In this document: in pieces, positions 1-64,000 of the stretch
Position numbering within the stretch: position 1 is the first letter of the stretch
How the letters are laid out: every line of letters starts with the position of its first letter
Origin: Desulfitobacterium dichloroeliminans LMG P-21439
Lineage (GTDB): Bacteria; Bacillota; Desulfitobacteriia; Desulfitobacteriales; Desulfitobacteriaceae
Reading direction: 5' to 3'
DNA: 64,000 nt
Assembly: GCF_000243135.2 (NCBI RefSeq)
Contig: NC_019903.1
Span: 286,001-350,000 of the forward strand
Program-made: the position numbers and the translations under genes
Notes under the pieces: model-generated
The model's database searches: none
What the model was told of the DNA's origin: nothing
Seen by the model: only the letters and a program-made list of their open reading frames with translations

Positions 1-49
1 AGGTGTCATCTGGAGGAAGAAACGTCTGATGTATCTTCCTTGTGACAGT

Positions 50-76
50 AAAAAACCGAGGCATGGCCTCGGTTTT
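50..76 (-). terminator. Rho-independent terminator
   Basis: A perfect 11-bp inverted repeat (AAAACCGAGGC, a 3-nt ATG loop, then its complement) lies just past the stop of the leftward lipoprotein gene. Read leftward it is followed by six T residues, so it should end that gene's transcript. It could also work in the other direction. Confidence 0.8.
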
Positions 77-126
77 GCATAGATACGAGGGAGTATGACA
101 CGAGAAATTATAATTGAGATTCAATA

Positions 127-1035
127 TTAAAGCTTCTTGATTAAAGCACTGACCGTATTGGCCTCCTTGCTTTCACCATAGAATTCGATTTGAAAGCCCT
201 CAAATAGATAGCTCATCGTATAGATATCTGTGAATTCAGGGTCTTGGCTAAAACTATTGGGCATCCCCAGTTTGGCGCTAATCTCATCGAAGGTATCGGT
301 TATTTTCACCCCTAAGATTTCCTGTTGGCCCTCTAAGAATATTTCTGAGGCGACATTCTCATTATTAAACAGGATGATAATATTTTCGAAAGCAATCTCG
401 GTAGCAAAAGTATCCTTGGGAACTTCAGGATCGATGACCGGTACTTTTTTGGACTCCAGCTTCGTAATCTTCTCGACTTCGGTCAGAGGCTTGCCCAAGA
501 GACTTAAGGTCGGATGATTTTCCGCATAGGCTTTAACTACCCCTTTTTTAGCCAGGTTAATGTCTGGGTAGGCGATCTCATTGACGATGTAAGTGCCCCA
601 GGTCATTTGTTCCGGATCGTTGACTGACTTCATTTCAATATAGTAAATATCTTTGTTGATATAATTCTCGATTTTATAAGGATCTTTGACCTCAGCTTTA
701 TTAAAGAGATCAACTAGCAACTCCACCCCATCATAATAGACCTTGCCAGTTTTACTATGGACAAAATCAATCACCGGAGCTCCTCCGTTGACCATATGTT
801 GAAAAGCGTAAATGGTATGTTCCCCCACTTTTGCTTCTCGCAAGAAAGCCACAGTATACTCAGTCTTTGTCAGCAGCTCTTGCGAAAGGACCCGCATAGC
901 TTCTTCTTGGCTCAACGCCGAAGCAGAATGAGTGGGTGAAGTGCCGCCCACGGGAGAATCTACATCCTTGCTCCCCCCGCAACCGGTTACAAGCAGGGCT
1001 ATGCTAATCAAAGTAGCTACGAGCATTTTCCTCAT
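127..1035 (-). CDS. Secreted lipoprotein, DUF4309-like C-terminus
   Basis: A 302-residue predicted lipoprotein. I start it at the ATG at 1035 because a GGAAGGTG ribosome site lies just upstream; an ATG 21 nt earlier has no such site. The N-terminus is a short basic stretch, a hydrophobic core and the lipobox LVTGC, so it should be cleaved and lipidated at Cys and anchored outside the membrane. The last ~65 residues (EILGVKITDTFDEISAKLG onward) resemble the DUF4309 family of Bacillus-type secreted proteins, for which I know no defined function. The middle has no motif I recognise. It is transcribed alone, leftward, and ends at the terminator at 50-76. Confidence 0.75.
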   Translation of the reverse strand: MRKMLVATLISIALLVTGCGGSKDVDSPVGGTSPTHSASALSQEEAMRVLSQELLTKTEYTVAFLREAKVGEHTIYAFQHMVNGGAPVIDFVHSKTGKVYYDGVELLVDLFNKAEVKDPYKIENYINKDIYYIEMKSVNDPEQMTWGTYIVNEIAYPDINLAKKGVVKAYAENHPTLSLLGKPLTEVEKITKLESKKVPVIDPEVPKDTFATEIAFENIIILFNNENVASEIFLEGQQEILGVKITDTFDEISAKLGMPNSFSQDPEFTDIYTMSYLFEGFQIEFYGESKEANTVSALIKKL

Positions 1036-1094
1036 CTTTATCACCTTCCAGTTCATCGCTAAATAGTTCGACGAATTAGAATGAAATCCTTTAT

Positions 1095-1121
1095 TATAAA
1101 AAAGACCCCAGCATGGGGGTC
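1095..1121 (-). terminator. Terminator of the rlmA operon
   Basis: GACCCC at 1104-1109 pairs with GGGGTC at 1116-1121 around a 6-nt loop. Read leftward the hairpin runs into a T-rich stretch (1095-1103). It sits 8 nt past the stop of the 72-residue ORF, which fits the end of that two-gene leftward operon. Confidence 0.75.
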
Positions 1122-1128
1122 GGTTGAC

Positions 1129-1347
1129 CTAATCTTTTTCTGTCGGCAGCTCCTCAATTGAATCAATCCGACCGACAGCGACTTGCTCTCCGTCCTTCAT
1201 GGTGATGAAATACTCTTCTAGTAGTTGCTCTTCAAAGCTCTGATCAATCGCCTGAAGATCTTTTTCACTTAGATAGGCTTGGCCGAGGAAATGCTCGCCC
1301 GCTTCATCGCATGTATAAATCGCAAAAAGTGTTACCAATAAATTCAT
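1129..1347 (-). CDS. Small hypothetical protein in operon with RlmA
   Basis: A 72-residue acidic protein with no family I can name. Its ATG overlaps the stop of the upstream methyltransferase as ATGA (1344-1347), which indicates translational coupling. The sequence has a hydrophobic N-terminus (MNLLVTLFAIYT), then an acidic helical part (FEEQLLEEYF) and an acidic C-terminus. It is soluble in appearance and lacks a signal peptide cleavage site. Coupling to an rRNA methyltransferase does not by itself prove a shared role. The ORF is credible because of the overlap, its codon use and the terminator immediately downstream. Confidence 0.6.
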   Translation of the reverse strand: MNLLVTLFAIYTCDEAGEHFLGQAYLSEKDLQAIDQSFEEQLLEEYFITMKDGEQVAVGRIDSIEELPTEKD

Positions 1348-2228
1348 CCTTTCTTTCTCCCCACTAGAATTGCTAAGTCAATGGTGATTTCCAGGGAGTT
1401 CAAGTCCATGATCCTGTCGATTCGCTCCCCCTGGGCTCCCCAGGTCAAAGGGGTCATATGTACTAAATTCTCAATAAGAGGTTTTGCTAAGTTCCGAGTA
1501 TAGTGAACAGGCACGATTTCAGTCAGTGCCAGATGATTTTCGAAGAGCTCGATGGTTTTGGCGTTAGAATACTCTTCACGATCGGTCTCTGCATAAAAAA
1601 CAGCGCGCAATTCCTTGAGATAGTCCTTTTCCGGAATAACCTTCAGGACATAGCCGTCGGGGTGGAGAATTCGCTCAAACTCAGCATAGTTGGCAGGGGA
1701 TAAGATGTTCAGAATCACTTCAAAAGCATGATCAACAAAGGGACATTGTGCAAGATCAGCCACACACCAAAAGCTATCTTTATAATCTCGGGCGGCCATT
1801 TGGATGCCCTCTTTGGATAAATCCATTCCCACACAGCAAGGAACCGTTCCTAAACAGTGGTGGAGTTTTTGTTGGATATTGGCTAAGTTAGAACCTTCGC
1901 CACACCCTGCATCCACGATATTTAAGGAGCGGTCAAAGCTCTTTGCCTCGGCACTAATCAACTCACAGAGCTTCGAGTTGAGAGGCTCAAAAAACCCACT
2001 TTGGGCCAGATTTTTTCTTGCATCGAACAAGGCCTTATTGTATTTGGACTTAATGCCATGAGATAATAAATTAACATACCCCTGCTTAGCGAGATCAAAG
2101 CAATGTTTTTCCGCGCAGATCAGACTCTTCTTATCCACAAGCCTCAGGGTATGTTGGCAGACGGGGCATCTCAAGAGATTCTCAAAATGGCCAGTGAGGG
2201 CATCGCTGAGGATAATACTTCTTGGCAT
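1344..2228 (-). CDS. rlmA: 23S rRNA guanine-N1 methyltransferase, RlmA/TlrB family
   Basis: A 294-residue SAM-dependent methyltransferase of the RlmA family, whose members methylate N1 of a guanine in hairpin 35 of 23S rRNA (G745 in E. coli, G748 in TlrB). The N-terminus carries the family's zinc site: Cys21, Cys24, Cys38 and His42, in the typical CPVC and CxxxHCFDxAKxGY contexts. The SAM motif follows as VDAGCGEG near residues 105-112. I choose the ATG at 2228 because AAAGG lies 9 nt upstream; the ATG at 2237 overlaps that site. The first gene of a leftward operon with the small ORF at 1129. TlrB members confer macrolide resistance, but which base this one modifies cannot be told from sequence alone. 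Confidence 0.85.
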   Translation of the reverse strand: MPRSIILSDALTGHFENLLRCPVCQHTLRLVDKKSLICAEKHCFDLAKQGYVNLLSHGIKSKYNKALFDARKNLAQSGFFEPLNSKLCELISAEAKSFDRSLNIVDAGCGEGSNLANIQQKLHHCLGTVPCCVGMDLSKEGIQMAARDYKDSFWCVADLAQCPFVDHAFEVILNILSPANYAEFERILHPDGYVLKVIPEKDYLKELRAVFYAETDREEYSNAKTIELFENHLALTEIVPVHYTRNLAKPLIENLVHMTPLTWGAQGERIDRIMDLNSLEITIDLAILVGRKKG

Positions 2229-2391
2229 TTTAAGCATCCTTTCAAGTGAGGGGTCACATAGTATAGTGTATAATTAAGACGAGGATTGCTACATTTCTAA
2301 TAATAACAACATTTACCTGTCTTGAAAAGTCAGGACACGACAATATTCATGAAAAGTAGCATGGTTTCTCTATCAAGGGGGGTCAGAACAT

Positions 2392-3105
2392 ATGAAAATC
2401 AAAGGGATAGCTATAGTCATCTTAACCCTGTTGATGTCACTTTTCCTCGTTACCCCCTGCTTCGCTAATGCAGCGGAGCCTCCATCTATCGTTATCCTCG
2501 TTCCCAACGCGCCTGAGGAACTTGCGATTAGCCTGATCACGGATTCCTCCGGCAAAGCCAAGATAACAGACAAGGCCTTCGAAAGGTACTACGCCTTTTA
2601 CTATCGAGACTTAAAGGATACCGGAGATTATAGTTTTGAGGTTACCACCCCAGAAGGTTCTTTCCTGATTCATGTGGAGAAACCCGTCAAGGCTTATAAC
2701 AATATCTTTACCTTAGATATGCAGCAGCAAACCTTAGAACCAGGAAAATCCCTGACGCGCTCACTTTCTCTAGTATCTTTGCGAGTGCTCCTGACCTTGC
2801 TGATTGAAGCGGGCGTCTTTTGGCTTTTTGGTTATCGAGAAAAAAGATCTTGGTATCCCTTTTTTGCCATCAATCTCATTACCCAAGGAGCTCTCAATAT
2901 CTGGCTTAATGAATTTTCGCCTCTGGCCAGTTATCTAGTGCTTAACCTCATCATCGGAGAAGTCCAGGTCTTTTTCGTCGAACTCATTGTCTTAATGGCC
3001 TTTTTGCGAGAACATGGAAGGCTGAGAACGTTTAGCTATGTGATTATAGCCAATCTCATGAGTTTGATTGCCGGAGGTTATATTATTACCTGTTTACCGA
3101 TTTGA
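2392..3105 (+). CDS. Membrane protein with secreted N-terminal domain
   Basis: A 237-residue protein of unknown function. It begins with a classic signal peptide (hydrophobic core, likely cleaved after CFANA near residue 28). An extracytoplasmic beta-rich domain of about 90 residues follows (containing FYYRDLKDTGDYSFEVTTPEG), then about four membrane helices between residues 130 and 235. A strong GGGGGG ribosome site precedes the ATG. The next gene, a small lipoprotein with two hydrophobic segments, starts 23 nt after its stop, so the two are probably co-transcribed and may work together in the envelope. I cannot assign a family. Confidence 0.75.
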   Translation: MKIKGIAIVILTLLMSLFLVTPCFANAAEPPSIVILVPNAPEELAISLITDSSGKAKITDKAFERYYAFYYRDLKDTGDYSFEVTTPEGSFLIHVEKPVKAYNNIFTLDMQQQTLEPGKSLTRSLSLVSLRVLLTLLIEAGVFWLFGYREKRSWYPFFAINLITQGALNIWLNEFSPLASYLVLNLIIGEVQVFFVELIVLMAFLREHGRLRTFSYVIIANLMSLIAGGYIITCLPI

Positions 3106-3128
3106 TAGTTAAGGAAGGAAGGTACCTT

Positions 3129-3425
3129 ATGAATAAGAGATGGTTAATCTGGGGACCCGCTCTAGGGGTTATGCTTTTCACCCTCACCGGTTGTGTTCCC
3201 GGTGATGGCTCCTACACTTTTAACGAGCCTGCAGGGTTTTTGTCTGGTGTTTGGCATGGCTGGATTGCACCGTTCTCCCTGATTGCGGGGATTTTTATGG
3301 ACGGGATCCGGGTTTATGAGATATTCAATACGGGTTGGTGGTATGATTTTGGCTTCTATATCGCTGTGATTAGCGGCTTTGGGGGATTGTCCCTGTCCCG
3401 AAAAAAGAAAAAGGAAGGCAAGTAG
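3129..3425 (+). CDS. Small membrane lipoprotein
   Basis: A 98-residue protein with a lipobox (FTLTGC) at the end of its signal sequence. Two further hydrophobic stretches are rich in Gly and aromatic residues and include the phrase FNTGWWYDFGFY, and the tail is basic (RKKKKEGK). I recall this pattern as a small conserved family in many bacteria, with no assigned function. The ATG at 3129 is preceded by a repeated AAGGAAGGAAGG ribosome site; an upstream in-frame TTG overlapping the previous stop is less likely. It lies between the membrane protein at 2392 and eamA at 3432. Confidence 0.75.
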   Translation: MNKRWLIWGPALGVMLFTLTGCVPGDGSYTFNEPAGFLSGVWHGWIAPFSLIAGIFMDGIRVYEIFNTGWWYDFGFYIAVISGFGGLSLSRKKKKEGK

Positions 3426-3431
3426 TTCTAA

Positions 3432-4349
3432 ATGAATAAACGAGATTTTGCCATCGCCCTGATGATTGTGACAGCTTGGGGTGTGAATTTTACTGTCATA
3501 AAACTAGGTCTTCATGATATTCCATCCATGCTCCTAGCCGCCTTGAGATATTTAGCCACCGCCTTTCCGGCACTCCTTTTTATTAAGCCTCCCGCCGTAG
3601 CCTGGCGTTACACAATCGGCTTTGGGTTGACCGTGGGTTTGGGCCAGTTTGCCTGCTTGTTTTACGCTATCGAAATCGGGATGCCCGCCGGTGTGGCATC
3701 CGTGGTCTTGCAATCCCAAGCCTTCTTTACGTTCTTATTCGCCGCCCTGACTCTTAAGGAAAAGATTCGGAGCCGACAAATTCTTGGTCTCATGGTAGGA
3801 ATACTCGGTTTGTACTTTATCGGCGGTAATTTCGGTGCTAGAGGGATAAGCGAAATCCCTCTGGGTGGTTTACTCTTAACCGTAGTGGCCGCGGTCTCTG
3901 CGGGATTTTCCAATATTGTCATAAAATTAGCTTCTAAAAGCAGTGTCACGAAGGGCCAGAGGCTGGATATGCTAAGCTTGGTGGTCTGGTCCAGTTTAGT
4001 CCCGATCATCCCTATGTTGGGGATTGCTTTAACCTTAGATACTCCCCAGACTTTGATATCTGCTGTGCAAAACATGGATATCCCAGCAATTTTAGCCGTG
4101 CTTTATATTGCTTATGTCGCCACTTTGTTTGGCAATGCCACTTGGAGTGAACTGATGGCTAAATACCCGGTCACCCAAGTTGCCCCTATCTCCCTCCTTG
4201 TTCCCATCACGGGCTTGATTACCGCTCAAATCGTCTTAGCTGAGTATCTAGACCTATGGCAATGGCTGGGATGCTTTGTCATTCTTTTCGGTTTAGTGAT
4301 TATGAATTTTGGCATGACGCCCCTGCGTTTGCTTTTAAAGAAGAGGTAA
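3432..4349 (+). CDS. eamA: EamA-type drug/metabolite exporter
   Basis: A 305-residue transporter of the drug/metabolite (DMT) superfamily with ten predicted helices in two EamA repeats. The match to E. coli EamA (YdeD) as I remember it is close along the whole length. Shared phrases are AWGVNFTVIKLGLHDIP at the start, YAIEIGMPAGVASVVLQ in helix 3-4, and VAPISLLVPITGL in helix 9. EamA exports O-acetylserine and cysteine-pathway metabolites; the same substrate is likely here but is inferred. Only 6 nt separate it from the preceding small gene. The ribosome site (GAAGG) lies inside that gene's tail. Confidence 0.85.
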   Translation: MNKRDFAIALMIVTAWGVNFTVIKLGLHDIPSMLLAALRYLATAFPALLFIKPPAVAWRYTIGFGLTVGLGQFACLFYAIEIGMPAGVASVVLQSQAFFTFLFAALTLKEKIRSRQILGLMVGILGLYFIGGNFGARGISEIPLGGLLLTVVAAVSAGFSNIVIKLASKSSVTKGQRLDMLSLVVWSSLVPIIPMLGIALTLDTPQTLISAVQNMDIPAILAVLYIAYVATLFGNATWSELMAKYPVTQVAPISLLVPITGLITAQIVLAEYLDLWQWLGCFVILFGLVIMNFGMTPLRLLLKKR

Positions 4350-4387
4350 GCTCTGACCGATTTCTGTAGTTTTTGAGGTGAAAACAC

Positions 4388-5452
4388 ATGGAGATTATCG
4401 AAGATAAACTGCGTGAATTAGAAAGCATCCCTTATTTGGGGAGATACCCTAAAGATTTTAGCGAATTTTGGCTGGAGAGCTTAAGGACTGATCATAGGGT
4501 TACGGCTCGCCTGGAGTTAGAAAGAATCTCTTACCCTATTGCTAAGGTTGAGGTATTTTCAGCGACCGTTCTAGCCGGAGACGAGGTCGAGTTAAAGGGG
4601 TATTATCTAAGGCCAGCCTTAACAGCGAATAACACTGATGGCCTTGGGAAAAGAGAAAAGATAGAGCTAAGTCTTGACGAAAGGGTGCAGTCTCAGCTGC
4701 TCCCCGGAATAGTGCGCTTTCATGGCTATTCCGGCAATCGGGGCCAGATCTCTGAGTTGCTTTTATGGGCTTTGCAAGGTTATGCCATCCTTGCCTTAGA
4801 TGTACGGGGGCAAAGTGGAGAGACACCTGATCACCGCGTCTATCCCTCTGGGTCTTTTTCCGGCTGGATGACCTTAGGTCTGGAATCTCCGCGCCGCCAT
4901 TACTTTCGCCAAGTCTATCTGGATGCGGTCCGAGCGGTGGCGGCTCTTGCCAATCAATCTGAGGTAGATGAAAGGCGAATCGGCTGTATAGGCAAAAGTC
5001 AAGGCGGTGGCCTTGCAGTTGCCGCCGCGGCACTTACGAATACTTTGGGAAAAGAAGTGGGGTTGCGAAGCCAAGTGAAGGCAGTTTCGGCCGCCATTCC
5101 TTTTCTCTGTGATTTTCGCCGCGGTTATCAGCTGCAGAGTGATGGTCCTCTCGATGAGCTGGTCTGGTATTTTAAACTTCATGATCCGGAGCATCGGGGT
5201 GAGAAGGAGATATTTAAGACTCTGGATTATTTTGACACAGTTCACTTCGCTCCTTGGCTGGGAGAAGAAGTCTCAAGTCTCGTGTCCATGGGATTAAAGG
5301 ACACGGTTTGCCCTCCAATTACTATTTATGCCTTGTATAGGGCGATTCATGGGAAGAAGCAGCTTCTCGCCTACCCGGAATACGGCCATGAATCTCCAGA
5401 TGAGTTTGTGGATCGACAGATCGAGTTTTTGGCTGGGGTACTGGGGGTTTAA
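4388..5452 (+). CDS. Acetyl xylan esterase / cephalosporin-C deacetylase family hydrolase
   Basis: A 354-residue alpha/beta hydrolase of the AXE1 (PF05448) type, which deacetylates sugars and cephalosporin C. The catalytic triad is visible: nucleophile Ser204 in GKSQGG, Asp305 in LKDTVCPP, and His334 in YGHE. The oxyanion-loop region FHGYSGNRG (111-119) is also typical. There is no signal peptide, so it is cytoplasmic and may handle imported acetylated oligosaccharides. The family is usually about 320 residues; the extra length lies near residues 78-105. GAGGTG precedes the ATG. A hairpin terminator follows at 5518. Confidence 0.85.
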   Translation: MEIIEDKLRELESIPYLGRYPKDFSEFWLESLRTDHRVTARLELERISYPIAKVEVFSATVLAGDEVELKGYYLRPALTANNTDGLGKREKIELSLDERVQSQLLPGIVRFHGYSGNRGQISELLLWALQGYAILALDVRGQSGETPDHRVYPSGSFSGWMTLGLESPRRHYFRQVYLDAVRAVAALANQSEVDERRIGCIGKSQGGGLAVAAAALTNTLGKEVGLRSQVKAVSAAIPFLCDFRRGYQLQSDGPLDELVWYFKLHDPEHRGEKEIFKTLDYFDTVHFAPWLGEEVSSLVSMGLKDTVCPPITIYALYRAIHGKKQLLAYPEYGHESPDEFVDRQIEFLAGVLGV

Positions 5453-5517
5453 GTCGAATCCGAGTAGTGATAATGTTAACCTATTCGATGTATTCCAGAG
5501 GATAGAAAGTTTCTACG

Positions 5518-5551
5518 AAAAGCATTTCTTTTTAGAAGGGGATGCTTTTTT
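5518..5551 (+). terminator. Terminator after the esterase gene
   Basis: AAAAGCAT (5518-5525) pairs with ATGCTTTT (5542-5549), with a further TTCT/AGAA step inside, and ends in a run of T. It lies 65 nt past the esterase stop and should end the eamA-esterase transcript. Confidence 0.75.
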
Positions 5552-5678
5552 CGCATTCAAACTAGGGTGAAGTGCTGGGGTGAAGAAACTGCATGTGGGT
5601 TACAAAGGTTGCGTCTCGCCTTTCAGTTAAGTCCTAGGGTGAATTAAATAACCGTATTTCAATAATAAGATAGCGATA

Positions 5679-5722
5679 ATCGTTCGAAATTTATTGCAAA
5701 ACGATAAAACGCGTAGTATAAT
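5679..5722 (+). promoter_or_regulatory. Sigma-A promoter of the DUF2975-HTH pair
   Basis: TTGCAA (5694-5699), a 17-nt spacer and TATAAT (5717-5722) form a near-consensus housekeeping promoter 32 nt before the DUF2975 ATG. An ATCGTT (5679-5684) and AACGAT (5699-5704) inverted pair spans the -35, a possible operator for the small HTH protein encoded downstream. The operator role is inference. Confidence 0.7.
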
Positions 5723-5753
5723 CAACTTACAATAAATAAGTGAGGTGCTTATT

Positions 5754-6227
5754 ATGAATCGAGAAACACTCTTTTTGAAAATTGCTGTCTTTCTGATAGC
5801 AGCTCCGGTTCTTGCTTTGGCTCTACTTGGCATACCATGGTTAGCGACTAATCCAGCAAATCCAGTGTATGCTCGTGTACTGTACCCGATTATAGCCATT
5901 ATGTACTTATCCACGGTCCCGTTCTTCGTTGCCTTGTATCAGTCTTTCAAGCTTCTAAGCTATATTGATAAGAATGAAGCGTTCTCCGATAGTTCAGTAA
6001 AGACTCTAAAAAAGATAAAATTCTGCGCCATGATAATCAGTGTTTTATATGTGGGCTGTTGGCCTTTCGTCCTCGGGGTTGCGGAATTAGACGATGCCCC
6101 CGGTCTTGCGATTGTCGGCATGGTTCCGATTTTCGCTTCGATGGTCATAGCGGTCTTCGCCGCTGTTCTTGAAAAACTTCTTGCTAAAGCCATTGCTATA
6201 AAGTCTGAAAACGAATTAACGATTTGA
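5754..6227 (+). CDS. DUF2975 family membrane protein
   Basis: A 157-residue integral membrane protein with four predicted helices (roughly residues 10-30, 48-68, 95-115 and 125-147). The central loop (FKLLSYIDKNEAFSDSSVKTLKKIK) is typical of DUF2975, which is regularly encoded next to a YozG-type HTH protein, as here. The start is the ATG at 5754, with GAGGTG upstream. The HTH gene begins 10 nt after its stop, so the pair forms one operon. Function is unknown; the pairing suggests a membrane partner or sensor for the small regulator. Confidence 0.8.
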   Translation: MNRETLFLKIAVFLIAAPVLALALLGIPWLATNPANPVYARVLYPIIAIMYLSTVPFFVALYQSFKLLSYIDKNEAFSDSSVKTLKKIKFCAMIISVLYVGCWPFVLGVAELDDAPGLAIVGMVPIFASMVIAVFAAVLEKLLAKAIAIKSENELTI

Positions 6228-6237
6228 GGTGTTGAAC

Positions 6238-6453
6238 ATGGCGATAATTATCAATCTTGATGTGATGTTGGCCAAAAGGAAGATGAGCCTCACAGAACTG
6301 TCGGAGAGGGTTGGAATTACCATGGCCAATCTTTCGATATTAAAAAATGGCAAGGCAAAGGCGGTTCGCTTGTCCACTTTAGATGAGATCTGTAAGGCCT
6401 TAGAATGTCAGCCGGGAGATATTCTAGAATACAAAAGCGAGGAAATTACATAA
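6238..6453 (+). CDS. Small Cro/CI-type HTH regulator (YozG-like)
   Basis: A 71-residue DNA-binding protein consisting of one helix-turn-helix of the Xre/Cro class. The features are MLAKRKMSLTELSERVGIT for the first helices, the recognition helix around ANLSILKNGKAKAVRLSTL, and the family's C-terminal ICKALECQPGDILEY. A GAGGTG that overlaps the preceding stop serves the ATG at 6238. It probably regulates its own operon with the DUF2975 protein through the site near 5679-5704. A strong terminator follows at 6479. Confidence 0.85.
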   Translation: MAIIINLDVMLAKRKMSLTELSERVGITMANLSILKNGKAKAVRLSTLDEICKALECQPGDILEYKSEEIT

Positions 6454-6478
6454 GGAGTCTAGGGTAAGTGGCGGTTTT

Positions 6479-6510
6479 AGTTGGTAATAATTTATTACCA
6501 ACTTTTTTTG
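6479..6510 (+). terminator. Terminator of the DUF2975-HTH operon
   Basis: A 12-bp perfect palindrome (AGTTGGTAATAA and its complement) followed by seven T residues. It lies 26 nt past the HTH stop. Confidence 0.85.
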
Positions 6511-6827
6511 CTTTAATTTTTTTGCTTTAAACAGAGGATTTGTTCTATAGGCTGAGGCGAGGATAATGTGAATAAAAGGCGATTCCCGAGAGGGGAGGGA
6601 TGAGGACATCAGTAGGTTCCTTGGTCTCGAAGAAAGATATAAAAATCGTCGAGACTGTCACGGATCACATTTTTCGGGAATAAATAACAATGAGGGGCGA
6701 ATGGGACGTCTCCATGGCCTCTCTAATTACTCCCCTTTCGAGGGCTGATAATGTTGGGTGTCACTTGAGTTGACGTGAATAGAGCAGATTAGGTTTATAG
6801 AGGGGAAAAGAGGGGAGGTTAAGAGCT
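6511..6827. other. Intergenic stretch with no supported gene
   Basis: About 317 nt with several purine-rich GAGGGG blocks and only very short reading frames. One 27-codon frame begins near 6600 with no clear ribosome site and no recognisable product. The stretch precedes a YvrJ/amidase pair; in related gene sets that position often holds small DUF1659/DUF2922 genes, but I cannot recognise remnants of them here. TTGACG at about 6769 could be part of a promoter for the pair. Confidence 0.4.
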
Positions 6828-6989
6828 ATGGAAGATATCCTTAATATAGTGGGGAATTTTGGCTTTCCGATCGCCGTAAGTATCTACCTTTTAGTACGCA
6901 TCGAGGGAAAACTCAATGACCTCACCTCAAGCATTACGGAGCTGGCCAGGGCCATAGCCATCCTAGAAGTGAAGGGGGATGGGAAGTAA
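6828..6989 (+). CDS. YvrJ family small membrane protein
   Basis: A 53-residue protein. Its N-terminal half is a single membrane helix with the YvrJ signature (IVGNFGFPIAVSIYLLVRIEGKL), followed by a short amphipathic tail. AGGGGAGG lies about 10 nt upstream of the ATG. Its stop overlaps the ATG of the amidase by one base (TAATG), so the two are translationally coupled. The small one-helix topology next to a peptidoglycan amidase recalls a holin-endolysin pair. YvrJ has no proven function, so this is inference. Confidence 0.8.
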   Translation: MEDILNIVGNFGFPIAVSIYLLVRIEGKLNDLTSSITELARAIAILEVKGDGK

Positions 6990-7441
6990 TGGATTGGCAG
7001 AAGATTGTAATCCACCATTCAGCAAGTCCCACCTCTGTGAAGAGGGGAACGACGGATGTGCCAGTCGACGCAGCTATGATTCGGCAGTGGCATCTGGCCA
7101 AAGGCTGGAGTGACATCGGGTATCACTTTGTGATACTCCCCGATGGCCGCTGTGAAGAGGGCAGACCCCTGTTCAAGCCAGGAGCCCATTGTGTGGCTGG
7201 GCATCGGAACTTTATCGGTATCGGCATCTGTCTCGTGGGGAATTTTAGCCTGTCGGATGAGATTCCGGAGGCGCAGCTGAATGGATTAGTGACCCGGGTC
7301 ATCTCCTTGATGCAAATCTATGGCCTAGGCATCGAGGATGTGGAGCTCCATCGGGAGATCCCCGGAGCGGCCACAGAGTGCCCGGGAAGGTTTTTTCCTG
7401 AGGACTTGTTCGGAAGGGAGCTCAGGGAGCGATTGGGTTGA
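6989..7441 (+). CDS. N-acetylmuramoyl-L-alanine amidase, PGRP fold
   Basis: A 150-residue zinc amidase (Amidase_2/PGRP fold) that would cut the bond between muramic acid and the peptide stem. The expected zinc ligands are visible: His in IHHSA (residues 8-12), His in VELHREI (about 121), and Cys in TECPGR (about 130). The central GYHFVILPDGRCEEGR and NFIGIGICLVGNF strands are typical of the fold. There is no signal peptide and no cell-wall-binding domain, so the protein would need a holin or lysis to reach the wall. It is coupled to the YvrJ gene, as in phage-derived lysis modules. Confidence 0.85.
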   Translation: MDWQKIVIHHSASPTSVKRGTTDVPVDAAMIRQWHLAKGWSDIGYHFVILPDGRCEEGRPLFKPGAHCVAGHRNFIGIGICLVGNFSLSDEIPEAQLNGLVTRVISLMQIYGLGIEDVELHREIPGAATECPGRFFPEDLFGRELRERLG

Positions 7442-7462
7442 GATGTGTAAGAAGGAGAAGAA

Positions 7463-7505
7463 AAACGATGCCTAACTTCAAAAAAGTTGGGGCATCGTTT
7501 ATTTG
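7463..7505. terminator. Shared bidirectional terminator
   Basis: AAACGATGCC (7463-7472) pairs with GGCATCGTTT (7491-7500), with further pairing inside. It lies between the convergent amidase and coiled-coil genes with A/T runs on both sides, so it can end both transcripts. Related hairpins occur at 24751 and 54885. Confidence 0.75.
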
Positions 7506-7515
7506 TTTACCTTTT

Positions 7516-7968
7516 TTATTTTGTTTCTAAACGACTAAGTCGTTCAGCAAATTCTTTGTTAGCCTTGAGTTGACTATCACGGAAGTCGAACAAGGAGGTA
7601 ATCTTTTTGTTGATATCGTGTTCCATGCGGACTTGACTATGTCTAATATTGGTGATATCAAGCTGCATTTTTTCTTGGTTGACTGAAAGTGTATCCAAGC
7701 TATCTGAAAGAACTTTCAATTGCTCAAACACTTGCTCGAATCTAATCAAAGCTTGTTCTTGGAACTTATCATTCTGATTAAGCTTCTGAGAAATCTGCTC
7801 GAATCGATTCAAAGCCTGCTCTTGGAACTTATCATTCTGATTAAGCTTCTGAGAAATTTGCTCGAATCGATTCAGAGTTTGTTCTTGGAAATCATCATTC
7901 TGATCAAGTTTATGGAAGATCTGCTCGAGTCGATTTAATACCTGTCCTTGAAACATCTCATTATCCAT
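7516..7968 (-). CDS. Coiled-coil protein built of 21-residue repeats
   Basis: A 150-residue, all-helical protein of unknown function. Residues 6-68 are three tandem copies of a 21-residue unit (FQEQALNRFEQISQKLNQNDK and variants), and a fourth partial copy continues to about residue 84. The C-terminal part (INKKITSLFDFRDSQLKANKEFAERLSRLE) resembles the coiled-coil tails of small phage and Firmicute proteins. The start is the ATG at 7968, 7 nt after GGAGG. The 21-residue unit is three heptads, so a long parallel coiled coil is expected. It is convergent with the amidase gene and shares its terminator. Confidence 0.75.
   Translation of the reverse strand: MDNEMFQGQVLNRLEQIFHKLDQNDDFQEQTLNRFEQISQKLNQNDKFQEQALNRFEQISQKLNQNDKFQEQALIRFEQVFEQLKVLSDSLDTLSVNQEKMQLDITNIRHSQVRMEHDINKKITSLFDFRDSQLKANKEFAERLSRLETK
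7720..7953 (-). repeat. 63-bp in-frame tandem repeats
   Basis: Three full 63-bp units (7765-7953) and a partial fourth lie inside the coiled-coil gene. The two middle copies are nearly identical in DNA as well as protein. That suggests recent duplication or ongoing copy-number change by slippage or recombination. Confidence 0.8.
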
Positions 7969-8086
7969 AGACAATCCTCCACCCCTTATCTACCTAGTGG
8001 ATAACTAGTTTAATTATACCAATAAAAGGGACAGGTTCACAATAGGATATTATTCAATAGGTAAAGAGATAACTAAAAATTTCTAT

Positions 8087-8123
8087 TTGATTATGCTTAA
8101 AGTTAGACTATACTAACTTTAAG
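8087..8123 (+). promoter_or_regulatory. feo promoter with overlapping palindromic operator
   Basis: TTGATT (8087-8092), a 16-nt spacer and TATACT (8109-8114) make a promoter about 95 nt before feoAB. An 11-bp perfect inverted repeat covers the -10: CTTAAAGTTAG (8096-8106), a 6-nt centre, then CTAACTTTAAG (8113-8123). The TTAG...CTAA layout recalls DtxR/IdeR/MntR-family metal-repressor boxes. Iron repression is inferred from the downstream gene. Confidence 0.7.
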
Positions 8124-8208
8124 GAAGTAAAATATTAGCCTGTGTCACGGCAGGTACAAGCAAAAGTATTTCTTTGAAAAAACACATGAAGCTCAAAAGG
8201 AGAAACAT

Positions 8209-10563
8209 ATGAAGCTGAATGAATTAAGTATAGGTCAAAGTGCTTCGATTATATCCGTAGGCGGAAGCGGTGCCCTGCGTCAGCATTTTCTTGATATGGG
8301 TGTGCTCCCCGGTGCGGTGGTAACTTTGGTAAAATTAGCACCTATGGGAGACCCCATGGAACTTCGTATACACGGTTATGAGTTGACCTTACGTCTGGCC
8401 GACGCGGAAAAAATCGAGATCGAGACCGTTCATGATTTAGAACAATTAACGGATAATTCAAGGATGACCAAACCCGCTAGCCATCCAGGTTTAGGGGAGA
8501 CCGGCATCTTTCATACAAAAGCCGATGGGGATTCACTACCGGACAGCGAGGTGCTCACCTTTGCCTTGGCCGGTAATCAGAACAGCGGCAAGACGACCCT
8601 CTTTAACCAACTGACCGGTTCCAATCAGCGGGTCGGTAATTTTCCTGGTGTAACGGTGGACAGAAAGGACGGGGTAATCCGCGGCCATGCTAATACCCTG
8701 GTTACGGATCTGCCGGGGATTTATTCCATGTCCCCCTACAGCAGTGAAGAGCTGGTGACTCGTCAGTTTTTACTAAAGGACAAGCCAAAGGGAATCATTA
8801 ATATCGTCGATGCGACCAATATTGAAAGAAACCTTTATCTGAGCATGCAGCTGATGGAATTGGATATTCCTATGGTATTGGCCTTGAACATGATGGACGA
8901 AGTGCGCAATAACGGGGGCTCCATTCATATCAATGAAATGGAGAATATGCTGGGCATTCCTGTTGTCCCCATCGCTGCCAATAAGAATGAAGGAATCCAA
9001 GAGCTTATCGATCACGCCATCCATGTGGCAAAGCATCAAGAGCGCCCCGGCAGAATGGATTTTTGTGATCCGGAACACGATAACGGTGCGGTCCACCGCT
9101 GTCTCCACGCTATCATCCATCTTATTGAAGATCACGCCAAGCGTGCTCAGATTCCTGTGCGCTTTGCGGCCAGTAAGGTTGCCGAAGGGGATAAGGCAAT
9201 AATCCAAGCATTGGACTTAAACCCTAACGAGCTGGAGCTCCTAGACCACATAATTCAGCAAATGGAGGATGAGAGCGGCTTAGACCATGCCGCTGCCATC
9301 GCCGATATGCGGTTTAAATTTATCAAGAAAATCAGCGCCGCCACCGTGGTGAAGCCTAATGAAAGCAAGGAACATGCTCGCAGCGTGGCTGTTGATAAAG
9401 TGCTGACGGGGAAATACACGGCGATTCCAGCCTTCGTCGGTATTATGGGGCTGGTCTTCTGGTTAACCTTTGGGATGATTGGCACATGGCTATCGGATTT
9501 GCTGGATATGGGAATTACTTGGCTGACGGCACTAGTGGATATGGGCTTGACCGCCTACGGAATTAACCCTGTTGTTCATTCGCTGATCATTGACGGGATA
9601 TTTACCGGGGTGGGTAGTGTCTTAAGCTTCTTGCCAATTATCGTCACCTTGTTCTTCTTTTTATCTTTCCTAGAGGATAGCGGTTACATGGCTCGGGTGG
9701 CTTTTGTCATGGATAAACTCTTGCGGAAGATCGGTCTTTCCGGTCGAAGCATTGTTCCCATGCTTATTGGCTTTGGTTGCACCGTTCCGGGAGTTATGGC
9801 CAGCAGAACACTACCATCTGAACGGGACCGTAAGATGACGATTCTATTGACACCCTTTATGAGTTGTTCGGCCAAGTTGCCGATTTACGCTCTCTTTACG
9901 GCGGCCTTCTTCCCCAGATATGGTGCACTTGTCATGATCGGGTTGTATTTTGGCGGGATTGTCGTCGGCATATTATTCGCCCTGCTCTTAAAAGGATCAC
10001 TGTTCAAGGGTGAGCCAGTTCCCTTTGTCATGGAATTGCCAAATTACCGCATGCCTAGTTTCCAAAACGTGTTGCGACTTCTTTGGGACAAAGCCAAGGA
10101 TTTCCTTACCCGGGCCTTTACCGTAATCTTTGTGGCAACGATTATCATTTGGTTCCTGCAATATTTCGATACCCGACTGAACGTAGTTTCCGACTCGCAA
10201 TCCAGTATGCTTGCCATGCTGGCTGGCGCGTTTGCTCCACTTCTTCAGCCTCTCGGTTTAGCGGATTGGCGGATTTCCACGGCTTTGATTACGGGATTCA
10301 TGGCCAAAGAAAGCGTGGTTTCTACTCTTACAGTTTTATTGGAAGGCTCCACTACTACTCTAGCTGGCCTGTTTACTCCCTTTTCGGCTATCGTTTTTCT
10401 GGTATTTACCCTACTATATACTCCCTGCGTGGCGGCGATTGCTTCCGTCAAGCGTGAACTGGGGGGGAAATGGGCTGTAGGGGTGGTCGTCATGCAATGT
10501 GCCATTGCCTGGTTTGCGGCTTTGTTAGTGAATTTATTGGGAATGATGATGGGATGGGTGTAA
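8209..10563 (+). CDS. feoB: FeoA-FeoB fusion, ferrous iron importer
   Basis: A 784-residue iron(II) transporter. Residues 1-75 form a FeoA SH3-like domain, normally a separate protein, followed by a ~35-residue linker. The GTPase domain has G1 GNQNSGKTT (122-130), G3 DLPG (167-170) and G4 NMMD (227-230). The membrane part begins near residue 400 and contains the two Gate motifs, including IGFGCTVPGV and TPFMSCSAKLPIY with the conserved cysteines. A strong AAGGAG site precedes the ATG. The Cys-rich FeoB partner follows after 3 nt. It sits in the inner membrane and is the main anaerobic iron uptake route. Expression is probably iron-controlled through the palindrome at 8096-8123. Confidence 0.95.
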   Translation: MKLNELSIGQSASIISVGGSGALRQHFLDMGVLPGAVVTLVKLAPMGDPMELRIHGYELTLRLADAEKIEIETVHDLEQLTDNSRMTKPASHPGLGETGIFHTKADGDSLPDSEVLTFALAGNQNSGKTTLFNQLTGSNQRVGNFPGVTVDRKDGVIRGHANTLVTDLPGIYSMSPYSSEELVTRQFLLKDKPKGIINIVDATNIERNLYLSMQLMELDIPMVLALNMMDEVRNNGGSIHINEMENMLGIPVVPIAANKNEGIQELIDHAIHVAKHQERPGRMDFCDPEHDNGAVHRCLHAIIHLIEDHAKRAQIPVRFAASKVAEGDKAIIQALDLNPNELELLDHIIQQMEDESGLDHAAAIADMRFKFIKKISAATVVKPNESKEHARSVAVDKVLTGKYTAIPAFVGIMGLVFWLTFGMIGTWLSDLLDMGITWLTALVDMGLTAYGINPVVHSLIIDGIFTGVGSVLSFLPIIVTLFFFLSFLEDSGYMARVAFVMDKLLRKIGLSGRSIVPMLIGFGCTVPGVMASRTLPSERDRKMTILLTPFMSCSAKLPIYALFTAAFFPRYGALVMIGLYFGGIVVGILFALLLKGSLFKGEPVPFVMELPNYRMPSFQNVLRLLWDKAKDFLTRAFTVIFVATIIIWFLQYFDTRLNVVSDSQSSMLAMLAGAFAPLLQPLGLADWRISTALITGFMAKESVVSTLTVLLEGSTTTLAGLFTPFSAIVFLVFTLLYTPCVAAIASVKRELGGKWAVGVVVMQCAIAWFAALLVNLLGMMMGWV

Positions 10564-10566
10564 GTT

Positions 10567-10758
10567 ATGGATGGATTAAGTATTTTCCTTTTAGTGCTCA
10601 TTTTGATAGGATTTTTGGTGGCTATCCGCTCTATCTGGAGGAAAAAGGATAACCCCTGTGGCAGTTGTAGCGGGGGCTGTAGTTCCTGTAGCTACTCCTG
10701 CACCCCACTCGAGCAGGAGAAAAGGCTGAAGGAGCTCGGCAAAGAAGAATCTGAGTAG
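10567..10758 (+). CDS. FeoB-associated Cys-rich membrane protein
   Basis: A 63-residue protein with one N-terminal membrane helix (IFLLVLILIGFLVAI), a basic stop-transfer, then the motif CGSCSGGCSSCSYSC with five closely spaced cysteines, and a charged tail. This is the FeoB-associated Cys-rich family found behind feoB in many Firmicutes. It starts 3 nt after the feoB stop, so it is co-transcribed. A role in metal handling at the inner face of the transporter is supposed for the family but not shown by the sequence. Confidence 0.9.
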   Translation: MDGLSIFLLVLILIGFLVAIRSIWRKKDNPCGSCSGGCSSCSYSCTPLEQEKRLKELGKEESE

Positions 10759-10767
10759 AAGTTAGGG

Positions 10768-10811
10768 CCGCTGTTCAATGAGAAGGATTGTTCGTTGGGC
10801 AGCGGTTTTTG
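10768..10811 (+). terminator. Terminator of the feo operon
   Basis: CCGCTG (10768-10773) pairs with CAGCGG (10800-10805), with partial pairing inside, followed by five T residues. Its loop contains TTGTTCGTT, shared with the hairpin at 11761. Confidence 0.75.
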
Positions 10812-10862
10812 TATTGTTAATCCGGTAAAATTATGGTATTCTCTAAATAGGAAAATTATGGG

Positions 10863-11225
10863 ATGGTGAAGCCCGTGGATATCTCGCCATATGTATTGGG
10901 GCATAAAGAAAGGTTAGAGAGTGCGGACCGAAAACGGGAGAAGTTTCATGCCGAGGCCATGTCTAAGGCTAAAAAAATTGCTGAGGAATTACATAGAGCT
11001 TTTCTAGGTGTTGAAGTTTATCTTTTTGGTTCGCTGACAACGGATTTCTATGAATTGACTTCAGATATCGACCTTGCCATTAAAGGGCTTAAGGAAGAAG
11101 ATTATTTCAAAGCGCTTAAAATTGCTGAAGAAATTGCTGCACCTATTTCGGTCGATCTTGTGCAAGTAGAATACGCACCGGAACCGTTGATTAAGGTGAT
11201 TCAACGAGATGGGGTGAGTCTTTGA
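10863..11225 (+). CDS. mntA: MntA-type nucleotidyltransferase antitoxin
   Basis: A 120-residue minimal nucleotidyltransferase. It carries the GSX10DXD motif: Gly56-Ser57, then Asp68 and Asp70 in TSDIDLAI. In type VII toxin-antitoxin pairs MntA blocks the partner HepT by attaching AMP to a tyrosine next to its active site. The next ORF is a HEPN protein whose start overlaps this stop (TTGA), which supports that pairing. The start is uncertain: the ATG at 10863 has only a weak upstream site, and a GTG at 10875 preceded by GGTGAAG is possible. It probably acts in the cytoplasm as the antidote. Confidence 0.8.
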   Translation: MVKPVDISPYVLGHKERLESADRKREKFHAEAMSKAKKIAEELHRAFLGVEVYLFGSLTTDFYELTSDIDLAIKGLKEEDYFKALKIAEEIAAPISVDLVQVEYAPEPLIKVIQRDGVSL

Positions 11226-11740
11226 CAAGTGGGGAAAAGAAGATTATCCAGTATCGCAAGCTACTTGGCGACCTAGAGCTAGATATGGACTCCATTACGA
11301 AGCTAGGTCGGGAAATTAGCCTTATAGCACAGGATGTTGAAAAGCTGAGAGGGGAAATCCCTAGTCGGGATTTAATTTCTTGTGCAGCTTATCTTCATCA
11401 TTTTTATACCGGAATAGAATGCATGTTTGAAAGAATTTCACGGGTCATTGATGGTGGGGCATCAACAGGTGGAGGAGATTATCATCGAGAGCTTTTAAAG
11501 TCTATGGCTCATGAGATTCAAAAAACAAGACCCGCTATCATTAGCCTTGACTTGGCGGAAGAGCTTGACGAATATCGTAGATTTAGGCATATGTTTCGAC
11601 ATGCCTATGGTTCGGAATTACGGTGGCGAAAGATGCAGCCATTAGCAAATGGAGTATCTTCTACAGTTAAAGGAATTGAGGATACCTATCAAAAGACGGT
11701 TAGTTTTGTTGAAGACCTTATAAGTGGTTTATCCCAGTAG
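11222..11740 (+). CDS. hepT: HEPN ribonuclease toxin, HepT-like
   Basis: A 172-residue helical HEPN protein. The RX4HXY motif is present as Arg122, His127 and Tyr129 in RHMFRHAY. In HepT this forms the RNase site, and the Tyr is the residue AMPylated by MntA. It starts at a TTG overlapping the mntA stop, with GGGGTGAG upstream, so synthesis is coupled to the antitoxin. It is longer than the usual ~135-145-residue HepT, with an extended N-terminal helix pair (residues 1-45). The class is inferred from motif and gene order. Confidence 0.8.
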   Translation: MTSGEKKIIQYRKLLGDLELDMDSITKLGREISLIAQDVEKLRGEIPSRDLISCAAYLHHFYTGIECMFERISRVIDGGASTGGGDYHRELLKSMAHEIQKTRPAIISLDLAEELDEYRRFRHMFRHAYGSELRWRKMQPLANGVSSTVKGIEDTYQKTVSFVEDLISGLSQ

Positions 11741-11760
11741 AATATCTTCCAAATGAAAAG

Positions 11761-11803
11761 GGGCCATTGCTAACGAGGAGTTTGTTCGTTAAGCAATAGG
11801 CCC
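11761..11803 (+). terminator. Hairpin after the MntA-HepT pair
   Basis: GGGCC (11761-11765) pairs with GGCCC (11799-11803). ATTGC and TAACGA pair with their complements inside with one bulge, and the apical loop is GGAGTTTG. The T tail is poor (TTCGTG), so it may be a weak terminator or a transcript-stabilising hairpin. Confidence 0.55.
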
Positions 11804-11837
11804 TTCGTGTTGAAAGCTTTAGAAGATGGAGAAGATT

Positions 11838-12356
11838 ATGGAGTTTAGAAAAGCAGTTCATGCCGACCTTAACAGCATTATGCAGATCATCGCTCAGTCA
11901 CAGGCTTATTTTAAGGAAGCAGGAATCAATCAGTGGCAGAATAACTACCCAAACCCTGAGACAATAGAGGATGATATCCATAATAACCACAGCTATGTGT
12001 TGGTAGATAACGAGAAGGTGGTGGCTACTGCGGCGGTTTCCTTCGATGGCGAAGCTACCTATGACACCATCTACCAGGGGCAGTGGCTTAGCCATCATGA
12101 TTATGCGGTCATTCACCGACTGGCAGTTGCCAAAAGCTATAAAGGACAAGGCTTGTCATCCCTAGTGATTAAAAGTGTGGAGCAGCTTTGCCGGAATCGA
12201 GGGGTAGTGAGTATCAAAGTAGATACTCATGACGAAAACATAGCTATGCAAAACCTGCTTAGGAAAAACAAATTCCAGTATTGTGGGATTATCTATTTAA
12301 AGGATGGGAACAAAAGGATAGCCTTCGAGAAGCTACTTAGTCCTGATAATACATGA
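11838..12356 (+). CDS. GNAT family N-acetyltransferase
   Basis: A 172-residue acetyltransferase of the GNAT superfamily. It begins MEFRKAVHADLNSIMQII, a typical first strand and helix. The acetyl-CoA-binding motif follows as HRLAVAKSYKGQGLSSLVI (Q/RxxGxG/A form), then a DTHDENIAMQNLLRKNKFQYCG segment typical of motif B. The ATG at 11838 has GGAG 6 nt upstream and is preferred over one 12 nt earlier. The substrate cannot be inferred. Its 3' end overlaps the convergent CWB2 gene by 20 nt, with no terminator between them. Confidence 0.85.
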   Translation: MEFRKAVHADLNSIMQIIAQSQAYFKEAGINQWQNNYPNPETIEDDIHNNHSYVLVDNEKVVATAAVSFDGEATYDTIYQGQWLSHHDYAVIHRLAVAKSYKGQGLSSLVIKSVEQLCRNRGVVSIKVDTHDENIAMQNLLRKNKFQYCGIIYLKDGNKRIAFEKLLSPDNT

Positions 12357-13950
12357 AGAAGGCCATGGGGTCAGTATTTAGATCAGGGTCAACCCCATTA
12401 ACTTTTCTCACATGATACACTTGTCCACCGAAGGAGCGGGCTTGGTTATCAACGATATAAGCATAATCATAGCTTCCCGGATTGACCCATCCCATAAACG
12501 TATAAGTGTGAGTATTCTTCACCGTAAAGACGATATCCCCCGGCTTTAAACTCTTAATATTGGTATCCTTCTTAAAACCAAGCTTCGTTAGATAATTGCT
12601 AAATTTGGCTACATTGGCCATGGAATTAGGGATATTAAAGCCCACTCTCCTTAAGGCCTCGGCTTGAAAATAGACACAGTTATTAATCAGTATCCCTGAG
12701 TGGAGAGCTACGGCCCGGTTATGAACCGATACCTGATGGCCTTGATTGAGCATATAGTTATAGAGTTTGTCTTGGATCGAGGAATGAAAACTACCAGAGT
12801 AACTGTCCTTGTACGTGTCTATATTAAAAAAGTAACTTTCTTTGGTAATAGGAAAAATTGACTTTTCCATCACTAGCCTAGAATCTACAGTGCGAATCAT
12901 AAACAGGGGCGATTGGGCCTGGCCATTTAATAGATTCACAACATTGTGGACCACCTCATCGGGAACAACACCGGGGCCACCTAAGGCTGTAACGCTTGGG
13001 GTTACACCGTTGATATAGAGCTGTGTTAAATAGGCGGCAATGGTATCGGGTACAATAGGGGTGGAGGGATTAATCAACAGAATAGGGTCACCCTTTTGAG
13101 CGGCGAGGGGTGCGCCTGATAAAGCATCGGGATAATTAGACCCGGAAGCGATATAGATTGTTTCAGGGTAAGGGGCTATTTGCTCATAGGCCTGGGCAGC
13201 TGTTTCATAACGATCGTTGCCCGAAAATCGTGTCAGGGTAGCTTCGGGTAAAAGGGCTTGGATTTGACTCTCCACTTCAAGGGAGACCACACCGGCGCCC
13301 CCCGAGATATAAACCTGCTTAGGTTGTTGGATTTGCAGATAATCTTGGATGGCCAGAGGGATGCTACCGTGTTTAACAAGAAGAATCGGCGCCTGGGCCT
13401 GACTGGCAAAGCTTGAGACGCTCAGCACATCGGGGAAATTCTCACCGCTGGCGATATACACCGTTCCACCAGGCTCACTGTTCAGGGCATCAGCTGTTAA
13501 GCGATCGGTGGCATACCGGTCTTCACCGCCAAGTCGCTCCACTGCATAACCATTGTCAATAAAAAAGCTGTCAAATTCCGCTCCGATGACACCATCCCCA
13601 CCAATGATGAAGATTTTACCATCCCTAGACAGATGGGTCTCGATATAGGCCAAGGCATCCGGAGAATTATGGGGATGCTTGTTAACCAAGAGAATAGGAG
13701 CATTCAATTGATGCGCCAAGACACTAGCGGACAAAGCATCAGGAAAATCCTGTCCCGAAGCCAAGACCACATGATCGACGACCTCATCTGAGAATTGCTT
13801 GGCGATGGTTGCTGAGGTTTGATAGCGATCCGGGCCATCAAGGCGAGGATGGATAGCTATACTCGCTTGAACCGGACGTGCTGTGACCGCGATCAAGATG
13901 GCTAGGCATAATGTTGGTAGAGCTAAACGAATAGATTTAATGCGAATCAT
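12337..13950 (-). CDS. Secreted CWB2 wall protein with NlpC/P60-like domain
   Basis: A 537-residue surface protein. A signal peptide (cleavage near VQASIA, residue 30) precedes three cell-wall-binding type 2 repeats (PF04122), each beginning with an RLxGxDRYxT-like motif: RLDGPDRYQTSATIA, RLGGEDRYATDRLTA and RFSGNDRYETAAQAY. They span about residues 36-340. CWB2 triplets anchor proteins to anionic wall polymers in clostridia. The C-terminal ~150 residues look like a papain-type NlpC/P60 or CHAP-like domain: Cys in INNCVYFQAE, His in KNTHTYTFMGW, and an Asn in IVDNQA could form the triad. It may therefore cut wall peptides. GGAGATTGAG precedes the ATG. Confidence 0.8.
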   Translation of the reverse strand: MIRIKSIRLALPTLCLAILIAVTARPVQASIAIHPRLDGPDRYQTSATIAKQFSDEVVDHVVLASGQDFPDALSASVLAHQLNAPILLVNKHPHNSPDALAYIETHLSRDGKIFIIGGDGVIGAEFDSFFIDNGYAVERLGGEDRYATDRLTADALNSEPGGTVYIASGENFPDVLSVSSFASQAQAPILLVKHGSIPLAIQDYLQIQQPKQVYISGGAGVVSLEVESQIQALLPEATLTRFSGNDRYETAAQAYEQIAPYPETIYIASGSNYPDALSGAPLAAQKGDPILLINPSTPIVPDTIAAYLTQLYINGVTPSVTALGGPGVVPDEVVHNVVNLLNGQAQSPLFMIRTVDSRLVMEKSIFPITKESYFFNIDTYKDSYSGSFHSSIQDKLYNYMLNQGHQVSVHNRAVALHSGILINNCVYFQAEALRRVGFNIPNSMANVAKFSNYLTKLGFKKDTNIKSLKPGDIVFTVKNTHTYTFMGWVNPGSYDYAYIVDNQARSFGGQVYHVRKVNGVDPDLNTDPMAFFMYYQD

Positions 13951-14201
13951 CTCAATCTCCTTTGCTTTTTTGCCCGTTTTTACACAATAAACATAGTTTA
14001 ACAGAGACTTTGCCGGATGTGCACCCTTAAATTCTTCCAGTTGGGTTAAGAAGTCACTCTGTCCCTATGCCAAAGGTTAGAGTAAAATTATCGTGGGCAA
14101 AAGAGCAAAAAATTTAGGAAGAGCTAAAAAACTCTTCCCAAAATCACGAATTTCCTGTAGTTTGGTAGTTGCTAAAGCCACAAAATACAGGGGTGCGTGA
14201 C

Positions 14202-15668
14202 ATGAATAGTTTAACCAAAGAAAAGATAACATTCAAGGATATTGAGAGAGATTTTTACAAAATAGGTTGTGAAGTTGCGAAACTGCTCCTCCAAAAGTTT
14301 CTGGAAGAAATGGATACAGAGCTTGCAGAGAGCAGGGATAAAGCAGTTCTAAGACATAGAGGCAAAAAGTCAACCTCAATGAAGACCCTGATGGGAGAAG
14401 TATCAGTCGATCGAGCAATATATAGGAAAGCCAAAGACGATGGTAGTCAAGAGTATGTTTATCTTTTGGATGAGGCTCTGAGATTGGAAACAATGGGCTT
14501 TATGTCTCCTAATCTCGTAGAGAAGATTTTAGAATACAGTTGTGCAATGTCCTACCGAGAAGTAGCACAAGCGGTTTCAACCTTAACGAATCAAACCATC
14601 AGCCACCAAGGAGTATGGAACATCGTGCAAGCTGTGGGAGAGAAACAAATTGAAGCAGAAAAGGCACTAGTGGACTCCTTTAAGAAAAATGAATTAAGCG
14701 GGAGTAAAGACGTTCCCATTCTCTTTGAGGAAGCGGATGGCCTGTGGTTATCTATGCAGGGAAAGAGCAGAGAAAAAGGGAGCTCCAAAGGCAGAAAAGA
14801 GCTTAAGATTAGTGTTACTTATGAGGGTTGGAAGCCAAGATATCCGTCATCTAAAGAGTACGAAACCGTGGGCAAAATGGCTTTTGCAGGTTACATGAAA
14901 TCGGAAGAGATGAAAGAACTAAGAGACGCATCAATATCTCAGAATTACAATGTAGATGAAATTATCTATCGAGTCCTAAATGGTGATGGAGCATCATGGA
15001 TAAGACGAGATCATGATCAAGAAACAGATAAATTTCAGCTCGATCCCTTTCATCTTGCTCAAGCAGTCACTAGAAATGTATCAGACAAAAAGGCTAGAAG
15101 ACCCATCCTAAAATGGCTTAAGGCTGGGGAATTTGGAAAGGTATTCGAAAAGATTGAGCAGCTCAAGCATGAAAGCGGCGGAGTGGCCAAAGAGATAGAA
15201 AAACTTGGTAGACTAGAAAGCTACATAAGAAGCAATATTGACGGGATAGTACCCTATAAGGACAGAGAAGATATGACGTTACCCAAAGCCCCTGAGGGCT
15301 TAGAATACAGGAATTTAGGCACGATGGAAAGGCAAGTGAGGGTATTCGCTTCCCGCATGAAAGGGGCAAGAAGCTGGAGCGAAAAAGGAGCAACCCATCT
15401 CTCCAAAATAATCGCTTTAAAAATGGGAAAAGGCTTCAAGGAAAAGATAGCAGCCCTAGTTTCAGGAAAGCTCCCGGACCGGTTGACTGAGAGATTCGTA
15501 GAAACCATAACGAACAGCAAAAGCGGACTAAAGAAGGCCGTAAAGAAATCAATATACCCGGTACATAGAGGAGAGTTGCCCTACACAAACTGCTCAGTAA
15601 CAAACGGCAGGAAAGTCATTCGCAATATGTTCAATCTCAAAACATTTAGCGAGATGATCTACCGGTAA
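14202..15668 (+). CDS. ISLre2 family transposase
   Basis: A 488-residue transposase of the ISLre2 (UPF0236) family. Recognisable parts are the N-terminal helical region, the strand pair LMGEVSVDRAIYRK, the SYREVAQAVS segment, the EADGLWLSMQG acidic motif, the GDGASWIRR region (second acidic residue) and the HLAQAVTR region. It looks full length, with no internal stop. I start it at the ATG at 14202, after GGGGTG; a TTG further upstream is open but lacks a site. The C-terminal HRGELPYTNCSVTNGRK looks normal, so the protein is probably active or recently active. Confidence 0.9.
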   Translation: MNSLTKEKITFKDIERDFYKIGCEVAKLLLQKFLEEMDTELAESRDKAVLRHRGKKSTSMKTLMGEVSVDRAIYRKAKDDGSQEYVYLLDEALRLETMGFMSPNLVEKILEYSCAMSYREVAQAVSTLTNQTISHQGVWNIVQAVGEKQIEAEKALVDSFKKNELSGSKDVPILFEEADGLWLSMQGKSREKGSSKGRKELKISVTYEGWKPRYPSSKEYETVGKMAFAGYMKSEEMKELRDASISQNYNVDEIIYRVLNGDGASWIRRDHDQETDKFQLDPFHLAQAVTRNVSDKKARRPILKWLKAGEFGKVFEKIEQLKHESGGVAKEIEKLGRLESYIRSNIDGIVPYKDREDMTLPKAPEGLEYRNLGTMERQVRVFASRMKGARSWSEKGATHLSKIIALKMGKGFKEKIAALVSGKLPDRLTERFVETITNSKSGLKKAVKKSIYPVHRGELPYTNCSVTNGRKVIRNMFNLKTFSEMIYR

Positions 15669-15693
15669 GGTTTAACCAAAAGACCCCAGATCA

Positions 15694-15822
15694 AGACTTG
15701 ACATGGGGGCGGCTGATGCTACCCTAAATCAGGGGGATGGGGCCTACCCCAAAGGAATACATCTTGTGAGCCCCATGCCTTGACCCATGGAAGCATCCGC
15801 CGTTGGGTCCCATGTCAAGTCT
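15694..15822. repeat. Large imperfect palindrome at the 3' end of the IS
   Basis: AGACTTGACATGGG (15694-15707) pairs perfectly with 15809-15822. A further GCGGCTGATGCT / AGCATCCGCCG-type pairing follows, and an inner ATGGGGC (15737-15743) pairs with GCCCCAT (15770-15776). The ~129-nt structure lies between the transposase stop and the right inverted repeat. It could be a terminator, an element end recognised as a hairpin, or a structured transcript. Confidence 0.7.
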
Positions 15823-16007
15823 ACCCCAGAGTTGAACTGCATCTGGAAGCAAAAGGGATTTTATTACGTATCTACACAACTACGAGGAATAGAATTTTTG
15901 CCCACGTCTACTTGACACCAACATGCCAAAGCACAGATGGAAAAGAACCCAGAGTATCATGATATGATCTATAAATAAAGGGCAAAAACAATGCAAATAA
16001 AAGGCAA

Positions 16008-16036
16008 GGCAAGAGGATCAATCCCCTTGCCTTCTT
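16008..16036 (+). terminator. Probable terminator downstream of the IS
   Basis: GGCAAGAGGAT (16008-16018) pairs with ATCCCCTTGCC (16021-16031) with one mismatch, followed by a T-rich TTCTTC stretch. It separates the IS region from the giant glycan gene. Confidence 0.6.
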
Positions 16037-16120
16037 CATTTCCTAGGTCCGAAATGCATGAATAAGCGCATTACGGAACATAATTGATAAGGATTAGGTA
16101 AGTTCCGAGAAAATGGAGAT

Positions 16121-19100
16121 ATGCTTTTTATGAAGATGACTGGAAATATTTCTATGTTGAGTCCCATCAAAGATGTCTTATTGAACCGTGAAGAATTAAT
16201 GAAGCACGCCACTGAATTAGCTCACCTGCATCTGCAGAATCCCCAAAGAGGGAAACGGCAACTGCTGACCCCCCGCGTCATGGAAAATGCCCGGTTCTTA
16301 AGTGCGGCACACCATGAGATTATTAACTATGTGCATAAGGAGCAGGATGTCGTCCCAGCGGCCGAGTGGTTTTTAGATAATTATTATTTGCTGAAGGATT
16401 TTCAAACAGAAATCCAGCGCGATTTACCCCGAAAATACGAAAACCAGCTACCCCGTCTAAATATGGGTGATAACCAAGGCTATCCACGTGTTTTTGAGCT
16501 GATGTATGAGTTGGTGGAACATACGGACAGCAGAATCCAAGAAAATATCCTCCGGGAGTTTATTAATACCTATCAGGAGCTCATTCCCTTGGCCAGCGGT
16601 GAGATTTGGGCGATCCCGATCATGCTGAAGATCACCCTGCTGGAGAATGTCCGCCGATTGGTGGAGAAAATCCTGCTCACCCAAGAGGAGAGGCAAGCCG
16701 CCAGACAATGGGTTTCGCCATTTGAAGATCACAGCGATTATCCGGAACAATGGGAAGAGCTCTTGGAAACTGTCCCACGCCCCCTCTCCTTTGCACCGAC
16801 ATTTACCGAAGTCTTAGGCAACAAAATTAAGGACTTTGGTTTGGATGGCGCTCCCCTGCAGCGCTGGCTAGAACGCGCTTTAAATAAGCAGGAAATGTCC
16901 ATCGAAGCGATGAGCAGACTGGAACACCAGCGTCAAACGGGCTTTCAAATCTCTATGGGCAACGCCATCTCCAGTGTGCGGTTTTTAATGGATCAGGATT
17001 GGCCGCAGTTTTTTGAAGAGATCAGCATGGTCCAGCGGGTCTTGGAATCTGACCCGGCTGATATCTTTGCGAAGCTGGATTTTAAATCAAGGGATTATTA
17101 TCGTCATCGTATCGAAGAGAGATCTCGGCAATGGGATGTTCCTGAGCTATTGTTAGCTCGTAAGGTCGTTGAATTAAGCTCTCGTGCCCAGGACTCCCCG
17201 CAAAACCATATCGGCTATTATATCTTAGGCAATGGAGAATCTGAACTGGAACAAGCCATCAGAGCGGAGAAAGGTCGAAGGAGTCACCCCAATCAAGGGA
17301 GCAACTCCACGTACCTTTACTTCGGCTCGATTTTCTTGCTGATTACAGCTATGCTGGCTGTGGTCATAGGTTTTCTTGCTTTGAACACTGGCGCTGTTCC
17401 TCAACCTAGATTTTTTATATTCCTGCTTGCCATCATTCTCGCTATTTTTCCCATCAGCAGTATCACCATCATCCTGGTGAACTGGTTTGTATCCCATTGG
17501 GTTAGGCCGGCCTTTTTCCCTAAGCTTGAAATGCGGGACGGGATTCCGGTATCAGCCCGGACCATGGTGGTCATTCCAACCTTATTACCTAATGAGGAAA
17601 AAGTTAAGGAATTATTCGCAAGGCTCGAAATATATTATCTGGCCAACCAGGACCCCAACCTCTACTTTGCTGTCTTAGGGGATTATAGTGACGCACCCCA
17701 GGAAGAAATGCCGGGTGATTTAAAAATAATCGAGCAGGGGAAGCAGGAATGCCTGCGCCTGCAGAATAAATATGGTGATCACCATTTTTTCTTTATGCAC
17801 CGGAAAAGACTGTGGAATGCTGCGGAAAACTGCTGGATGGGGTGGGAACGCAAAAGAGGCAAGCTATTGGAGTTTAACCGCTTGCTCGTGGAGGGAGAGA
17901 AAGGAAGTTATTCTTACTTCGCCGGTCAACCGGAAGCTATTCGGGACATAAAATATATCATTACCCTTGATTGTGATACACAGCTGGTCAGGGACAGTGC
18001 CAAGGGCTTAATCGGCGCCCTCGCTCACCCTTTGCAGGCTGCAGTATTAAATGAAGAGGGGACTCGGGTTATCTCCGGCTATGGTATTTTGCAGCCCAGA
18101 ATAGGGATCGATATCCTCAATGGCAAGAGCTCCTTCTTTGCCCGTATTTTTACGGGAAAGACAGGGATTGATCCCTATTCGGCTGCCGTATCCGACGTTT
18201 ATCAGGATTTATTTGAGGAGGGCATCTTCACCGGGAAGGGAATCTATGATTTAAAGGTCTTTCATCAAGTGACCCAAAATGCTTTTCCGGAAAACAAGAT
18301 CCTCAGCCATGATCTTCTTGAAGGAATATTTGTCCGGGCCGGATTGGTCACGGATATTCAGTTGATTGACGGTTTTCCTGCCAAATACCATGCCCACATG
18401 CGTCGTCTACACCGATGGGTCAGGGGAGACTGGCAGCTGCTTCCTTATCTATCGCAAAAGCTCCCCTTTTTGTCCCGCTGGAAAATTGCCGATAACCTTC
18501 GTCGCAGCTTACTAGATCCCATGCAGTTTTTGTTGATTATCGCCGGGTTCAGCCTCTTGCCGGGGAGCGGTGTTTTTTGGGCGATGCTCGTCATCATTAA
18601 TCTCCTACTCCCGGCCTTGCTGCATGCCCTGGACAGGATGATTTTTCATGATGATTTCCCCTCAGACTTAGGGGATAGTTTAATTCAGTTTGTTTTAGGT
18701 CTAACCTTTTTACCCTACCAGGCCCAGGTCATGGTTGATGCCGTGGTTCGCAGCCTGACGCGCCAATATATCTCCCGCAAAAGCCTTCTGGAATGGGAAA
18801 CCGCTGATGATACCGAGCGAAGAATGGCCAATACCTATGCTTCCTCTTGGCGATTGATGTGGCCTTCAGTGTTTTTCTGTTGGTTGATATTTTTTATGCT
18901 TGGTTTTACCAACCTCCAGAACGCTCTGGGCTTTATTCCCTTCTTAACCCTCTGGACCCTATCGCCCTGGATAGCCTGCAAAATCAGCCAACCGCTGGCC
19001 AATACTCGTGAGTTGCTGGCTTCCCGTGATTTACGCGAGCTGAGGCTTGAGGCCCGACGCATTTGGTCGTTTTTTGAAGATCATGTTACGGAAGCAGAAA

Positions 19101-22100
19101 ATTGGCTGCCACCGGATAATGTGCAGTTTGACCCACCCCGGGGCATCGCCCATCGCACCTCACCAACCAACATTGGCTTAGCCTTATTGGCTAATCTGGC
19201 GGGGTATGATTTGGGCTATCTATCAGTAACTCAAGCAGTAGAAAGAATGGATCATACCTTAAGAACCATGGAAAGCATGGAACGCTGGCAGGGGCACCTG
19301 TACAATTGGTACGATACCTTAACCCTCGAACCGCTGCATCCCATGTATGTCTCCACCGTAGACAGCGGTAATCTGGCGGTATATTTATTGACCCTGCGCG
19401 AAGGCTTAAATGATATCCTGCAGGCTCCCATCATCCGCCGGGCGCAAGTGGAGGGACTTTACGATACCTTTAAGCTGTTCAAGACAGCTATCGAAGAGAC
19501 AAGATCTACGCGAGATACTAGAGATACGAGAGCTACAAAAGATACGAAAGAAACAAAAGAAACAAGAGATACGAAAGTTGTGGAAGCTGCGAAGGCACCG
19601 AAAGCTAGCGAAGCTACGGTTCTCGACGACTTTAAAGAGTTTGGGGATCTGCTGGAAGACCTTCGTGACCCAGATCAGAAACAGGTAGACCATCAGGCTG
19701 CCGTAGCCGTAGCAATTCAGGAGTGGCAAAACCTCTTAGCTGCTTGGCCGACTGATATGCAGGCAGCCATACCCTTGGCTACACAGGCAGTCATGCCCTC
19801 AGACACTCCGACAGCCTTGCCATCAATCACTGGGGAAGCCTCCTTTTGGTTGGCGCATCTGAACCGCATGATCGATTCCTTTAAGGGTGAATTGGGCAGC
19901 CCTAATCCGCCTTTAACAAGGATTCGGCAGCTGCAAAAACGCCTCGAGGATTTTGCTCTGGCTATGGATTTCCGGCCTTTGTATAATCAAAATCGGCAAT
20001 TGTTTTCCATCGGTTATCGAGTACAGGATGGGGCTATGGACAGATCCTATTACGATTTGCTAGCGTCGGAGGCCCGTCAATCCGGATTTTTTGCCATTGC
20101 TAAAGGAGATGTTCCCCAATCCCACTGGTTCCGATTGGGGCGTGGTTTAATCAAAGCCAAAGGCAGACGCTGTTTAGTATCCTGGAGCGGCACCATGTTT
20201 GAGTATTTGATGCCTTTAGTGGTCATGCGCAATTATCCGGACACGATTCTGGATGAAACCTACCGCTCCGTAGTTGAGCTCCAAAGCCAGTACGGAAAAA
20301 GCAAGGGAATTCCTTGGGGAATTTCCGAATCAGGGTTTTATGCCTTTGACAACCAATTGAATTATCAGTACAAGGCCTTTGGCATTCCCGGCCTGGGGCT
20401 CAAACGAGGGCTCCTCGATGATTTGGTGATTGCACCCTATGCCAGTTTTCTGGCCTTACAGGTCAGTCCCGTGCAGGCCTTGCAAAATATCCGTGCTATG
20501 AAGAATCACCCCAAGCTAACCGGAGTCTATGGTCTATATGAAGCAGCAGATTTTACGCCTAACCGCTTGCCAACTGAGCAACAATACCGGGTAGTCCAAA
20601 GCTATATGGCCCATCACCAGGGGATGAGCTTGCTTTCCCTTGTTAATACCCTCCTTCATAACCGCTTACAGGACAGATTTCATAGGCATCCCTTAGTGCA
20701 AGCGACGGAGCTCGTTTTACAGGAAAGACTACCTGCCAAGATCACTATGACCCCTCCTCCGGAGGAGCTGAGCCTATTCCACGAGGATAAAGAGGGCTCC
20801 GATGAAGAAAATTCAAGATTTATTCACATCAAGCCAGCCCTTACGGCTATTCCAGTCACTCATTTCATTGGCAACGGCAGCTATTCAGTGATGGTCACCA
20901 ATTCCGGATCTAGTTTCAGCAGTTATCAGCAGATGGCCATATCCCGCTGGCGCTCGGATTATACCCAGGAAAGCTGGGGAATGTATTTTTACATTCAGAA
21001 CCTGAACTCGGGCAATTTCTGGTCAGCGACCTATCAGCCCTTGCATAATGTCGGCAAGGATTATCAGGTCACCTATGCCCCGGACAAGGTCGAATTTCAA
21101 CGGCAGGACGGCAATATCAAGACCCGCACCCAGATTTTTGTTTCGCCCGAGGATCAGGTGGAAATACGCCGCTTGACCTTAACGAATATAAGTCAACATG
21201 AACGCATTCTCGAAATCACCAGTTTTTTCGAGGTTGTGCTAGCCCCTCTCCGAGACGACATGGCTCATCCAGTGTTTAATAATCTCTTCATTCAAACAGA
21301 GTTTACTCATAACGCTTTGCTTGCCTCAAGAAGGCTGCGGCATGCAGAGCAGAAACCCCTCTGGCTTATGCACACCGTCTGTTCTGAAGATTCCGGGGAC
21401 AGTAACCTGCAGTATGAGACAGACCGCGCGCGCTTTATCGGACAAGGGAGGGATCTTGCCAACCCTCTTGCTCTGGAATTAAACCAGCCCTTATCCAACA
21501 CCGTGGGGAATGTGCTGGATCCTATCATGAGCTTGCGAAAGAGAATCGTCCTGCCGCCGGGGAAATCCCTGCATCTGTCCTTTAGCACAGGTGTCGCGGC
21601 CAACCGCCATGAGGTGGTACGTCTGGCCGAAAAATATCAGGACACTCGGTCTGTGCAAAGAGCCATGGAAATGGCCTGGACCCACAGTCAGATGGAGCTT
21701 CGCCATTTTGGTATTTCACCTCAGCTGGCCAACCAGTCCTTAGGGTTGGGAAGTCATCTGGTGTACACCAATCTGATCGGTAAGGACCAACGGCAGATGA
21801 TACCCCAAAATACCAGGAGTCAATCGAGCCTATGGCCGCACGCCATTTCCGGAGATTTACCTATTCTGCTGGTCCGGGTTTCTCAGATCGAACACCTAGA
21901 GCTTATCCGCCAATTGTTGAAGGTTCATGATTACTGGCTGCAAAAGGGCTTGAACTCCGATCTAGTCATTTTGAATGAAGATGAAAGTGGCTATATGCAG
22001 ACCTTTTATGATCACTTACGGGATCTCGTTGCTGTCGGCCATTCCCAAAGCCATCATCACTGGCAGGGTAAAGTTCACATCATTCAAAAGAAACATCTGG

Positions 22101-24748
22101 CAGTCGAAGATGAAATCCTCTTGCAGTCCGTGGCCAAGCTGACCCTCTCCGGCGATGCCGGTTCGTTGGCTGCCCAGCTTCGCAACCTGACCCGCGAAAG
22201 TTGCCGGAAGCCGTTAGAGATTACCCATCGGCGTGCCGATGTCGGGGATAAGGTTCTAAAGCTGATTCCAGCCACAGCCCCCGCCGAAGGAGTTATCCCT
22301 GCTCACACCCCGCATAATAACCAGAAGGCGACCGCGGATCAAGAGAAGCTATGGTTTTATAATGGATTAGGTGGCTTCAGCCAAGATGGAAAGGAATACA
22401 TCGTGGAATTACGGGGGGGTAATCATACCCCTTTACCTTGGCTGAACATTTGTGCCAACCAGCAATTTGGTTTTCAGGTCTCGACCACCGGCAGCGGTTA
22501 TACCTGGGCCGGCAACAGCCGGGAGCATAAGCTGACCACCTGGTCCAATGATCCAGTCTTGAATCCGCTTTCCGAGGTTATTTATCTGCGGGATGAAAAC
22601 AGCAGAGAAGTCTGGACCATAACACCGGACCCGATCCGGTCCCAGGAGAAATATCTGATTAAGCATGGTCATGGGTACACAAAGTTTGACTACAGGCACC
22701 AGGAGCTCTCCCAGAAAATGACCTTGTTCGTTCCCGTGGACGCAAAAATTAAGATTTCTCATGTGCAATTAACCAATCACTCCGAAAAAAGAATGGACCT
22801 AAGTGCAACCTATTATGCTGAATTGGTCATGGGAGTCAGCCGGGAGGTCACGAATCCCTATATCGTCACTGCTTATGATGAGCAGACAGAATCCCTGCAG
22901 GCGCACAACGTCTATGATGAGGATTTTAGCGGACGGACGGTCTTCCTCAAAGGATACGGGGGATCGATGAAGTCCTATACGGGTGATCGCACCGAATTCA
23001 TCGGCAGATATGGCAACCTGAAGGATCCAGAAGGACTCGCTCATGATCAACTGAGCCAAAACACTGGGGCGGGCTTGGACCCCTGTTTGGTCCTCCAGAG
23101 TTCCCTTGCCATCGAACCCAACGAAACGAAGGATATCTATTTCATTTTCGGGGAGGAAGCCACCCAAGAAGAAGTCGCAGGCTTGTTAGCAAAGTACAGC
23201 GATCCGGTAGCAGTGAAAAAGGCCTTGGCTAAGGTGAAGGACTTCTGGGAGGAACTATTTAATACCCTGCAGGTTAAGACCCCGGATCAATCCCTTGATT
23301 TATTGGTCAACCGCTGGCTACTGTACCAGGTGATTGTCTGCCGACTTTGGGCTCGCTCCGCCTTCTATCAATCCGGCGGTGCCTATGGATTTCGTGATCA
23401 GCTTCAGGACGTGATGTCTTTGAGTATCATCAAACCTCAATGGATGCGAGAGCAAATTCTCCTCCACAGCCGACGTCAGTTCAAAGAAGGGGATGTTCAG
23501 CATTGGTGGCATCCGGAAGAGGGCAAAGGGATACGCACGAAGTTTTCCGATGATCTCTTGTGGCTGCCCTACGTCACCTTGGATTATCTTGAGCATACTC
23601 AGGATGATTCGATTTTAGAGGAGGTAACCCCGTTTCTCGAGGACGAGCTGCTTGCCGAGCTAGAGGATGAGCGTTATACTATTCCGCAAGTCTCCGCTGA
23701 AACCGGTACTCTCTATGAGCACTGTATCCGGGCCATTGATCGTTCCTTGCAATTTGGCAGTCACGGATTACCCTTGATTGGAACCGGGGACTGGAACGAT
23801 GGGTTAAATCATGTGGGCAGGCTTGGCAAGGGGGAAAGCGTTTGGCTGGGTTGGTTTATCCTGATCATTCTGGATCGTTTTGCGGAAATCTGTGTAAGCA
23901 GAGGGGATACGGCACGGGCCGAGCACTACCGAGAAACCTGCCAAACCCTGCGGATGAATCTTGAGCAGCATGGCTGGGATGGGGGCTGGTACCGTCGAGC
24001 TTACTTTGATGACGGAACCCCTATCGGCTCTGCGGAAAATAGCGAATGTCAAATCGATGCTCTGGCTCAATCCTGGGCAGTACTGGCCGGCGCCCCCAAA
24101 GAGTCCCGTCTTAATGATGCTATGCTTGCTTTGGAGAACTACCTATGGCGCAAAGATGATGGGATGCTGCTCTTACTGACCCCACCCTTCGATAAATCGG
24201 AGAAGGACCCCGGCTATATCCGGGGCTATATTCCCGGTGTGCGTGAAAACGGCGGTCAATATACCCATGGTGCCGTGTGGACAGTCATGGCCTTTGTGGC
24301 CCGAGGGCAGGGCAATAAAGCGTTGGAGCTCTATCAAATGCTGAATCCGATTAATCATGCCCGCACGGAACAAGAGACCGCCCGTTATAAAGCAGAACCC
24401 TATGTGGTGGCGGCGGATGTTTATGCCAATAGCCAGCATACCGGGCGCGGCGGCTGGTCCTGGTATACTGGTGCCGCCGGATGGATGTATCAGGCGGCGG
24501 TAGAAAGCATCCTTGGATTACATATCCACGGCGATCAGCTAACTCTTCAACCCTGTATATCGTCAGAATGGAAGGGCTACAGCATGGACTACCGCTATGG
24601 GCAAACCCATTATGAAATAACTGTGCAGAATCCCCAAGGGAGGATGTCCGGAATTAGCGAGCTGTATCTGGATGAGAAGCCTTGTGAGGGTGATACCCTT
24701 CCTTTAGTCGATGACGGGGCTACGCACAAGGTACTGGCTATTATGTAG
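16121..24748 (+). CDS. Giant cyclic-beta-glucan-synthase-like / GH94 enzyme
   Basis: A 2875-residue membrane protein with the architecture of NdvB/ChvB cyclic beta-1,2-glucan synthase. In order: a soluble N-terminal part (1-395); two helices (about 400-460); a GT84-like glycosyltransferase with LDCDTQL near 616 and HRWVRGDWQ near 765; more helices (about 800-1000); a glucoamylase-like domain (about 1010-1530, with STVDSGNLAVY and MAHHQGMSLL) interrupted by a Thr/Lys/Arg-rich linker; then two GT36-type beta-sandwiches and a GH94 catalytic barrel (acid in GTGDWNDGLN near 2557). NdvB makes and trims a beta-1,2-glucan ring; the same is likely here but the sugar is inferred. The start is unsure among ATGs at 16121, 16130 and 16136. 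Confidence 0.85.
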   Translation: MLFMKMTGNISMLSPIKDVLLNREELMKHATELAHLHLQNPQRGKRQLLTPRVMENARFLSAAHHEIINYVHKEQDVVPAAEWFLDNYYLLKDFQTEIQRDLPRKYENQLPRLNMGDNQGYPRVFELMYELVEHTDSRIQENILREFINTYQELIPLASGEIWAIPIMLKITLLENVRRLVEKILLTQEERQAARQWVSPFEDHSDYPEQWEELLETVPRPLSFAPTFTEVLGNKIKDFGLDGAPLQRWLERALNKQEMSIEAMSRLEHQRQTGFQISMGNAISSVRFLMDQDWPQFFEEISMVQRVLESDPADIFAKLDFKSRDYYRHRIEERSRQWDVPELLLARKVVELSSRAQDSPQNHIGYYILGNGESELEQAIRAEKGRRSHPNQGSNSTYLYFGSIFLLITAMLAVVIGFLALNTGAVPQPRFFIFLLAIILAIFPISSITIILVNWFVSHWVRPAFFPKLEMRDGIPVSARTMVVIPTLLPNEEKVKELFARLEIYYLANQDPNLYFAVLGDYSDAPQEEMPGDLKIIEQGKQECLRLQNKYGDHHFFFMHRKRLWNAAENCWMGWERKRGKLLEFNRLLVEGEKGSYSYFAGQPEAIRDIKYIITLDCDTQLVRDSAKGLIGALAHPLQAAVLNEEGTRVISGYGILQPRIGIDILNGKSSFFARIFTGKTGIDPYSAAVSDVYQDLFEEGIFTGKGIYDLKVFHQVTQNAFPENKILSHDLLEGIFVRAGLVTDIQLIDGFPAKYHAHMRRLHRWVRGDWQLLPYLSQKLPFLSRWKIADNLRRSLLDPMQFLLIIAGFSLLPGSGVFWAMLVIINLLLPALLHALDRMIFHDDFPSDLGDSLIQFVLGLTFLPYQAQVMVDAVVRSLTRQYISRKSLLEWETADDTERRMANTYASSWRLMWPSVFFCWLIFFMLGFTNLQNALGFIPFLTLWTLSPWIACKISQPLANTRELLASRDLRELRLEARRIWSFFEDHVTEAENWLPPDNVQFDPPRGIAHRTSPTNIGLALLANLAGYDLGYLSVTQAVERMDHTLRTMESMERWQGHLYNWYDTLTLEPLHPMYVSTVDSGNLAVYLLTLREGLNDILQAPIIRRAQVEGLYDTFKLFKTAIEETRSTRDTRDTRATKDTKETKETRDTKVVEAAKAPKASEATVLDDFKEFGDLLEDLRDPDQKQVDHQAAVAVAIQEWQNLLAAWPTDMQAAIPLATQAVMPSDTPTALPSITGEASFWLAHLNRMIDSFKGELGSPNPPLTRIRQLQKRLEDFALAMDFRPLYNQNRQLFSIGYRVQDGAMDRSYYDLLASEARQSGFFAIAKGDVPQSHWFRLGRGLIKAKGRRCLVSWSGTMFEYLMPLVVMRNYPDTILDETYRSVVELQSQYGKSKGIPWGISESGFYAFDNQLNYQYKAFGIPGLGLKRGLLDDLVIAPYASFLALQVSPVQALQNIRAMKNHPKLTGVYGLYEAADFTPNRLPTEQQYRVVQSYMAHHQGMSLLSLVNTLLHNRLQDRFHRHPLVQATELVLQERLPAKITMTPPPEELSLFHEDKEGSDEENSRFIHIKPALTAIPVTHFIGNGSYSVMVTNSGSSFSSYQQMAISRWRSDYTQESWGMYFYIQNLNSGNFWSATYQPLHNVGKDYQVTYAPDKVEFQRQDGNIKTRTQIFVSPEDQVEIRRLTLTNISQHERILEITSFFEVVLAPLRDDMAHPVFNNLFIQTEFTHNALLASRRLRHAEQKPLWLMHTVCSEDSGDSNLQYETDRARFIGQGRDLANPLALELNQPLSNTVGNVLDPIMSLRKRIVLPPGKSLHLSFSTGVAANRHEVVRLAEKYQDTRSVQRAMEMAWTHSQMELRHFGISPQLANQSLGLGSHLVYTNLIGKDQRQMIPQNTRSQSSLWPHAISGDLPILLVRVSQIEHLELIRQLLKVHDYWLQKGLNSDLVILNEDESGYMQTFYDHLRDLVAVGHSQSHHHWQGKVHIIQKKHLAVEDEILLQSVAKLTLSGDAGSLAAQLRNLTRESCRKPLEITHRRADVGDKVLKLIPATAPAEGVIPAHTPHNNQKATADQEKLWFYNGLGGFSQDGKEYIVELRGGNHTPLPWLNICANQQFGFQVSTTGSGYTWAGNSREHKLTTWSNDPVLNPLSEVIYLRDENSREVWTITPDPIRSQEKYLIKHGHGYTKFDYRHQELSQKMTLFVPVDAKIKISHVQLTNHSEKRMDLSATYYAELVMGVSREVTNPYIVTAYDEQTESLQAHNVYDEDFSGRTVFLKGYGGSMKSYTGDRTEFIGRYGNLKDPEGLAHDQLSQNTGAGLDPCLVLQSSLAIEPNETKDIYFIFGEEATQEEVAGLLAKYSDPVAVKKALAKVKDFWEELFNTLQVKTPDQSLDLLVNRWLLYQVIVCRLWARSAFYQSGGAYGFRDQLQDVMSLSIIKPQWMREQILLHSRRQFKEGDVQHWWHPEEGKGIRTKFSDDLLWLPYVTLDYLEHTQDDSILEEVTPFLEDELLAELEDERYTIPQVSAETGTLYEHCIRAIDRSLQFGSHGLPLIGTGDWNDGLNHVGRLGKGESVWLGWFILIILDRFAEICVSRGDTARAEHYRETCQTLRMNLEQHGWDGGWYRRAYFDDGTPIGSAENSECQIDALAQSWAVLAGAPKESRLNDAMLALENYLWRKDDGMLLLLTPPFDKSEKDPGYIRGYIPGVRENGGQYTHGAVWTVMAFVARGQGNKALELYQMLNPINHARTEQETARYKAEPYVVAADVYANSQHTGRGGWSWYTGAAGWMYQAAVESILGLHIHGDQLTLQPCISSEWKGYSMDYRYGQTHYEITVQNPQGRMSGISELYLDEKPCEGDTLPLVDDGATHKVLAIM
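19498..19578 (+). repeat. Low-complexity (R/K)-(D/E)-T coding repeat
   Basis: About 80 nt of degenerate ACNAGAGAT-like triplets encode a run of TRD/TKE/TRA units near residues 1127-1153 of the giant enzyme. This is an expanded, probably disordered linker inside the glucoamylase-like region, likely grown by slippage. Confidence 0.75.
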
Positions 24749-24750
24749 CA

Positions 24751-24785
24751 AGAAACGATGCCTCATTTCAAGGCATCGTTTCTTT
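24751..24785 (+). terminator. Terminator of the giant glycan gene
   Basis: A 13-bp perfect inverted repeat (AGAAACGATGCCT and its complement) with a 7-nt loop CATTTCA, starting 3 nt past the stop. It belongs to the same hairpin family as 7463 and 54885. Confidence 0.85.
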
Positions 24786-24893
24786 ATGACCATCAGATTT
24801 CATGCGACTCAGATTGCAGGTTCGCGAAAAGCTCATGATGGCTCCACCTTAGGCGGTATCTTAATTGCTCAAACAGGTAAGTAGCAAAAGGAA

Positions 24894-24928
24894 AACGCAG
24901 TCGTCTGGAATTTTCAAACGACTGCGTT
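24894..24928 (-). terminator. Terminator of the spore coat gene
   Basis: AACGCAGTCGT (24894-24904) pairs with ACGACTGCGTT (24918-24928). Read leftward it is followed by a T-rich stretch. It lies 8 nt past the coat gene stop. Confidence 0.8.
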
Positions 24929-24935
24929 ATTTTAA

Positions 24936-25424
24936 TTATTGGACCTTATACATTCCATTCGCTTGCATGTATTTAAATAGGATGTCGCCATGCTCTTGTT
25001 CTTCTTTTTGAATGTGGTTCAAGGCTTCGCGGAGATTCGTGTCTTGGAATTCGAAGATGGCCGTGTCGTAAACGTGGGAGGCATGTTTCTCATAGGAGAG
25101 AAAATCATTGCACATGAAGGAATCGCTGGGGTTGCCTTGTTGACTTTGTTGGCCTTGATTTGCTTGGATGGTTTGCTGGAGTTGGTTTATTAGGTTACTT
25201 TGACCCTGTCCCCCTTGATTCATATTGGGAACCTGGCCGCTAATCAATTGCTGAATGGTTTGTAAGTGCTGTTGTTCCCGTTGATTGAGATCCTGAAGAA
25301 TTTGTCTGAGGGTAGGGTCTTGAGCTTCTTGTGCATATCGCCCTGATTTTTGAACGCAAAGCTTTTCGTAGTTTTCCATGTCATTTAATAACAGGGTTTC
25401 CTTTTGGGTTAATTGAACTTGCAT
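24936..25424 (-). CDS. Spore coat protein, CotF family
   Basis: A 162-residue helical protein of the coat F (ferritin-like fold) family. It has two four-helix-type halves: residues 1-65 (LTQKETLLLNDMENYEKLCVQKSG ... EQQHLQTIQQLI) and about 95-162 (MCNDFLSYEKHASHVYDTAIFEF ... LNHIQKEEQEHGDILFKYM). A Gln/Gly/Asn-rich linker joins them (about 65-95). Proteins of this kind are deposited in the coat during sporulation, which marks the host as an endospore former. A consensus AAGGAGG precedes the ATG. It is monocistronic, with its own terminator. Confidence 0.9.
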   Translation of the reverse strand: MQVQLTQKETLLLNDMENYEKLCVQKSGRYAQEAQDPTLRQILQDLNQREQQHLQTIQQLISGQVPNMNQGGQGQSNLINQLQQTIQANQGQQSQQGNPSDSFMCNDFLSYEKHASHVYDTAIFEFQDTNLREALNHIQKEEQEHGDILFKYMQANGMYKVQ

Positions 25425-25821
25425 TGGGGTACCTCCTTACAGTGATGCCTTTATTGTCTGCCAATCACCCCCTCATTATGTATTTAGAGATCAAGTGGGC
25501 AAGTTTAAACCAAATTTCACTATAAATCCGCAAGGATATTTGGCGTTTTTAGTCTAATATTGTTGACTTTGGAATTATCATGTCTTAAACTTAGATTAAC
25601 TTTAAATAAATTCTGAGTGATAATTCCTTTAAATTAGCGAACATTTGATGAATTAAAGGCCGCTTAGTGATTTTCCTGAATTGATTTGTTTTCGCTCCCG
25701 CCGATTTTTTACCAATCGGCGGTTTTTGTATATGGCTTCTGTAATTATATGGTTTCTGTACTAAAGCATAAAGTATGACCACTATGTAAAGGACACTAAT
25801 GCTAAGAGTGAGGTGAGGATT
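25425..25821. other. AT-rich intergenic stretch
   Basis: About 400 nt between the divergent coat gene and the Cache/GGDEF gene. It should hold both promoters, but I cannot fix either with confidence. The one clear element is the hairpin at 25698. No reading frame here has a good start site or a recognisable product. Confidence 0.4.
25698..25727 (+). terminator. Orphan Rho-independent terminator
   Basis: CCGCCGATT (25698-25706) pairs with AATCGGCGG (25714-25722), followed by five T residues. There is no rightward gene directly upstream, so it may end an unannotated short RNA or protect the downstream gene from antisense reading. Confidence 0.75.
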
Positions 25822-28554
25822 GTGAAAGAAGACATAAGAGATAGAAGTATTTCAGGCAAAAGAAGTATCTCGATTAAGAAAAAAATCATTAGTGTCTTCA
25901 TTTCCGCCATGCTTCTTACCACCAGCGGCATTGGTTATTTGGTCTTCACTAGTTGGTCTTCTTCAGCAGAGCAAACAATGGAAAGCATGGCGAGAAATAT
26001 CAACAAGAATATTTATAATCAAATTTCTGCGTTCGTGCAGGTGCCTGAACAAATCAATCGAACCAGCCATGAAATCACCAAAAATGGCCTTATTGATTTG
26101 TCTGATGAGACCCTGCGGGACAAGTTTTTTGTCAGTGTGCTAAGCTCCTATGATGAAAAAATCTACAGCTTTAGCTATGGGACAGCTGAGGGTGAATATT
26201 ACGGAGCCCGTAGAAATGAAGACGGCAAAATAGAGATTATGAAAAACAATTCCAGCACGGGTGGGAATTCCTGGTACTATGCGGTAAAGGATGACTTATC
26301 TGTCGGTGAACTTATCTATCAAGCTGGTAAATTTGATCCCCGTACTCGCCTGTGGTATAAAGCTGCCGAAGCAGCAGGAAGACCTACCATGTCACCGGTC
26401 TATAAACATTTTGTCATGGATGACCTAACTATTTCTGCGGCCATGCCAGTCTATGATGAGGGCGGGAAGCTACTGGGCGTCATGGGAACCCACATGCTTC
26501 TTTCCGGTATTGGAACGTATCTTGAGGATGTTGTAAAGGACTACAATGGTTATGCGGTGATTGTGGAGAAAAGTACCGGCGATTTAGTGGCCAATTCCAT
26601 GGGAGCCGATAACTTTACCCTTCGCCCAGATGGTTCCTTAGAAAGTGCCAACATTCTTCATCTTCAAAATGCAGATATGAAGAAAGCATATGAACAGTAT
26701 ATTGCAGAGCAGAATCCATTCTTTGTATACCAAGGGAAGCAAGGGGAACTTTTTGTCAGCACTCGGGATTTTCATATGAATGGTGTTGATTGGCTCGTCA
26801 TAACGGCAATTCCTGAAGGGGTGCTTATGACGAATGTAGAGAATAATATGCAACTGACGATCCGTCTTGTCCTACTCGCTCTAATAGTATCACTGATCAT
26901 CTATAATATCGCCACCGGAATGCTAATGAGGCCGATTAACAGCTTGTTGCAGGTGGCTGAGGCCTTGTCCTCCGGAGACTTTTCCAAGCGCGTTAAAGTG
27001 GTTAGAAATGATGAAATAGGCAACATCTCCTCAAGCCTAAACAAGGTTGCCGATAAAATGCAGTATCTCATCAACAATCTTGAAGCTAATGTTAAGCAGA
27101 GAACAGAGGAATTGCACCAGGTAAATATGACCCTAGAAGAAAATAAGGATCAGTTACGGCTTATTTTAGACTCTGCAGCCGAAGCTATCTACGGTATCGA
27201 TGTGAATGGCAACTGCACATTCTGCAACCTAAGCTGTCTTAAACTATTGGGATATTCTAATCAGGAGGAATTGCTTGGCAAGAATATGCATAGTCTGCTT
27301 CGCCACAGTCGAGTTGATGGAACGCCTGTCCCCGAAGAAGAATGCAGGATTTTCCGGTCAATCATTGAGGAAAAAGGAATTACTGCCGATGATGAAGTGT
27401 TCTGTAGAGCGGATGGCACCTCCTTTGCCGTAGAGTACCATTTCTATCCTCAGATTAAAAACGGTGAAATTATCGGTGCCGTGATAACCTTTATGGATAT
27501 TACTGATCGCAAGCAGAAAGCAGAAGAAATCCAATATTTGAGCTGTCATGATACCCTGACGGGTCTGAATAACAGAATGTGCTTCGAGGGTAATCGCGAT
27601 AAAATTGATATTCTCGATAATTTGCCTTTGTCTGTCATTTTTGCCGATATAAATGGGTTGAAGATGACCAATGATGTCTTTGGTCATGCTACAGGAGACC
27701 AGCTGATCAAGAAAACTGCCGAAATAATCCTGCAGTCTTGCCGCTATAGTGATGTTGTGGCACGTGTTGGTGGGGATGAATTTATTATTCTTTTACCACA
27801 GACAGATCACGCAGATGCGGAAAAGATCCTTGCTCGAATTGACCTTGGCTTCCTAGATGCACGGGTGGCAGCTATAAAATGCAGTATTTCCCTCGGTCTT
27901 GATACTAAAACTAGCCAGGATCAGCCCCTTGAGGAGGTCATGGCTAACGCGGAAAACGCTATGTACAAAGATAAGATCATGAACCAGAAATCAGTGAATA
28001 AGGATATTCTGGATACCATGGTGGAGACCCTGCATACCAGAAGCCCGCAAGAGAAGCAGCATTCCCTTGCGGTGAGGGAGCTATGTGGTGCAGTCGGCAC
28101 TGCTTTACAGCTTTCCGAACCGGAAATCAACAAGCTAATGCGGGCAGGCTACTTGCATGACATCGGTAAAATCATCCTTAATGAAGATATCTTGGCAAAA
28201 GATTGTACTTTGACCGAGGAAGAATTGGAAAAAATGCGCCAACATTCCGTGGTTGGCTACCGCATTTTAAATCTTATTGATGATACCCTGGATTTAGCGG
28301 AATACGTCTACGGACATCATGAACGATGGGATGGGACCGGCTACCCAAGGGGGCTTAAAGGAGAACAGATCCCCCTCATATCAAGAATTATCGCGATTGC
28401 CGAGACCTATGATCGCGTGCTGAACAGAGGAGACCTTCCGTTGGCAGAACGAAAAAAGGCGGCGATTGCCATAGTTGAGAAAGATGCGGGCATGCAATTT
28501 GACCCACGAATTGCTGAATTGTTTGTTCAGATGATGGATAAGAAAGAGCAATGA
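25822..28554 (+). CDS. Cache-HAMP-PAS-GGDEF-HD-GYP signalling protein
   Basis: A 910-residue membrane-bound c-di-GMP enzyme. A first helix near residues 25-45 is followed by an extracytoplasmic double-Cache sensor (about 50-340), a second helix (about 345-370), HAMP (370-425), coiled coil, PAS (about 445-570), GGDEF (about 575-725, with intact VGGDEFIILL) and HD-GYP (about 735-905, with LHDIGKI and HHERWDGTGYP). Both catalytic motifs look intact, so it could make and break c-di-GMP. The ligand sensed by Cache is unknown. The GTG at 25822 follows GAGGTGAGG and is preferred to an in-frame GTG 9 nt upstream. It is monocistronic. Confidence 0.9.
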   Translation: MKEDIRDRSISGKRSISIKKKIISVFISAMLLTTSGIGYLVFTSWSSSAEQTMESMARNINKNIYNQISAFVQVPEQINRTSHEITKNGLIDLSDETLRDKFFVSVLSSYDEKIYSFSYGTAEGEYYGARRNEDGKIEIMKNNSSTGGNSWYYAVKDDLSVGELIYQAGKFDPRTRLWYKAAEAAGRPTMSPVYKHFVMDDLTISAAMPVYDEGGKLLGVMGTHMLLSGIGTYLEDVVKDYNGYAVIVEKSTGDLVANSMGADNFTLRPDGSLESANILHLQNADMKKAYEQYIAEQNPFFVYQGKQGELFVSTRDFHMNGVDWLVITAIPEGVLMTNVENNMQLTIRLVLLALIVSLIIYNIATGMLMRPINSLLQVAEALSSGDFSKRVKVVRNDEIGNISSSLNKVADKMQYLINNLEANVKQRTEELHQVNMTLEENKDQLRLILDSAAEAIYGIDVNGNCTFCNLSCLKLLGYSNQEELLGKNMHSLLRHSRVDGTPVPEEECRIFRSIIEEKGITADDEVFCRADGTSFAVEYHFYPQIKNGEIIGAVITFMDITDRKQKAEEIQYLSCHDTLTGLNNRMCFEGNRDKIDILDNLPLSVIFADINGLKMTNDVFGHATGDQLIKKTAEIILQSCRYSDVVARVGGDEFIILLPQTDHADAEKILARIDLGFLDARVAAIKCSISLGLDTKTSQDQPLEEVMANAENAMYKDKIMNQKSVNKDILDTMVETLHTRSPQEKQHSLAVRELCGAVGTALQLSEPEINKLMRAGYLHDIGKIILNEDILAKDCTLTEEELEKMRQHSVVGYRILNLIDDTLDLAEYVYGHHERWDGTGYPRGLKGEQIPLISRIIAIAETYDRVLNRGDLPLAERKKAAIAIVEKDAGMQFDPRIAELFVQMMDKKEQ

Positions 28555-28610
28555 CAAGTTAAAAAAGTGAAACCGAAGTTTGATTTTAATCATAAGTGTA
28601 GGGAGTAAGA

Positions 28611-28645
28611 AAGGTGATTGTCCATCCGCGACAATCACCTTTTTC
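28611..28645 (+). terminator. Terminator of the GGDEF/HD-GYP gene
   Basis: A 12-bp perfect stem (AAGGTGATTGTC and its complement) with a 7-nt loop, followed by five T residues. Confidence 0.85.
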
Positions 28646-28690
28646 TCATTGTAAATAAGGCTAATTGTTTCTATGGTGTACTAGGAGCTC

Positions 28691-28740
28691 TTGACAAAGG
28701 GTCGACAAACAGTTATGGTTATATACATAGGTATATAACC
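28691..28740 (+). promoter_or_regulatory. Promoter and palindromic operator of the GntR-ABC operon
   Basis: TTGACA (28691-28696), a 17-nt spacer and TATGGT (28714-28719) form the promoter. A 10-bp perfect inverted repeat, GGTTATATAC (28717-28726) and GTATATAACC (28731-28740), covers the -10 and start point, with another ATATAACC directly after. This is the expected position for self-repression by the GntR/YtrA-type protein encoded downstream. Confidence 0.75.
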
Positions 28741-28825
28741 ATATAACCAAAATTATAAAAATCCAAAGAATATATACAGCTAATCATTCTCAACAGAACA
28801 ACTTACAGAAGGGAGGTAGGGCTCT

Positions 28826-29200
28826 TTGAGTCAACTTTTTGATAACGGCAAGCCTATTTATATTCAAATTCGGGAGTTGATTGAAGATCAGATTGTAAAG
28901 GACCAACTTAAGGAGGGAGAACAAGCCCCTTCTACAAACCAACTGGTCAACTTCTACAAAATCAATCATGTAACAGTAGCCAAGGGGGTAAATCAATTGA
29001 TTGACGAGGGCATATTGTTTAAGAAAAGGGGCCTAGGAATGTTTGTAGCGGAGGGAGCCCGTGAGCGGCTCCTAGAAAAGCGCAAAGATGCCTTTATGAA
29101 TGAATATCTAGTTGGACTACTCCAAGAGGCCGAGAAATTGGGGATCACCACAGAAGAAATTATTGAACTCATAAGAAAGATGAAAGGACGGGTTGGTTAA
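28826..29200 (+). CDS. GntR family regulator, YtrA subfamily
   Basis: A 124-residue repressor. The N-terminal winged helix has the GntR pattern (GKPIYIQIRELIEDQI ... PSTNQLVNFYKINHVTVAKGVNQLIDEGILFKKRGLGMFV). A short ~45-residue helical tail follows, with no ligand-binding domain of the FCD or UTRA type, which defines the YtrA subfamily. It starts at TTG after GGGAGG. Its stop overlaps the ATG of the ABC ATPase (TAATG), so the regulator is coupled to the transporter. It probably binds the palindrome at 28717-28740. YtrA-type systems often respond to wall-active compounds; that is inference here. Confidence 0.9.
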   Translation: MSQLFDNGKPIYIQIRELIEDQIVKDQLKEGEQAPSTNQLVNFYKINHVTVAKGVNQLIDEGILFKKRGLGMFVAEGARERLLEKRKDAFMNEYLVGLLQEAEKLGITTEEIIELIRKMKGRVG

Positions 29201-30075
29201 TGGATGCTTTGATAGTCTCTCAAAATCTATTCCTCAAATATAAGAAGTTCCTTGCCCTCGACGATATTTCCTTCTCCTTAGAAAGGGGAAAGATCTATGG
29301 TCTTCTCGGTCGCAACGGTGCCGGAAAAACCTCTTTGCTCTCTTTGCTCGCTTCCTTTCGGGAACCCACCTCAGGAAAAATCTTAGTGGGAGAAGAAGAG
29401 CCCTTTGAAAATGCGACCGTAATGGAGCAGATCTGTTTTATGTACGAAAAAGATTACAAAGAGGAGACGGCTAAAGTCAAAGAGTATCTGGAAGTTGCAG
29501 AACGCTATCGTCCTTATTATGATAAAGATTATGCTCAGTACTTGGTTAAGCGCTTCAAGCTGCCCATGAAAAAGGCCATAAAAAGTCTATCTAAAGGCAT
29601 GCAATCTGCCCTTAATGTGTCCATAGGGTTAGCTAGCCGCTGCCCCGTTACTATTTTGGATGAAGTCTATCTTGGTATGGATGCTCCCACTCGGGAGATC
29701 TTTTACCAGGAGCTTTTGGCTGACCAAGAAAGGCATCCCCGCACTTTTATAATCTCTACCCACCTCGTATCGGAAATGGATTATTTGTTTGATGAAATCT
29801 TGATCCTGCATAAGGGTAAGCTACTCCTCCAAGAAGACTACGAATCCTTTGTTTCGCGAGGAGTCACGGTGACCGGTTCGGCTGAGCAAGTCGATAGCCT
29901 CGTCCAGGGTTTGGAAAAACTTAACGAGCAGCGTTTAGGCAATACCAAGTCAGTCACGATTTATGGCTCCTTAGGTGAAAGACAATTGGAAGATGCACGA
30001 CAGAGGGGATTACAAATCGGGAATGTCTCTCTGCAAGATCTCTTTATCTATTTGACAAAGGAGGATGAAGCATGA
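29200..30075 (+). CDS. ABC transporter ATP-binding protein
   Basis: A 291-residue ABC ATPase. Walker A is GRNGAGKTSLL (about 37-47), the signature is LSKGMQSALN, and Walker B is CPVTILDEVYLGMD with the D-loop next. The switch His is in ISTHLVSEMDYLFD. The C-terminal ~70 residues are an extra domain usual for YtrB/BcrA-like exporters. It is coupled at both ends: one-base overlap with the GntR gene and 4-nt overlap with the permease gene. It energises the permease from the cytoplasmic side. The signature helix is LSKG rather than LSGG, as is common in this subgroup. Confidence 0.9.
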   Translation: MDALIVSQNLFLKYKKFLALDDISFSLERGKIYGLLGRNGAGKTSLLSLLASFREPTSGKILVGEEEPFENATVMEQICFMYEKDYKEETAKVKEYLEVAERYRPYYDKDYAQYLVKRFKLPMKKAIKSLSKGMQSALNVSIGLASRCPVTILDEVYLGMDAPTREIFYQELLADQERHPRTFIISTHLVSEMDYLFDEILILHKGKLLLQEDYESFVSRGVTVTGSAEQVDSLVQGLEKLNEQRLGNTKSVTIYGSLGERQLEDARQRGLQIGNVSLQDLFIYLTKEDEA

Positions 30076-30866
30076 ACCGCAGAGCTAAGTATTTCAAAGT
30101 AGCCCGCGATATGTTTTTTGCCCAAGGTATCTGGACACTCTATTTTCTCGGCATTATAGTTGCCATCCAAGTCGTCCAACATGTCTTTACCCCATACTGG
30201 GGTGGGTCAAACCCTGGATTTTTCCTTTCTTCTCAGATATCCACCCGTATTTATATGCTAGTCATTGGGATTATTGCGGCGATCTACTTCCCGCGATTTT
30301 ATGTAGAAAACGGAGTAACCCGTAAGGATGCTTTCCGAGGCATCGCCTTGGGGAGCTTAGGCTTAGCTGCCGCACTCACTTTGGCTACCGTTCTGATCGG
30401 TGCATTGGAAAGCCTCTTAATCAGTGGGTTGAATCTGCCGATAACTCTTGTGCATACCCCTCTCTTGGATATAGATGATTTGAAAGATATTCAAAACAAT
30501 ATTTTTGCTAATCTTTTCATGTCCATTCTCATGCCTTCAACTACAGAAACAGTCGGTCCCTGGGGAATAGGCTTGCTTATTACCTCCCTTAGCAAGTATG
30601 TGCTCTATTGTGCCGGTTTCCTCATCGGTACGACCTTCAGCCGTCTTAATTTTATAATAGGTATTGGCGTTATTTATTTCAGTGCTTTTTTAGTGCTGGC
30701 CCATGGGGGTTTGTGGGGATTTCCAATGAGTAGTTTCTTCTTTGGCTCCGGGCTTATCACTTTAAGTCTCCCCATTATCGTTTCTCTGCTGGGTTCCCTG
30801 CTTATTATCGGGTTTATGCTGTGGGTGGCACGGCAAATCTCGAAGAAGACACCCATAAAATTGTAA
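30072..30866 (+). CDS. ABC transporter permease
   Basis: A 264-residue integral membrane protein with six predicted helices: about 17-37, 54-75, 87-112, 175-200, 204-222 and 230-255. A long extracytoplasmic or loop segment (about 115-170) lies between helices 3 and 4. It belongs with ABC-2-type permeases of GntR-controlled operons, although sequence similarity within this class is low. The ATG overlaps the ATPase stop as ATGA. The exported substrate is unknown. A repeated hairpin element (30909-30956) closes the operon. Confidence 0.8.
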   Translation: MNRRAKYFKVARDMFFAQGIWTLYFLGIIVAIQVVQHVFTPYWGGSNPGFFLSSQISTRIYMLVIGIIAAIYFPRFYVENGVTRKDAFRGIALGSLGLAAALTLATVLIGALESLLISGLNLPITLVHTPLLDIDDLKDIQNNIFANLFMSILMPSTTETVGPWGIGLLITSLSKYVLYCAGFLIGTTFSRLNFIIGIGVIYFSAFLVLAHGGLWGFPMSSFFFGSGLITLSLPIIVSLLGSLLIIGFMLWVARQISKKTPIKL

Positions 30867-30908
30867 GACTCTAGAATTCAATAAATAGCGATTAATAGGA
30901 AAAAATGA

Positions 30909-30956
30909 GGGCAGAAGTTAATGCTTAGCCAAGCAATAACCTCTGCTTTCTTTTCT
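30909..30956 (+). repeat. Repeated hairpin element, copy 1 (terminator-like)
   Basis: GCAGA, GTTA and TGCTT pair with AAGCA, TAAC and TCTGC around an AGCC loop, with single mismatches between helices, then a T-rich tail. A second copy at 58889 keeps the fold with wobble changes. Here it ends the GntR-ABC operon. Confidence 0.75.
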
Positions 30957-31100
30957 ATTACCCTGAATTTCGCAAGGGTTTGAAGGAGCTTTGTCGAATA
31001 TTAATATATGCCCCTATGATAGGACGCCCCCCTGAATCTTTGGTTAATAAACGTATCTAAATAGTGTACTAGACGTCATCACAGGGAAGGGGAATATTCG

Positions 31101-32618
31101 GTGCAAAAGTTGAAAAAAAATTTGGTGGGCTTCTTACTAACAGCAACGTTCATTATGTCCATGGCTACCCCTAGTTTTGGCTATACCATCGGGAATGAAC
31201 ATCGTTTAGCAGGTCAGGACCGCTATGAGACTGCAGCGACTATCGCTCAGAAAGGCTGGACAGAATCGGATGTTGCAATCTTGGTCAGTGGAGAAAATTA
31301 CCCGGATGCTTTAGTTGCCGCCTCCTTGGCCAAGCACCATGACGCACCGATCCTTCTATCAAGGATAAACAATTTACCAGAAGATACAAGACTGGCCTTA
31401 GGCCATTTGGGAGTCAAGAGGGTCATCCTCGTCGGTGGTACAGGTGTGTTGGCAGAACAGCTTCAAGCGGACCTACAGACTATGGGGATAGAATCAAGCC
31501 GCTTGGCAGGTCAGGATCGTTATGAGACCGCTATTGCTGTAGCTAAGGAATTGGGTAATGCTTCCGATGTAGTTATTGCTACGGGCGAAGATTTTGCCGA
31601 TGCACTGTCGATTTCAGCTATCGCTGCCTACAAGAATATGCCGATCATCTTGGTACCAAGTAAACGCATTCCCAGTGCTATCCAAAATTTTCTTGTGGCA
31701 AATGACATAACGAGAACCTATGTTGTGGGAGGATCGGAGATTATCAGTGACGCTGTGGCACTGCAATTTCCGAACACTGAGCGGATTACGGGAGTAACCA
31801 AATATGATCGCAATATAAATATCATCAACCGCTTCCAGGCTGAACTTCAGGGAGATCAGGTGTTTATAGCGACAGGTAATAATTATGCTGATGCCATAGC
31901 TGGCTCAGCTTATGCAGCGAAACTCAATGCCCCCATCGTCTTGGTCAATGATAATTTACCGAGACCCACACGAGATTATCTGATAGGAAAGCTATCGGAA
32001 AAAGAATTGACGATCTTGGGGGGAGAAGGGGTAGTTAGAGGAACGATACTGAATGAGACAGCTAGCAGTAGAGGGTCCCGCGGAGAGACAAGGTCACTGG
32101 ATCCTCTTTCAGATCTGGGGTCCAATGAAACAAAGTTTGCAATGGTCTTCGGCACATCAGCTAGTCCCGTCTACAAAAGTGCCACAGAAGCAAAAGCAAA
32201 CATGGCCGATGTCTCTATCGATGTATGGAAGCTCAACCCCAAGGGAGAGAAATATGCCGCAAAGGCAACAGTGACCGTGAACAAGGCCATAGCCGAGAGG
32301 GTGAAGTCGGTATTTCAGGAAATATTTGCAGGAGAAGAGAAATATCCGATCTACGCCGTTCAGGGCTATTCATGGCGCGGAGGTACTTCCGAACATAATT
32401 ATGGTCTGGCCATCGATATTAATCCCAATGAGAACTATATGATTAACAGTAGCGGCAATGTCGTATCAGGCTCTTTTTGGGATCCCAATAAAAGCCCCTA
32501 TTCCATAAAGGAAAACGGCGATGTGGTCACAGCGTTTAAGAAGTACGGCTTTGCCTGGGGTGGCAATGCTTGGAAATCCTCGAAGGATTACATGCATTTT
32601 TCTTATATGGGTAAATAG
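31101..32618 (+). CDS. Secreted CWB2 wall protein with M15 peptidase domain
   Basis: A 505-residue surface enzyme. A signal peptide (cleavage near SFGYT, residue 28) leads into three CWB2 repeats starting RLAGQDRYETAATIA, RLAGQDRYETAIAVA and RITGVTKYDRNINII (about 35-320). A linker follows, then a C-terminal LD/DD-peptidase of family M15 (about 345-505). Zinc ligands are visible as His432 and Asp439 in SEHNYGLAID and His499 in DYMHFSY. It should cut peptide stems of peptidoglycan while bound to the wall. It starts at GTG with AAGGGG 8 nt upstream. A second CWB2 enzyme with a different catalytic domain is at 12337. Confidence 0.85.
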   Translation: MQKLKKNLVGFLLTATFIMSMATPSFGYTIGNEHRLAGQDRYETAATIAQKGWTESDVAILVSGENYPDALVAASLAKHHDAPILLSRINNLPEDTRLALGHLGVKRVILVGGTGVLAEQLQADLQTMGIESSRLAGQDRYETAIAVAKELGNASDVVIATGEDFADALSISAIAAYKNMPIILVPSKRIPSAIQNFLVANDITRTYVVGGSEIISDAVALQFPNTERITGVTKYDRNINIINRFQAELQGDQVFIATGNNYADAIAGSAYAAKLNAPIVLVNDNLPRPTRDYLIGKLSEKELTILGGEGVVRGTILNETASSRGSRGETRSLDPLSDLGSNETKFAMVFGTSASPVYKSATEAKANMADVSIDVWKLNPKGEKYAAKATVTVNKAIAERVKSVFQEIFAGEEKYPIYAVQGYSWRGGTSEHNYGLAIDINPNENYMINSSGNVVSGSFWDPNKSPYSIKENGDVVTAFKKYGFAWGGNAWKSSKDYMHFSYMGK

Positions 32619-32632
32619 AAAGATGAAACAGC

Positions 32633-32678
32633 ACTCCTCATCACTGATCAGCGTCAGCGATGAGGAGTTTCGATTTTT
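32633..32678 (+). terminator. Terminator of the CWB2-M15 gene
   Basis: ACTCCTCATC (32633-32642) pairs with GATGAGGAGT (32659-32668), with an inner CTGA/TCAG step, followed by a T-rich tail. Confidence 0.8.
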
Positions 32679-32796
32679 GGCGAACTTTGGATAAAGGGGG
32701 TACATGTTAGTGCATAAAGTTTCATTAAGACTTAACGCAAATACTTGAAAAGATATTGCAATTATAGTATTTTTCGTATAAGGGGAGGTTGTTGAA

Positions 32797-32928
32797 GTGT
32801 CACAAGAAGAATTGAACTATATTCTCAAAATGCTTGATGAGGGTAGTTTTTCAAAAGCAGCCGAAAAGCTCTATACTTCTCAGCCATCTTTATACTTGCA
32901 GGGAAAGCGTCTGAGGGCAACAGGATAG
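32797..32928 (+). pseudogene. Truncated LysR-type regulator (N-terminal stump)
   Basis: A 43-codon frame with a good ribosome site (GGGGAGG) and a GTG start. The product, VSQEELNYILKMLDEGSFSKAAEKLYTSQPSL in two parts, is the helix-turn-helix start of a LysR regulator. The match breaks off after the second helix (QPSLY instead of the usual QPSLSQ) and hits a stop. No effector-binding domain follows; the MFS gene starts 42 nt later. It was probably the regulator of that transporter and has been lost by deletion. A functional short peptide is unlikely. Confidence 0.75.
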
Positions 32929-32970
32929 TCAACTTTTTGTCATGTCAAACTCGATAAGGGGTTGGACCAA

Positions 32971-34179
32971 ATGGCCAAAGACAATAAAGCTCAAGTTGTT
33001 ATGATCGCCATAATTACTGGTTTATGCATCTTAGGAGATTCGATGCTCTATGTTGTGCTGCCCACTCACTGGAATGAGGCTGGGCTGACCTCTCTATGGG
33101 AAGTTGGGGCATTGCTTTCAATAAACCGCTTTATCCGGGTACCTCTGAATCCGATTGTGAGCAGGCTTTATAAAAAATTAAGTCATCGCAAAGGCATTAT
33201 TTTAGCAATTCTTCTCTCGGCTATGGCTACAGCCTCTTATAGTATAAGTGGCTTTTGGTTTTTATTATTGATGCGGGCGATTTGGGGAATTGCCTGGACT
33301 TTTCTCAGATTGGGAGCTTATTTTTTTATCCTCAATATTTCAGCTGAAGGAAATCGTGGCCATTATATGGGCGTTTATAACGGAATCTTCCGTCTAGGGA
33401 GTTTAGTCGGTATGCTTGCTGGAGGTATCATTGCAGATATTTTTGGCATAAAAGTAGTCTCACTTGTTTTTGCTGGGATTACTCTTTCAGCGCTTTTTCT
33501 GGTGTACTATTCAATTTATCCATCTACGGGCCAAATAGCCCCGCTTGCAACAACACATCCATTAAAAATCAGCAACGAGTGGAAAGACTCCAAAGTAATC
33601 TGGATGTTAATCACTGGTTTTTTTGTGACAATGCTATATCAGGGAGCATTTACCTCAACTCTTAGTCATCTAATTGATCTACGGCAAACCCAGCAAATGG
33701 CTACGAATGCAATCCTGGCATCCGCCTCGTTGGCGGGAATTATCCAAGCAATCCGTTGGGGCTGGGAGCCTTGGCTTGCCCCTTGGTTCGGTCGTAAATC
33801 CGATCGTTGGGGACGTCAGCCGGTCCTAACTATCGCCTTGCTTGGAGCATCGGTGCTATTTGCTTTGATTAATACTGGAGTTCCATTCTGGATATGGATT
33901 GCTGTAATTTTTGGAGTCCAATTAACCGCAACTGTTTTGACTACGGTTGTGGATGCAGTTGCGGGTGATGTGGCTTCTCAGACAATCGGAAAAACTTCCA
34001 TAATGACAACTTATTCAATAGTCACAGATTTAGGCTCGGCTGTAGGAGCCCTAAGTGTTTATCTAACAGCTTCATTAATAGAGATTGAGATATTTTATTG
34101 GGGCGCCGCCTTAATTCTTCTGTTGCTGTCCTCAAAATGGGCAATGACATCACGAAAGGCGATAAGGATACAGGACTGA
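32971..34179 (+). CDS. Major facilitator superfamily transporter
   Basis: A 402-residue transporter with twelve predicted helices. MFS marks include the loop 2-3 basic region (SRLYKKLSHRKGIILAILLSA) and its counterpart in the second half (PWFGRKSDRWGRQPVLTIALLG), the G-x-x-x-D/R-x-x-G-R motif A. The ATG at 32971 is used because AAGGGG lies about 10 nt upstream; the TTG at 32962 is too close to it. The substrate is unknown. The upstream LysR stump suggests the gene once had its own regulator. No clear terminator follows before the trpB leader promoter at 34270. Confidence 0.85.
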   Translation: MAKDNKAQVVMIAIITGLCILGDSMLYVVLPTHWNEAGLTSLWEVGALLSINRFIRVPLNPIVSRLYKKLSHRKGIILAILLSAMATASYSISGFWFLLLMRAIWGIAWTFLRLGAYFFILNISAEGNRGHYMGVYNGIFRLGSLVGMLAGGIIADIFGIKVVSLVFAGITLSALFLVYYSIYPSTGQIAPLATTHPLKISNEWKDSKVIWMLITGFFVTMLYQGAFTSTLSHLIDLRQTQQMATNAILASASLAGIIQAIRWGWEPWLAPWFGRKSDRWGRQPVLTIALLGASVLFALINTGVPFWIWIAVIFGVQLTATVLTTVVDAVAGDVASQTIGKTSIMTTYSIVTDLGSAVGALSVYLTASLIEIEIFYWGAALILLLLSSKWAMTSRKAIRIQD

Positions 34180-34269
34180 GAACCTGCCCGTTTGCTCTGA
34201 TTTTAACCAGAGGAGTTTTGGTATTTTTAATGGTCCGAAAAAACCAAAGGGAATGAAGCCCTTCTACCC

Positions 34270-34298
34270 TTGACTTCTCAAAATCTATATTATACAAT
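34270..34298 (+). promoter_or_regulatory. Promoter of the trpB leader
   Basis: TTGACT (34270-34275), a 17-nt spacer and TACAAT (34293-34298) lie just before the T-box leader. Transcription should start near 34305. Confidence 0.7.
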
Positions 34299-34304
34299 AA
34301 CTGT

Positions 34305-34665
34305 TAAATACTGAAACAAACGATGAGAAGAAATAGTAATCCTTTATGAACTGGTTTAGCGAATCGGGATGGGTGGAAGCCTGATACAGAGTCTTTAGGA
34401 TGAATGGCTCTTCGAGTTGCGATCTGAACACGTGAGTTAGTAGGTGATGCCGGGGGTTTCCCGTTATAGAAACAGGATATCGAGAAGGCGTTTATTGAGC
34501 ACATCATGAATGCGCAGAAAAGAAATGCACTTACTCCGTATCTGGTTAATGAGATATTGTTGCTATTGCCTTTTGGGGTATAGATTCAATATAAAAAAGG
34601 TGGCACCACGGAAGCAAACTTCTGTCCTTTGTAAGCTAAATGCTTGCAAGGATAGAGGTTTTTTT
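34305..34665 (+). ncRNA. T-box riboswitch, tryptophan specifier
   Basis: A tRNA-sensing leader. Stem I has the AGTA bulge (near 34334) facing GAA followed by the specifier TGG (34405-34407), and flanking ATCCT/AGGAT pair to close the specifier loop. The stem II region AGTAGG is present near 34440. The T-box sequence AGGTGGCACCACGG lies at 34598-34611. A terminator stem starting CTTCTGTCC and closing GGATAGAGG ends in seven T residues (34617-34665). Uncharged tRNA-Trp should bind TGG and the T-box bulge, prevent the terminator and switch trpB on. Codon TGG agrees with the gene controlled. Confidence 0.9.
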
Positions 34666-34699
34666 GTTATTTAAAGTTAAAAAATTGGAGGGATAACTT

Positions 34700-35878
34700 A
34701 TGCAAAACTCAAAAAAAGGTTATTTCGGAGACTATGGCGGGAGTTATGTTCCCCCAGAATTACAAGGGGTTATGGATCAAATCGAAAAGGCCTTCGAAAC
34801 GTGTAAAAATGATCCTAAATTCAACCAGGAACTGGACTACTATCTGCGCCAATATGTTGGCCGCCCTAATCCGCTCTATTTTGCCGAGAAACTTACGCGT
34901 AAACTGGGTGGAGCAAAAATCTATCTTAAGCGTGAAGAGCTCAATCATACCGGTGCTCACAAAATCAACAATGCCATCGGTCAGGCCTTAATTGCCAAAT
35001 TCATGGGCAAAACACGGATTATTGCTGAAACAGGTGCTGGACAGCACGGGGTAGCAACAGCCACGGCCTGTGCTTTGTTCGGTCTTGATTGTGTTATTTA
35101 TATGGGTGAGCATGATACCCGTCGGCAAGCGCTGAATGTTTTTCGTATGGAAATTCTCGGTGCCAAGGTTGTCGCCGTGAACCATGGTGAGGGAAGTATG
35201 AAAGAGGCCATTGACGAAGCGCTGGAAGATTTAGCCCAAAACTATGAAGATACCTTTTATCTTCTGGGGTCGGCAGTGGGTCCACATCCCTACCCTACCA
35301 TTGTCAAGCACTTTCAATCCATTATCAGTAAAGAAGCCCGAGAGCAGATTTTAGAAGCAGAAGGCCGTCTCCCTGATGCGGTACTCGCCTGTGTTGGCGG
35401 CGGGAGCAACGCCATTGGTGCTTTCGCGAATTTTATGGAAGATTCCTCCGTTCGTCTTATCGGCGTAGAACCTGCAGGCTTAGGCTTGGAAACGGGTAGA
35501 CATGCTGCCCCCCTTGCTGCAGGCGAACCTGGGGTTATTCACGGTTTTCGTTGCTATATGATGCAGGATGAAGCTGGAAACCCCCTGCCCACTCATTCCA
35601 TCTCCGCTGGATTAGATTATGCCGGCGTTGGTCCTGAGCATAGCTACCTCAAAGACTCGGGACGAGGGGAGTATGTTGCGGTTACCGACCAAGAGGCCTT
35701 GGACGCCTTTTATCTTCTTTCTCGAACGGAAGGAATTATTCCAGCCTTAGAAAGCGCCCATGCTGTTGCCTACGCAGCAAAAATCGCTCCAACACTGAGT
35801 CCCGAAAAGATTTTAATCATCAATGTATCAGGGCGTGGTGATAAGGACGTTCAGCAAATCTTTGATATGACTCGCTAA
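34700..35878 (+). CDS. trpB: Tryptophan synthase beta subunit
   Basis: A 392-residue PLP enzyme that joins indole and L-serine to make tryptophan. Lys88 in [10 protein letters not shown] forms the Schiff base, the phosphate loop is GGGSNAIG, and the [12 protein letters not shown] segment is typical of TrpB1. Length and ends match the usual ~395 residues. GGAGGGATAACTT precedes the ATG. No trpA or other trp gene lies next to it in this window, so it stands alone behind its own T-box leader. It should pair with TrpA encoded elsewhere, or salvage indole. Confidence 0.97.
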
Positions 35879-35881
35879 AAT

Positions 35882-36088
35882 ATGCTTAAGCGTCATATCA
35901 TCTACAATCAAACCCTTGAGGAACTGGAGCAGTTAGAAAGAGAAGGTAAAGCCTTTCTTGTCTATCCTGAGGAGATGCCGGTATCGAGCCGTGAGATCAA
36001 TTTTAGCAAGCTATCTGAAAGTTATCGCTTGGGGTACGCGCAGGGCCAAAGGGATGTATCGCAATGGAAAGCGTTTTTGTGTGGCTGA
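35882..36088 (+). pseudogene. C-terminal remnant of a patatin-like phospholipase
   Basis: A 68-codon frame 3 nt after trpB with no ribosome site. The product (RHIIYNQTLEELEQLEREGKA, then FLVYPEEMPVSSREI and LSESYRLGYAQGQRDV) matches the C-terminal part (DUF6363) of YjjU-type patatin phospholipases. There the equivalents are RHxxYNxTLxxLE, a VIRP strand and an LYxLGYxD helix. The catalytic patatin domain with GxSxG is absent. The gene was truncated, probably when trpB and its leader or the neighbouring DNA was rearranged. Confidence 0.65.
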
Positions 36089-36197
36089 ATATCCTGTATT
36101 GAAGGAAATTAGTCAATAAGAAAACGAGGTCACATCTCATCCCAAATAATATAAGGTGACATCGTTGTCTTAATGCCCCTTTGTCAACGATGGTCGA

Positions 36198-36299
36198 GAC
36201 GTCCGGATTTCTCAGAAGAAGGATAAGATCGTCGGGGATATTCAATTAGTTTCTGTGATTACCGGTATTCCCGAGGAAGAGATTAAAAAGCTAACATGA
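36198..36299 (+). pseudogene. Possible C-terminal fragment of an Rpn/PD-(D/E)XK nuclease-transposase
   Basis: A 33-codon open stretch ending in VSVITGIPEEEIKKL and a stop, with no start codon of its own. This ending is common in Rpn-family (PF12784) recombination-promoting nucleases. The body of the protein is missing. A terminator follows at 36330, as expected behind a real gene end. The fragment is short, so the identification is tentative. Confidence 0.4.
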
Positions 36300-36329
36300 T
36301 CTAAAATCTGCATGAAGTCCACTATCCTC

Positions 36330-36368
36330 AGCTTAGAAGCGTTCTAAAGACGCCTCTAAGCTTTTTTT
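36330..36368 (+). terminator. Terminator after the remnant zone
   Basis: AGCTTAGA (36330-36337) pairs with TCTAAGCT (36355-36362), GCGT pairs with ACGC inside, and seven T residues follow. Confidence 0.85.
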
Positions 36369-36603
36369 GCAATCTCTCTATACGTTTAAAAGATATGAGA
36401 TTTATGAACCGGTGATACCTGAGCCTTTTCGTGTATAGGAAAATGAAAGGGATTGGCAGGGTTTAGGGAAATAATGCAGAATTTAGCATAATATAAGTTT
36501 TTGTATAAGAAAATTCACTTCTATTTTCAGGAAAAAGCAAAATGAGGTGTGAATCTTGTATTAAGTTCGGATAGATTTTTCGAGAGAAGAACGTGGAAAA
36601 GTA

Positions 36604-36894
36604 TTGGATGTTATCAATTTGCTTAGACGCGTTGCGAATCGCGCCTATCAGAGATGGATTCGCAAATGTGTTTTTCTTGGAACATCAACAATTCAGACGC
36701 GTGCCAAGTATTTCTTGATTGTCTCGTATGCGCTTGCTGACATTGAGCATAGTAAGGTAAATAAACCGAAAGTGCAACTTGAACAGCTTGATAGCATTGA
36801 ACGCCTTTGTGGTGAAAAACTGATTGAGACAAGTAGTGAAGGGTGTAGTCGAAGCCTCAAATCGGGTAGTTGGGTAAAACGAACGCGTGAATAA
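36604..36894 (+). CDS. Doubtful hypothetical ORF
   Basis: A 96-codon frame opening at TTG with no convincing ribosome site. The product is basic, with a possible helical N-terminus (MDVINLLRRVANRAYQRWIRK), and matches nothing I know. It lies between the remnants downstream of trpB and the Mrr-type nuclease. It may be a fragment of an older gene, since the frame stays open a little upstream of the TTG, or it may be chance. Low confidence. Confidence 0.25.
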   Translation: MDVINLLRRVANRAYQRWIRKCVFLGTSTIQTRAKYFLIVSYALADIEHSKVNKPKVQLEQLDSIERLCGEKLIETSSEGCSRSLKSGSWVKRTRE

Positions 36895-36929
36895 TGATTA
36901 AGTATTAAGGAAAGGGCGATGAGAAGGAT

Positions 36930-38663
36930 TTGAAAAAATTAATTGGATATGGTTTCGTAGAAGATATTTGGAATGTTAACGGAACAAAGATACTAAAATA
37001 TCAACAGGAAATTTGGCACGATGGCTTAAAAGAACATAAAGTTATTACGGCTACAGACGAAGAAATTCTCGAAAATAAAGTTAGAGTACAGGTTGAAAAA
37101 TGGGTCGAGAAATGGGAAGCAGTCTGTGAGAAAAAGCGTATAGAAGATAATAAAAAGGCTAGTGCAGATGAGGCTGCTTATAGAACTAAAGAAGCTGAAG
37201 AGAAATTGGCAGAAGTAGAAAACATTTTATTTAGCACATTAGATGTTGACGATTCAGTTGATTGGGAAACACTGAAGAATAAGGATGAATTTAAGTCGCC
37301 TTATCCAGTAAAACCAACTGATCCAAAGTTAGAGCGCCTTCCTAGTGCCCCAGATAAGAATGCTCCAGAATTTCAGCCGAAATTGAATTTCTTCTCAAAA
37401 ATCATTAATTCTTTCAAGGACAAAGCTATTGCCGAATCTGAGCTTGTTTATAAAACAGCTCATGAAAAGTGGCAAAGGGTTTATGATGAGACAGTTAGGA
37501 ATAATAATCAACTGACAGTAACCTATGAAAAGAGTATCGGTGACTTCAATCAGAATGTTATTAAGTGGGAAACTGAGAAGGAAGAGTATCTTAAAAAGCA
37601 AAATGAATTCAATGCAAAAATTGATGAACTAAAATCAAAGTATACATCTTCTGATGTTTTGGGTATTCTTGAATATTGTGAAATTGTACTGAATAATTCC
37701 TCTTTACCTGAATTTATTCATAAGGATTTTGAGCTTGATTATAACCCGGAAAATAAAATACTAATAATCGATTATATGCTTCCCAATATCGAAGCTTTTC
37801 CAAATGTTAAGGAAGTAAAATATTTGGTTTCTAAAAATGAATTAAAGGTAACTTACCAAAACGATGCTTTCATGGATAGACTCTTCGACTTAACTGTTTA
37901 TAAATTAATTTTAAGGGTACTCCATGAAGAATTTGAGGCAGATATAATAGATGCTATAGATGCTATTTCCTTCAATGGTTGGGTAAATTATTTGAACAAA
38001 GCAACCGGAAATCGTGAAAATGCCTGTATTGCAAGTATTCAAGTAAAGAAAGAAGCATTTAATGCCATCGACTTAAAAAATGTAGATCCAAAAGCTTGCT
38101 TCAAAAACCTTAAAGGAGTTAGCAGCTCAAAGTTAGCTGGCATTACTCCTGTTCAACCTATTTTAACTATGAATAAACAAGATAAGCGATTTGTTGAGTC
38201 TCATAATGTCACTCATACCTTCGATGACTCCACTAACTTGGCTGCAATCTCATGGGAAGATTTCGAACATCTTATCAGAGAAGTATTCGAGACCGAATTC
38301 TCTTCAAATGGTGGTGAAGTAAAAGTTACCCAAGCAAGTCGAGATGGTGGTGTAGATGCCGTTGCTTTTGATCCAGATCCTATCCGAGGTGGAAAAATAG
38401 TAATTCAGGCTAAGCGATATACAAATACAGTTGGAGTGTCTGCGGTACGTGACTTATATGGAACCGTTATGAATGAAGGTGCGACAAAAGGGATTCTTGT
38501 TACAACTGCGGACTATGGCCCTGACGCTTATGAGTTTGCAAATAACAAACCAATTACTCTCCTAAATGGTGGGAACCTATTGCATTTGTTGGAGAAACAT
38601 GGGCATAAGGCTAAGATTGATTTGAAAGAAGCAAAGGCGCTAAATCTAATAAATAGTAATTAA
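36930..38663 (+). CDS. Mrr-type restriction nuclease with coiled-coil N-terminus
   Basis: A 577-residue protein. The C-terminal ~120 residues are an Mrr_cat (PF04471) PD-(D/E)XK nuclease: EDFEHLIREVFE helix, Asp476 in DGGVDAVAF, the QAK motif at 493-495 in IVIQAKRY, and the following ATKGILVTTADYG strand. The N-terminal ~240 residues are charged and coiled-coil-like, with Pro-rich linkers (about 125-145). The middle (about 245-440) has no domain I recognise. Mrr-type enzymes often cut modified DNA. TTG start with GAGAAGG just upstream. It is AT-rich compared with genes before 36 kb and stands alone. Confidence 0.8.
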   Translation: MKKLIGYGFVEDIWNVNGTKILKYQQEIWHDGLKEHKVITATDEEILENKVRVQVEKWVEKWEAVCEKKRIEDNKKASADEAAYRTKEAEEKLAEVENILFSTLDVDDSVDWETLKNKDEFKSPYPVKPTDPKLERLPSAPDKNAPEFQPKLNFFSKIINSFKDKAIAESELVYKTAHEKWQRVYDETVRNNNQLTVTYEKSIGDFNQNVIKWETEKEEYLKKQNEFNAKIDELKSKYTSSDVLGILEYCEIVLNNSSLPEFIHKDFELDYNPENKILIIDYMLPNIEAFPNVKEVKYLVSKNELKVTYQNDAFMDRLFDLTVYKLILRVLHEEFEADIIDAIDAISFNGWVNYLNKATGNRENACIASIQVKKEAFNAIDLKNVDPKACFKNLKGVSSSKLAGITPVQPILTMNKQDKRFVESHNVTHTFDDSTNLAAISWEDFEHLIREVFETEFSSNGGEVKVTQASRDGGVDAVAFDPDPIRGGKIVIQAKRYTNTVGVSAVRDLYGTVMNEGATKGILVTTADYGPDAYEFANNKPITLLNGGNLLHLLEKHGHKAKIDLKEAKALNLINSN

Positions 38664-38722
38664 GTTTAATGTTAGATAGATAATGAAGAGCGTATCAAGG
38701 GGCAATCTCAGGAAGTGCTTAT

Positions 38723-39202
38723 ATGCTGCTGTTGATAAGCATAGTTATTTTCAAGCTCCCCTTTTATGGTAGGACTGCGGACGAAGTGCGAGTAATCAAT
38801 CTAATTCCGCTTGGGGGGTCTTTTGACGAGAATGGTGTTCTTGTTCTGAGAGAAATCGTTTACAACATTATCTTTTTTATCCCCTTGGGCATCTACATCT
38901 GTATGCTAAAAGGCGCATGGTCTTTTAAGAAAAAAGTTCTGCCGATTATCGGTGTAACCTTAGGGTTTGAAGCAGTGCAGTTCATTTTTGCAATGGGAAG
39001 AAGCGATATTACCGACCTACTCGGTAACACCCTCGGAGGGATAATCGGCATTGGCATTTATGCGCTTTTATGGAGGATTCTCAATAACAGGACGGTTACA
39101 GCTGTGAATCTACTTGCCTTGGCGGTAACGGTTTGTGCGTTATTGCCTTTCACCTATCTGTTTTACCTCAGCCATTTTGTCATGGGACGTCCGCCCCTCT
39201 GA
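38723..39202 (+). CDS. VanZ family membrane protein (possibly frameshifted at its start)
   Basis: A 159-residue protein with the VanZ pattern: a first helix ending in IFKLPF, the NLIPLGGSF loop, IVYNIIFFIPLGIYI, GFEAVQFIFAMGRSDITDLLGNTLGGIIG and a final helix pair. VanZ proteins are linked to low-level teicoplanin tolerance. The usual basic N-terminus is missing from this frame. A frame starting at 38682 (MKSVSRGNLRKCLY) supplies one but would need a shift near 38718-38722, so the gene may be damaged or may simply start late. AGGA lies about 9 nt before the ATG used here. A terminator follows, and a VanY-like gene is next. Confidence 0.7.
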   Translation: MLLLISIVIFKLPFYGRTADEVRVINLIPLGGSFDENGVLVLREIVYNIIFFIPLGIYICMLKGAWSFKKKVLPIIGVTLGFEAVQFIFAMGRSDITDLLGNTLGGIIGIGIYALLWRILNNRTVTAVNLLALAVTVCALLPFTYLFYLSHFVMGRPPL

Positions 39203-39230
39203 TGTTAGCAAGCATACGTTTCCACTTCGG

Positions 39231-39258
39231 CCGACAGGGTTACCCCTGCCGGTTTTTT
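39231..39258 (+). terminator. Terminator after the VanZ gene
   Basis: CCG and CAGGG (39231-39239) pair with CCCTG and CGG (39244-39252) with one mismatch, followed by six T residues. Confidence 0.8.
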
Positions 39259-39363
39259 GTTATGCGCCGCTAACTACAGGTTGGCTACAGAGTGGATACA
39301 GATTGGCTCGCCATAATAATACCCGTGATGAAGACAAATGCGTATATTACGGGAGGAACTTGC

Positions 39364-40070
39364 ATGAGCAGAAAAAGAGCAAAGCGTACATCGCCGTTGA
39401 AACGGCTTATTTATTTTGTAGGGATTCTTTTGGTATTATGCGTATCGGTAGTAGCGATAGTTTCCTTTGTCCCTACACGCAATTCATCAACAAACGCTCC
39501 GTCTACAAGCGGACCAATAGCAGGCGTTCTGCTCGTAAACCCCGAAAATCCTCTGCCGGAGAATTATCGCTCCGAAAATCTTGTAAACCTATATAAGCAA
39601 AATAACAGGCATTTTCAGTTAGCAAATGCTGATATAAAAATTTGCAAAACCGTTTTGAGGCAATGGACTCCATGTTTGCGGCTGCGCAGAAGGACGGGGT
39701 GAGAGGCTTCGTCATCACCAGCGGATACCGTTCGCGTAAAGAGCAAGCAGAGATTTTTTCTACTACCAAAGATGGAACTGCAGCGAGACCCGGCGAAAGC
39801 GAGCATGAAACTGGACTTGCCTTCGACGTGGACGCGATGGACAACAAGCAGTTCGAACTGACTCCGCAGTTTGAGTGGCTTTCTCAGCATTGCGCAGAGT
39901 ATGGGTTTATTCTCCGCTATCCCCAGGGGATGGAGGGTAAAACAGGCTACCCGTATGAGCCGTGGCATTACCGCTATGTCGGCAAAGAGCACGCAGCAGT
40001 CATTATGGATAAGAGAATCACTCTTGAGCAGTATTGGGAAGATAATTTCTCATTAATTATGGCGAATTAG
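39364..40070 (+). pseudogene. VanY-like D,D-carboxypeptidase, frameshifted
   Basis: Two overlapping frames together make one M15B peptidase of about 235 residues. The first (ATG at 39364 after GGGAGGAAC) gives a membrane anchor (RLIYFVGILLVLCVSVVAIV) and the VanY lead-in VLLVNPENPLPENY. The second gives FEAMDSMFAAAQ, the zinc-site segment SEHETGLAFDVD and EPWHYRYVG. The switch falls at the four-T run 39653-39656; one extra T would restore a continuous frame (CKTVFEAM). Either a real mutation has inactivated the gene or the base call is wrong. It lies beside a VanZ gene, a pairing known from glycopeptide-resistance clusters. No vanHAX genes are present. Confidence 0.8.
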
Positions 40071-40106
40071 CCTTATTAAGAAGTAGAGTATATATGAATA
40101 ACCTAA

Positions 40107-40157
40107 ATACCGCTTAGTTATTTAGTATTGACATACTAAATAACTAAGCGGTATACT
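40107..40157 (+). promoter_or_regulatory. Restriction-modification promoter inside a 48-bp palindrome
   Basis: A 22-bp arm (40107-40128, starting ATACCGCTTAG) is repeated perfectly inverted at 40133-40154 around a 4-nt centre. TTGACA (40128-40133) falls on the centre, and TATACT (40152-40157) lies 18 nt on, at the right edge, giving a near-consensus promoter embedded in the palindrome. It sits 28 nt before the first gene of the type I operon. A dimeric repressor bound here would block RNA polymerase. Its regulator is not identified. Confidence 0.75.
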
Positions 40158-40184
40158 TTTATCATCGCACTACTATGGGAGAGG

Positions 40185-41777
40185 ATGCTTAAAGTGAATA
40201 CAAATATTGACTCTGCCCTAAACGTCTTGTATCAAAGGCAGATTTCTTCCCGCAAACAGCTGCTGAAAGAAATGCTGCGCGTTAAAATGACGTTGAAGAA
40301 GATAGAGGAAGACTCTACTATATTGAACGACAAACAGAAGATTTTTCAGCTTATGAAGAAAACTACGGAAGACGAGCTGGGCTTCTTTCCTGCGGATAGA
40401 GCAGACTTTTTAGCTATCTTTGACTCTTTAAAAGATATTGATCTTATAGATTTTACCTTGGAAATTTACAAGAATGACCGTATGGGTACTGTTATTTCGC
40501 CGGTCTACCTAAGTGAATACATAAGTGGCAGAATTAAAAAGCTCAAGCCGGAGAAAGTTCTTATCACTGAAGCAGAAAAACATTTATCGGGGCTTAGGGA
40601 AATGGTCAGCCTGATACCTAAGGTGGATATCACTTTTACAACACAGTACAAACCCATGTATATTTTGCTGCAATTGGCCTTTGCTGAGGATAAAAACATA
40701 CGCATCCGCTTTGAATCCATCTACACAGAGTGCCTAATTAATGAAAAATTTGATTATATTTATTCACTTCCTGCTTTTGGGCATAAACCTGATGAATTGA
40801 GTAAAGAGTTTCTCACAAGGGACAGCGACGGCATCGCCATCGAGAATATGCTAGATCACATAAGTGATAAGGGGACGTTGGATATTATTGTGCCAGCAAA
40901 GATAACTTTTTCCGGAATGGGATATGAAAAGCTACGTTCACATATTACTGAAAACTATCATGTGGAGAATATATACATTTTACCGGAAGGAACCTTTCGA
41001 CCGGCAACCGCTGTTAAAACTTACTTGTTTTCTATAGCTACTGAACCTCAAGAAAAAATCGAGATCGGAACATTCGAGCTCGATAAAAAGGGAATTAAGA
41101 TAGAAGACAAGAAGTCTATATCAACTAAAGAGTTTTTGGCGCATGAGGACTGGCGCATTGAACTTTTGCTTGCAGAAGACGATGAGAATATTCAGAAGTT
41201 CAAAATCTCCAATCTTCCAAAGGTGAAGTTGAAAGATATCGCCGAAGTATTCAGGGGTAAATCCATCCTGAAGAAAGACACTTCCCTAGGGAATATTTCG
41301 GTGCTTAACATCTCCAATATTGAAAATGGTGAGATTGATTATCGGGACATGGATACCATCGATGAAGAAGATCGGAAAGTAAAACGCTACGAACTGACTA
41401 CAGGTGATGTGGTGTTATCTTGCCGAGGAACGGCTATCAAGTCGGCTGTATTTGAAGCTCAGGATAAAATTATTATTGCCTCGGCAAACTTGATCGTGAT
41501 CAGGCCCAAGGAGAAAGCCAAAGGAGAGTTTATCAAGATCTTTTTTGAAAGTCCAGTGGGCTTGGCCATTATCAAAAGCTTCCAACGCGGCACCACGATT
41601 ATGAACATCAACTATGCCGACATCATGGAAATGGAGATTCCCTTGCTCCCGATGAACAGGCAACAGGAAATAATTGATCAGTATAACGAAGAACTAAAAG
41701 CTTATAAAGAAGCCATCCAAAAGGCTGAAGTGCGCTGGTCGAATAGCAAAGACAATATCTATAACGAATTATTGTAG
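40185..41777 (+). CDS. Degenerate N6-methyltransferase fused to HsdS-like specificity domain
   Basis: A 530-residue protein that opens the type I operon. Residues ~1-340 have the layout of an HsdM-like N6-adenine methyltransferase, but the key motifs are gone. Where NPPF is expected it reads YSLPAFG (193-199), and no DPxxGSG SAM loop is present (VLITEAEKH near 125-133 takes its place). Downstream, [23 protein letters not shown] and [19 protein letters not shown] are typical HsdM-fold elements. Residues ~345-530 resemble one target-recognition half of HsdS ([32 protein letters not shown], the closing MNRQQEII helix). It probably has no catalysis and may bind DNA or regulate. A GTG at 40194 is an alternative start with better spacing. 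Confidence 0.7.
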
Positions 41778-41791
41778 GAGGGTTTAAGAAG

Positions 41792-43348
41792 ATGTCAGTG
41801 AGCTTAGAATTTGAAAATAAACTTTGGGAAATGGCAGATAAACTGAGAGGGAATATTCAACCCTCTGATTATAAGTCGGTAATACTGGGACTTATTTTCT
41901 TGAAATACATTTCGGACAGCTTTGAAGATAAGTACAATGAATTGCTTGCAGAAGGGGATGGTTTTGAAGAAGATAGGGACGCTTACCTAGAAGACAACAT
42001 TTTCTTCGTACCACCAAGTGCCAGATGGGAATTCATCAAGAAAAGTGCCAAGCAAAGCACAATTGGCCAGATTATTGACGAAGCTATGATCGCCATTGAA
42101 AGGGAGAATAAAAACCTCAAAGGCGTATTACCGAAAAACTATGCCCGACCGGAGCTCGATAAAACTAAGCTTGGCGAGTTGATTGACCTTTTCTCCTTTA
42201 ATTTAGGAAACAAAGCGGCCAAGGCCCAAGATATCCTGGGCAGGGTCTATGAATACTTCTTAGGCAAATTCGGTTCTAGCGAAGGTGAATTTTATACGCC
42301 ACCAAGCATTGTCAAACTACTGGTAGGCATGATTGAACCATATAAAGGCAGAGTTTATGACCCATGCTGCGGATCGGGGGGTATGTTTGTCCAGTCTCAG
42401 AAATTCGTTGAAGAGCATCGCGGTAGAAAAGACGATATCCATATTTTCGGTCAGGAGTTTACTGCTACTACCTGGAGACTTTGCAAAATGAATCTTGCCA
42501 TTCGGGGAATTGACGGCAATTTGGGTGAGAGAGATGCTGATACCTTTGGCAATGACCTACATAAAAATTTGCGAGCAGACTTTGTACTGGCAAATCCCCC
42601 TTTTAATGTAAGCGACTACACTCTAATTCAGGATGATGCCCGTTGGAAGTATGGTATTCCGCCTGCCAATAATGCCAACTATGCTTGGATAGAGCACATC
42701 ATCAGCAAGCTTTCACCTAACGGAGTAGCCGGGTTTGTACTGGCTAACGGCTCGATGAGCACATCTACTAAGGCAGAAGCAGAAATTAGAAAGAATATTA
42801 TCGAAGCAGGGCTTGTGGACTGCATTATTACCATGCCACCGAATTTGTTTTATAACGTGACAATCCCAGTCTGCCTTTGGTTCATCTCCAAAAAGAGAGA
42901 AAACAGGAAGGACAAAATCCTCTTTATCGATGCCCGCAAGATGGGCTATATGGAAACCCGTAAACACAGGGAGATGACTGATGAGGAGATAAAGCAGATA
43001 TATGATACCTACCATAATTGGAGGGATACAGGCGCCACAAGTGAAAAATTGATGGTGGCTGAAAAGGCAAAACTTTATAAGATAGACAATTATAAAGATG
43101 AAGAAATGGGAGAGTATCAAGATATCCAAGGATTCTGCAAATCGGCAAGTATTGAAGAGGTCAGAAGTCATGAGTATATCTTGACCCCGGGCAGATATGT
43201 GGGTATCGAAGAAGTGGAAGATGACGGAGAGCCATTCGACGAAAAGATGGCAAAGCTTACAGGGGAGCTAGCTGAGATGTTTGCGAAATCTCATACCCTT
43301 GAGGAAGAGATCAAGCGCAGATTGGGGGCGATTGGGTATGATTTCTAA
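41792..43348 (+). CDS. hsdM: Type I restriction-modification methylase subunit
   Basis: A 518-residue N6-adenine methyltransferase. An N-terminal HsdM_N helical domain (residues ~5-140) is followed by the catalytic domain, with SAM motif [10 protein letters not shown] from Asp190 and the active site NPPF at 268-271 ([11 protein letters not shown]). The C-terminal tail is helical, for contact with HsdS. It methylates the host target and, with HsdS and HsdR, forms the restriction complex. AGGAGGG precedes the ATG. It lies 14 nt after the fused M-S-like gene and overlaps the RhuM gene by 11 nt. Confidence 0.95.
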
Positions 43349-44363
43349 AGACACGGAGATAGTTTTGTATCGGTCCCAAGATGGCACTATTAAAATTGAT
43401 GTGCGCATGGAGGATGAAACAGTATGGCTTAGTTTGAATCAGATGGCAGAACTTTTTCAACGAGATAAATCAGTCATATCCAGGCACATCAAGAACATTT
43501 TTACCGAAGGTGAGTTAGAGGAAACAGCAACTGTTGCAAATTATGCAACAGTTCAAAATGAAGGAGATAGAAGCGTTGAGAGGAGGGTAACATACTATAA
43601 TCTCGATGTTATTATCTCTGTCGGCTACCGGGTAAAATCTTTACGAGGCACACAATTTCGTATTTGGGCTACCGAACGGCTGCGAGAGTATCTTATCAAA
43701 GGTTTTACTATGAACGACGACCTCTTAAAGAAAGCAGGGGGTGGCAACTATTGGAAGGAGCTTTTGGAACGCATCCGAGATATCCGTTCCAGCGAAAAAG
43801 TGTTTTACCGACAGCTATTAGATCTTTTTGCCACAAGTATTGATTACGACTCGAAATCAGAGGAATGCAAACAGTTCTTTCAGATTGTCCAGAATAAATT
43901 GCACTATGCAGTAAATAAGCAGACCTCTGCTGAAATTATCTACAGCCGAGCCAATGCGGAATTGCCTTTTATGGGGATGAAGACATTCGCCGGTGAACAA
44001 CCCAACAAAGAGGAGGCATTGATTGCCAAGAATTACTTGGATGAAAAAGAGTTAGCCGTGTTGAATCGTATGGTTTCGGCCTTTTTTGATTTGGCAGAGC
44101 TACACGCTATGAATCATGACCCGATCTATATGCGGGACTGGCTGCCCCAGGTAGATGATTTTGCTGAACGCTACGGAAAAGGGATATTGCAAAATGCGGG
44201 AACAATCAGTCGTCAGAGTGCTATTGAGAAAGCAACTGAGGAATATAAAAAATACCGCAAACGGATATCAGATTTACCCACCCCTGTCGAACGGGATTAT
44301 CTGGAGAGCATTAAACAGACCCAGAAAAAGCTGAAAGGTAAGACAGGGGGTGAGCGGGAATGA
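43338..44363 (+). CDS. RhuM family protein
   Basis: A 341-residue protein of the RhuM/virulence-protein family (PF13310), first known from Salmonella pathogenicity island 3. The N-terminal helix-turn-helix-like part ([34 protein letters not shown]) and the segment [16 protein letters not shown] are diagnostic, and the rest is helical. Its role is not established, but it is often found inside or beside type I restriction operons, as here between hsdM and hsdS. I start it at the ATG at 43338, which overlaps hsdM; its stop overlaps the hsdS ATG (ATGA). The coupling points to co-expression with the restriction complex. Confidence 0.85.
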
Positions 44364-45661
44364 GTATTAGTGAGTGGAAAGAAGTAAAACTTGGAGAAGT
44401 ATGCACGTTAGGTGATGGTGCCCATACAAAAGTAAAGAGATTAGATAGAGGAATTTTATATTTATCCTCGAAAAATATTCAGAATGGAAAATTGAACCTT
44501 GATGATGTTTCTTATATATCCGAGGATGATTATACGAAATTATTTAGTTTAAGTAGAAGTTCAGTGAGAAATTTGCAAGATGGAGATGTACTCATTGGAA
44601 TAATAGGAACAATTGGGAATGCTTATGTTTATAGAATTAATGATAGATTTGGAATTTCAAGTTCGGTTGCTATTATCAGGCCTAACCCACAAGAACTTAA
44701 ATCGGGTTTTTTGTATTATGTTTTAAGCAGTAATTATTTTCAAAAGATTTTAGCTAGTGTAAAAGGTGGATCGGTACAGGGTTATACTAATTTACCTTTA
44801 CTGAGGAGTCTGCCGATAACCATTCCACCCATCCACGAACAAAAAGCTATCACGTCCACCCTTTCCTGCTTGGACGACAAAATTGAACTCAACAACTGCA
44901 TCAATAAGAACCTTGAGGAAATAGCACAAGCAATCTTCAAAAGCTGGTTTGTGGATTTTGAACCTTTTCAGGATGGAGAATTTGAAGACAGCGAGTTGGG
45001 GAGAATTCCTAAGGGGTGGAGAGTTGGAACTATAGGTGATCTTATCTCTGACACTTTAGGTGGAGATTGGGGGAAGGAAGTGCCACAAGGTAACTATTCT
45101 CAGGAAGTAATTTGTATCAGAGGGGCTGATATACCTGAAATAGCTACTGGTAAAAAAGGAAAACCACCTACTAGGTATATCTTAGAAAAGAATCTGGAAA
45201 AGAAAAGATTGTCAGAAGCACAAATAATAATTGAAATATCGGGTGGAAGCCCTACCCAGTCAACAGGGAGAACAGCCTTAATTACTCATCAACTTGTTAA
45301 CTTTGCAGGAAAACCTATGGTTTGTACTAATTTTTGTAGAGCTTTGTCAATGAAAAAGGAGTATTATGCAACATTTGTTTATTCAATTCTTCATTATCTA
45401 TACAACAAAGATATTTTCTTTTTATTTGAAAATGGGACGACAGGTATCAAGAATTTAGACACGAACAATCTGTTTAGCAAGTATTTAATTGTTTTGCCTG
45501 ATGATGAAACTATGATTAGATATAAAGAAATATTTGATACAATAATCAATTCGATCTACCAAAATGGAGATGAAATAGATAAGTTAAGTACTACAAGAGA
45601 TACCCTACTTCCCAAACTCATGTCCGGAGAAATCCGGGTCCCAATCGAGGAGGTGCAATAA
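44360..45661 (+). CDS. hsdS: Type I restriction-modification specificity subunit
   Basis: A 433-residue HsdS with two target-recognition domains. The first half begins WKEVKLGEVCTLGDGAH and ends with the conserved helix IPPIHEQKAITSTLSCLDDKIELNNCINKNLEEIAQAIFKSWF (written here in pieces of the family pattern). The second begins IPKGWRVGTIGDLISDTLGG and ends LSTTRDTLLPKLMSGEIRV. The two long helices set the spacer between the half-sites. The target sequence cannot be read from the protein. The ATG overlaps the RhuM stop and the stop abuts hsdR, so it is one transcript. The recognition parts are AT-rich relative to the conserved helices, usual for exchanged domains. Confidence 0.93.
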   Translation: MSISEWKEVKLGEVCTLGDGAHTKVKRLDRGILYLSSKNIQNGKLNLDDVSYISEDDYTKLFSLSRSSVRNLQDGDVLIGIIGTIGNAYVYRINDRFGISSSVAIIRPNPQELKSGFLYYVLSSNYFQKILASVKGGSVQGYTNLPLLRSLPITIPPIHEQKAITSTLSCLDDKIELNNCINKNLEEIAQAIFKSWFVDFEPFQDGEFEDSELGRIPKGWRVGTIGDLISDTLGGDWGKEVPQGNYSQEVICIRGADIPEIATGKKGKPPTRYILEKNLEKKRLSEAQIIIEISGGSPTQSTGRTALITHQLVNFAGKPMVCTNFCRALSMKKEYYATFVYSILHYLYNKDIFFLFENGTTGIKNLDTNNLFSKYLIVLPDDETMIRYKEIFDTIINSIYQNGDEIDKLSTTRDTLLPKLMSGEIRVPIEEVQ

Positions 45662-48600
45662 ATGTCGAAGAACTTCTGTGAGTCCCACTTAGAAGAAGCA
45701 ACCCTAGAATGGTTCGAAGAGCTGGGCTATGAAATAGTTTTCGCTCCCGATATTGCACCAGATGGCGATTACCCGGAGCGAGGGGATTACGGCGACATCA
45801 CTCTTAATGACAGACTAAAAGAAGCCCTCCAAAGGATCAATCCAAGGATGAGGCCAGATGCTCTGGAAGATGCCTTCAGGCAGATAACTATTCCCCAAAG
45901 TCCTAGCCTTATCATGAACAACAAGGCTTTTCAAAAGATGATCACCGACGGTATCGATGTGCAGGTGAAGCAAGCGGACGCCAGCTATCGAACGGAAAAG
46001 GTCTATGTATTTGATTTTGAGAAGCCGCTGAATAATGAGTTCATGGTAGCCAACCAGTTTACATTTATCGAACATGGGGTCGAAAAGCGTCCAGATGTGA
46101 TTGCCTTTGTTAACGGCATTCCCCTTGTAGTTATGGAATTAAAAAGTGCCAGTGATGAAAATGTGGATATCACAGATGCTTACAACCAGCTTCAGACCTA
46201 TAAAATGACCATACCTTCGCTATTCACCTATAATTCCTTCTTGGTAACCAGTGATGGGGTAAATGCTAGGGCGGGTACACTGACTTCTGATGAAGACCGT
46301 TTTATGGCCTGGCGAACTATTGATGGGGAGACGACAGCACCTTTATCGATTCCTCAACTTGAAGTGTTAATCAAGGGAATGTTCCAGCGTGACCGTTTCC
46401 TGGATATCATCAGGCATTTTGTGCTTTTCCAAAGCGATAGCCAGGACACCATAAAAATATTGGCTGGCTATCATCAGTACCATGCTGTAAATAAGGCGAT
46501 CGAAAGCACGGAGCGAGCCACTCAGGAATCCGGGGATAGAAGAATCGGTGTTATTTGGCACACTCAAGGCAGCGGTAAAAGCCTGTCTATGGTTTTCTAT
46601 GCAGGGAAACTTGTCATCAACGAGGGACTTGAAAATCCGACCATTGTAATTATCACAGACAGAAATGACCTAGATGATCAATTGTTTGGTACCTTTTTAA
46701 AAAGCAAAGGCATTTTAAGAAGTACGCCGGTGCAAGCAACAGATAGAACTCATCTGAGAGACTTACTGAATAACCGTACCAGTGGCGGTATTATTTTCAC
46801 GACCATACATAAATTCGCACCTGTAGCAAAGGAAGCAAAAGAAGAATGTGAGTTGGACAGGGCAGCCGAAGCTACTGCCCTCTACCGTACCGAAGATATG
46901 GTTCTCACCGATCGCAAGAATGTCATCGTCATGGCGGATGAAGCCCATCGCAGTCAGTATGGATTTGAAGCCGAGATCATGAAGGGTGATGATGAGGCTA
47001 ATGTGAAGTATGGCTATGCTAAATACATGCGTGACAGTCTTCCCAACGCCTCCTATATAGGGTTCACCGGGACCCCGGTGGAATTGACCGATAAAAATAC
47101 CCGAGCTGTGTTTGGGGATTACATCGATGTCTATGACATGACCCGAGCTGTTGAGGATGGAACTACGGTTAAGATTTTCTACGAAAGCAGAATTGCCAAG
47201 CTGGAGCTGCCAGAAGAACTAAAACCAAAGGTTGATACTGAGTACGATGAAATCACTGAGTATCAGGAATATACTCAAAAAGAAAAACTCAAGAGCAAAT
47301 GGGCCAGACTTGAAGCAATCGTAGGCGCTAGTGAGCGTGTAAAACAGATTGCTAAAGATATTGTAGAGCATTTTGAAAAGCGGGAACAGGCTCAGGAAAA
47401 TGCAGGTGGCAAAGCGATGATCGTGGCCATGAGCAGGAGAATCGCCATTGATCTATATCAAGAAATTGTGACGATACGACCTGAATGGCATAGTGATGAC
47501 TTGATGGCAGGAAAAATCAAAGTGGTTATGACCGGCGCATCATCCGACCCAGCGGAATGGCAGAAGTTTATCGGAAAGAAGGCCAGCAGGGAAACCTTAG
47601 CGAAGCGCATGAAGGATAAAAATGATGAGTTGAAACTGGTCATCGTCCGCGATATGTGGCTGACAGGCTTTGATGTACCAAGTATGCACACTATGTATAT
47701 AGACAAGCCCATGCAGGGGCATAACTTGATGCAGGCTATTGCTAGGGTAAATCGTGTATTTAAAGAAAAACAAGGCGGGCTTATTGTTGACTACATTGGC
47801 ATTGCTGAGAATCTGAAAGAAGCACTTGCCCAGTATACTGAAAGCGATAAGAAGACCACAGGGGTTGATACCGAAGTTGCAGGGCAGGAACTACTTATAA
47901 GGCATGATTTGATCAAAGAGTTGTTGCACGGACACGATTACAGCAAGTTCTTTACGGGCAAGCCTAGTGAAAAAATGCAAGCCATCGTGGAGACTATGGA
48001 TTATATCATCGGCCTTCGTGAGGACAGGAAAAACGACTATATCAAACTGGTCACTGAAATGGCCAGAGCATATTCTCTGTGCGCCACAACTGATATTGCG
48101 GAAAGCCTCAATGTGGAGGTTGGCTTCCATAAAGCTGTTAAAGCAAGCCTAGTTAAAATGATTAGCAATGATAATAGAAAGAAAACAACGACTCAGCTAG
48201 ACAGTGAGTTGAATCAGTTAATATCAAAGTCGATCTCATCTAATGAAGTCATCGATATTTTAAGTTCAGTGGGACTTTCCAAGCCCAATATTGCCATTCT
48301 TTCTGAAGAGTTTCTTGAGGAAGTAAAGGGAATGAAACAGAAGAACTTGGCTGTTGAGCTCTTGAACAGACTGCTTAAGGGCGGAATAAAGACCTTCTCA
48401 AGGCGTAACCTTGTCCAGTCCAAGAAATTCTCTGAATTACTGGATGCTGCGATCAGAAAATATCAGAACAGAGCTATTGAAACCACCCAAGTCATCATGG
48501 AGCTCATCGAACTTGCTAAGCAGATTAGTGAGGCAGAGAAACGCGGTGAAAGCACTGGCTTAACTCCTGATGAATTGGCGTTTTATGATGCCTTAGCAGA

Positions 48601-48844
48601 CAATGATTCTGCAAGAGAGATAATGGGCGATGAGATTCTGAAGCAAATTGCTAGAGATCTAACCCAGTCTATAAAGAAAAATATCAGCGTGGACTGGGCC
48701 ATCCGTGAGAGTGTTCAGGCTAAGATGAAGATGACCATCAAGCGACTTTTGAAGAAATATGGGTACCCGCCGGATAAGACTGCCAAAGCAGTGGACATCG
48801 TAATGGAGCAGACCAAGTTAATGTGTCAGAACGAGAGTAGATAA
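45662..48844 (+). CDS. hsdR: Type I restriction enzyme motor/nuclease subunit
   Basis: A 1060-residue HsdR. The N-terminal PD-(D/E)XK nuclease shows Asp145 (RPDVIAF) and Glu159-Leu-Lys161 (VMELKSA). The helicase has Walker A TQGSGKSL (301-308), DEAH at 426-429, the FTGTPVE motif III, and motif [18 protein letters not shown]. The C-terminal third is helical and binds the methylase core. It translocates and cuts unmodified DNA. It starts directly after the hsdS stop. All motifs look intact, so the restriction system is probably functional. Confidence 0.95.
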
Positions 48845-48963
48845 ATAGATATTGATTAGAAAGTGTTATGGTGTTTTAGAGTCATATGAAAGTAGTATTT
48901 AATGACTAATTACTTTTAAACGTTCTGTTAACTATCATAAAACTTTGAGGAGTTGTATTTTAA

Positions 48964-51516
48964 ATGGAGGCTAGCTTCATAAAGAAAGCACTGAATGATG
49001 AAAAAGCTGCTTATGAAGCCATAAAGCAGCGTAAAGAGAAATTTGGTGTCTTTTATAAAACGTGTTTTCATGTCCACACTCCTGAATCGTACGACTACAA
49101 ATTAAAGAATGATTGGGATAAAAACAGATATATAGCATCTACGGATCAAGAAATATTTGAATTATGTATAAGGCGTAACGTTTTTCCAAGTGTACTGAAA
49201 ATTGAAGACTTTGAACCTATAGGAGTCTTTTGTGACTATAACAGCAGGAAGGAGGTACTATCTTTTTTGCTTTTGGCAGAAGAATTAATTGTAAAGGATG
49301 TCGAAATTGTTGTAGTTTCAGATCATCATACAATACAGGGAGTCCCAAAGCTTGAAATAGCAATCAAACACTTATGCCAAATGAAGAATAGAAATACTTA
49401 TCCAGAAGTAATTTTGGGCGTTGAAATATCGTGTGCAGATAAGAACCATGTTGTAGGTGTTTTTGAGAGTTCTGATGAAAATAATCGAATGATAAATAAT
49501 TGGCTGAAAGATAATTTGCTTAATATTGAAGAAGGTACTTATGAAACTAGTAGGGAAGTATTGCAATTTATTAATTCTTTTGGGGGGATTGGCTATCTTG
49601 CACATTTGGATACTTCAAATGTATTTAAAGAACAATTTTTAAACCGTGCCTATAAACAAAAGCTATTTTCAAATGAAACGCTACATCTTGTTGGGTTATC
49701 CGATTACAATAATCATGGCTATATTAAATCACGAGTGATGAAATATCGTTCAAATGAAATCAAGTTTCTTATTGATAATGATGCGCATGATCTGGAATCA
49801 GTTGGTAATAAGTGCTTTTGGATTAAGGGCAGTAAAAGGAATTTTATTACGATCAAAGAGGCTCTTAGTGATTATGATATTTCGATAAGTTTTAAGGAAG
49901 AAAAATCTGACAGGCAATATATTAAGGGTATATATATCGAAAATTGCGAGGATGGTTTTTTAAGCGGCATATGTGGAAAAGATAACTTTTGCTTAAATTT
50001 CTCGGGTGCACTAAATTGTTTGATAGGTGGGCGTGGTGCCGGAAAAAGTAGTGTTCTTGAAATTCTAGAGTATGTTCTAAGCCAGCGATGTGAATCTGAA
50101 AAATTGCTTGATTTTATATGCGCACATGGAAACACATGGGTTTTGTATGATTTCCAGGGGGATGAATATCTAATTGAAATGCGCATGCCCTTCAAACAAG
50201 ATAATGGTGAAAATATACTTCGCTACTTCGGTCAAAACCAGAGTGATCGTTATCAATATAGCTATCGGTATAGCAAAGAGAGTGTTGAAGAGTTTGCGCT
50301 TAAACAATACATGAAAATATCAAAAGTCACATATCGTGATGGTGATTTGTGGCTCGAGACTATACCAAATAAAAAGGAAATGCTTAAGAAGTTTTTTGAC
50401 ACTCGATATTCGGTTAATGAATTGGTCAATACTGCTAGTGGCGAGCAAATAAATAAGTTCTTATATGAGGTTCTTCTTCAGAACAGGACTTTGGCGAGGC
50501 CAGCTGATGTTATTAGCGTTAGAAGTAAATCAGGCTTGAGAAAAATTCTTTCGGATGTGAAAGGCGCATTGCAGCTAAGACAAGAAGCAGTAAATACTAT
50601 AATTAGGCCATTTAATGCTAATCAACAAGGAATCCTTAGAATCGTTTATTCTCAACGGAAAATCCCGAATGAGCCCGATCTTGGACGCTGGATTTTTGGA
50701 ATGGATTATAAAGAAGAAAGCCTTTTTCATAATTATAATATTACTAAAGGGAATGTGATTGGGTATCTATTGAACTTATATGATAAGAATGAAATTTTTG
50801 ATTTCCTTGATATGGTGATTTCTAAAAAAAGTGATAAAGCGAAACAACTAATCAATATATTAGGTTTTTGTACAGATATGAATCAAAATTTAATTGACAA
50901 AGGAATTTATGAGCTAAACTCAGATAATTCGAGTAGCCTTATTAAAACGATTTTCTCTGAGCTTATCACTGATGATAACCTTAATAATATAATTTATTAT
51001 TTGAGACAGTATATTCAAGACATTGAAGAATTCTCTCTTGAGTTTAATTTAAATAATAAAGAAAGTAACAACAGAATGAGTCCATTTTATAAAGATGTGA
51101 GAATTCTTTCTCTCGGGCAAAAAGTTGTAGCAATGCTCTCTTTCATTCTCGGTTTTAGTGAGTACTCGAAAGACTATAGGCCACTAATTATAGATCAACC
51201 AGAAGACAATTTGGACAATCTGTATATTTATAGGAATTTAGTCAAGCAATTAAGGGGGGTCAAAGAGAAGCGACAGGTTATTATTGCTACGCATAGTGCG
51301 ACAATTGTTACAAATGCAAAGGCTGATCAAGTATGCGTTATGGTATCAGATGACAAGCATGGATGGATAGATAGAACAGGCTATCCCGGTGAAAATGGTA
51401 TAAAGAATCAGATAATTAATTATCTCGAAGGTGGGAAAGACTCATTTATACATAAGTTGAGTGTGTACGAAGAAGCTTTAGAACTAGTAGTAAAGAAGAA
51501 GGAAGATTGTGTGTAG
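48964..51516 (+). CDS. TrlF-family PHP-AAA ATPase
   Basis: An 850-residue protein. The N-terminal ~280 residues form a PHP-type phosphoesterase/nuclease domain with metal ligands in [11 protein letters not shown] (His36, His38), SDHHTIQG, and later HLDTSN and DNDAHD. The second part is an SMC/ABC-like ATPase: Walker [10 protein letters not shown] (355-363), a long middle with helical segments, the signature-like [11 protein letters not shown], and Walker [13 protein letters not shown] (741-752) with a following switch His (ATHSAT). This is the TrlF-type family that I associate with restriction loci. It likely acts as an ATP-controlled nuclease. It follows hsdR after 119 nt with a moderate GAGGAG site, so possibly the same operon. 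Confidence 0.8.
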
Positions 51517-51631
51517 ACTGCTAGTGTAACCGTAAAGCGACAGAAATTTATTAGACAAATCGAAGGGTGCTGACAATAAGAACGTTTTCTATCCATAAAT
51601 CCTCATGGTGGGTAGGTGTATTGGAGATAGT

Positions 51632-52372
51632 ATGCAAAATAGATACGTAGGTGATTTAGGAGACTTTGGGAAATACGCATTGTTAAGACGTATAACAAAA
51701 ACTGGTTTAACCCTAGGGGTAAACTGGTACTTAGCCCCCGATGAGAATCATAACTCAGACGGTAAACATATCTCATATCTTAAGGATAAGAGTTATAGAA
51801 ACTATGACGAGGAGCTTTATGACTTCTTAAAATATGTCGTTGATAACGGTAAAAGGAATGTGCTAAGCGTACAGGAATCTATAATCTTGCCAAGAAATAC
51901 GGCGTACTACGACAGCATTTTGGATCTAACCAATGAACTTGACCCCTTAAAGCGCCGTATGCGTAGGCTACTCTGGCATAATGCTGCATTAAACAAGCTT
52001 AACGATTGTGAGATAGTCTTTCTTGACCCAGATAATGGTTTGCAAGTAAAAAGTGTTTCACTCACTGAAAGAAAAGGCAATAAATATATCGGTTTAGACG
52101 AGTTAAAAGATTATTACAAGCTCGGTAAGAGTATCATCTTCTACAACCACAGGGAACGTAAACAGGAGGAAGAATACCTTGATAAGTTTAGAAAGTTACA
52201 ACATGATCCAGGTCTTACTGGTGCTAAGTGGTTTGCTCTAAAATTCGTTGGGGGAACAATACGGGATTACATTTTTGTACTTCGTCCCACACACTTCTAC
52301 TTAGTAGAAGAACAATGTAAAGCGCTGCTCAATACCGCATGGAAAGCTAATTTCTCCTTATTATGTATCTAA
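51632..52372 (+). CDS. Conserved protein of the YVGDxGDFGKY type, function unknown
   Basis: A 246-residue soluble protein. Its start, MQNRYVGDLGDFGKYALLRR, is a pattern I remember from uncharacterised proteins near phage and defence genes. Other features are VNWYLAPDENHNSDGKHI, IVFLDPDNGLQ (a strand with acidic residues that could bind metal), SIIFYNHRERK and WFALKFVGGTIRDYIFVLRP. The alternating strand-helix order suggests a Rossmann-like fold. I cannot name a reaction. The start is the ATG at 51632 with GGAG 6 nt upstream. It lies between the TrlF gene and the GIY-YIG-like gene in the same orientation. Confidence 0.65.
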   Translation: MQNRYVGDLGDFGKYALLRRITKTGLTLGVNWYLAPDENHNSDGKHISYLKDKSYRNYDEELYDFLKYVVDNGKRNVLSVQESIILPRNTAYYDSILDLTNELDPLKRRMRRLLWHNAALNKLNDCEIVFLDPDNGLQVKSVSLTERKGNKYIGLDELKDYYKLGKSIIFYNHRERKQEEEYLDKFRKLQHDPGLTGAKWFALKFVGGTIRDYIFVLRPTHFYLVEEQCKALLNTAWKANFSLLCI

Positions 52373-52445
52373 TCAATATCTTTCTGGTTGAAGTTATCCT
52401 CATTCAAGACGCTGGAATTAACCAAAACAAATGAAAGAAGGTACG

Positions 52446-53240
52446 ATGTTGGCAAGAATAGCTTTAATTTCATGCACAAGCTTAAAGGAAAACTATAGAT
52501 GTCCTGCCAAGGAGCTCTACTTTAAAAGCCCTACCTTTCGTCTTGCCTATGCTTTTGCTGAGATTGTTGCTGACCATACCTATATTCTTTCTGCGAAATA
52601 TGGACTGGTGAGTATTGATGATATATTAGCTCCATATAACGAGACATTATTGGATAAGACAGATGAGCAGAAGAAAAAATGGAGCAATGAAGTTATATCT
52701 CAGCTTGCGAGCAAAGTGTCTCTTAGTGATGATGAATTTATTATTCTTGCAGGTAATAACTATTGCAAATATCTATTGCTGTCTATCTCCAAATATTGGC
52801 TCCCTTTGGAAGGGAAACGCCAAGGTGAAAGGCAACCAGCTCTTCATAACTTAATAGCCCTTGAAAAAGAAGAAAATCCATGCAAGGCTATACATCAATT
52901 GTTTAATATGATGCCCAGACTGGATTATCAAAGGATTTTAGATATTTCATTTGAAAATGGAATCTATGTGATGTTTGAAAAGGGTCAAAAATATGGGGAA
53001 CTAGATAGGATTGTAAGAGTGGGGACCCATACGGTGGATGGAAGATTGAAGGCGAGATTAGTCGATCACTTCATCAGAAAGAATAAGGATGGCAGCATTT
53101 TCAGGAAGAATGTAGGTAAAGCATTGCTTGCTAGAAGTGACGATCCCTATCTTAACATCTGGTCTCTGGATACATCTAAGCCGGATAATAAGCCCTTAAT
53201 CGATGAACTAAAGCAAGCGAAAGTCACCACCAAAAGGTAA
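52446..53240 (+). CDS. DUF6884 plus GIY-YIG-like protein
   Basis: A 264-residue two-domain protein. Residues 1-140 match the DUF6884 pattern: LISCTSLKENYRCPAKELY, SPTFRLAYAFAE, YILSAKYGLVSIDDILAPYNETL, then FIILAGNNYCKYL. The second half resembles a GIY-YIG nuclease fold: GIYVMFEKGQKY as the first strand, RIVRVGTHTVDGRLKARLVDHF in place of the YIG strand and catalytic-Arg helix, and SIFRKNVGKALL. A clear catalytic Glu is not obvious, so activity is uncertain. I use the ATG at 52446 with GAAGG upstream. It ends the rightward defence run; the next gene is convergent. Confidence 0.7.
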   Translation: MLARIALISCTSLKENYRCPAKELYFKSPTFRLAYAFAEIVADHTYILSAKYGLVSIDDILAPYNETLLDKTDEQKKKWSNEVISQLASKVSLSDDEFIILAGNNYCKYLLLSISKYWLPLEGKRQGERQPALHNLIALEKEENPCKAIHQLFNMMPRLDYQRILDISFENGIYVMFEKGQKYGELDRIVRVGTHTVDGRLKARLVDHFIRKNKDGSIFRKNVGKALLARSDDPYLNIWSLDTSKPDNKPLIDELKQAKVTTKR

Positions 53241-53302
53241 ATCAACTAACCTAACAGTAAGATATCATTTATGATTTAGAACACTATAATGCCTGTCTCC
53301 CA

Positions 53303-53902
53303 CTAAAATAAAGTCGGCGTCACATCGACCCCAGCATAACTTACATCCTCTACAGAATGATGCATCATATCATGGCTCTCCATCTCACCGGATAACCATA
53401 CTCCGCTCAGCTCCTTCGGTAGAATAACTGGCATCCGCTCATGGATAAAGATGATGCCGGGAGCTGCGGGGCGTGTGAGGATGACGAAGAGGGGTACCGG
53501 CAGATCCTTCTCAAATCTGTACATGCCTGCCATGTAGAGTGTGCTCGGCAATCCGATGGCATATTTTTGCTTCTTTTTGCCGATCGTTTCCCATTCGAAG
53601 TAGTGGCTGGCGGGGATCAGACAACGATGCTCGGCGAATCCCTTGCGGAACATCGGTTTTTCTGACGCCGTTTCTAACCGAGCGTTGATTATTTGTCCCT
53701 TGCCGTCAAACCGAGGAAAGCCCCATCTCATGAGGACTGGGGCCTCGGGGGTGATAATCGGCACAATATTTGTCGGATAAATCTCGCCGGTTTTCATCTT
53801 GGACAATTCGGGTGTGTCTTTAAAGCGATCATTGATTTCTTCAATGATCTTTTTTATTTCTGCGTCATCCTGTTCGGTAGCGATAAAGTAGCGACCGCAC
53901 AT
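53303..53902 (-). CDS. yedK: SRAP protein (YedK/HMCES), abasic-site shield
   Basis: A 199-residue SOS-response-associated peptidase. After removal of Met, Cys2 (MCGRY) forms the thiazolidine crosslink to abasic sites in single-stranded DNA. Other conserved parts are the NARLETASEKPMF segment, Glu in SHYFEWE and His in FIHERMPVIL. Length is normal. GGAGTG lies upstream of the ATG at 53902; a TTG one codon earlier would not expose Cys2. It is leftward and convergent with the GIY-YIG-like gene. A decayed copy of its 3' end lies at 58775. Confidence 0.93.
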   Translation of the reverse strand: MCGRYFIATEQDDAEIKKIIEEINDRFKDTPELSKMKTGEIYPTNIVPIITPEAPVLMRWGFPRFDGKGQIINARLETASEKPMFRKGFAEHRCLIPASHYFEWETIGKKKQKYAIGLPSTLYMAGMYRFEKDLPVPLFVILTRPAAPGIIFIHERMPVILPKELSGVWLSGEMESHDMMHHSVEDVSYAGVDVTPTLF

Positions 53903-54004
53903 CAAAGATCACTCCTTCCATGAGAGCTACTATTAGAGGACGTGCCGATACGACGAAAAGTAAAAGTAGGAAAGTTGGAAAGTAATTTAACAGTGGACCT
54001 AGTT

Positions 54005-54355
54005 CTAGAAGCAATTTCGTTTATGACATCTTGGGCACCTAAAAGCAGGCTGTTCCTTTTCGCCACAGAGCTCATAGTCACCACCTTCGATGAGTAGTCT
54101 GTTTCCATACACTAACGATGTTGCCAGTTTTTTGCGAGCATCGATATAGATTCTTTGTATAGTAGTGCGAGCAACATTCATACGCTCAGCGCACTCTTCT
54201 TGGGTCATTCCTTCTAAATCAATAAGACGAATAGTTTCATATTCATCTACAGTCATCGGAATTATTTCGCTTTCGATATCTCTTTTGTTAATAGGTCCAA
54301 ATAAATTGTTTTCGGGTAAACAGCATACCTTTTTACATTTCCTAGGCCTTGGCAT
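54005..54355 (-). CDS. DUF134 (UPF0251) DNA-binding protein
   Basis: A 116-residue predicted regulator of the DUF134/UPF0251 family. It starts [21 protein letters not shown], the family's N-terminal signature with two Cys. A sigma-70 region 4-like helix-turn-helix follows ([36 protein letters not shown], conserved in two parts), and a C-terminal Cys cluster is [11 protein letters not shown]. The ATG at 54355 has GGAGGTG upstream and is preferred to one 18 nt earlier. It is divergent from the NifX-like gene, across a pair of mirror-image sites that it probably binds. DUF134 genes are commonly next to NifX/NifB-like proteins. Confidence 0.9.
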
Positions 54356-54380
54356 TTTTTTCACCTCCGGCATGGTTGGG

Positions 54381-54438
54381 TTATTGACATATGCCTTTTA
54401 TAAGTTTATTATTGTGAGTAAAGGGCATATGTCAATAA
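54381..54438. promoter_or_regulatory. Divergent promoters with mirrored operators
   Basis: TTATTGACATATGCC (54381-54395) recurs perfectly inverted at 54424-54438. Each copy supplies a TTGACA -35: rightward 54384-54389 with TATTAT at 54407-54412 (17-nt spacer), and leftward 54430-54435 with a TAATAA-like -10 18 nt on. The two promoters overlap face to face. Each site is itself nearly symmetric around CATATG. Control of both genes by the DUF134 protein is inferred. Confidence 0.75.
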
Positions 54439-54487
54439 CATTATAAGACATTGGGCTGCTTAATAAAAGTATTTTGGAGGAATTTTA

Positions 54488-54853
54488 ATGATGAAAATTG
54501 CTTTACCGTCACGTCAGAATCGTATTGATGATCATTTTGGGCATTGTGAGTACTTCACTATTTACACAGTAGATAACAATAGTAAAGAAATCCTTGAAGA
54601 AGAAACGGTTGCATCCCCTGCAGGCTGTGGTTGCAAATCGAATATCGCGCAAACCCTTTCTGAAAAGGGAGTAAAAGTCATGCTCGCGGGTAATATGGGT
54701 GAGGGAGCCGTAGGGGTTTTGAAAAACTCAGGGATCGAAGTCTTGCGTGGATGTTCGGGAGATGTTAAGACGGTCGCTCTCCATTGGCTAGAAGGATCAT
54801 TAAAGGATTCCGGGGACTCTTGCCACGAACATGAACATAGTTGCCATAGCTAA
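54488..54853 (+). CDS. NifX/NifB-type iron-molybdenum cofactor-binding protein
   Basis: A 121-residue protein of the dinitrogenase iron-molybdenum cofactor family (PF02579). It shows MKIALPSRQNRIDDHFGHCEYFTIY, the SPAGCGCKSNIAQTLSEKG centre with a Cys pair, MLAGNMGEGAVGVLKNSGIEVLRG, and an unusual tail rich in His and Cys (SCHEHEHSCHS). Such proteins bind metal-sulphur clusters or act as small scaffolds; outside nitrogen-fixation clusters the role is unclear. GGAGGAATTTTA precedes two adjacent ATGs; the first is used here. It is divergent from DUF134 and closed by the hairpin at 54885. No nif gene is near. Confidence 0.88.
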   Translation: MMKIALPSRQNRIDDHFGHCEYFTIYTVDNNSKEILEEETVASPAGCGCKSNIAQTLSEKGVKVMLAGNMGEGAVGVLKNSGIEVLRGCSGDVKTVALHWLEGSLKDSGDSCHEHEHSCHS

Positions 54854-54884
54854 AGAAGATTTCAAGAGAATTTGGCAAGGATAA

Positions 54885-54935
54885 GAAACAACGATGGCGT
54901 ACTTCAAAGGAGGTACGACATTGTTGTTTCTTTTT
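54885..54935 (+). terminator. Terminator of the NifX-like gene
   Basis: An 18-position stem with three mismatches (GAAACAAC / GTTGTTTC at the base, CGTAC / GTACG at the top) and five T residues. The left arm and loop resemble the hairpins at 7463 and 24751. Confidence 0.8.
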
Positions 54936-55009
54936 GCGTTATTCCACCCGCAAAAAGCGTGGTATAATATGGTATTGAGTCCTTGTGGGGGGAATTGGGA
55001 GGTATGGTT

Positions 55010-55864
55010 ATGAAAAAACGCATCGGCAATACTCTCATTGTAATTTTGATTGCTGTATCAGCATTGCTTCTATCCTCTCTGGGACCTAATGAGAGGGTAG
55101 CCCAATCGGAATCAGCTTTTCAGCCATCATATCATTTGATGCCCTATCGTGCTGAGTTTACTAAGCTTTTCTATGAGACTCCGGAACGGGTAGGATTTCA
55201 GGTGTTGGATGGCATTTTCCTCTACAATTACCAAGAAGGTTATGTGGAAGCAGACTTTGCGCTCAGTGAGGGCTGTTTCGAGCCGGGATATTTGATCTGG
55301 CCTGGGATGAGTACCAATGAAAAGAGCATCATTATCGGGGGTGTGGATCACTCGGCTGGAACTTGGAGTGACCACTATTATAGTTATGATATTAAGAGTA
55401 AAAAGCTGGTGCGAATGAACGGTGAGGTAACCGAGGTCGCCACCCTTCCCTATCCAGCTACGGATCGGCAGATGAACGCTTTTCAAGCAGACTCCTGGGA
55501 GCTAGAGGATCTCCGCTATTATCCGATGGGAAGTGATAAAGTCATTATTCCGTTTAAGGTAGAAGAAATTCCGACCATGGTCTATGTAATGCAGGGCAAT
55601 GAGCAGGATAGCCTGTTTTCACCAAAGCTAACCCTAATGGCTGACGGGCGGTTCCAATTCACCTATTCCTTGTTAAGTAGCTATCTTAATTATGGGGAAT
55701 ACAGCATAGCGGGAATGGAATACAAAATGGTAACCAAGGACGGACAGCATACCTTTGTATTTCATAAAGAAGGGGATAACTTCGTTTTTGATGCGGAGCG
55801 TTCTTCAAGGTGTATTCTTGATGATAGAACAGAACTACCTGACGGAGCTGTGTTTTCCGCATAA
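55010..55864 (+). CDS. Secreted or membrane-anchored protein, function unknown
   Basis: A 284-residue protein with an N-terminal signal or anchor (KKRIGNTLIVILIAVSALLL) and a beta-rich exported part. No cysteine lipobox is present. Repeating phrases such as ITVYxxxYxxG are absent; instead there are YHLMPYRAEFTKLFYETPERVGF, IIIGGVDHSAGTWSDHYYSYD and a C-terminal segment YSIAGMEYKMVTKDGQHTFVFHKEGDNFVF. I recognise no family. The ATG at 55010 with GGGAGG upstream is chosen over two earlier in-frame starts. A TATAAT at 54963 could be its -10. It is alone between a terminator and the rsmH-like gene. Confidence 0.65.
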   Translation: MKKRIGNTLIVILIAVSALLLSSLGPNERVAQSESAFQPSYHLMPYRAEFTKLFYETPERVGFQVLDGIFLYNYQEGYVEADFALSEGCFEPGYLIWPGMSTNEKSIIIGGVDHSAGTWSDHYYSYDIKSKKLVRMNGEVTEVATLPYPATDRQMNAFQADSWELEDLRYYPMGSDKVIIPFKVEEIPTMVYVMQGNEQDSLFSPKLTLMADGRFQFTYSLLSSYLNYGEYSIAGMEYKMVTKDGQHTFVFHKEGDNFVFDAERSSRCILDDRTELPDGAVFSA

Positions 55865-55919
55865 CTCGATGCCAGAACGAGAGTAGAAAATAACATAAGA
55901 AAAGATAGAGAGGTAACCA

Positions 55920-56969
55920 ATGGAACATCCAGAGCAGAAGCACCAACGACGTGCTCGATATAAGGGAACCCATCCAAGAAACTTTAAAGAAAAATACAAA
56001 GAGCTTCAACCGGAAAAATATGGTGATACTGTAGCAAAAGTTATTCAAAAGGGCAGTACACCTGCTGGTATGCATCTATCTATATGTGTTAAAGAAATAC
56101 TAGAATTCTTGCAAATTCGACCAGGCCAAACTGGTTTAGATGCAACCCTGGGATATGGTGGTCATACATTAGAAATGCTAAAATGTTTAGAATCAAAGGG
56201 CCATATATATGCCCTTGATGCAGACCCTATTGAATTAGCTAAAACTAGAGAACGCTTACAGCGTTTAGGGTATGGTTCAGATCTATTAACTACTAGGCAA
56301 CTGAACTTTGCCAATATTGATCAAGTTGCTGCTGAAGCGGGTCCGTTTGATTTTGTATTAGCAGACTTAGGCCTATCTTCAATGCAAATAGATAATCCTG
56401 ACAGAGGTTTTTCATATAAAAAAGAGGGGCCATTGGATTTGCGATTGAATCCTGAAAAAGGAATATCTGGTGCTGAGCGCTTAAGGAAAATGACTCAAGA
56501 CCAATTAGAAGGTATGCTCATTGAAAATGCGGACGAACCCTATGCTGCACTAATTTCCCGTGCTATTATTTCTGAAATAAAAAATGGAACTGATATTTCT
56601 ACGACGACTAAGCTCCGACAAATTATTGAAGATGCCCTCAAACATATTACGGTAGATAATCGGAAAGAAGCGATTAAGAAATCATGTCAAAGAACCTTCC
56701 AGGCATTGCGTGTTGATGTAAATAGTGAATTTGAAGTGTTATATGAATTTCTAGAAAAACTTCCTAACGTCCTTGCAAAAGGCGGACGTGTTGCCATACT
56801 GTCTTTCCATTCAGGAGAAGATAGACTTGTCAAAAAGTCTTTTAAGGGTTTGTTGCGAGAAGGGGTTTACAATGAGATTTCAACCGAGGTAATCCGGGCA
56901 TCGTCAGAAGAATGTAATATGAATAGTCGTGCCCGCTCAGCAAAGATGAGATGGGCTATAAAAGCTTAA
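55920..56969 (+). CDS. RsmH-like 16S rRNA methyltransferase paralogue
   Basis: A 349-residue SAM methyltransferase of the RsmH/MraW family, whose main member methylates N4 of C1402 in 16S rRNA. Family motifs are clear: LDATLGYGGHTLEML (normally DATLGGGGHS), LADLGLSSMQIDNPDRGFSY, the DLRLNP segment, FQALRVDVNSE and ILSFHSGEDRLVKKSF (normally SFHSLEDR). It has a basic ~45-residue N-terminal extension (RRARYKGTHPRNFKEKYKEL) and is not in the mra/dcw cell-division cluster. It is therefore probably a second copy with a modified substrate. GAGGTAACCA precedes the ATG. Confidence 0.85.
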   Translation: MEHPEQKHQRRARYKGTHPRNFKEKYKELQPEKYGDTVAKVIQKGSTPAGMHLSICVKEILEFLQIRPGQTGLDATLGYGGHTLEMLKCLESKGHIYALDADPIELAKTRERLQRLGYGSDLLTTRQLNFANIDQVAAEAGPFDFVLADLGLSSMQIDNPDRGFSYKKEGPLDLRLNPEKGISGAERLRKMTQDQLEGMLIENADEPYAALISRAIISEIKNGTDISTTTKLRQIIEDALKHITVDNRKEAIKKSCQRTFQALRVDVNSEFEVLYEFLEKLPNVLAKGGRVAILSFHSGEDRLVKKSFKGLLREGVYNEISTEVIRASSEECNMNSRARSAKMRWAIKA

Positions 56970-56990
56970 AGAAGCAGAGGAGGGGCCACA

Positions 56991-58004
56991 ATGCCGCTGG
57001 AAATAATCCGTAATGATATAACCAAGGTTCTGGCCGATGCCATCGTCAATGCCGCAGACCCATCCCTACTTGGCGGTGGTGGTGTCGATGGCGCAATCCA
57101 TCGGGCCGCAGGACCGGAACTGCTGGCCGAATGCCGAACTCTTGGTGGTTGCCAAGTCGGACAAGCCAAGCTCACTAAAGGTTACAACCTGCCGGCAAAG
57201 TATGTAATCCACACCGTCGGTCCTGTTTGGCAGGGTGGTCATAAGGATGAGGAGAAGCTACTCACAGATAGTTACAGGAACTCATTAGCTCTCGCTCAGG
57301 AGTATAACCTAGAGAGCATTGCCTTTCCCTTGATATCAGCAGGCGCTTTCGGCTATCCCAAGGATAAAGCGATACAAACTGCCATTTCCGCAATTGGGGA
57401 CTTTCTTTTGCATAATGATATGACCGTGTACTTAGTGGTCTATGATAAAAGCGCATTTACATTGTCTGAAAAGCTATTTTCCTCAATCACCCAATACATT
57501 GATGACAAATACATCGAGGAGCAGCCCTTTGCCCGCGAGGACCGTCAGCGAGATCGATATTCTCTCAATGACTATCAGGCCGAAGCACCCATGCTTTCAC
57601 CGATAGGAGCAGCTAAATCAAAGCCTAAGCGCCAACGCAAGCTAGACGATATTGTAAAGAACATGGACGAAACCTTCTCTCAGATGCTATTGCGCTTGAT
57701 TGACGAAAAAGGTCTGACCGATGCCGAAACCTATAAGAAGGCCAATATCGACCGCAAGCTGTTTTCCAAAATCCGCAATGACCTCAATTACAAACCGAGC
57801 AAACCGACCGCGATTGCTTTTTCCATCGCTTTGCGGTTGAATCTTGATGAAACGAAAGACCTCCTGTTAAAAGCCGGTTACGCTCTTTCTCACAGTAGCA
57901 AATTCGATATTATTATTGAATACTTCATCGAAGAAGAAAGCTACAATATTTTCGAGATAAACGAAGCCCTCTTTGCTTTTGAGCAGCACCCACTTGGAGT
58001 TTAG
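56991..58004 (+). CDS. Macro-domain protein with C-terminal HTH-like domain
   Basis: A 337-residue protein. Residues 1-165 form a macro domain that binds ADP-ribose: VNAAD (19-23), [16 protein letters not shown] (27-42) and the [15 protein letters not shown] loop. They match the MacroD-type hydrolase pattern (O-acetyl-ADP-ribose or ADP-ribosyl removal). A variable linker (166-225) leads to a helical C-terminal domain (about 226-337, with [20 protein letters not shown] and [14 protein letters not shown]) that resembles an Xre-type helix-turn-helix. AGAGGAGG-like purines precede the ATG. A vWA gene follows 100 nt later in the same direction. It may sense or reverse ADP-ribosylation. Confidence 0.85.
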
Positions 58005-58104
58005 CTGATGGAACACTTCCCGGAATGTGTCGCTTGCCAAGCGACCTGAACCAAGCGCTGCACTGTTATCCTTAAATCAATAAAATGATTTGGAGGATAA
58101 TAGG

Positions 58105-58755
58105 ATGAAGAAAGATTTAACGGAACTGGTTTTTATCCTGGACAGAAGTGGCTCCATGAGCGGGCTGGAAAGCGATACAATCGGCGGCTATAATGCTATG
58201 CTTGCTAAGCAGCAGAAGGAACCCGGCGAAGCCATTATCACCACAGTGTTATTTGACGACCGCTACGAACTGCTTCATGATCGTATTAATCTGCGGGGAA
58301 TCGCTCCGATCACCGACAAAGAGTATTATGTGCGTGGCAATACGGCCTTGCTCGATGCTGTGGGCAAGACAATCAATAAAATAGGCAATGTCCAAAAACA
58401 CACAGCCGAAGAGGAGCGTGCCGAGCATGTCATGTTTGTAATCACCACCGACGGCTTGGAAAACGCTAGTAGTGAATTCAACTATGCCAAAGTGCGTCGG
58501 ATGATAGAACGCCAACAAAGCAAGCATGGCTGGGAGTTTATCTTTTTGGGTGCCAATATCGATGCCGTCGCCACGGCGGAACGCTTTGGCATCGGTAAGG
58601 ACAGGGCAACAAATTATCATGCCGACAGTGAAGGCACGTCATTAAATTATGAAGTCATCAGTGAAGCCGTGAGCTGTGTGCGTGCTAGCCGCTCACTGGA
58701 TAAGAAGTGGAAAGAACGGATCGACGAGGATTACAAAAGGCGCAGTGGGAAATAA
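58105..58755 (+). CDS. vWA domain protein
   Basis: A 216-residue protein made of a single von Willebrand factor A domain. The metal-ion-dependent adhesion site is intact: DRSGSMSG with Asp13, Ser15 and Ser17, Thr in VRGNTALLDAV, and Asp in FVITTDGLENAS. There is no signal peptide or anchor, so it is cytoplasmic, unlike adhesion vWA proteins. The ATG at 58105 follows GGAGG. It follows the macro-domain gene; small cytoplasmic vWA proteins often act as adaptors to ATPases or ter/tellurite-type stress complexes, but the partner is not evident here. Confidence 0.88.
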   Translation: MKKDLTELVFILDRSGSMSGLESDTIGGYNAMLAKQQKEPGEAIITTVLFDDRYELLHDRINLRGIAPITDKEYYVRGNTALLDAVGKTINKIGNVQKHTAEEERAEHVMFVITTDGLENASSEFNYAKVRRMIERQQSKHGWEFIFLGANIDAVATAERFGIGKDRATNYHADSEGTSLNYEVISEAVSCVRASRSLDKKWKERIDEDYKRRSGK

Positions 58756-58774
58756 GGTTTAAATATTTCAGAGT

Positions 58775-58875
58775 GGCATCCCATTGACCCCTGCATAATT
58801 TGCATCCTCTACAGAATGGTTCATCACATCATCGCACTCTCCTCCGATAACCATACTCCGCCAACTCTCCCAGCG
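58775..58875 (-). pseudogene. Decayed copy of the SRAP gene 3' end
   Basis: About 100 nt match the end of the SRAP gene (53319-53421) in order and strand. Blocks such as CATCCTCTACAGAATG and CGGATAACCATACTCCG (with one change) are shared. Leftward translation gives HSVEDANYAGVN against HSVEDVSYAGVD in the intact protein. No start or upstream part of the gene is present. Confidence 0.8.
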
Positions 58876-58888
58876 ATACTTATAAACA

Positions 58889-58936
58889 AGGGCAGAAGTT
58901 AATGCTTACCTAAGTAATAACATCTGTCCTCTTTTG
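58889..58936 (+). repeat. Repeated hairpin element, copy 2
   Basis: About 47 nt nearly identical to the element at 30909 (shared GGGCAGAAGTTAATGCTTA). GGCAGA, GTTA and TGCTTA pair with TAAGTA, TAAC and TCTGTC using G-T wobbles, then a T-rich tail. It lies next to the SRAP remnant. Confidence 0.75.
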
Positions 58937-59161
58937 CTACGGAGTCCACCGTCGTATACTTGGAACATTCACAGATTCACCTTCCTTTGAGTTTCCTACG
59001 AATCTCTTCTGAAGAGTTATTTGACTTATTATCTTTTTCGTCAAAAACTGAAAATTTTTATTATAATAAACAAAAACATCTTACAAATTTAGTAAATGTA
59101 TTATAATGATAAGGTGTGGGTTCGTCCCAAAAGGACATTAGTTGGATAGGAGTGGTTACGT

Positions 59162-60226
59162 GTGAATAAGGAGATACTGGATTGGTTTTTGAGTCTAAAG
59201 AATGATGATGAAATTAGACATTTAGTCAAGGTATTAAAGATTAACGTCTCGGGATTTCGAGTGAACAATGCACCCCGGTCCAGCTTGATAAAGAGTCTGA
59301 TTAATAAGAATAAATCTATTCCATTAATTAGTGAACTTCATGACATATACGAAGGGGATCCTGAGAAGGTTTTGGGCAGGCCCCTAAATGATTTATACGA
59401 CTTGGTGGCAAAAAGTCACAGGGAAATTCCCCGAATATTAGTTACACTCATCGGAAGCAACGAAGAGCATGATCGTCAACTGGCTGAAGAGCTTTTTTTC
59501 AAGATTAAAGACCAAGGGCTTCTCAAGTGTTTTGAAGATGATGATAAGGCACAAAGAGAGCAGATGGAGAGGGAAAGCCGCTTAGAAAAGACGATACAAG
59601 AATTAGAAGGAAAAATTCAAAGTGATACCAAACGATTAAAAAACATCGAAGATAAACTTAGCCGAGTGACAAAGAATTATGAAGAAGAAACCCAGAAATA
59701 TAAAGACGAGAAAACGAAAACTACGGGAGAAAAGAAGAAGTTACATAAGGAAAACCAGGATTTGCTTCAAGAAAACAAAGAAATCAAGAAGCAGTATGAG
59801 GCGTTGAACAAAAAAGTAACTAAACTAGAGCAGGAAAAACAAATATTAGCTGAAATAAATAGTGGCTTAGAAGCACAAGTTGAAGAAATTTCCAGAAAGA
59901 GCTTGTTCATTGAAACAAGTGTAGAGCCAGAAAAATCTGAGAGCGTCCCCGATGCCACGGAGAAAGACCAGGAAAAACCACTCGTTGCGCTAGTGGGAAG
60001 ATCTTTGGTTCGAAGGTTACTTGGGAATTCCCAAGAAGTCAAGTTCATCCAAGATACGGAGGCAGTCTTAGATGGGATGCTCGACGAGTATGATAAGGTC
60101 TTAATAGCTAGCTTTGACTTGCCTTTTTTAACGAGGAAGCAACTTATGAATTCTGAAAAAGAAAAAGTCCAAATAATCAGCGACCAAAAACAGTTGAAAA
60201 GCTATCTTAAGAGGGAGGCGCGCTAA
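59162..60226 (+). CDS. Coiled-coil protein leading an McrBC-like cassette
   Basis: A 354-residue protein. Residues 1-130 are a helical domain (WFLSLKNDDEIRHLVKVLKI ... LVTLIGSNEEHDRQLAEELFF) of no known family. Residues ~130-250 are a long, highly charged coiled coil. After a linker, residues ~272-354 form a compact alpha/beta domain (PLVALVGRSLVRRLLG, KVLIASFDLPFLTRKQL, KVQIISDQKQLKSYL) that looks Rossmann-like. It starts at GTG with AGGAG about 9 nt upstream. Its stop overlaps the ATG of the McrB-like gene (TAATG). The coupling suggests it is a structural or target-sensing subunit of the same complex. Confidence 0.75.
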   Translation: MNKEILDWFLSLKNDDEIRHLVKVLKINVSGFRVNNAPRSSLIKSLINKNKSIPLISELHDIYEGDPEKVLGRPLNDLYDLVAKSHREIPRILVTLIGSNEEHDRQLAEELFFKIKDQGLLKCFEDDDKAQREQMERESRLEKTIQELEGKIQSDTKRLKNIEDKLSRVTKNYEEETQKYKDEKTKTTGEKKKLHKENQDLLQENKEIKKQYEALNKKVTKLEQEKQILAEINSGLEAQVEEISRKSLFIETSVEPEKSESVPDATEKDQEKPLVALVGRSLVRRLLGNSQEVKFIQDTEAVLDGMLDEYDKVLIASFDLPFLTRKQLMNSEKEKVQIISDQKQLKSYLKREAR

Positions 60227-62283
60227 TGGCTCGATATAATCAACTTGAATTTGATGTAGTCGGAGTATTGCCTAGTGATGAATATATGTATTTTCGTTAC
60301 GATAAAGAAGCGGCGTTCATTAACAAACAGAATTCCGTTCAGTTTTGTATCAGGCCTATATCCGAGACACCATCAGTGTTTCCCAATGGGTTAGTGACAG
60401 GCTATCCTTCAGATATAGAAGTCCATGATTTTGTTGATGAAATTTGGGAGACTGAAGAAAACCGCAAAAAGGCTGCAAAAGAGTTCTTTAGTGAACACTT
60501 AATTATATTTAGTCCTCTGCAAAAAAGTGATAAGTTCAACTTGGCTAATGTGCGCTTAGTTCCTAAGCCCCAAGGCTATTCGGAAAACACCACATATGTG
60601 CCTATTCCGGTATTTTGCCAAGAAGTACACAAGCTTACCTTTAACGAATTTATGGTGCGACTCCAAGCCAATCGTTTCGTTGGGAAAATCAAAGGGGTAT
60701 CCACAGACCCTAATGAAACCCCCGGTGTTATCCTCTGGAAGAAAAGTGAAGGCGAATATATTGTCATTGGCGAGTTTGAACGCCATCGCTATGCCCATGG
60801 CGGCTTTAACTTTACCTTTAAGACTCTCAAGTGTTTTGATTTTCAAGAGATTTGGCTTTCAGATGCCATCATCGATGAGCAAGCCAGCCCTGACCTGATC
60901 TTTGTCGGCAATGAGACCTATGATTTGATTCTCAAGCAGATGGATCTAACCAGTGAATTTGAGTTTTCCGATGTCCAAGAAGCTCCTGAGCCTTCCAAAT
61001 CCCTTGAAGGTAAGGTTATCTCTGAAGCGGCTCCCAGCCCAGAGTTAGTAGAAAGACCAGTGGAAAAACCCCTCGTAAAGCCAGCAGAAGGACAAGCCAA
61101 GTCAGTGGTTGCCCCGGTGGCAGCGGATAAGGAACGAGAAAAGGAAGAAGAGGCAAAGGCAGAGGAGGCAAAGGCAGAGGAGAATATTGAAAAGGCATTT
61201 TTAGATACCTTAAATAGTTTGGCCAGAGAGTCAGGTCTGGCCTACGACCCCAAAGATCTAATCAACTTCCACACAGCCATGAAATCTTCCAGTCTGGTCA
61301 TCTTGGCTGGTATGAGCGGTACCGGTAAATCGCAACTTGTGCAGCTTTACGGAAGAGCATTAGGAATCGAGCAACAAGTGGTCATGATTCCTGTCCGTCC
61401 TGCTTGGACGGATGACGCTGACTTGATCGGCTATGTAGATGCTATCCACATGGTGTATCGACCGGGAGATTGTGGACTAGTCAACACCCTGATTAAGGCG
61501 TCCCAGGAGAAAGAAAGCCTCTTTATAATTTGCTTTGATGAAATGAATCTAGCGAGGGTCGAACATTACTTTTCCCAATTCCTCTCTGTCCTAGAGATGG
61601 AGGGCCATCGCCGTCGCTTAAGATTATACAACGAAGAAGTTAAGGAAAGATTATATAACGGACAAGAATATGAACCAACAGTTTTAATCGGAGATAATGT
61701 TATGTTTGTGGGGACAGTCAATCTGGATGAATCAACCTATCATTTCTCTGACAAGGTCCTGGACAGAGCCAATGTAATTAGCCTTAACGTCTTAGACTTC
61801 GCAGAACTGAAGGGCTTGAACTTTGATAAACGCCGAACTGGGAAGAAGCCTGAAGTTGTGACATACACCCAATATGCGGCCTTGAAGAAAGAAGAATCTA
61901 CCCTCGAGTTAACCGACCGGGAAATCGAGTTCTTTAGTGGATTTAATCGTGCCTTAAGGGAAACTAATAAGAACTTAGGCTTTGGGCCTCGGGTGGTGCG
62001 CCAAATCGCCAAATATATCTCTAACTTACCCCAGAGTACTTATCTGAGTCGCCAACAGGCTTTCGACCTGCAAGTCGTCCAAAGAATCTTAACCAAACTT
62101 AGAGGTCCAGAAGATCAACTGAAGCCACTCCTCGGGGCCTTTAACTCCCGAGTCAATCAGCTAGAAGAGGGGCAATTGTTCCAGCTTTTAGAGAAATACG
62201 CAGATGTTTCGGAGTTTGAGCAAACTGATGAGATTATGAGGCTAAAAGCGAAAGAGTTGAAAATGTATGGCTATACCGTTTGA
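60226..62283 (+). CDS. McrB-type AAA+ ATPase/GTPase
   Basis: A 685-residue protein. Residues 1-245 form an N-terminal part without a family I know, possibly the recognition domain. A Pro/Glu/Ala-rich linker (about 250-325) precedes the AAA_5 motor: Walker A GMSGTGKS (362-369), Walker B FDEMN (437-441) followed by LARVEHYFSQFLSVLE, and the McrB-type sensor GTVNLDESTYHFSDKVLDRA. In McrBC, such rings move DNA and activate a nuclease partner. It is coupled on both sides: a one-base overlap with the coiled-coil gene and a 17-nt overlap with the nuclease gene. The nucleotide used (GTP or ATP) cannot be told from sequence. Confidence 0.88.
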   Translation: MARYNQLEFDVVGVLPSDEYMYFRYDKEAAFINKQNSVQFCIRPISETPSVFPNGLVTGYPSDIEVHDFVDEIWETEENRKKAAKEFFSEHLIIFSPLQKSDKFNLANVRLVPKPQGYSENTTYVPIPVFCQEVHKLTFNEFMVRLQANRFVGKIKGVSTDPNETPGVILWKKSEGEYIVIGEFERHRYAHGGFNFTFKTLKCFDFQEIWLSDAIIDEQASPDLIFVGNETYDLILKQMDLTSEFEFSDVQEAPEPSKSLEGKVISEAAPSPELVERPVEKPLVKPAEGQAKSVVAPVAADKEREKEEEAKAEEAKAEENIEKAFLDTLNSLARESGLAYDPKDLINFHTAMKSSSLVILAGMSGTGKSQLVQLYGRALGIEQQVVMIPVRPAWTDDADLIGYVDAIHMVYRPGDCGLVNTLIKASQEKESLFIICFDEMNLARVEHYFSQFLSVLEMEGHRRRLRLYNEEVKERLYNGQEYEPTVLIGDNVMFVGTVNLDESTYHFSDKVLDRANVISLNVLDFAELKGLNFDKRRTGKKPEVVTYTQYAALKKEESTLELTDREIEFFSGFNRALRETNKNLGFGPRVVRQIAKYISNLPQSTYLSRQQAFDLQVVQRILTKLRGPEDQLKPLLGAFNSRVNQLEEGQLFQLLEKYADVSEFEQTDEIMRLKAKELKMYGYTV

Positions 62284-64000
62284 ACAACTGCCCTTTGAGG
62301 TTGTCTTCCATCAATTCGAGGTAGCTCTCCGGCCACAATTTTATGCCACAGAAGAGGAAGCTTACTTGGAACAAGCGTACCTAAAACTTCGAGAAAATGT
62401 TATGCTCCAGTTGGATTTTCTAGCTGAGGATAGGAATGCCCGTTTTCATATGGATGGTCTTGATGCCCTGCCGGAAAGATTCCTAGAAATTGATGAGCAG
62501 GGTGAAGCCTTTATTTATCCCTGTACCGACTTTATTATCTTGAAGGAAAACTATTATCCGCTAATTCCAGGCTTGAATCTTATTAGAGTGAGAATACAAG
62601 AACAGAGTTATTATGCTATGGTGGAGATTGTACCCACTCAATTATCTTCCTTTGAGTGGCAGCTTATGATCTCCGATCTGGAAAATATCCTTAATGGTCT
62701 TTCCATGGACTTAATACGCAAAAATATTGCCTTGGGGGAATATCACCACAAGTCGATACCCCCAGCCCTTTTATATCGGTTTATGGTTATCAAAAAGTAT
62801 TTTCCTGATACCATGTCTGCTTTAAGTGATCTTTTAAACAAAATCAACTCCCGGATTAAAAAAGAGTATCTGATGGTTCCTAATGAGCGAGCAAAAACCA
62901 TCGACCTGGTGACCATCCGCTATAGGTCCACCCACCCGGAGAACAACCAATCCCTTAAAGTCCCCAAGCCTACAGTGGATTATGACTTGCCGGAGAACCG
63001 CTGGATTAAGTTCATAATTCGCACTCTTATCCGAACCATCGAGGACTTTATCGAGGCTACTGGCGAGCTATGGCGGGAACTGGAGCAGGAGATTTCTCAC
63101 TTAGCTCAATGGTCAACAAATGAGTTCATTGTGGACCAAAAACAAAAAGTTCTCTCTAACTTGCTCGCTTACAAGGAAGTAGCAGAAAAAATGAAAAAGG
63201 GGCTAGAGATTATTAAATATGCCCCTTGGTATGGTCAAGTATCGCCTGTCAGACCCACCTCCATCTCCTCAGTATTGCTGACGGATTCTCGCTATCTGAC
63301 CCTCTTTAAACTCTATAAGGCTCTCCAGCGGGAAGAATTTAATGTAGCCATCGATCCAGCTTATGCTTATCAATATAAGCGGACGGATAAACTCTATGAA
63401 ATATGGGGTTTTCTGCAGATGAGTGAGGCGGTCAAAGAGTTAGGTTTTGAACCGGTTAAGGGCTGGATCTATGATCAGAACTTTAACTCTGAACAGATTT
63501 TGATTCCGACCCTTCCAGCAGGGAGTGTGATCTCTTTTCGAAGGGACGAACTGGAGCTGAGAATGACCTATGATGGGCAACTCCCCTATGAAAGCTCCAA
63601 AACATCCCCGGAAAGTCCTATCTATGCCGCTTCTGAAAAAAATAACCCCGATGGTCGAATCGATGTCTACAAGAAAGGTATCTATATCGGCTCTTTGATT
63701 TTTGATATGAAGTGCCGGAATCTGAGTAGCTTTTTCCGTGAAGACTATTTGCGTTCGGCCTATCGCACTCCAGCAGTTAATCAACTGATTTCCTATGGCA
63801 CCCAATGTTTATCCCTTTTCATCTTCGGTCACCATAAGCGAGCTCAAGATATCAACCCAGTCCGAGAAGTCTGGGCCATTCATCCAAAAAGTTCGGATAG
63901 CTCCAACCACAACAAGCTCAAAGACGATCACAAGCTGAGACTGCTTAAATTAGCACCAGGGGATGATATCGATATCCTCGTTAAGCAATTGAGAATCTTT
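62267..64000 (+). CDS. DUF2357 / PD-(D/E)XK nuclease, McrC-like (runs off window)
   Basis: An open frame from the ATG at 62267 to the window end (578 codons, no stop). The first part begins MAIPFEQLPFEVVFHQFEVAL. The middle has the DUF2357 hallmark LLTDSRYLTLFKLYKALQ. The visible C-terminal part has a PD-(D/E)XK core: Asp in NPDGRIDVYK, the DMK of GSLIFDMKCR, then FREDYLRSAYRTPAVNQLISYG. This is the usual nuclease partner of this class of McrB ATPase, replacing McrC. It overlaps the McrB gene by 17 nt, so it is translationally coupled. The 3' end, and any further genes, lie outside the window. Confidence 0.85.
   Translation, partial: MAIPFEQLPFEVVFHQFEVALRPQFYATEEEAYLEQAYLKLRENVMLQLDFLAEDRNARFHMDGLDALPERFLEIDEQGEAFIYPCTDFIILKENYYPLIPGLNLIRVRIQEQSYYAMVEIVPTQLSSFEWQLMISDLENILNGLSMDLIRKNIALGEYHHKSIPPALLYRFMVIKKYFPDTMSALSDLLNKINSRIKKEYLMVPNERAKTIDLVTIRYRSTHPENNQSLKVPKPTVDYDLPENRWIKFIIRTLIRTIEDFIEATGELWRELEQEISHLAQWSTNEFIVDQKQKVLSNLLAYKEVAEKMKKGLEIIKYAPWYGQVSPVRPTSISSVLLTDSRYLTLFKLYKALQREEFNVAIDPAYAYQYKRTDKLYEIWGFLQMSEAVKELGFEPVKGWIYDQNFNSEQILIPTLPAGSVISFRRDELELRMTYDGQLPYESSKTSPESPIYAASEKNNPDGRIDVYKKGIYIGSLIFDMKCRNLSSFFREDYLRSAYRTPAVNQLISYGTQCLSLFIFGHHKRAQDINPVREVWAIHPKSSDSSNHNKLKDDHKLRLLKLAPGDDIDILVKQLRIF

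Follow-up and report, generated by a model that had tools for sequence, protein, structure and literature searches.

What does a gene for a methyltransferase-like protein without a methyltransferase active site do at the head of a type I restriction operon? The question is raised by an open reading frame at 40185–41777 of the window, i.e., of the whole 64,000-nt stretch of the Desulfitobacterium dichloroeliminans LMG P-21439 genome that was analyzed. This frame, called X below, lies on the forward strand and is followed on the same strand by an intact hsdM (41792–43348), a RhuM-family gene (43341–44363, in a frame open from 43281), hsdS with 2 Methylase_S stretches (44360–45661), and hsdR (45662–48844). 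Pfam and NCBIfam profile matches thus agree with a preliminary description of the locus, according to which X comes first in an operon with complete hsdM, hsdS, and hsdR.

The RhuM-family gene overlaps both hsdM and hsdS. Such a gene is likewise found in the operons of loci L004, L013, L076, and L082, and is absent from those of L007 and L011. Downstream of the type I operon lies a gene for a Spaf_1101-family AAA-like ATPase (48964–51516, NCBIfam E 1.5e-301), and an Mrr_cat gene is located at 36930–38663. Together with the type I operon, these 2 genes look like a defence island.

Architecture of X

The frame of X is indeed open over 530 aa, and the fusion of an HsdM-like half to an HsdS-like recognition half, which the preliminary description had also proposed, is reproduced by the Pfam families N6_Mtase (residues 168–325, E 3e-7) and Methylase_S (residues 346–498, E 1e-13, a single match). 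The former match is restricted to profile positions 103–273 of 311, so that the part with motif I stays unmatched. No HTH domain was found in X by a Pfam search to E 1. As for the start codon, GTG 40194 is probably the true one rather than ATG 40185, since the ribosome site GGGAGAGG touches the ATG and several orthologues begin at the codon corresponding to 40194.

The protein consists of a helical N-terminus (residues 1–100), a Rossmann-like pseudo-methyltransferase domain (~100–330, positions 40482–41174), a TRD (~345–490), and a long C-terminal helix (~490–530); the TRD and the helix (to residue 529) form a half-S module at 41217–41774, also on the forward strand. An AlphaFold2 model built from a 12-sequence alignment has moderate confidence (pLDDT 78, with values below 50 in the TRD loops 360–368, 396–398, and 470–472). 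It shows the HsdM fold, matching PDB 7vs4 (Z 24.6, rmsd 3.4 over 325 residues), 2okc (Z 24.1, rmsd 3.8 over 320), and 3lkd (Z 23.6, rmsd 3.5 over 325), and the C-terminal part of HsdM appears to be missing. Whereas HsdS has 2 TRDs and 2 spacer helices, X combines a single Methylase_S match with a single long helix at the C-terminus, which is the composition of a half-S protein. A fold search of viral structures with the same model returned giant-virus methyltransferases among the top 10, some of them with S domains (Bodo saltans virus, Cafeteria roenbergensis virus); these matches represent the general M-TRD fold and imply no regulator.

Loss of the catalytic motifs

According to an alignment with 14 HsdMs, the SAM loop and the NPPF motif are lost from X, as had been claimed. 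For motif I (DPxCGSGGM), X and all 23 X-clade rows have gaps in 8 of the 9 columns, while the motif or a close variant is present in the 14 HsdMs. Motif IV (NPP[YFW]) reads LPAF in X and is kept in 0 of the 23 X-clade rows and 0 of the 11 rows of a sister family described below, in comparison with NPP[FY] in 14 of 14 HsdMs, including the window's own and those of several X and sister-family operons. The 23 X-clade members leave out L014, L031 (partial), and L072, and the hsdM neighbours of L020 and L021 are unreadable at the motifs. With both motifs missing from 23 of 23 members, neither a sequencing error nor a recent mutation explains the loss. Displaced SAM or catalytic motifs are also rejected: none was found in X when it was aligned with 22 other proteins and then with intact HsdMs.

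In place of the lost motifs, a 12-member alignment has the invariant residues E129, A130, E131, K132, L134, G136, and L137 (EAEK.L.GL at the former motif I) as well as P196, F198, and G199 (P.FG at the former motif IV). X is under purifying selection, with a dN/dS of 0.044 relative to L003 (0.018 for the TRD half and 0.060 for the M half; one pair, with dS near saturation) and 0.045 overall relative to L004; L006 and L007 are saturated and give no ratio. A recent pseudogene is rejected by the open frames, the dN/dS of 0.044 for that one pair, and the conserved replacement motif. Judging from its sequence, X looks like a functional pseudoenzyme that has long been dead, and its methyltransferase half, devoid of the SAM loop and the catalytic motif, should not methylate.

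The expression "full-length inactive copy", used for X in the preliminary description, is nevertheless misleading, as the protein has one TRD, appears to lack the HsdM C-terminus, and shares only 16% identity with the adjoining hsdM product. A recent duplication of the neighbouring hsdM is rejected by the same low identity and by the HsdM grouping in the tree, where the 10 HsdMs nearest to the window's hsdM group with support 1.0 and X falls outside. The branch of X itself is long and weakly placed (support 0.15), so that the tree does not separate one loss shared with the sister family from 2 losses.

A conserved operator on the promoter of X

The palindrome previously noted at 40107–40157 is real: perfect inverted repeats with 22-bp arms and a 4-nt centre occupy 40107–40154 (fold z −10.7). 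Comparison of the upstream DNA across the family places within it a conserved operator core, TTTAGTA-TTGACA-TACTAAA (40121–40140). The N6 spacer of this operator is exactly the −35 hexamer TTGACA (40128–40133), which is followed at 18-nt spacing by the −10 hexamer TATACT (40152–40157), both on the forward strand.

A bipartite palindromic site with a 6–7-nt gap, RGTA-N6/7-TACY, which X would read, precedes X in 24 of the 24 non-redundant members with readable upstream DNA (25 of the 25 readable among 26 before a repeat was dropped). The members set aside are L072, whose upstream DNA is identical to that of L004, and L010, whose upstream DNA reads N. In 400 dinucleotide shuffles the same pattern reaches a mean of 0.43 and a maximum of 4 of 24; the longer TTRGTA form is present in 21 of the 24 members vs 0.02 in the shuffles. 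These shuffles understate chance because the motif was defined on the same related sequences, and the genome searches given below are a better control.

The −35 hexamer lies within the operator spacer in 19 of the 24 members, with a −10 hexamer at 17–18 nt. The exact arrangement AGTA-TTGACA-TACT, with TTGACA as N6, is shared by 14 of the 19; the N6 is TAGACA or TAGACG in L018, L019, and L073, and in L013 and L017 the −35 is one base off the spacer or the spacer is N7. The other 5 operators (L012, L029, L049, L020, and L021), which fall in 2 separate clades, are centred 17–26 bp upstream of the −35, at about −53 to −63 from the estimated start. Their spacers are no longer TTGACA, which is compatible with a protein that does not read the spacer, the sequence being fixed only where it is part of the promoter. 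A covarying half-site change from AGTA to GGTA comes from a single clade (L020 and L021). As for the outer arms of the operator, they are perfect inverted repeats (22 bp here and 20 bp in L029), and their sequence differs among loci (L009, L004, L029, and L073).

Uniqueness of the site and linkage to the gene

In the 3.62-Mb genome, both TAGTAT-N4-ATACTA (reversed control 0) and TTTAGTA-N6-TACTAAA occur once, at the promoter of X. The shorter TAGTA-N6-TACTA occurs twice (the second time at 1,090,740) and its reversed control 3 times; this form is no rarer or commoner than chance, and uniqueness thus rests on the longer one.

Among 398 Bacillota genomes, 17 contain TTTAGTA-N6-TACTAAA. In 7 of the 9 X-clade genomes it lies directly upstream of X, and the remaining 2 have variants with AGTA-N7 (genome G074) and GGTA (G087). 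The 10 other genomes with this form (11 sites) give no match to X, and no X-like ORF was found at their site-bearing loci, taken as one locus per genome with the second G164 site outside. Such a number corresponds to chance level, since the reversed control matches 13 of the 398 genomes.

A search of 100 relatives for homologues of the window's hsdM gave 13 matches in 12 genomes, 5 of them preceded by X and 8 not. The 8 X-less homologues are 55–90% identical to the window's hsdM (3 of them 86–90%), and an RGTA-type site is absent upstream of all 8; core matches in 4 of these loci (L078, L079, L083, and L086) are inside genes, not upstream. In 2 of the 8, an HTH protein takes the slot of X before hsdM: HTH_26 in L081 (1258–1476) and HTH_3 in L086 (820–1413), with hsdM 57% and 65% identical to the window's, respectively. 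X is thus optional for such operons, and the site goes with X.

Relative to the window, the TRD core of X is 73–94% identical at 7 other loci, and the M half 54–83%. The corresponding values are 81–93% for HsdM (7 loci) and 79–88% for HsdR (6 loci), but only 36–57% for HsdS (the 6 loci that have one). A constant TRD beside a changing HsdS suggests that the TRD of X probably reads something constant, and the operator is such a constant thing.

Distribution of X and the gene next door

A GTDB contig scan for X yielded 12 loci with best-segment identities of 57–86%. Matches were found in 11 of 100 relatives at E 1e-10 (8 long X-type; 3 fragments, TRD-level, or distant) and in 17 of the 398 Bacillota genomes at E 1e-15, 9 of these being X-clade; added searches contributed L049, L072, and L073. 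No new member came from 149 genomes around G159 or from 5 genomes of the class of G087, and the 8 matches in 82 genomes of the own class were all known members. The phage collection gave no match to X. All 54 records matched in the plasmid collection (20 of them listed) have identities below 60%, and none of the 54 covers 80% of X. A search of viral_contigs with X returned one locus, L049, and searches of the same collection with L020 and with Esub1, a protein introduced below, returned no match. Fragments L023 and L025 and the 704-aa L024 (26%) are excluded from all counts, and L026, L028, and L030 were dropped as repeats of L006, L009, and L012, respectively.

Locus L049 is carried by a 32-kb IMG/VR contig, where positions 253–8149 encode X, hsdM, 2 HsdS-like ORFs of 335 and 111 aa that may represent one split gene, and hsdR. 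The presence of the X operon on such a contig suggests that the system may travel on mobile DNA.

Whether X always precedes hsdM, as the preliminary description had asked, can be answered for 23 non-redundant loci (L014, L031, and L072 left out). The next gene is hsdM or a partial HsdM match in 21 of the 23, including L020 and L021, where it is an HsdM-like ORF with a 32–34% match over ~175 residues; L008 has a truncated hsdM and L018 a split one. The association is not universal, however: in L006, X is followed by a KilA-N gene and an hsdR remnant, and in L016 by an ABC transporter. Both exceptions keep the operator.

A sister family of dead M-TRD proteins

A sister family is formed by 11 further M-TRD proteins that are more distantly related to X (L022, L032–L037, and the plasmid genes L051–L054, which come from Paenibacillus, Lactococcus, Salimicrobium, and Lactobacillus and are annotated as "N-6 DNA methylase"). 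NPP[FYW] is missing from all 11, and most of them retain part of motif I. In 8 of the 11 stretches, the M-TRD gene has an HsdM gene directly or a short distance downstream. RGTA-N6/7-TACY is found in 2 of 11, twice in each (L036 at −134 and −51, L052 at −190 and −49), L032 has a different palindrome over its −35, and no comparable operator was found in the remaining members of the 11 examined. An extension of the regulatory role to this family is thus put forward as a hypothesis. The counts do not include sister-family searches of plasmids and phages, in which ordinary HsdM and other methylases were hit as well.

In L052 (5398–12050, Lactococcus cremoris pJM2A), the sister gene heads an hsdM-hsdS locus and has 2 TAGTA-N7-TACTA sites upstream. 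The locus also contains a xerA recombinase gene and further hsdS genes, one of them inverted, and is perhaps a specificity system that can be shuffled.

Proposed function

The most probable answer, to which we assign a probability of roughly 0.78, is that a dimer of X binds the operator as an autoregulator of the type I operon, most likely a repressor. X has a conserved palindrome on its own promoter, as expected of an autoregulator. The earlier suggestion of a DNA-bound regulator of the operon is strongly supported at the level of sequence by an operator that is conserved, mostly on the promoter, unique to the genome in its long form, and linked to the gene.

With its single TRD and one long helix, X would be half of a specificity subunit made from parts of a methyltransferase system, and 2 copies would be expected to pair through the C-terminal helix by analogy with engineered half-S subunits. 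The dimer would read the inverted half-sites TTTAGTA and TACTAAA and leave the 6 bases between them, TTGACA, unread. Such operator geometry fits a dimeric half specificity subunit, since the engineered one is described as reading GAAN7TTC and type I sites are reported to have gaps such as N6 (PMC3874165). Because the spacer of the operator is the −35 hexamer, a bound dimer would cover the contact of sigma and could shut off X-hsdM-rhuM-hsdS-hsdR, which would amount to negative feedback. The methyltransferase half probably serves as a dimer scaffold, or else as a sensor through the invariant patch that replaces the SAM loop. As for relief of repression, a free guess is that a ligand or partner would act at the former SAM pocket, or that a phage protein would intervene. 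In the 5 members with the operator 17–26 bp upstream of the −35, activation or other control is possible.

A role of X as an activator at the same operator, or as a dual switch of the kind known from type II C proteins (on at low and off at high concentration), seems rather unlikely. C proteins are described as both activating and repressing (PMC3874152), and 5 of the 24 operators are centred about −53 to −63, where activators also sit, next to imperfect −10 hexamers (TAGAAT, TATTCT). The 19 operators that cover the −35, however, mostly belong to promoters near consensus, which should need no help. Imperfect −10 hexamers also occur among the 19 (TATACT here and TACACT in L019, L031, and L073).

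It is very improbable that X is an accessory specificity or assembly subunit whose TRD joins active HsdM as a decoy or alternative S and alters the methylation or restriction target. M-like and S-like folds do share one chain, mostly beside an intact hsdM, and half-S proteins are reported to form a working methyltransferase with HsdM (PMC3320862). The decoy role suggested in the preliminary description is nevertheless disfavoured: the TRD of X stays constant despite the variation of HsdS, its apparent target in the long form has a single genomic occurrence, at X's own promoter, hsdM genes 86–90% identical to the window's manage without X, and the operator is kept without an adjoining hsdM in L006 and L016. 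Finally, the palindrome is hardly a terminator that serves the upstream gene, or a remnant of mobile DNA, with X as a relic. Although the repeat scores as terminator-like on both strands and is followed by a short T tract, its core is constant among loci while the outer arms differ, and the bases after the arm belong to the −10 region; a relic is at odds with the low dN/dS (0.044, one pair) and the long open frames across the family.

Comparison with known systems

The best PDB sequence match of X is Esub1 (8vsq), which aligns with residues 335–525, i.e., the TRD and the helix (E 2.7e-30; Z 19.4, rmsd 4.7 over 192, and 29% identity for the model). Unlike X with its M domain, Esub1 is known here only as a chain of ~200 residues. 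The title of PDB entry 8vsr reads "Co-crystal structure of Prx with Esub1", and paratox (Prx) is described as a protein of streptococcal phages with the transcription factor ComR as a binding partner. For Esub1, the accessible part of the literature searched gave neither an operator nor a regulatory role. The Prx of 8vsr is presumably the streptococcal prophage protein paratox. For a sensor of phage countermeasures, another role suggested for X in the preliminary description, the only hint comes from this co-crystal of a homologous TRD. Over the whole chain of X, the lowest Foldseek E-value (2.9e-17; Z 23.2 over 465) belongs to a Vibrio vulnificus YJ016 MTase (PDB 7eew), called intact in its title, whereas X lacks both motifs; the rmsd of 23–25 indicates that the domains are placed differently.

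Known control of type I restriction, as summarized in PMC12255303, comprises HsdR proteolysis and, since 2025, the repressor RptR. RptR, whose gene comes first in a type I RM island and which is strongly associated with such systems, is described as a repressor of its own promoter via palindromes (PMC12255303), and X as proposed would similarly be a first-gene autorepressor of a type I operon. In contrast to X, RptR is reported as a 9-kDa all-helical homodimer that acts on 6-bp TAGCTA motifs over the −10 and has no methyltransferase or TRD parts (PMC12255303). Certain type II modification enzymes are likewise methyltransferase-type proteins on an operator overlapping their own promoter; they are said to bind it by an N-terminal HTH (PMC3874152), however, whereas X is dead, has no HTH match, and has the TRD as its likely reader. 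The half-S protein EcoR124I-NT, with one TRD and a helix, dimerizes and reads the bipartite palindrome GAAN7TTC, as described in PMC3320862, but is engineered and active with HsdM, while X occurs naturally, carries a dead M domain in the same chain, and is linked to a promoter. As far as they are described in these sources, neither RptR nor the self-repressing type II methyltransferases read their operator with a TRD or have a dead methyltransferase for a scaffold. Among the papers listed in the literature searches, which mostly exclude subscription papers and preprints, none reports a regulator of the dead HsdM-TRD kind; this gives no proof of absence.

Implications

More tentatively, with a confidence somewhat short of even, X and the sister family may constitute a new class of transcription factors, with a type I TRD as the DNA-reading head and a gutted methyltransferase domain as the sensor (the invariant EAEK patch of the X clade in place of the SAM loop). 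This class would govern type I restriction in many Bacillota and would itself be targeted by phage proteins, as the Prx-Esub1 complex suggests. If the proposed role of X is true, type I restriction would have a second transcriptional control, unrelated to RptR and made of the system's own components. The operator may also be a natural record of half-S recognition, from which TRD specificity could be read. Regulators may be hidden among the genes annotated as N-6 DNA methylase, with consequences for methylome work and DNA transfer into these bacteria.
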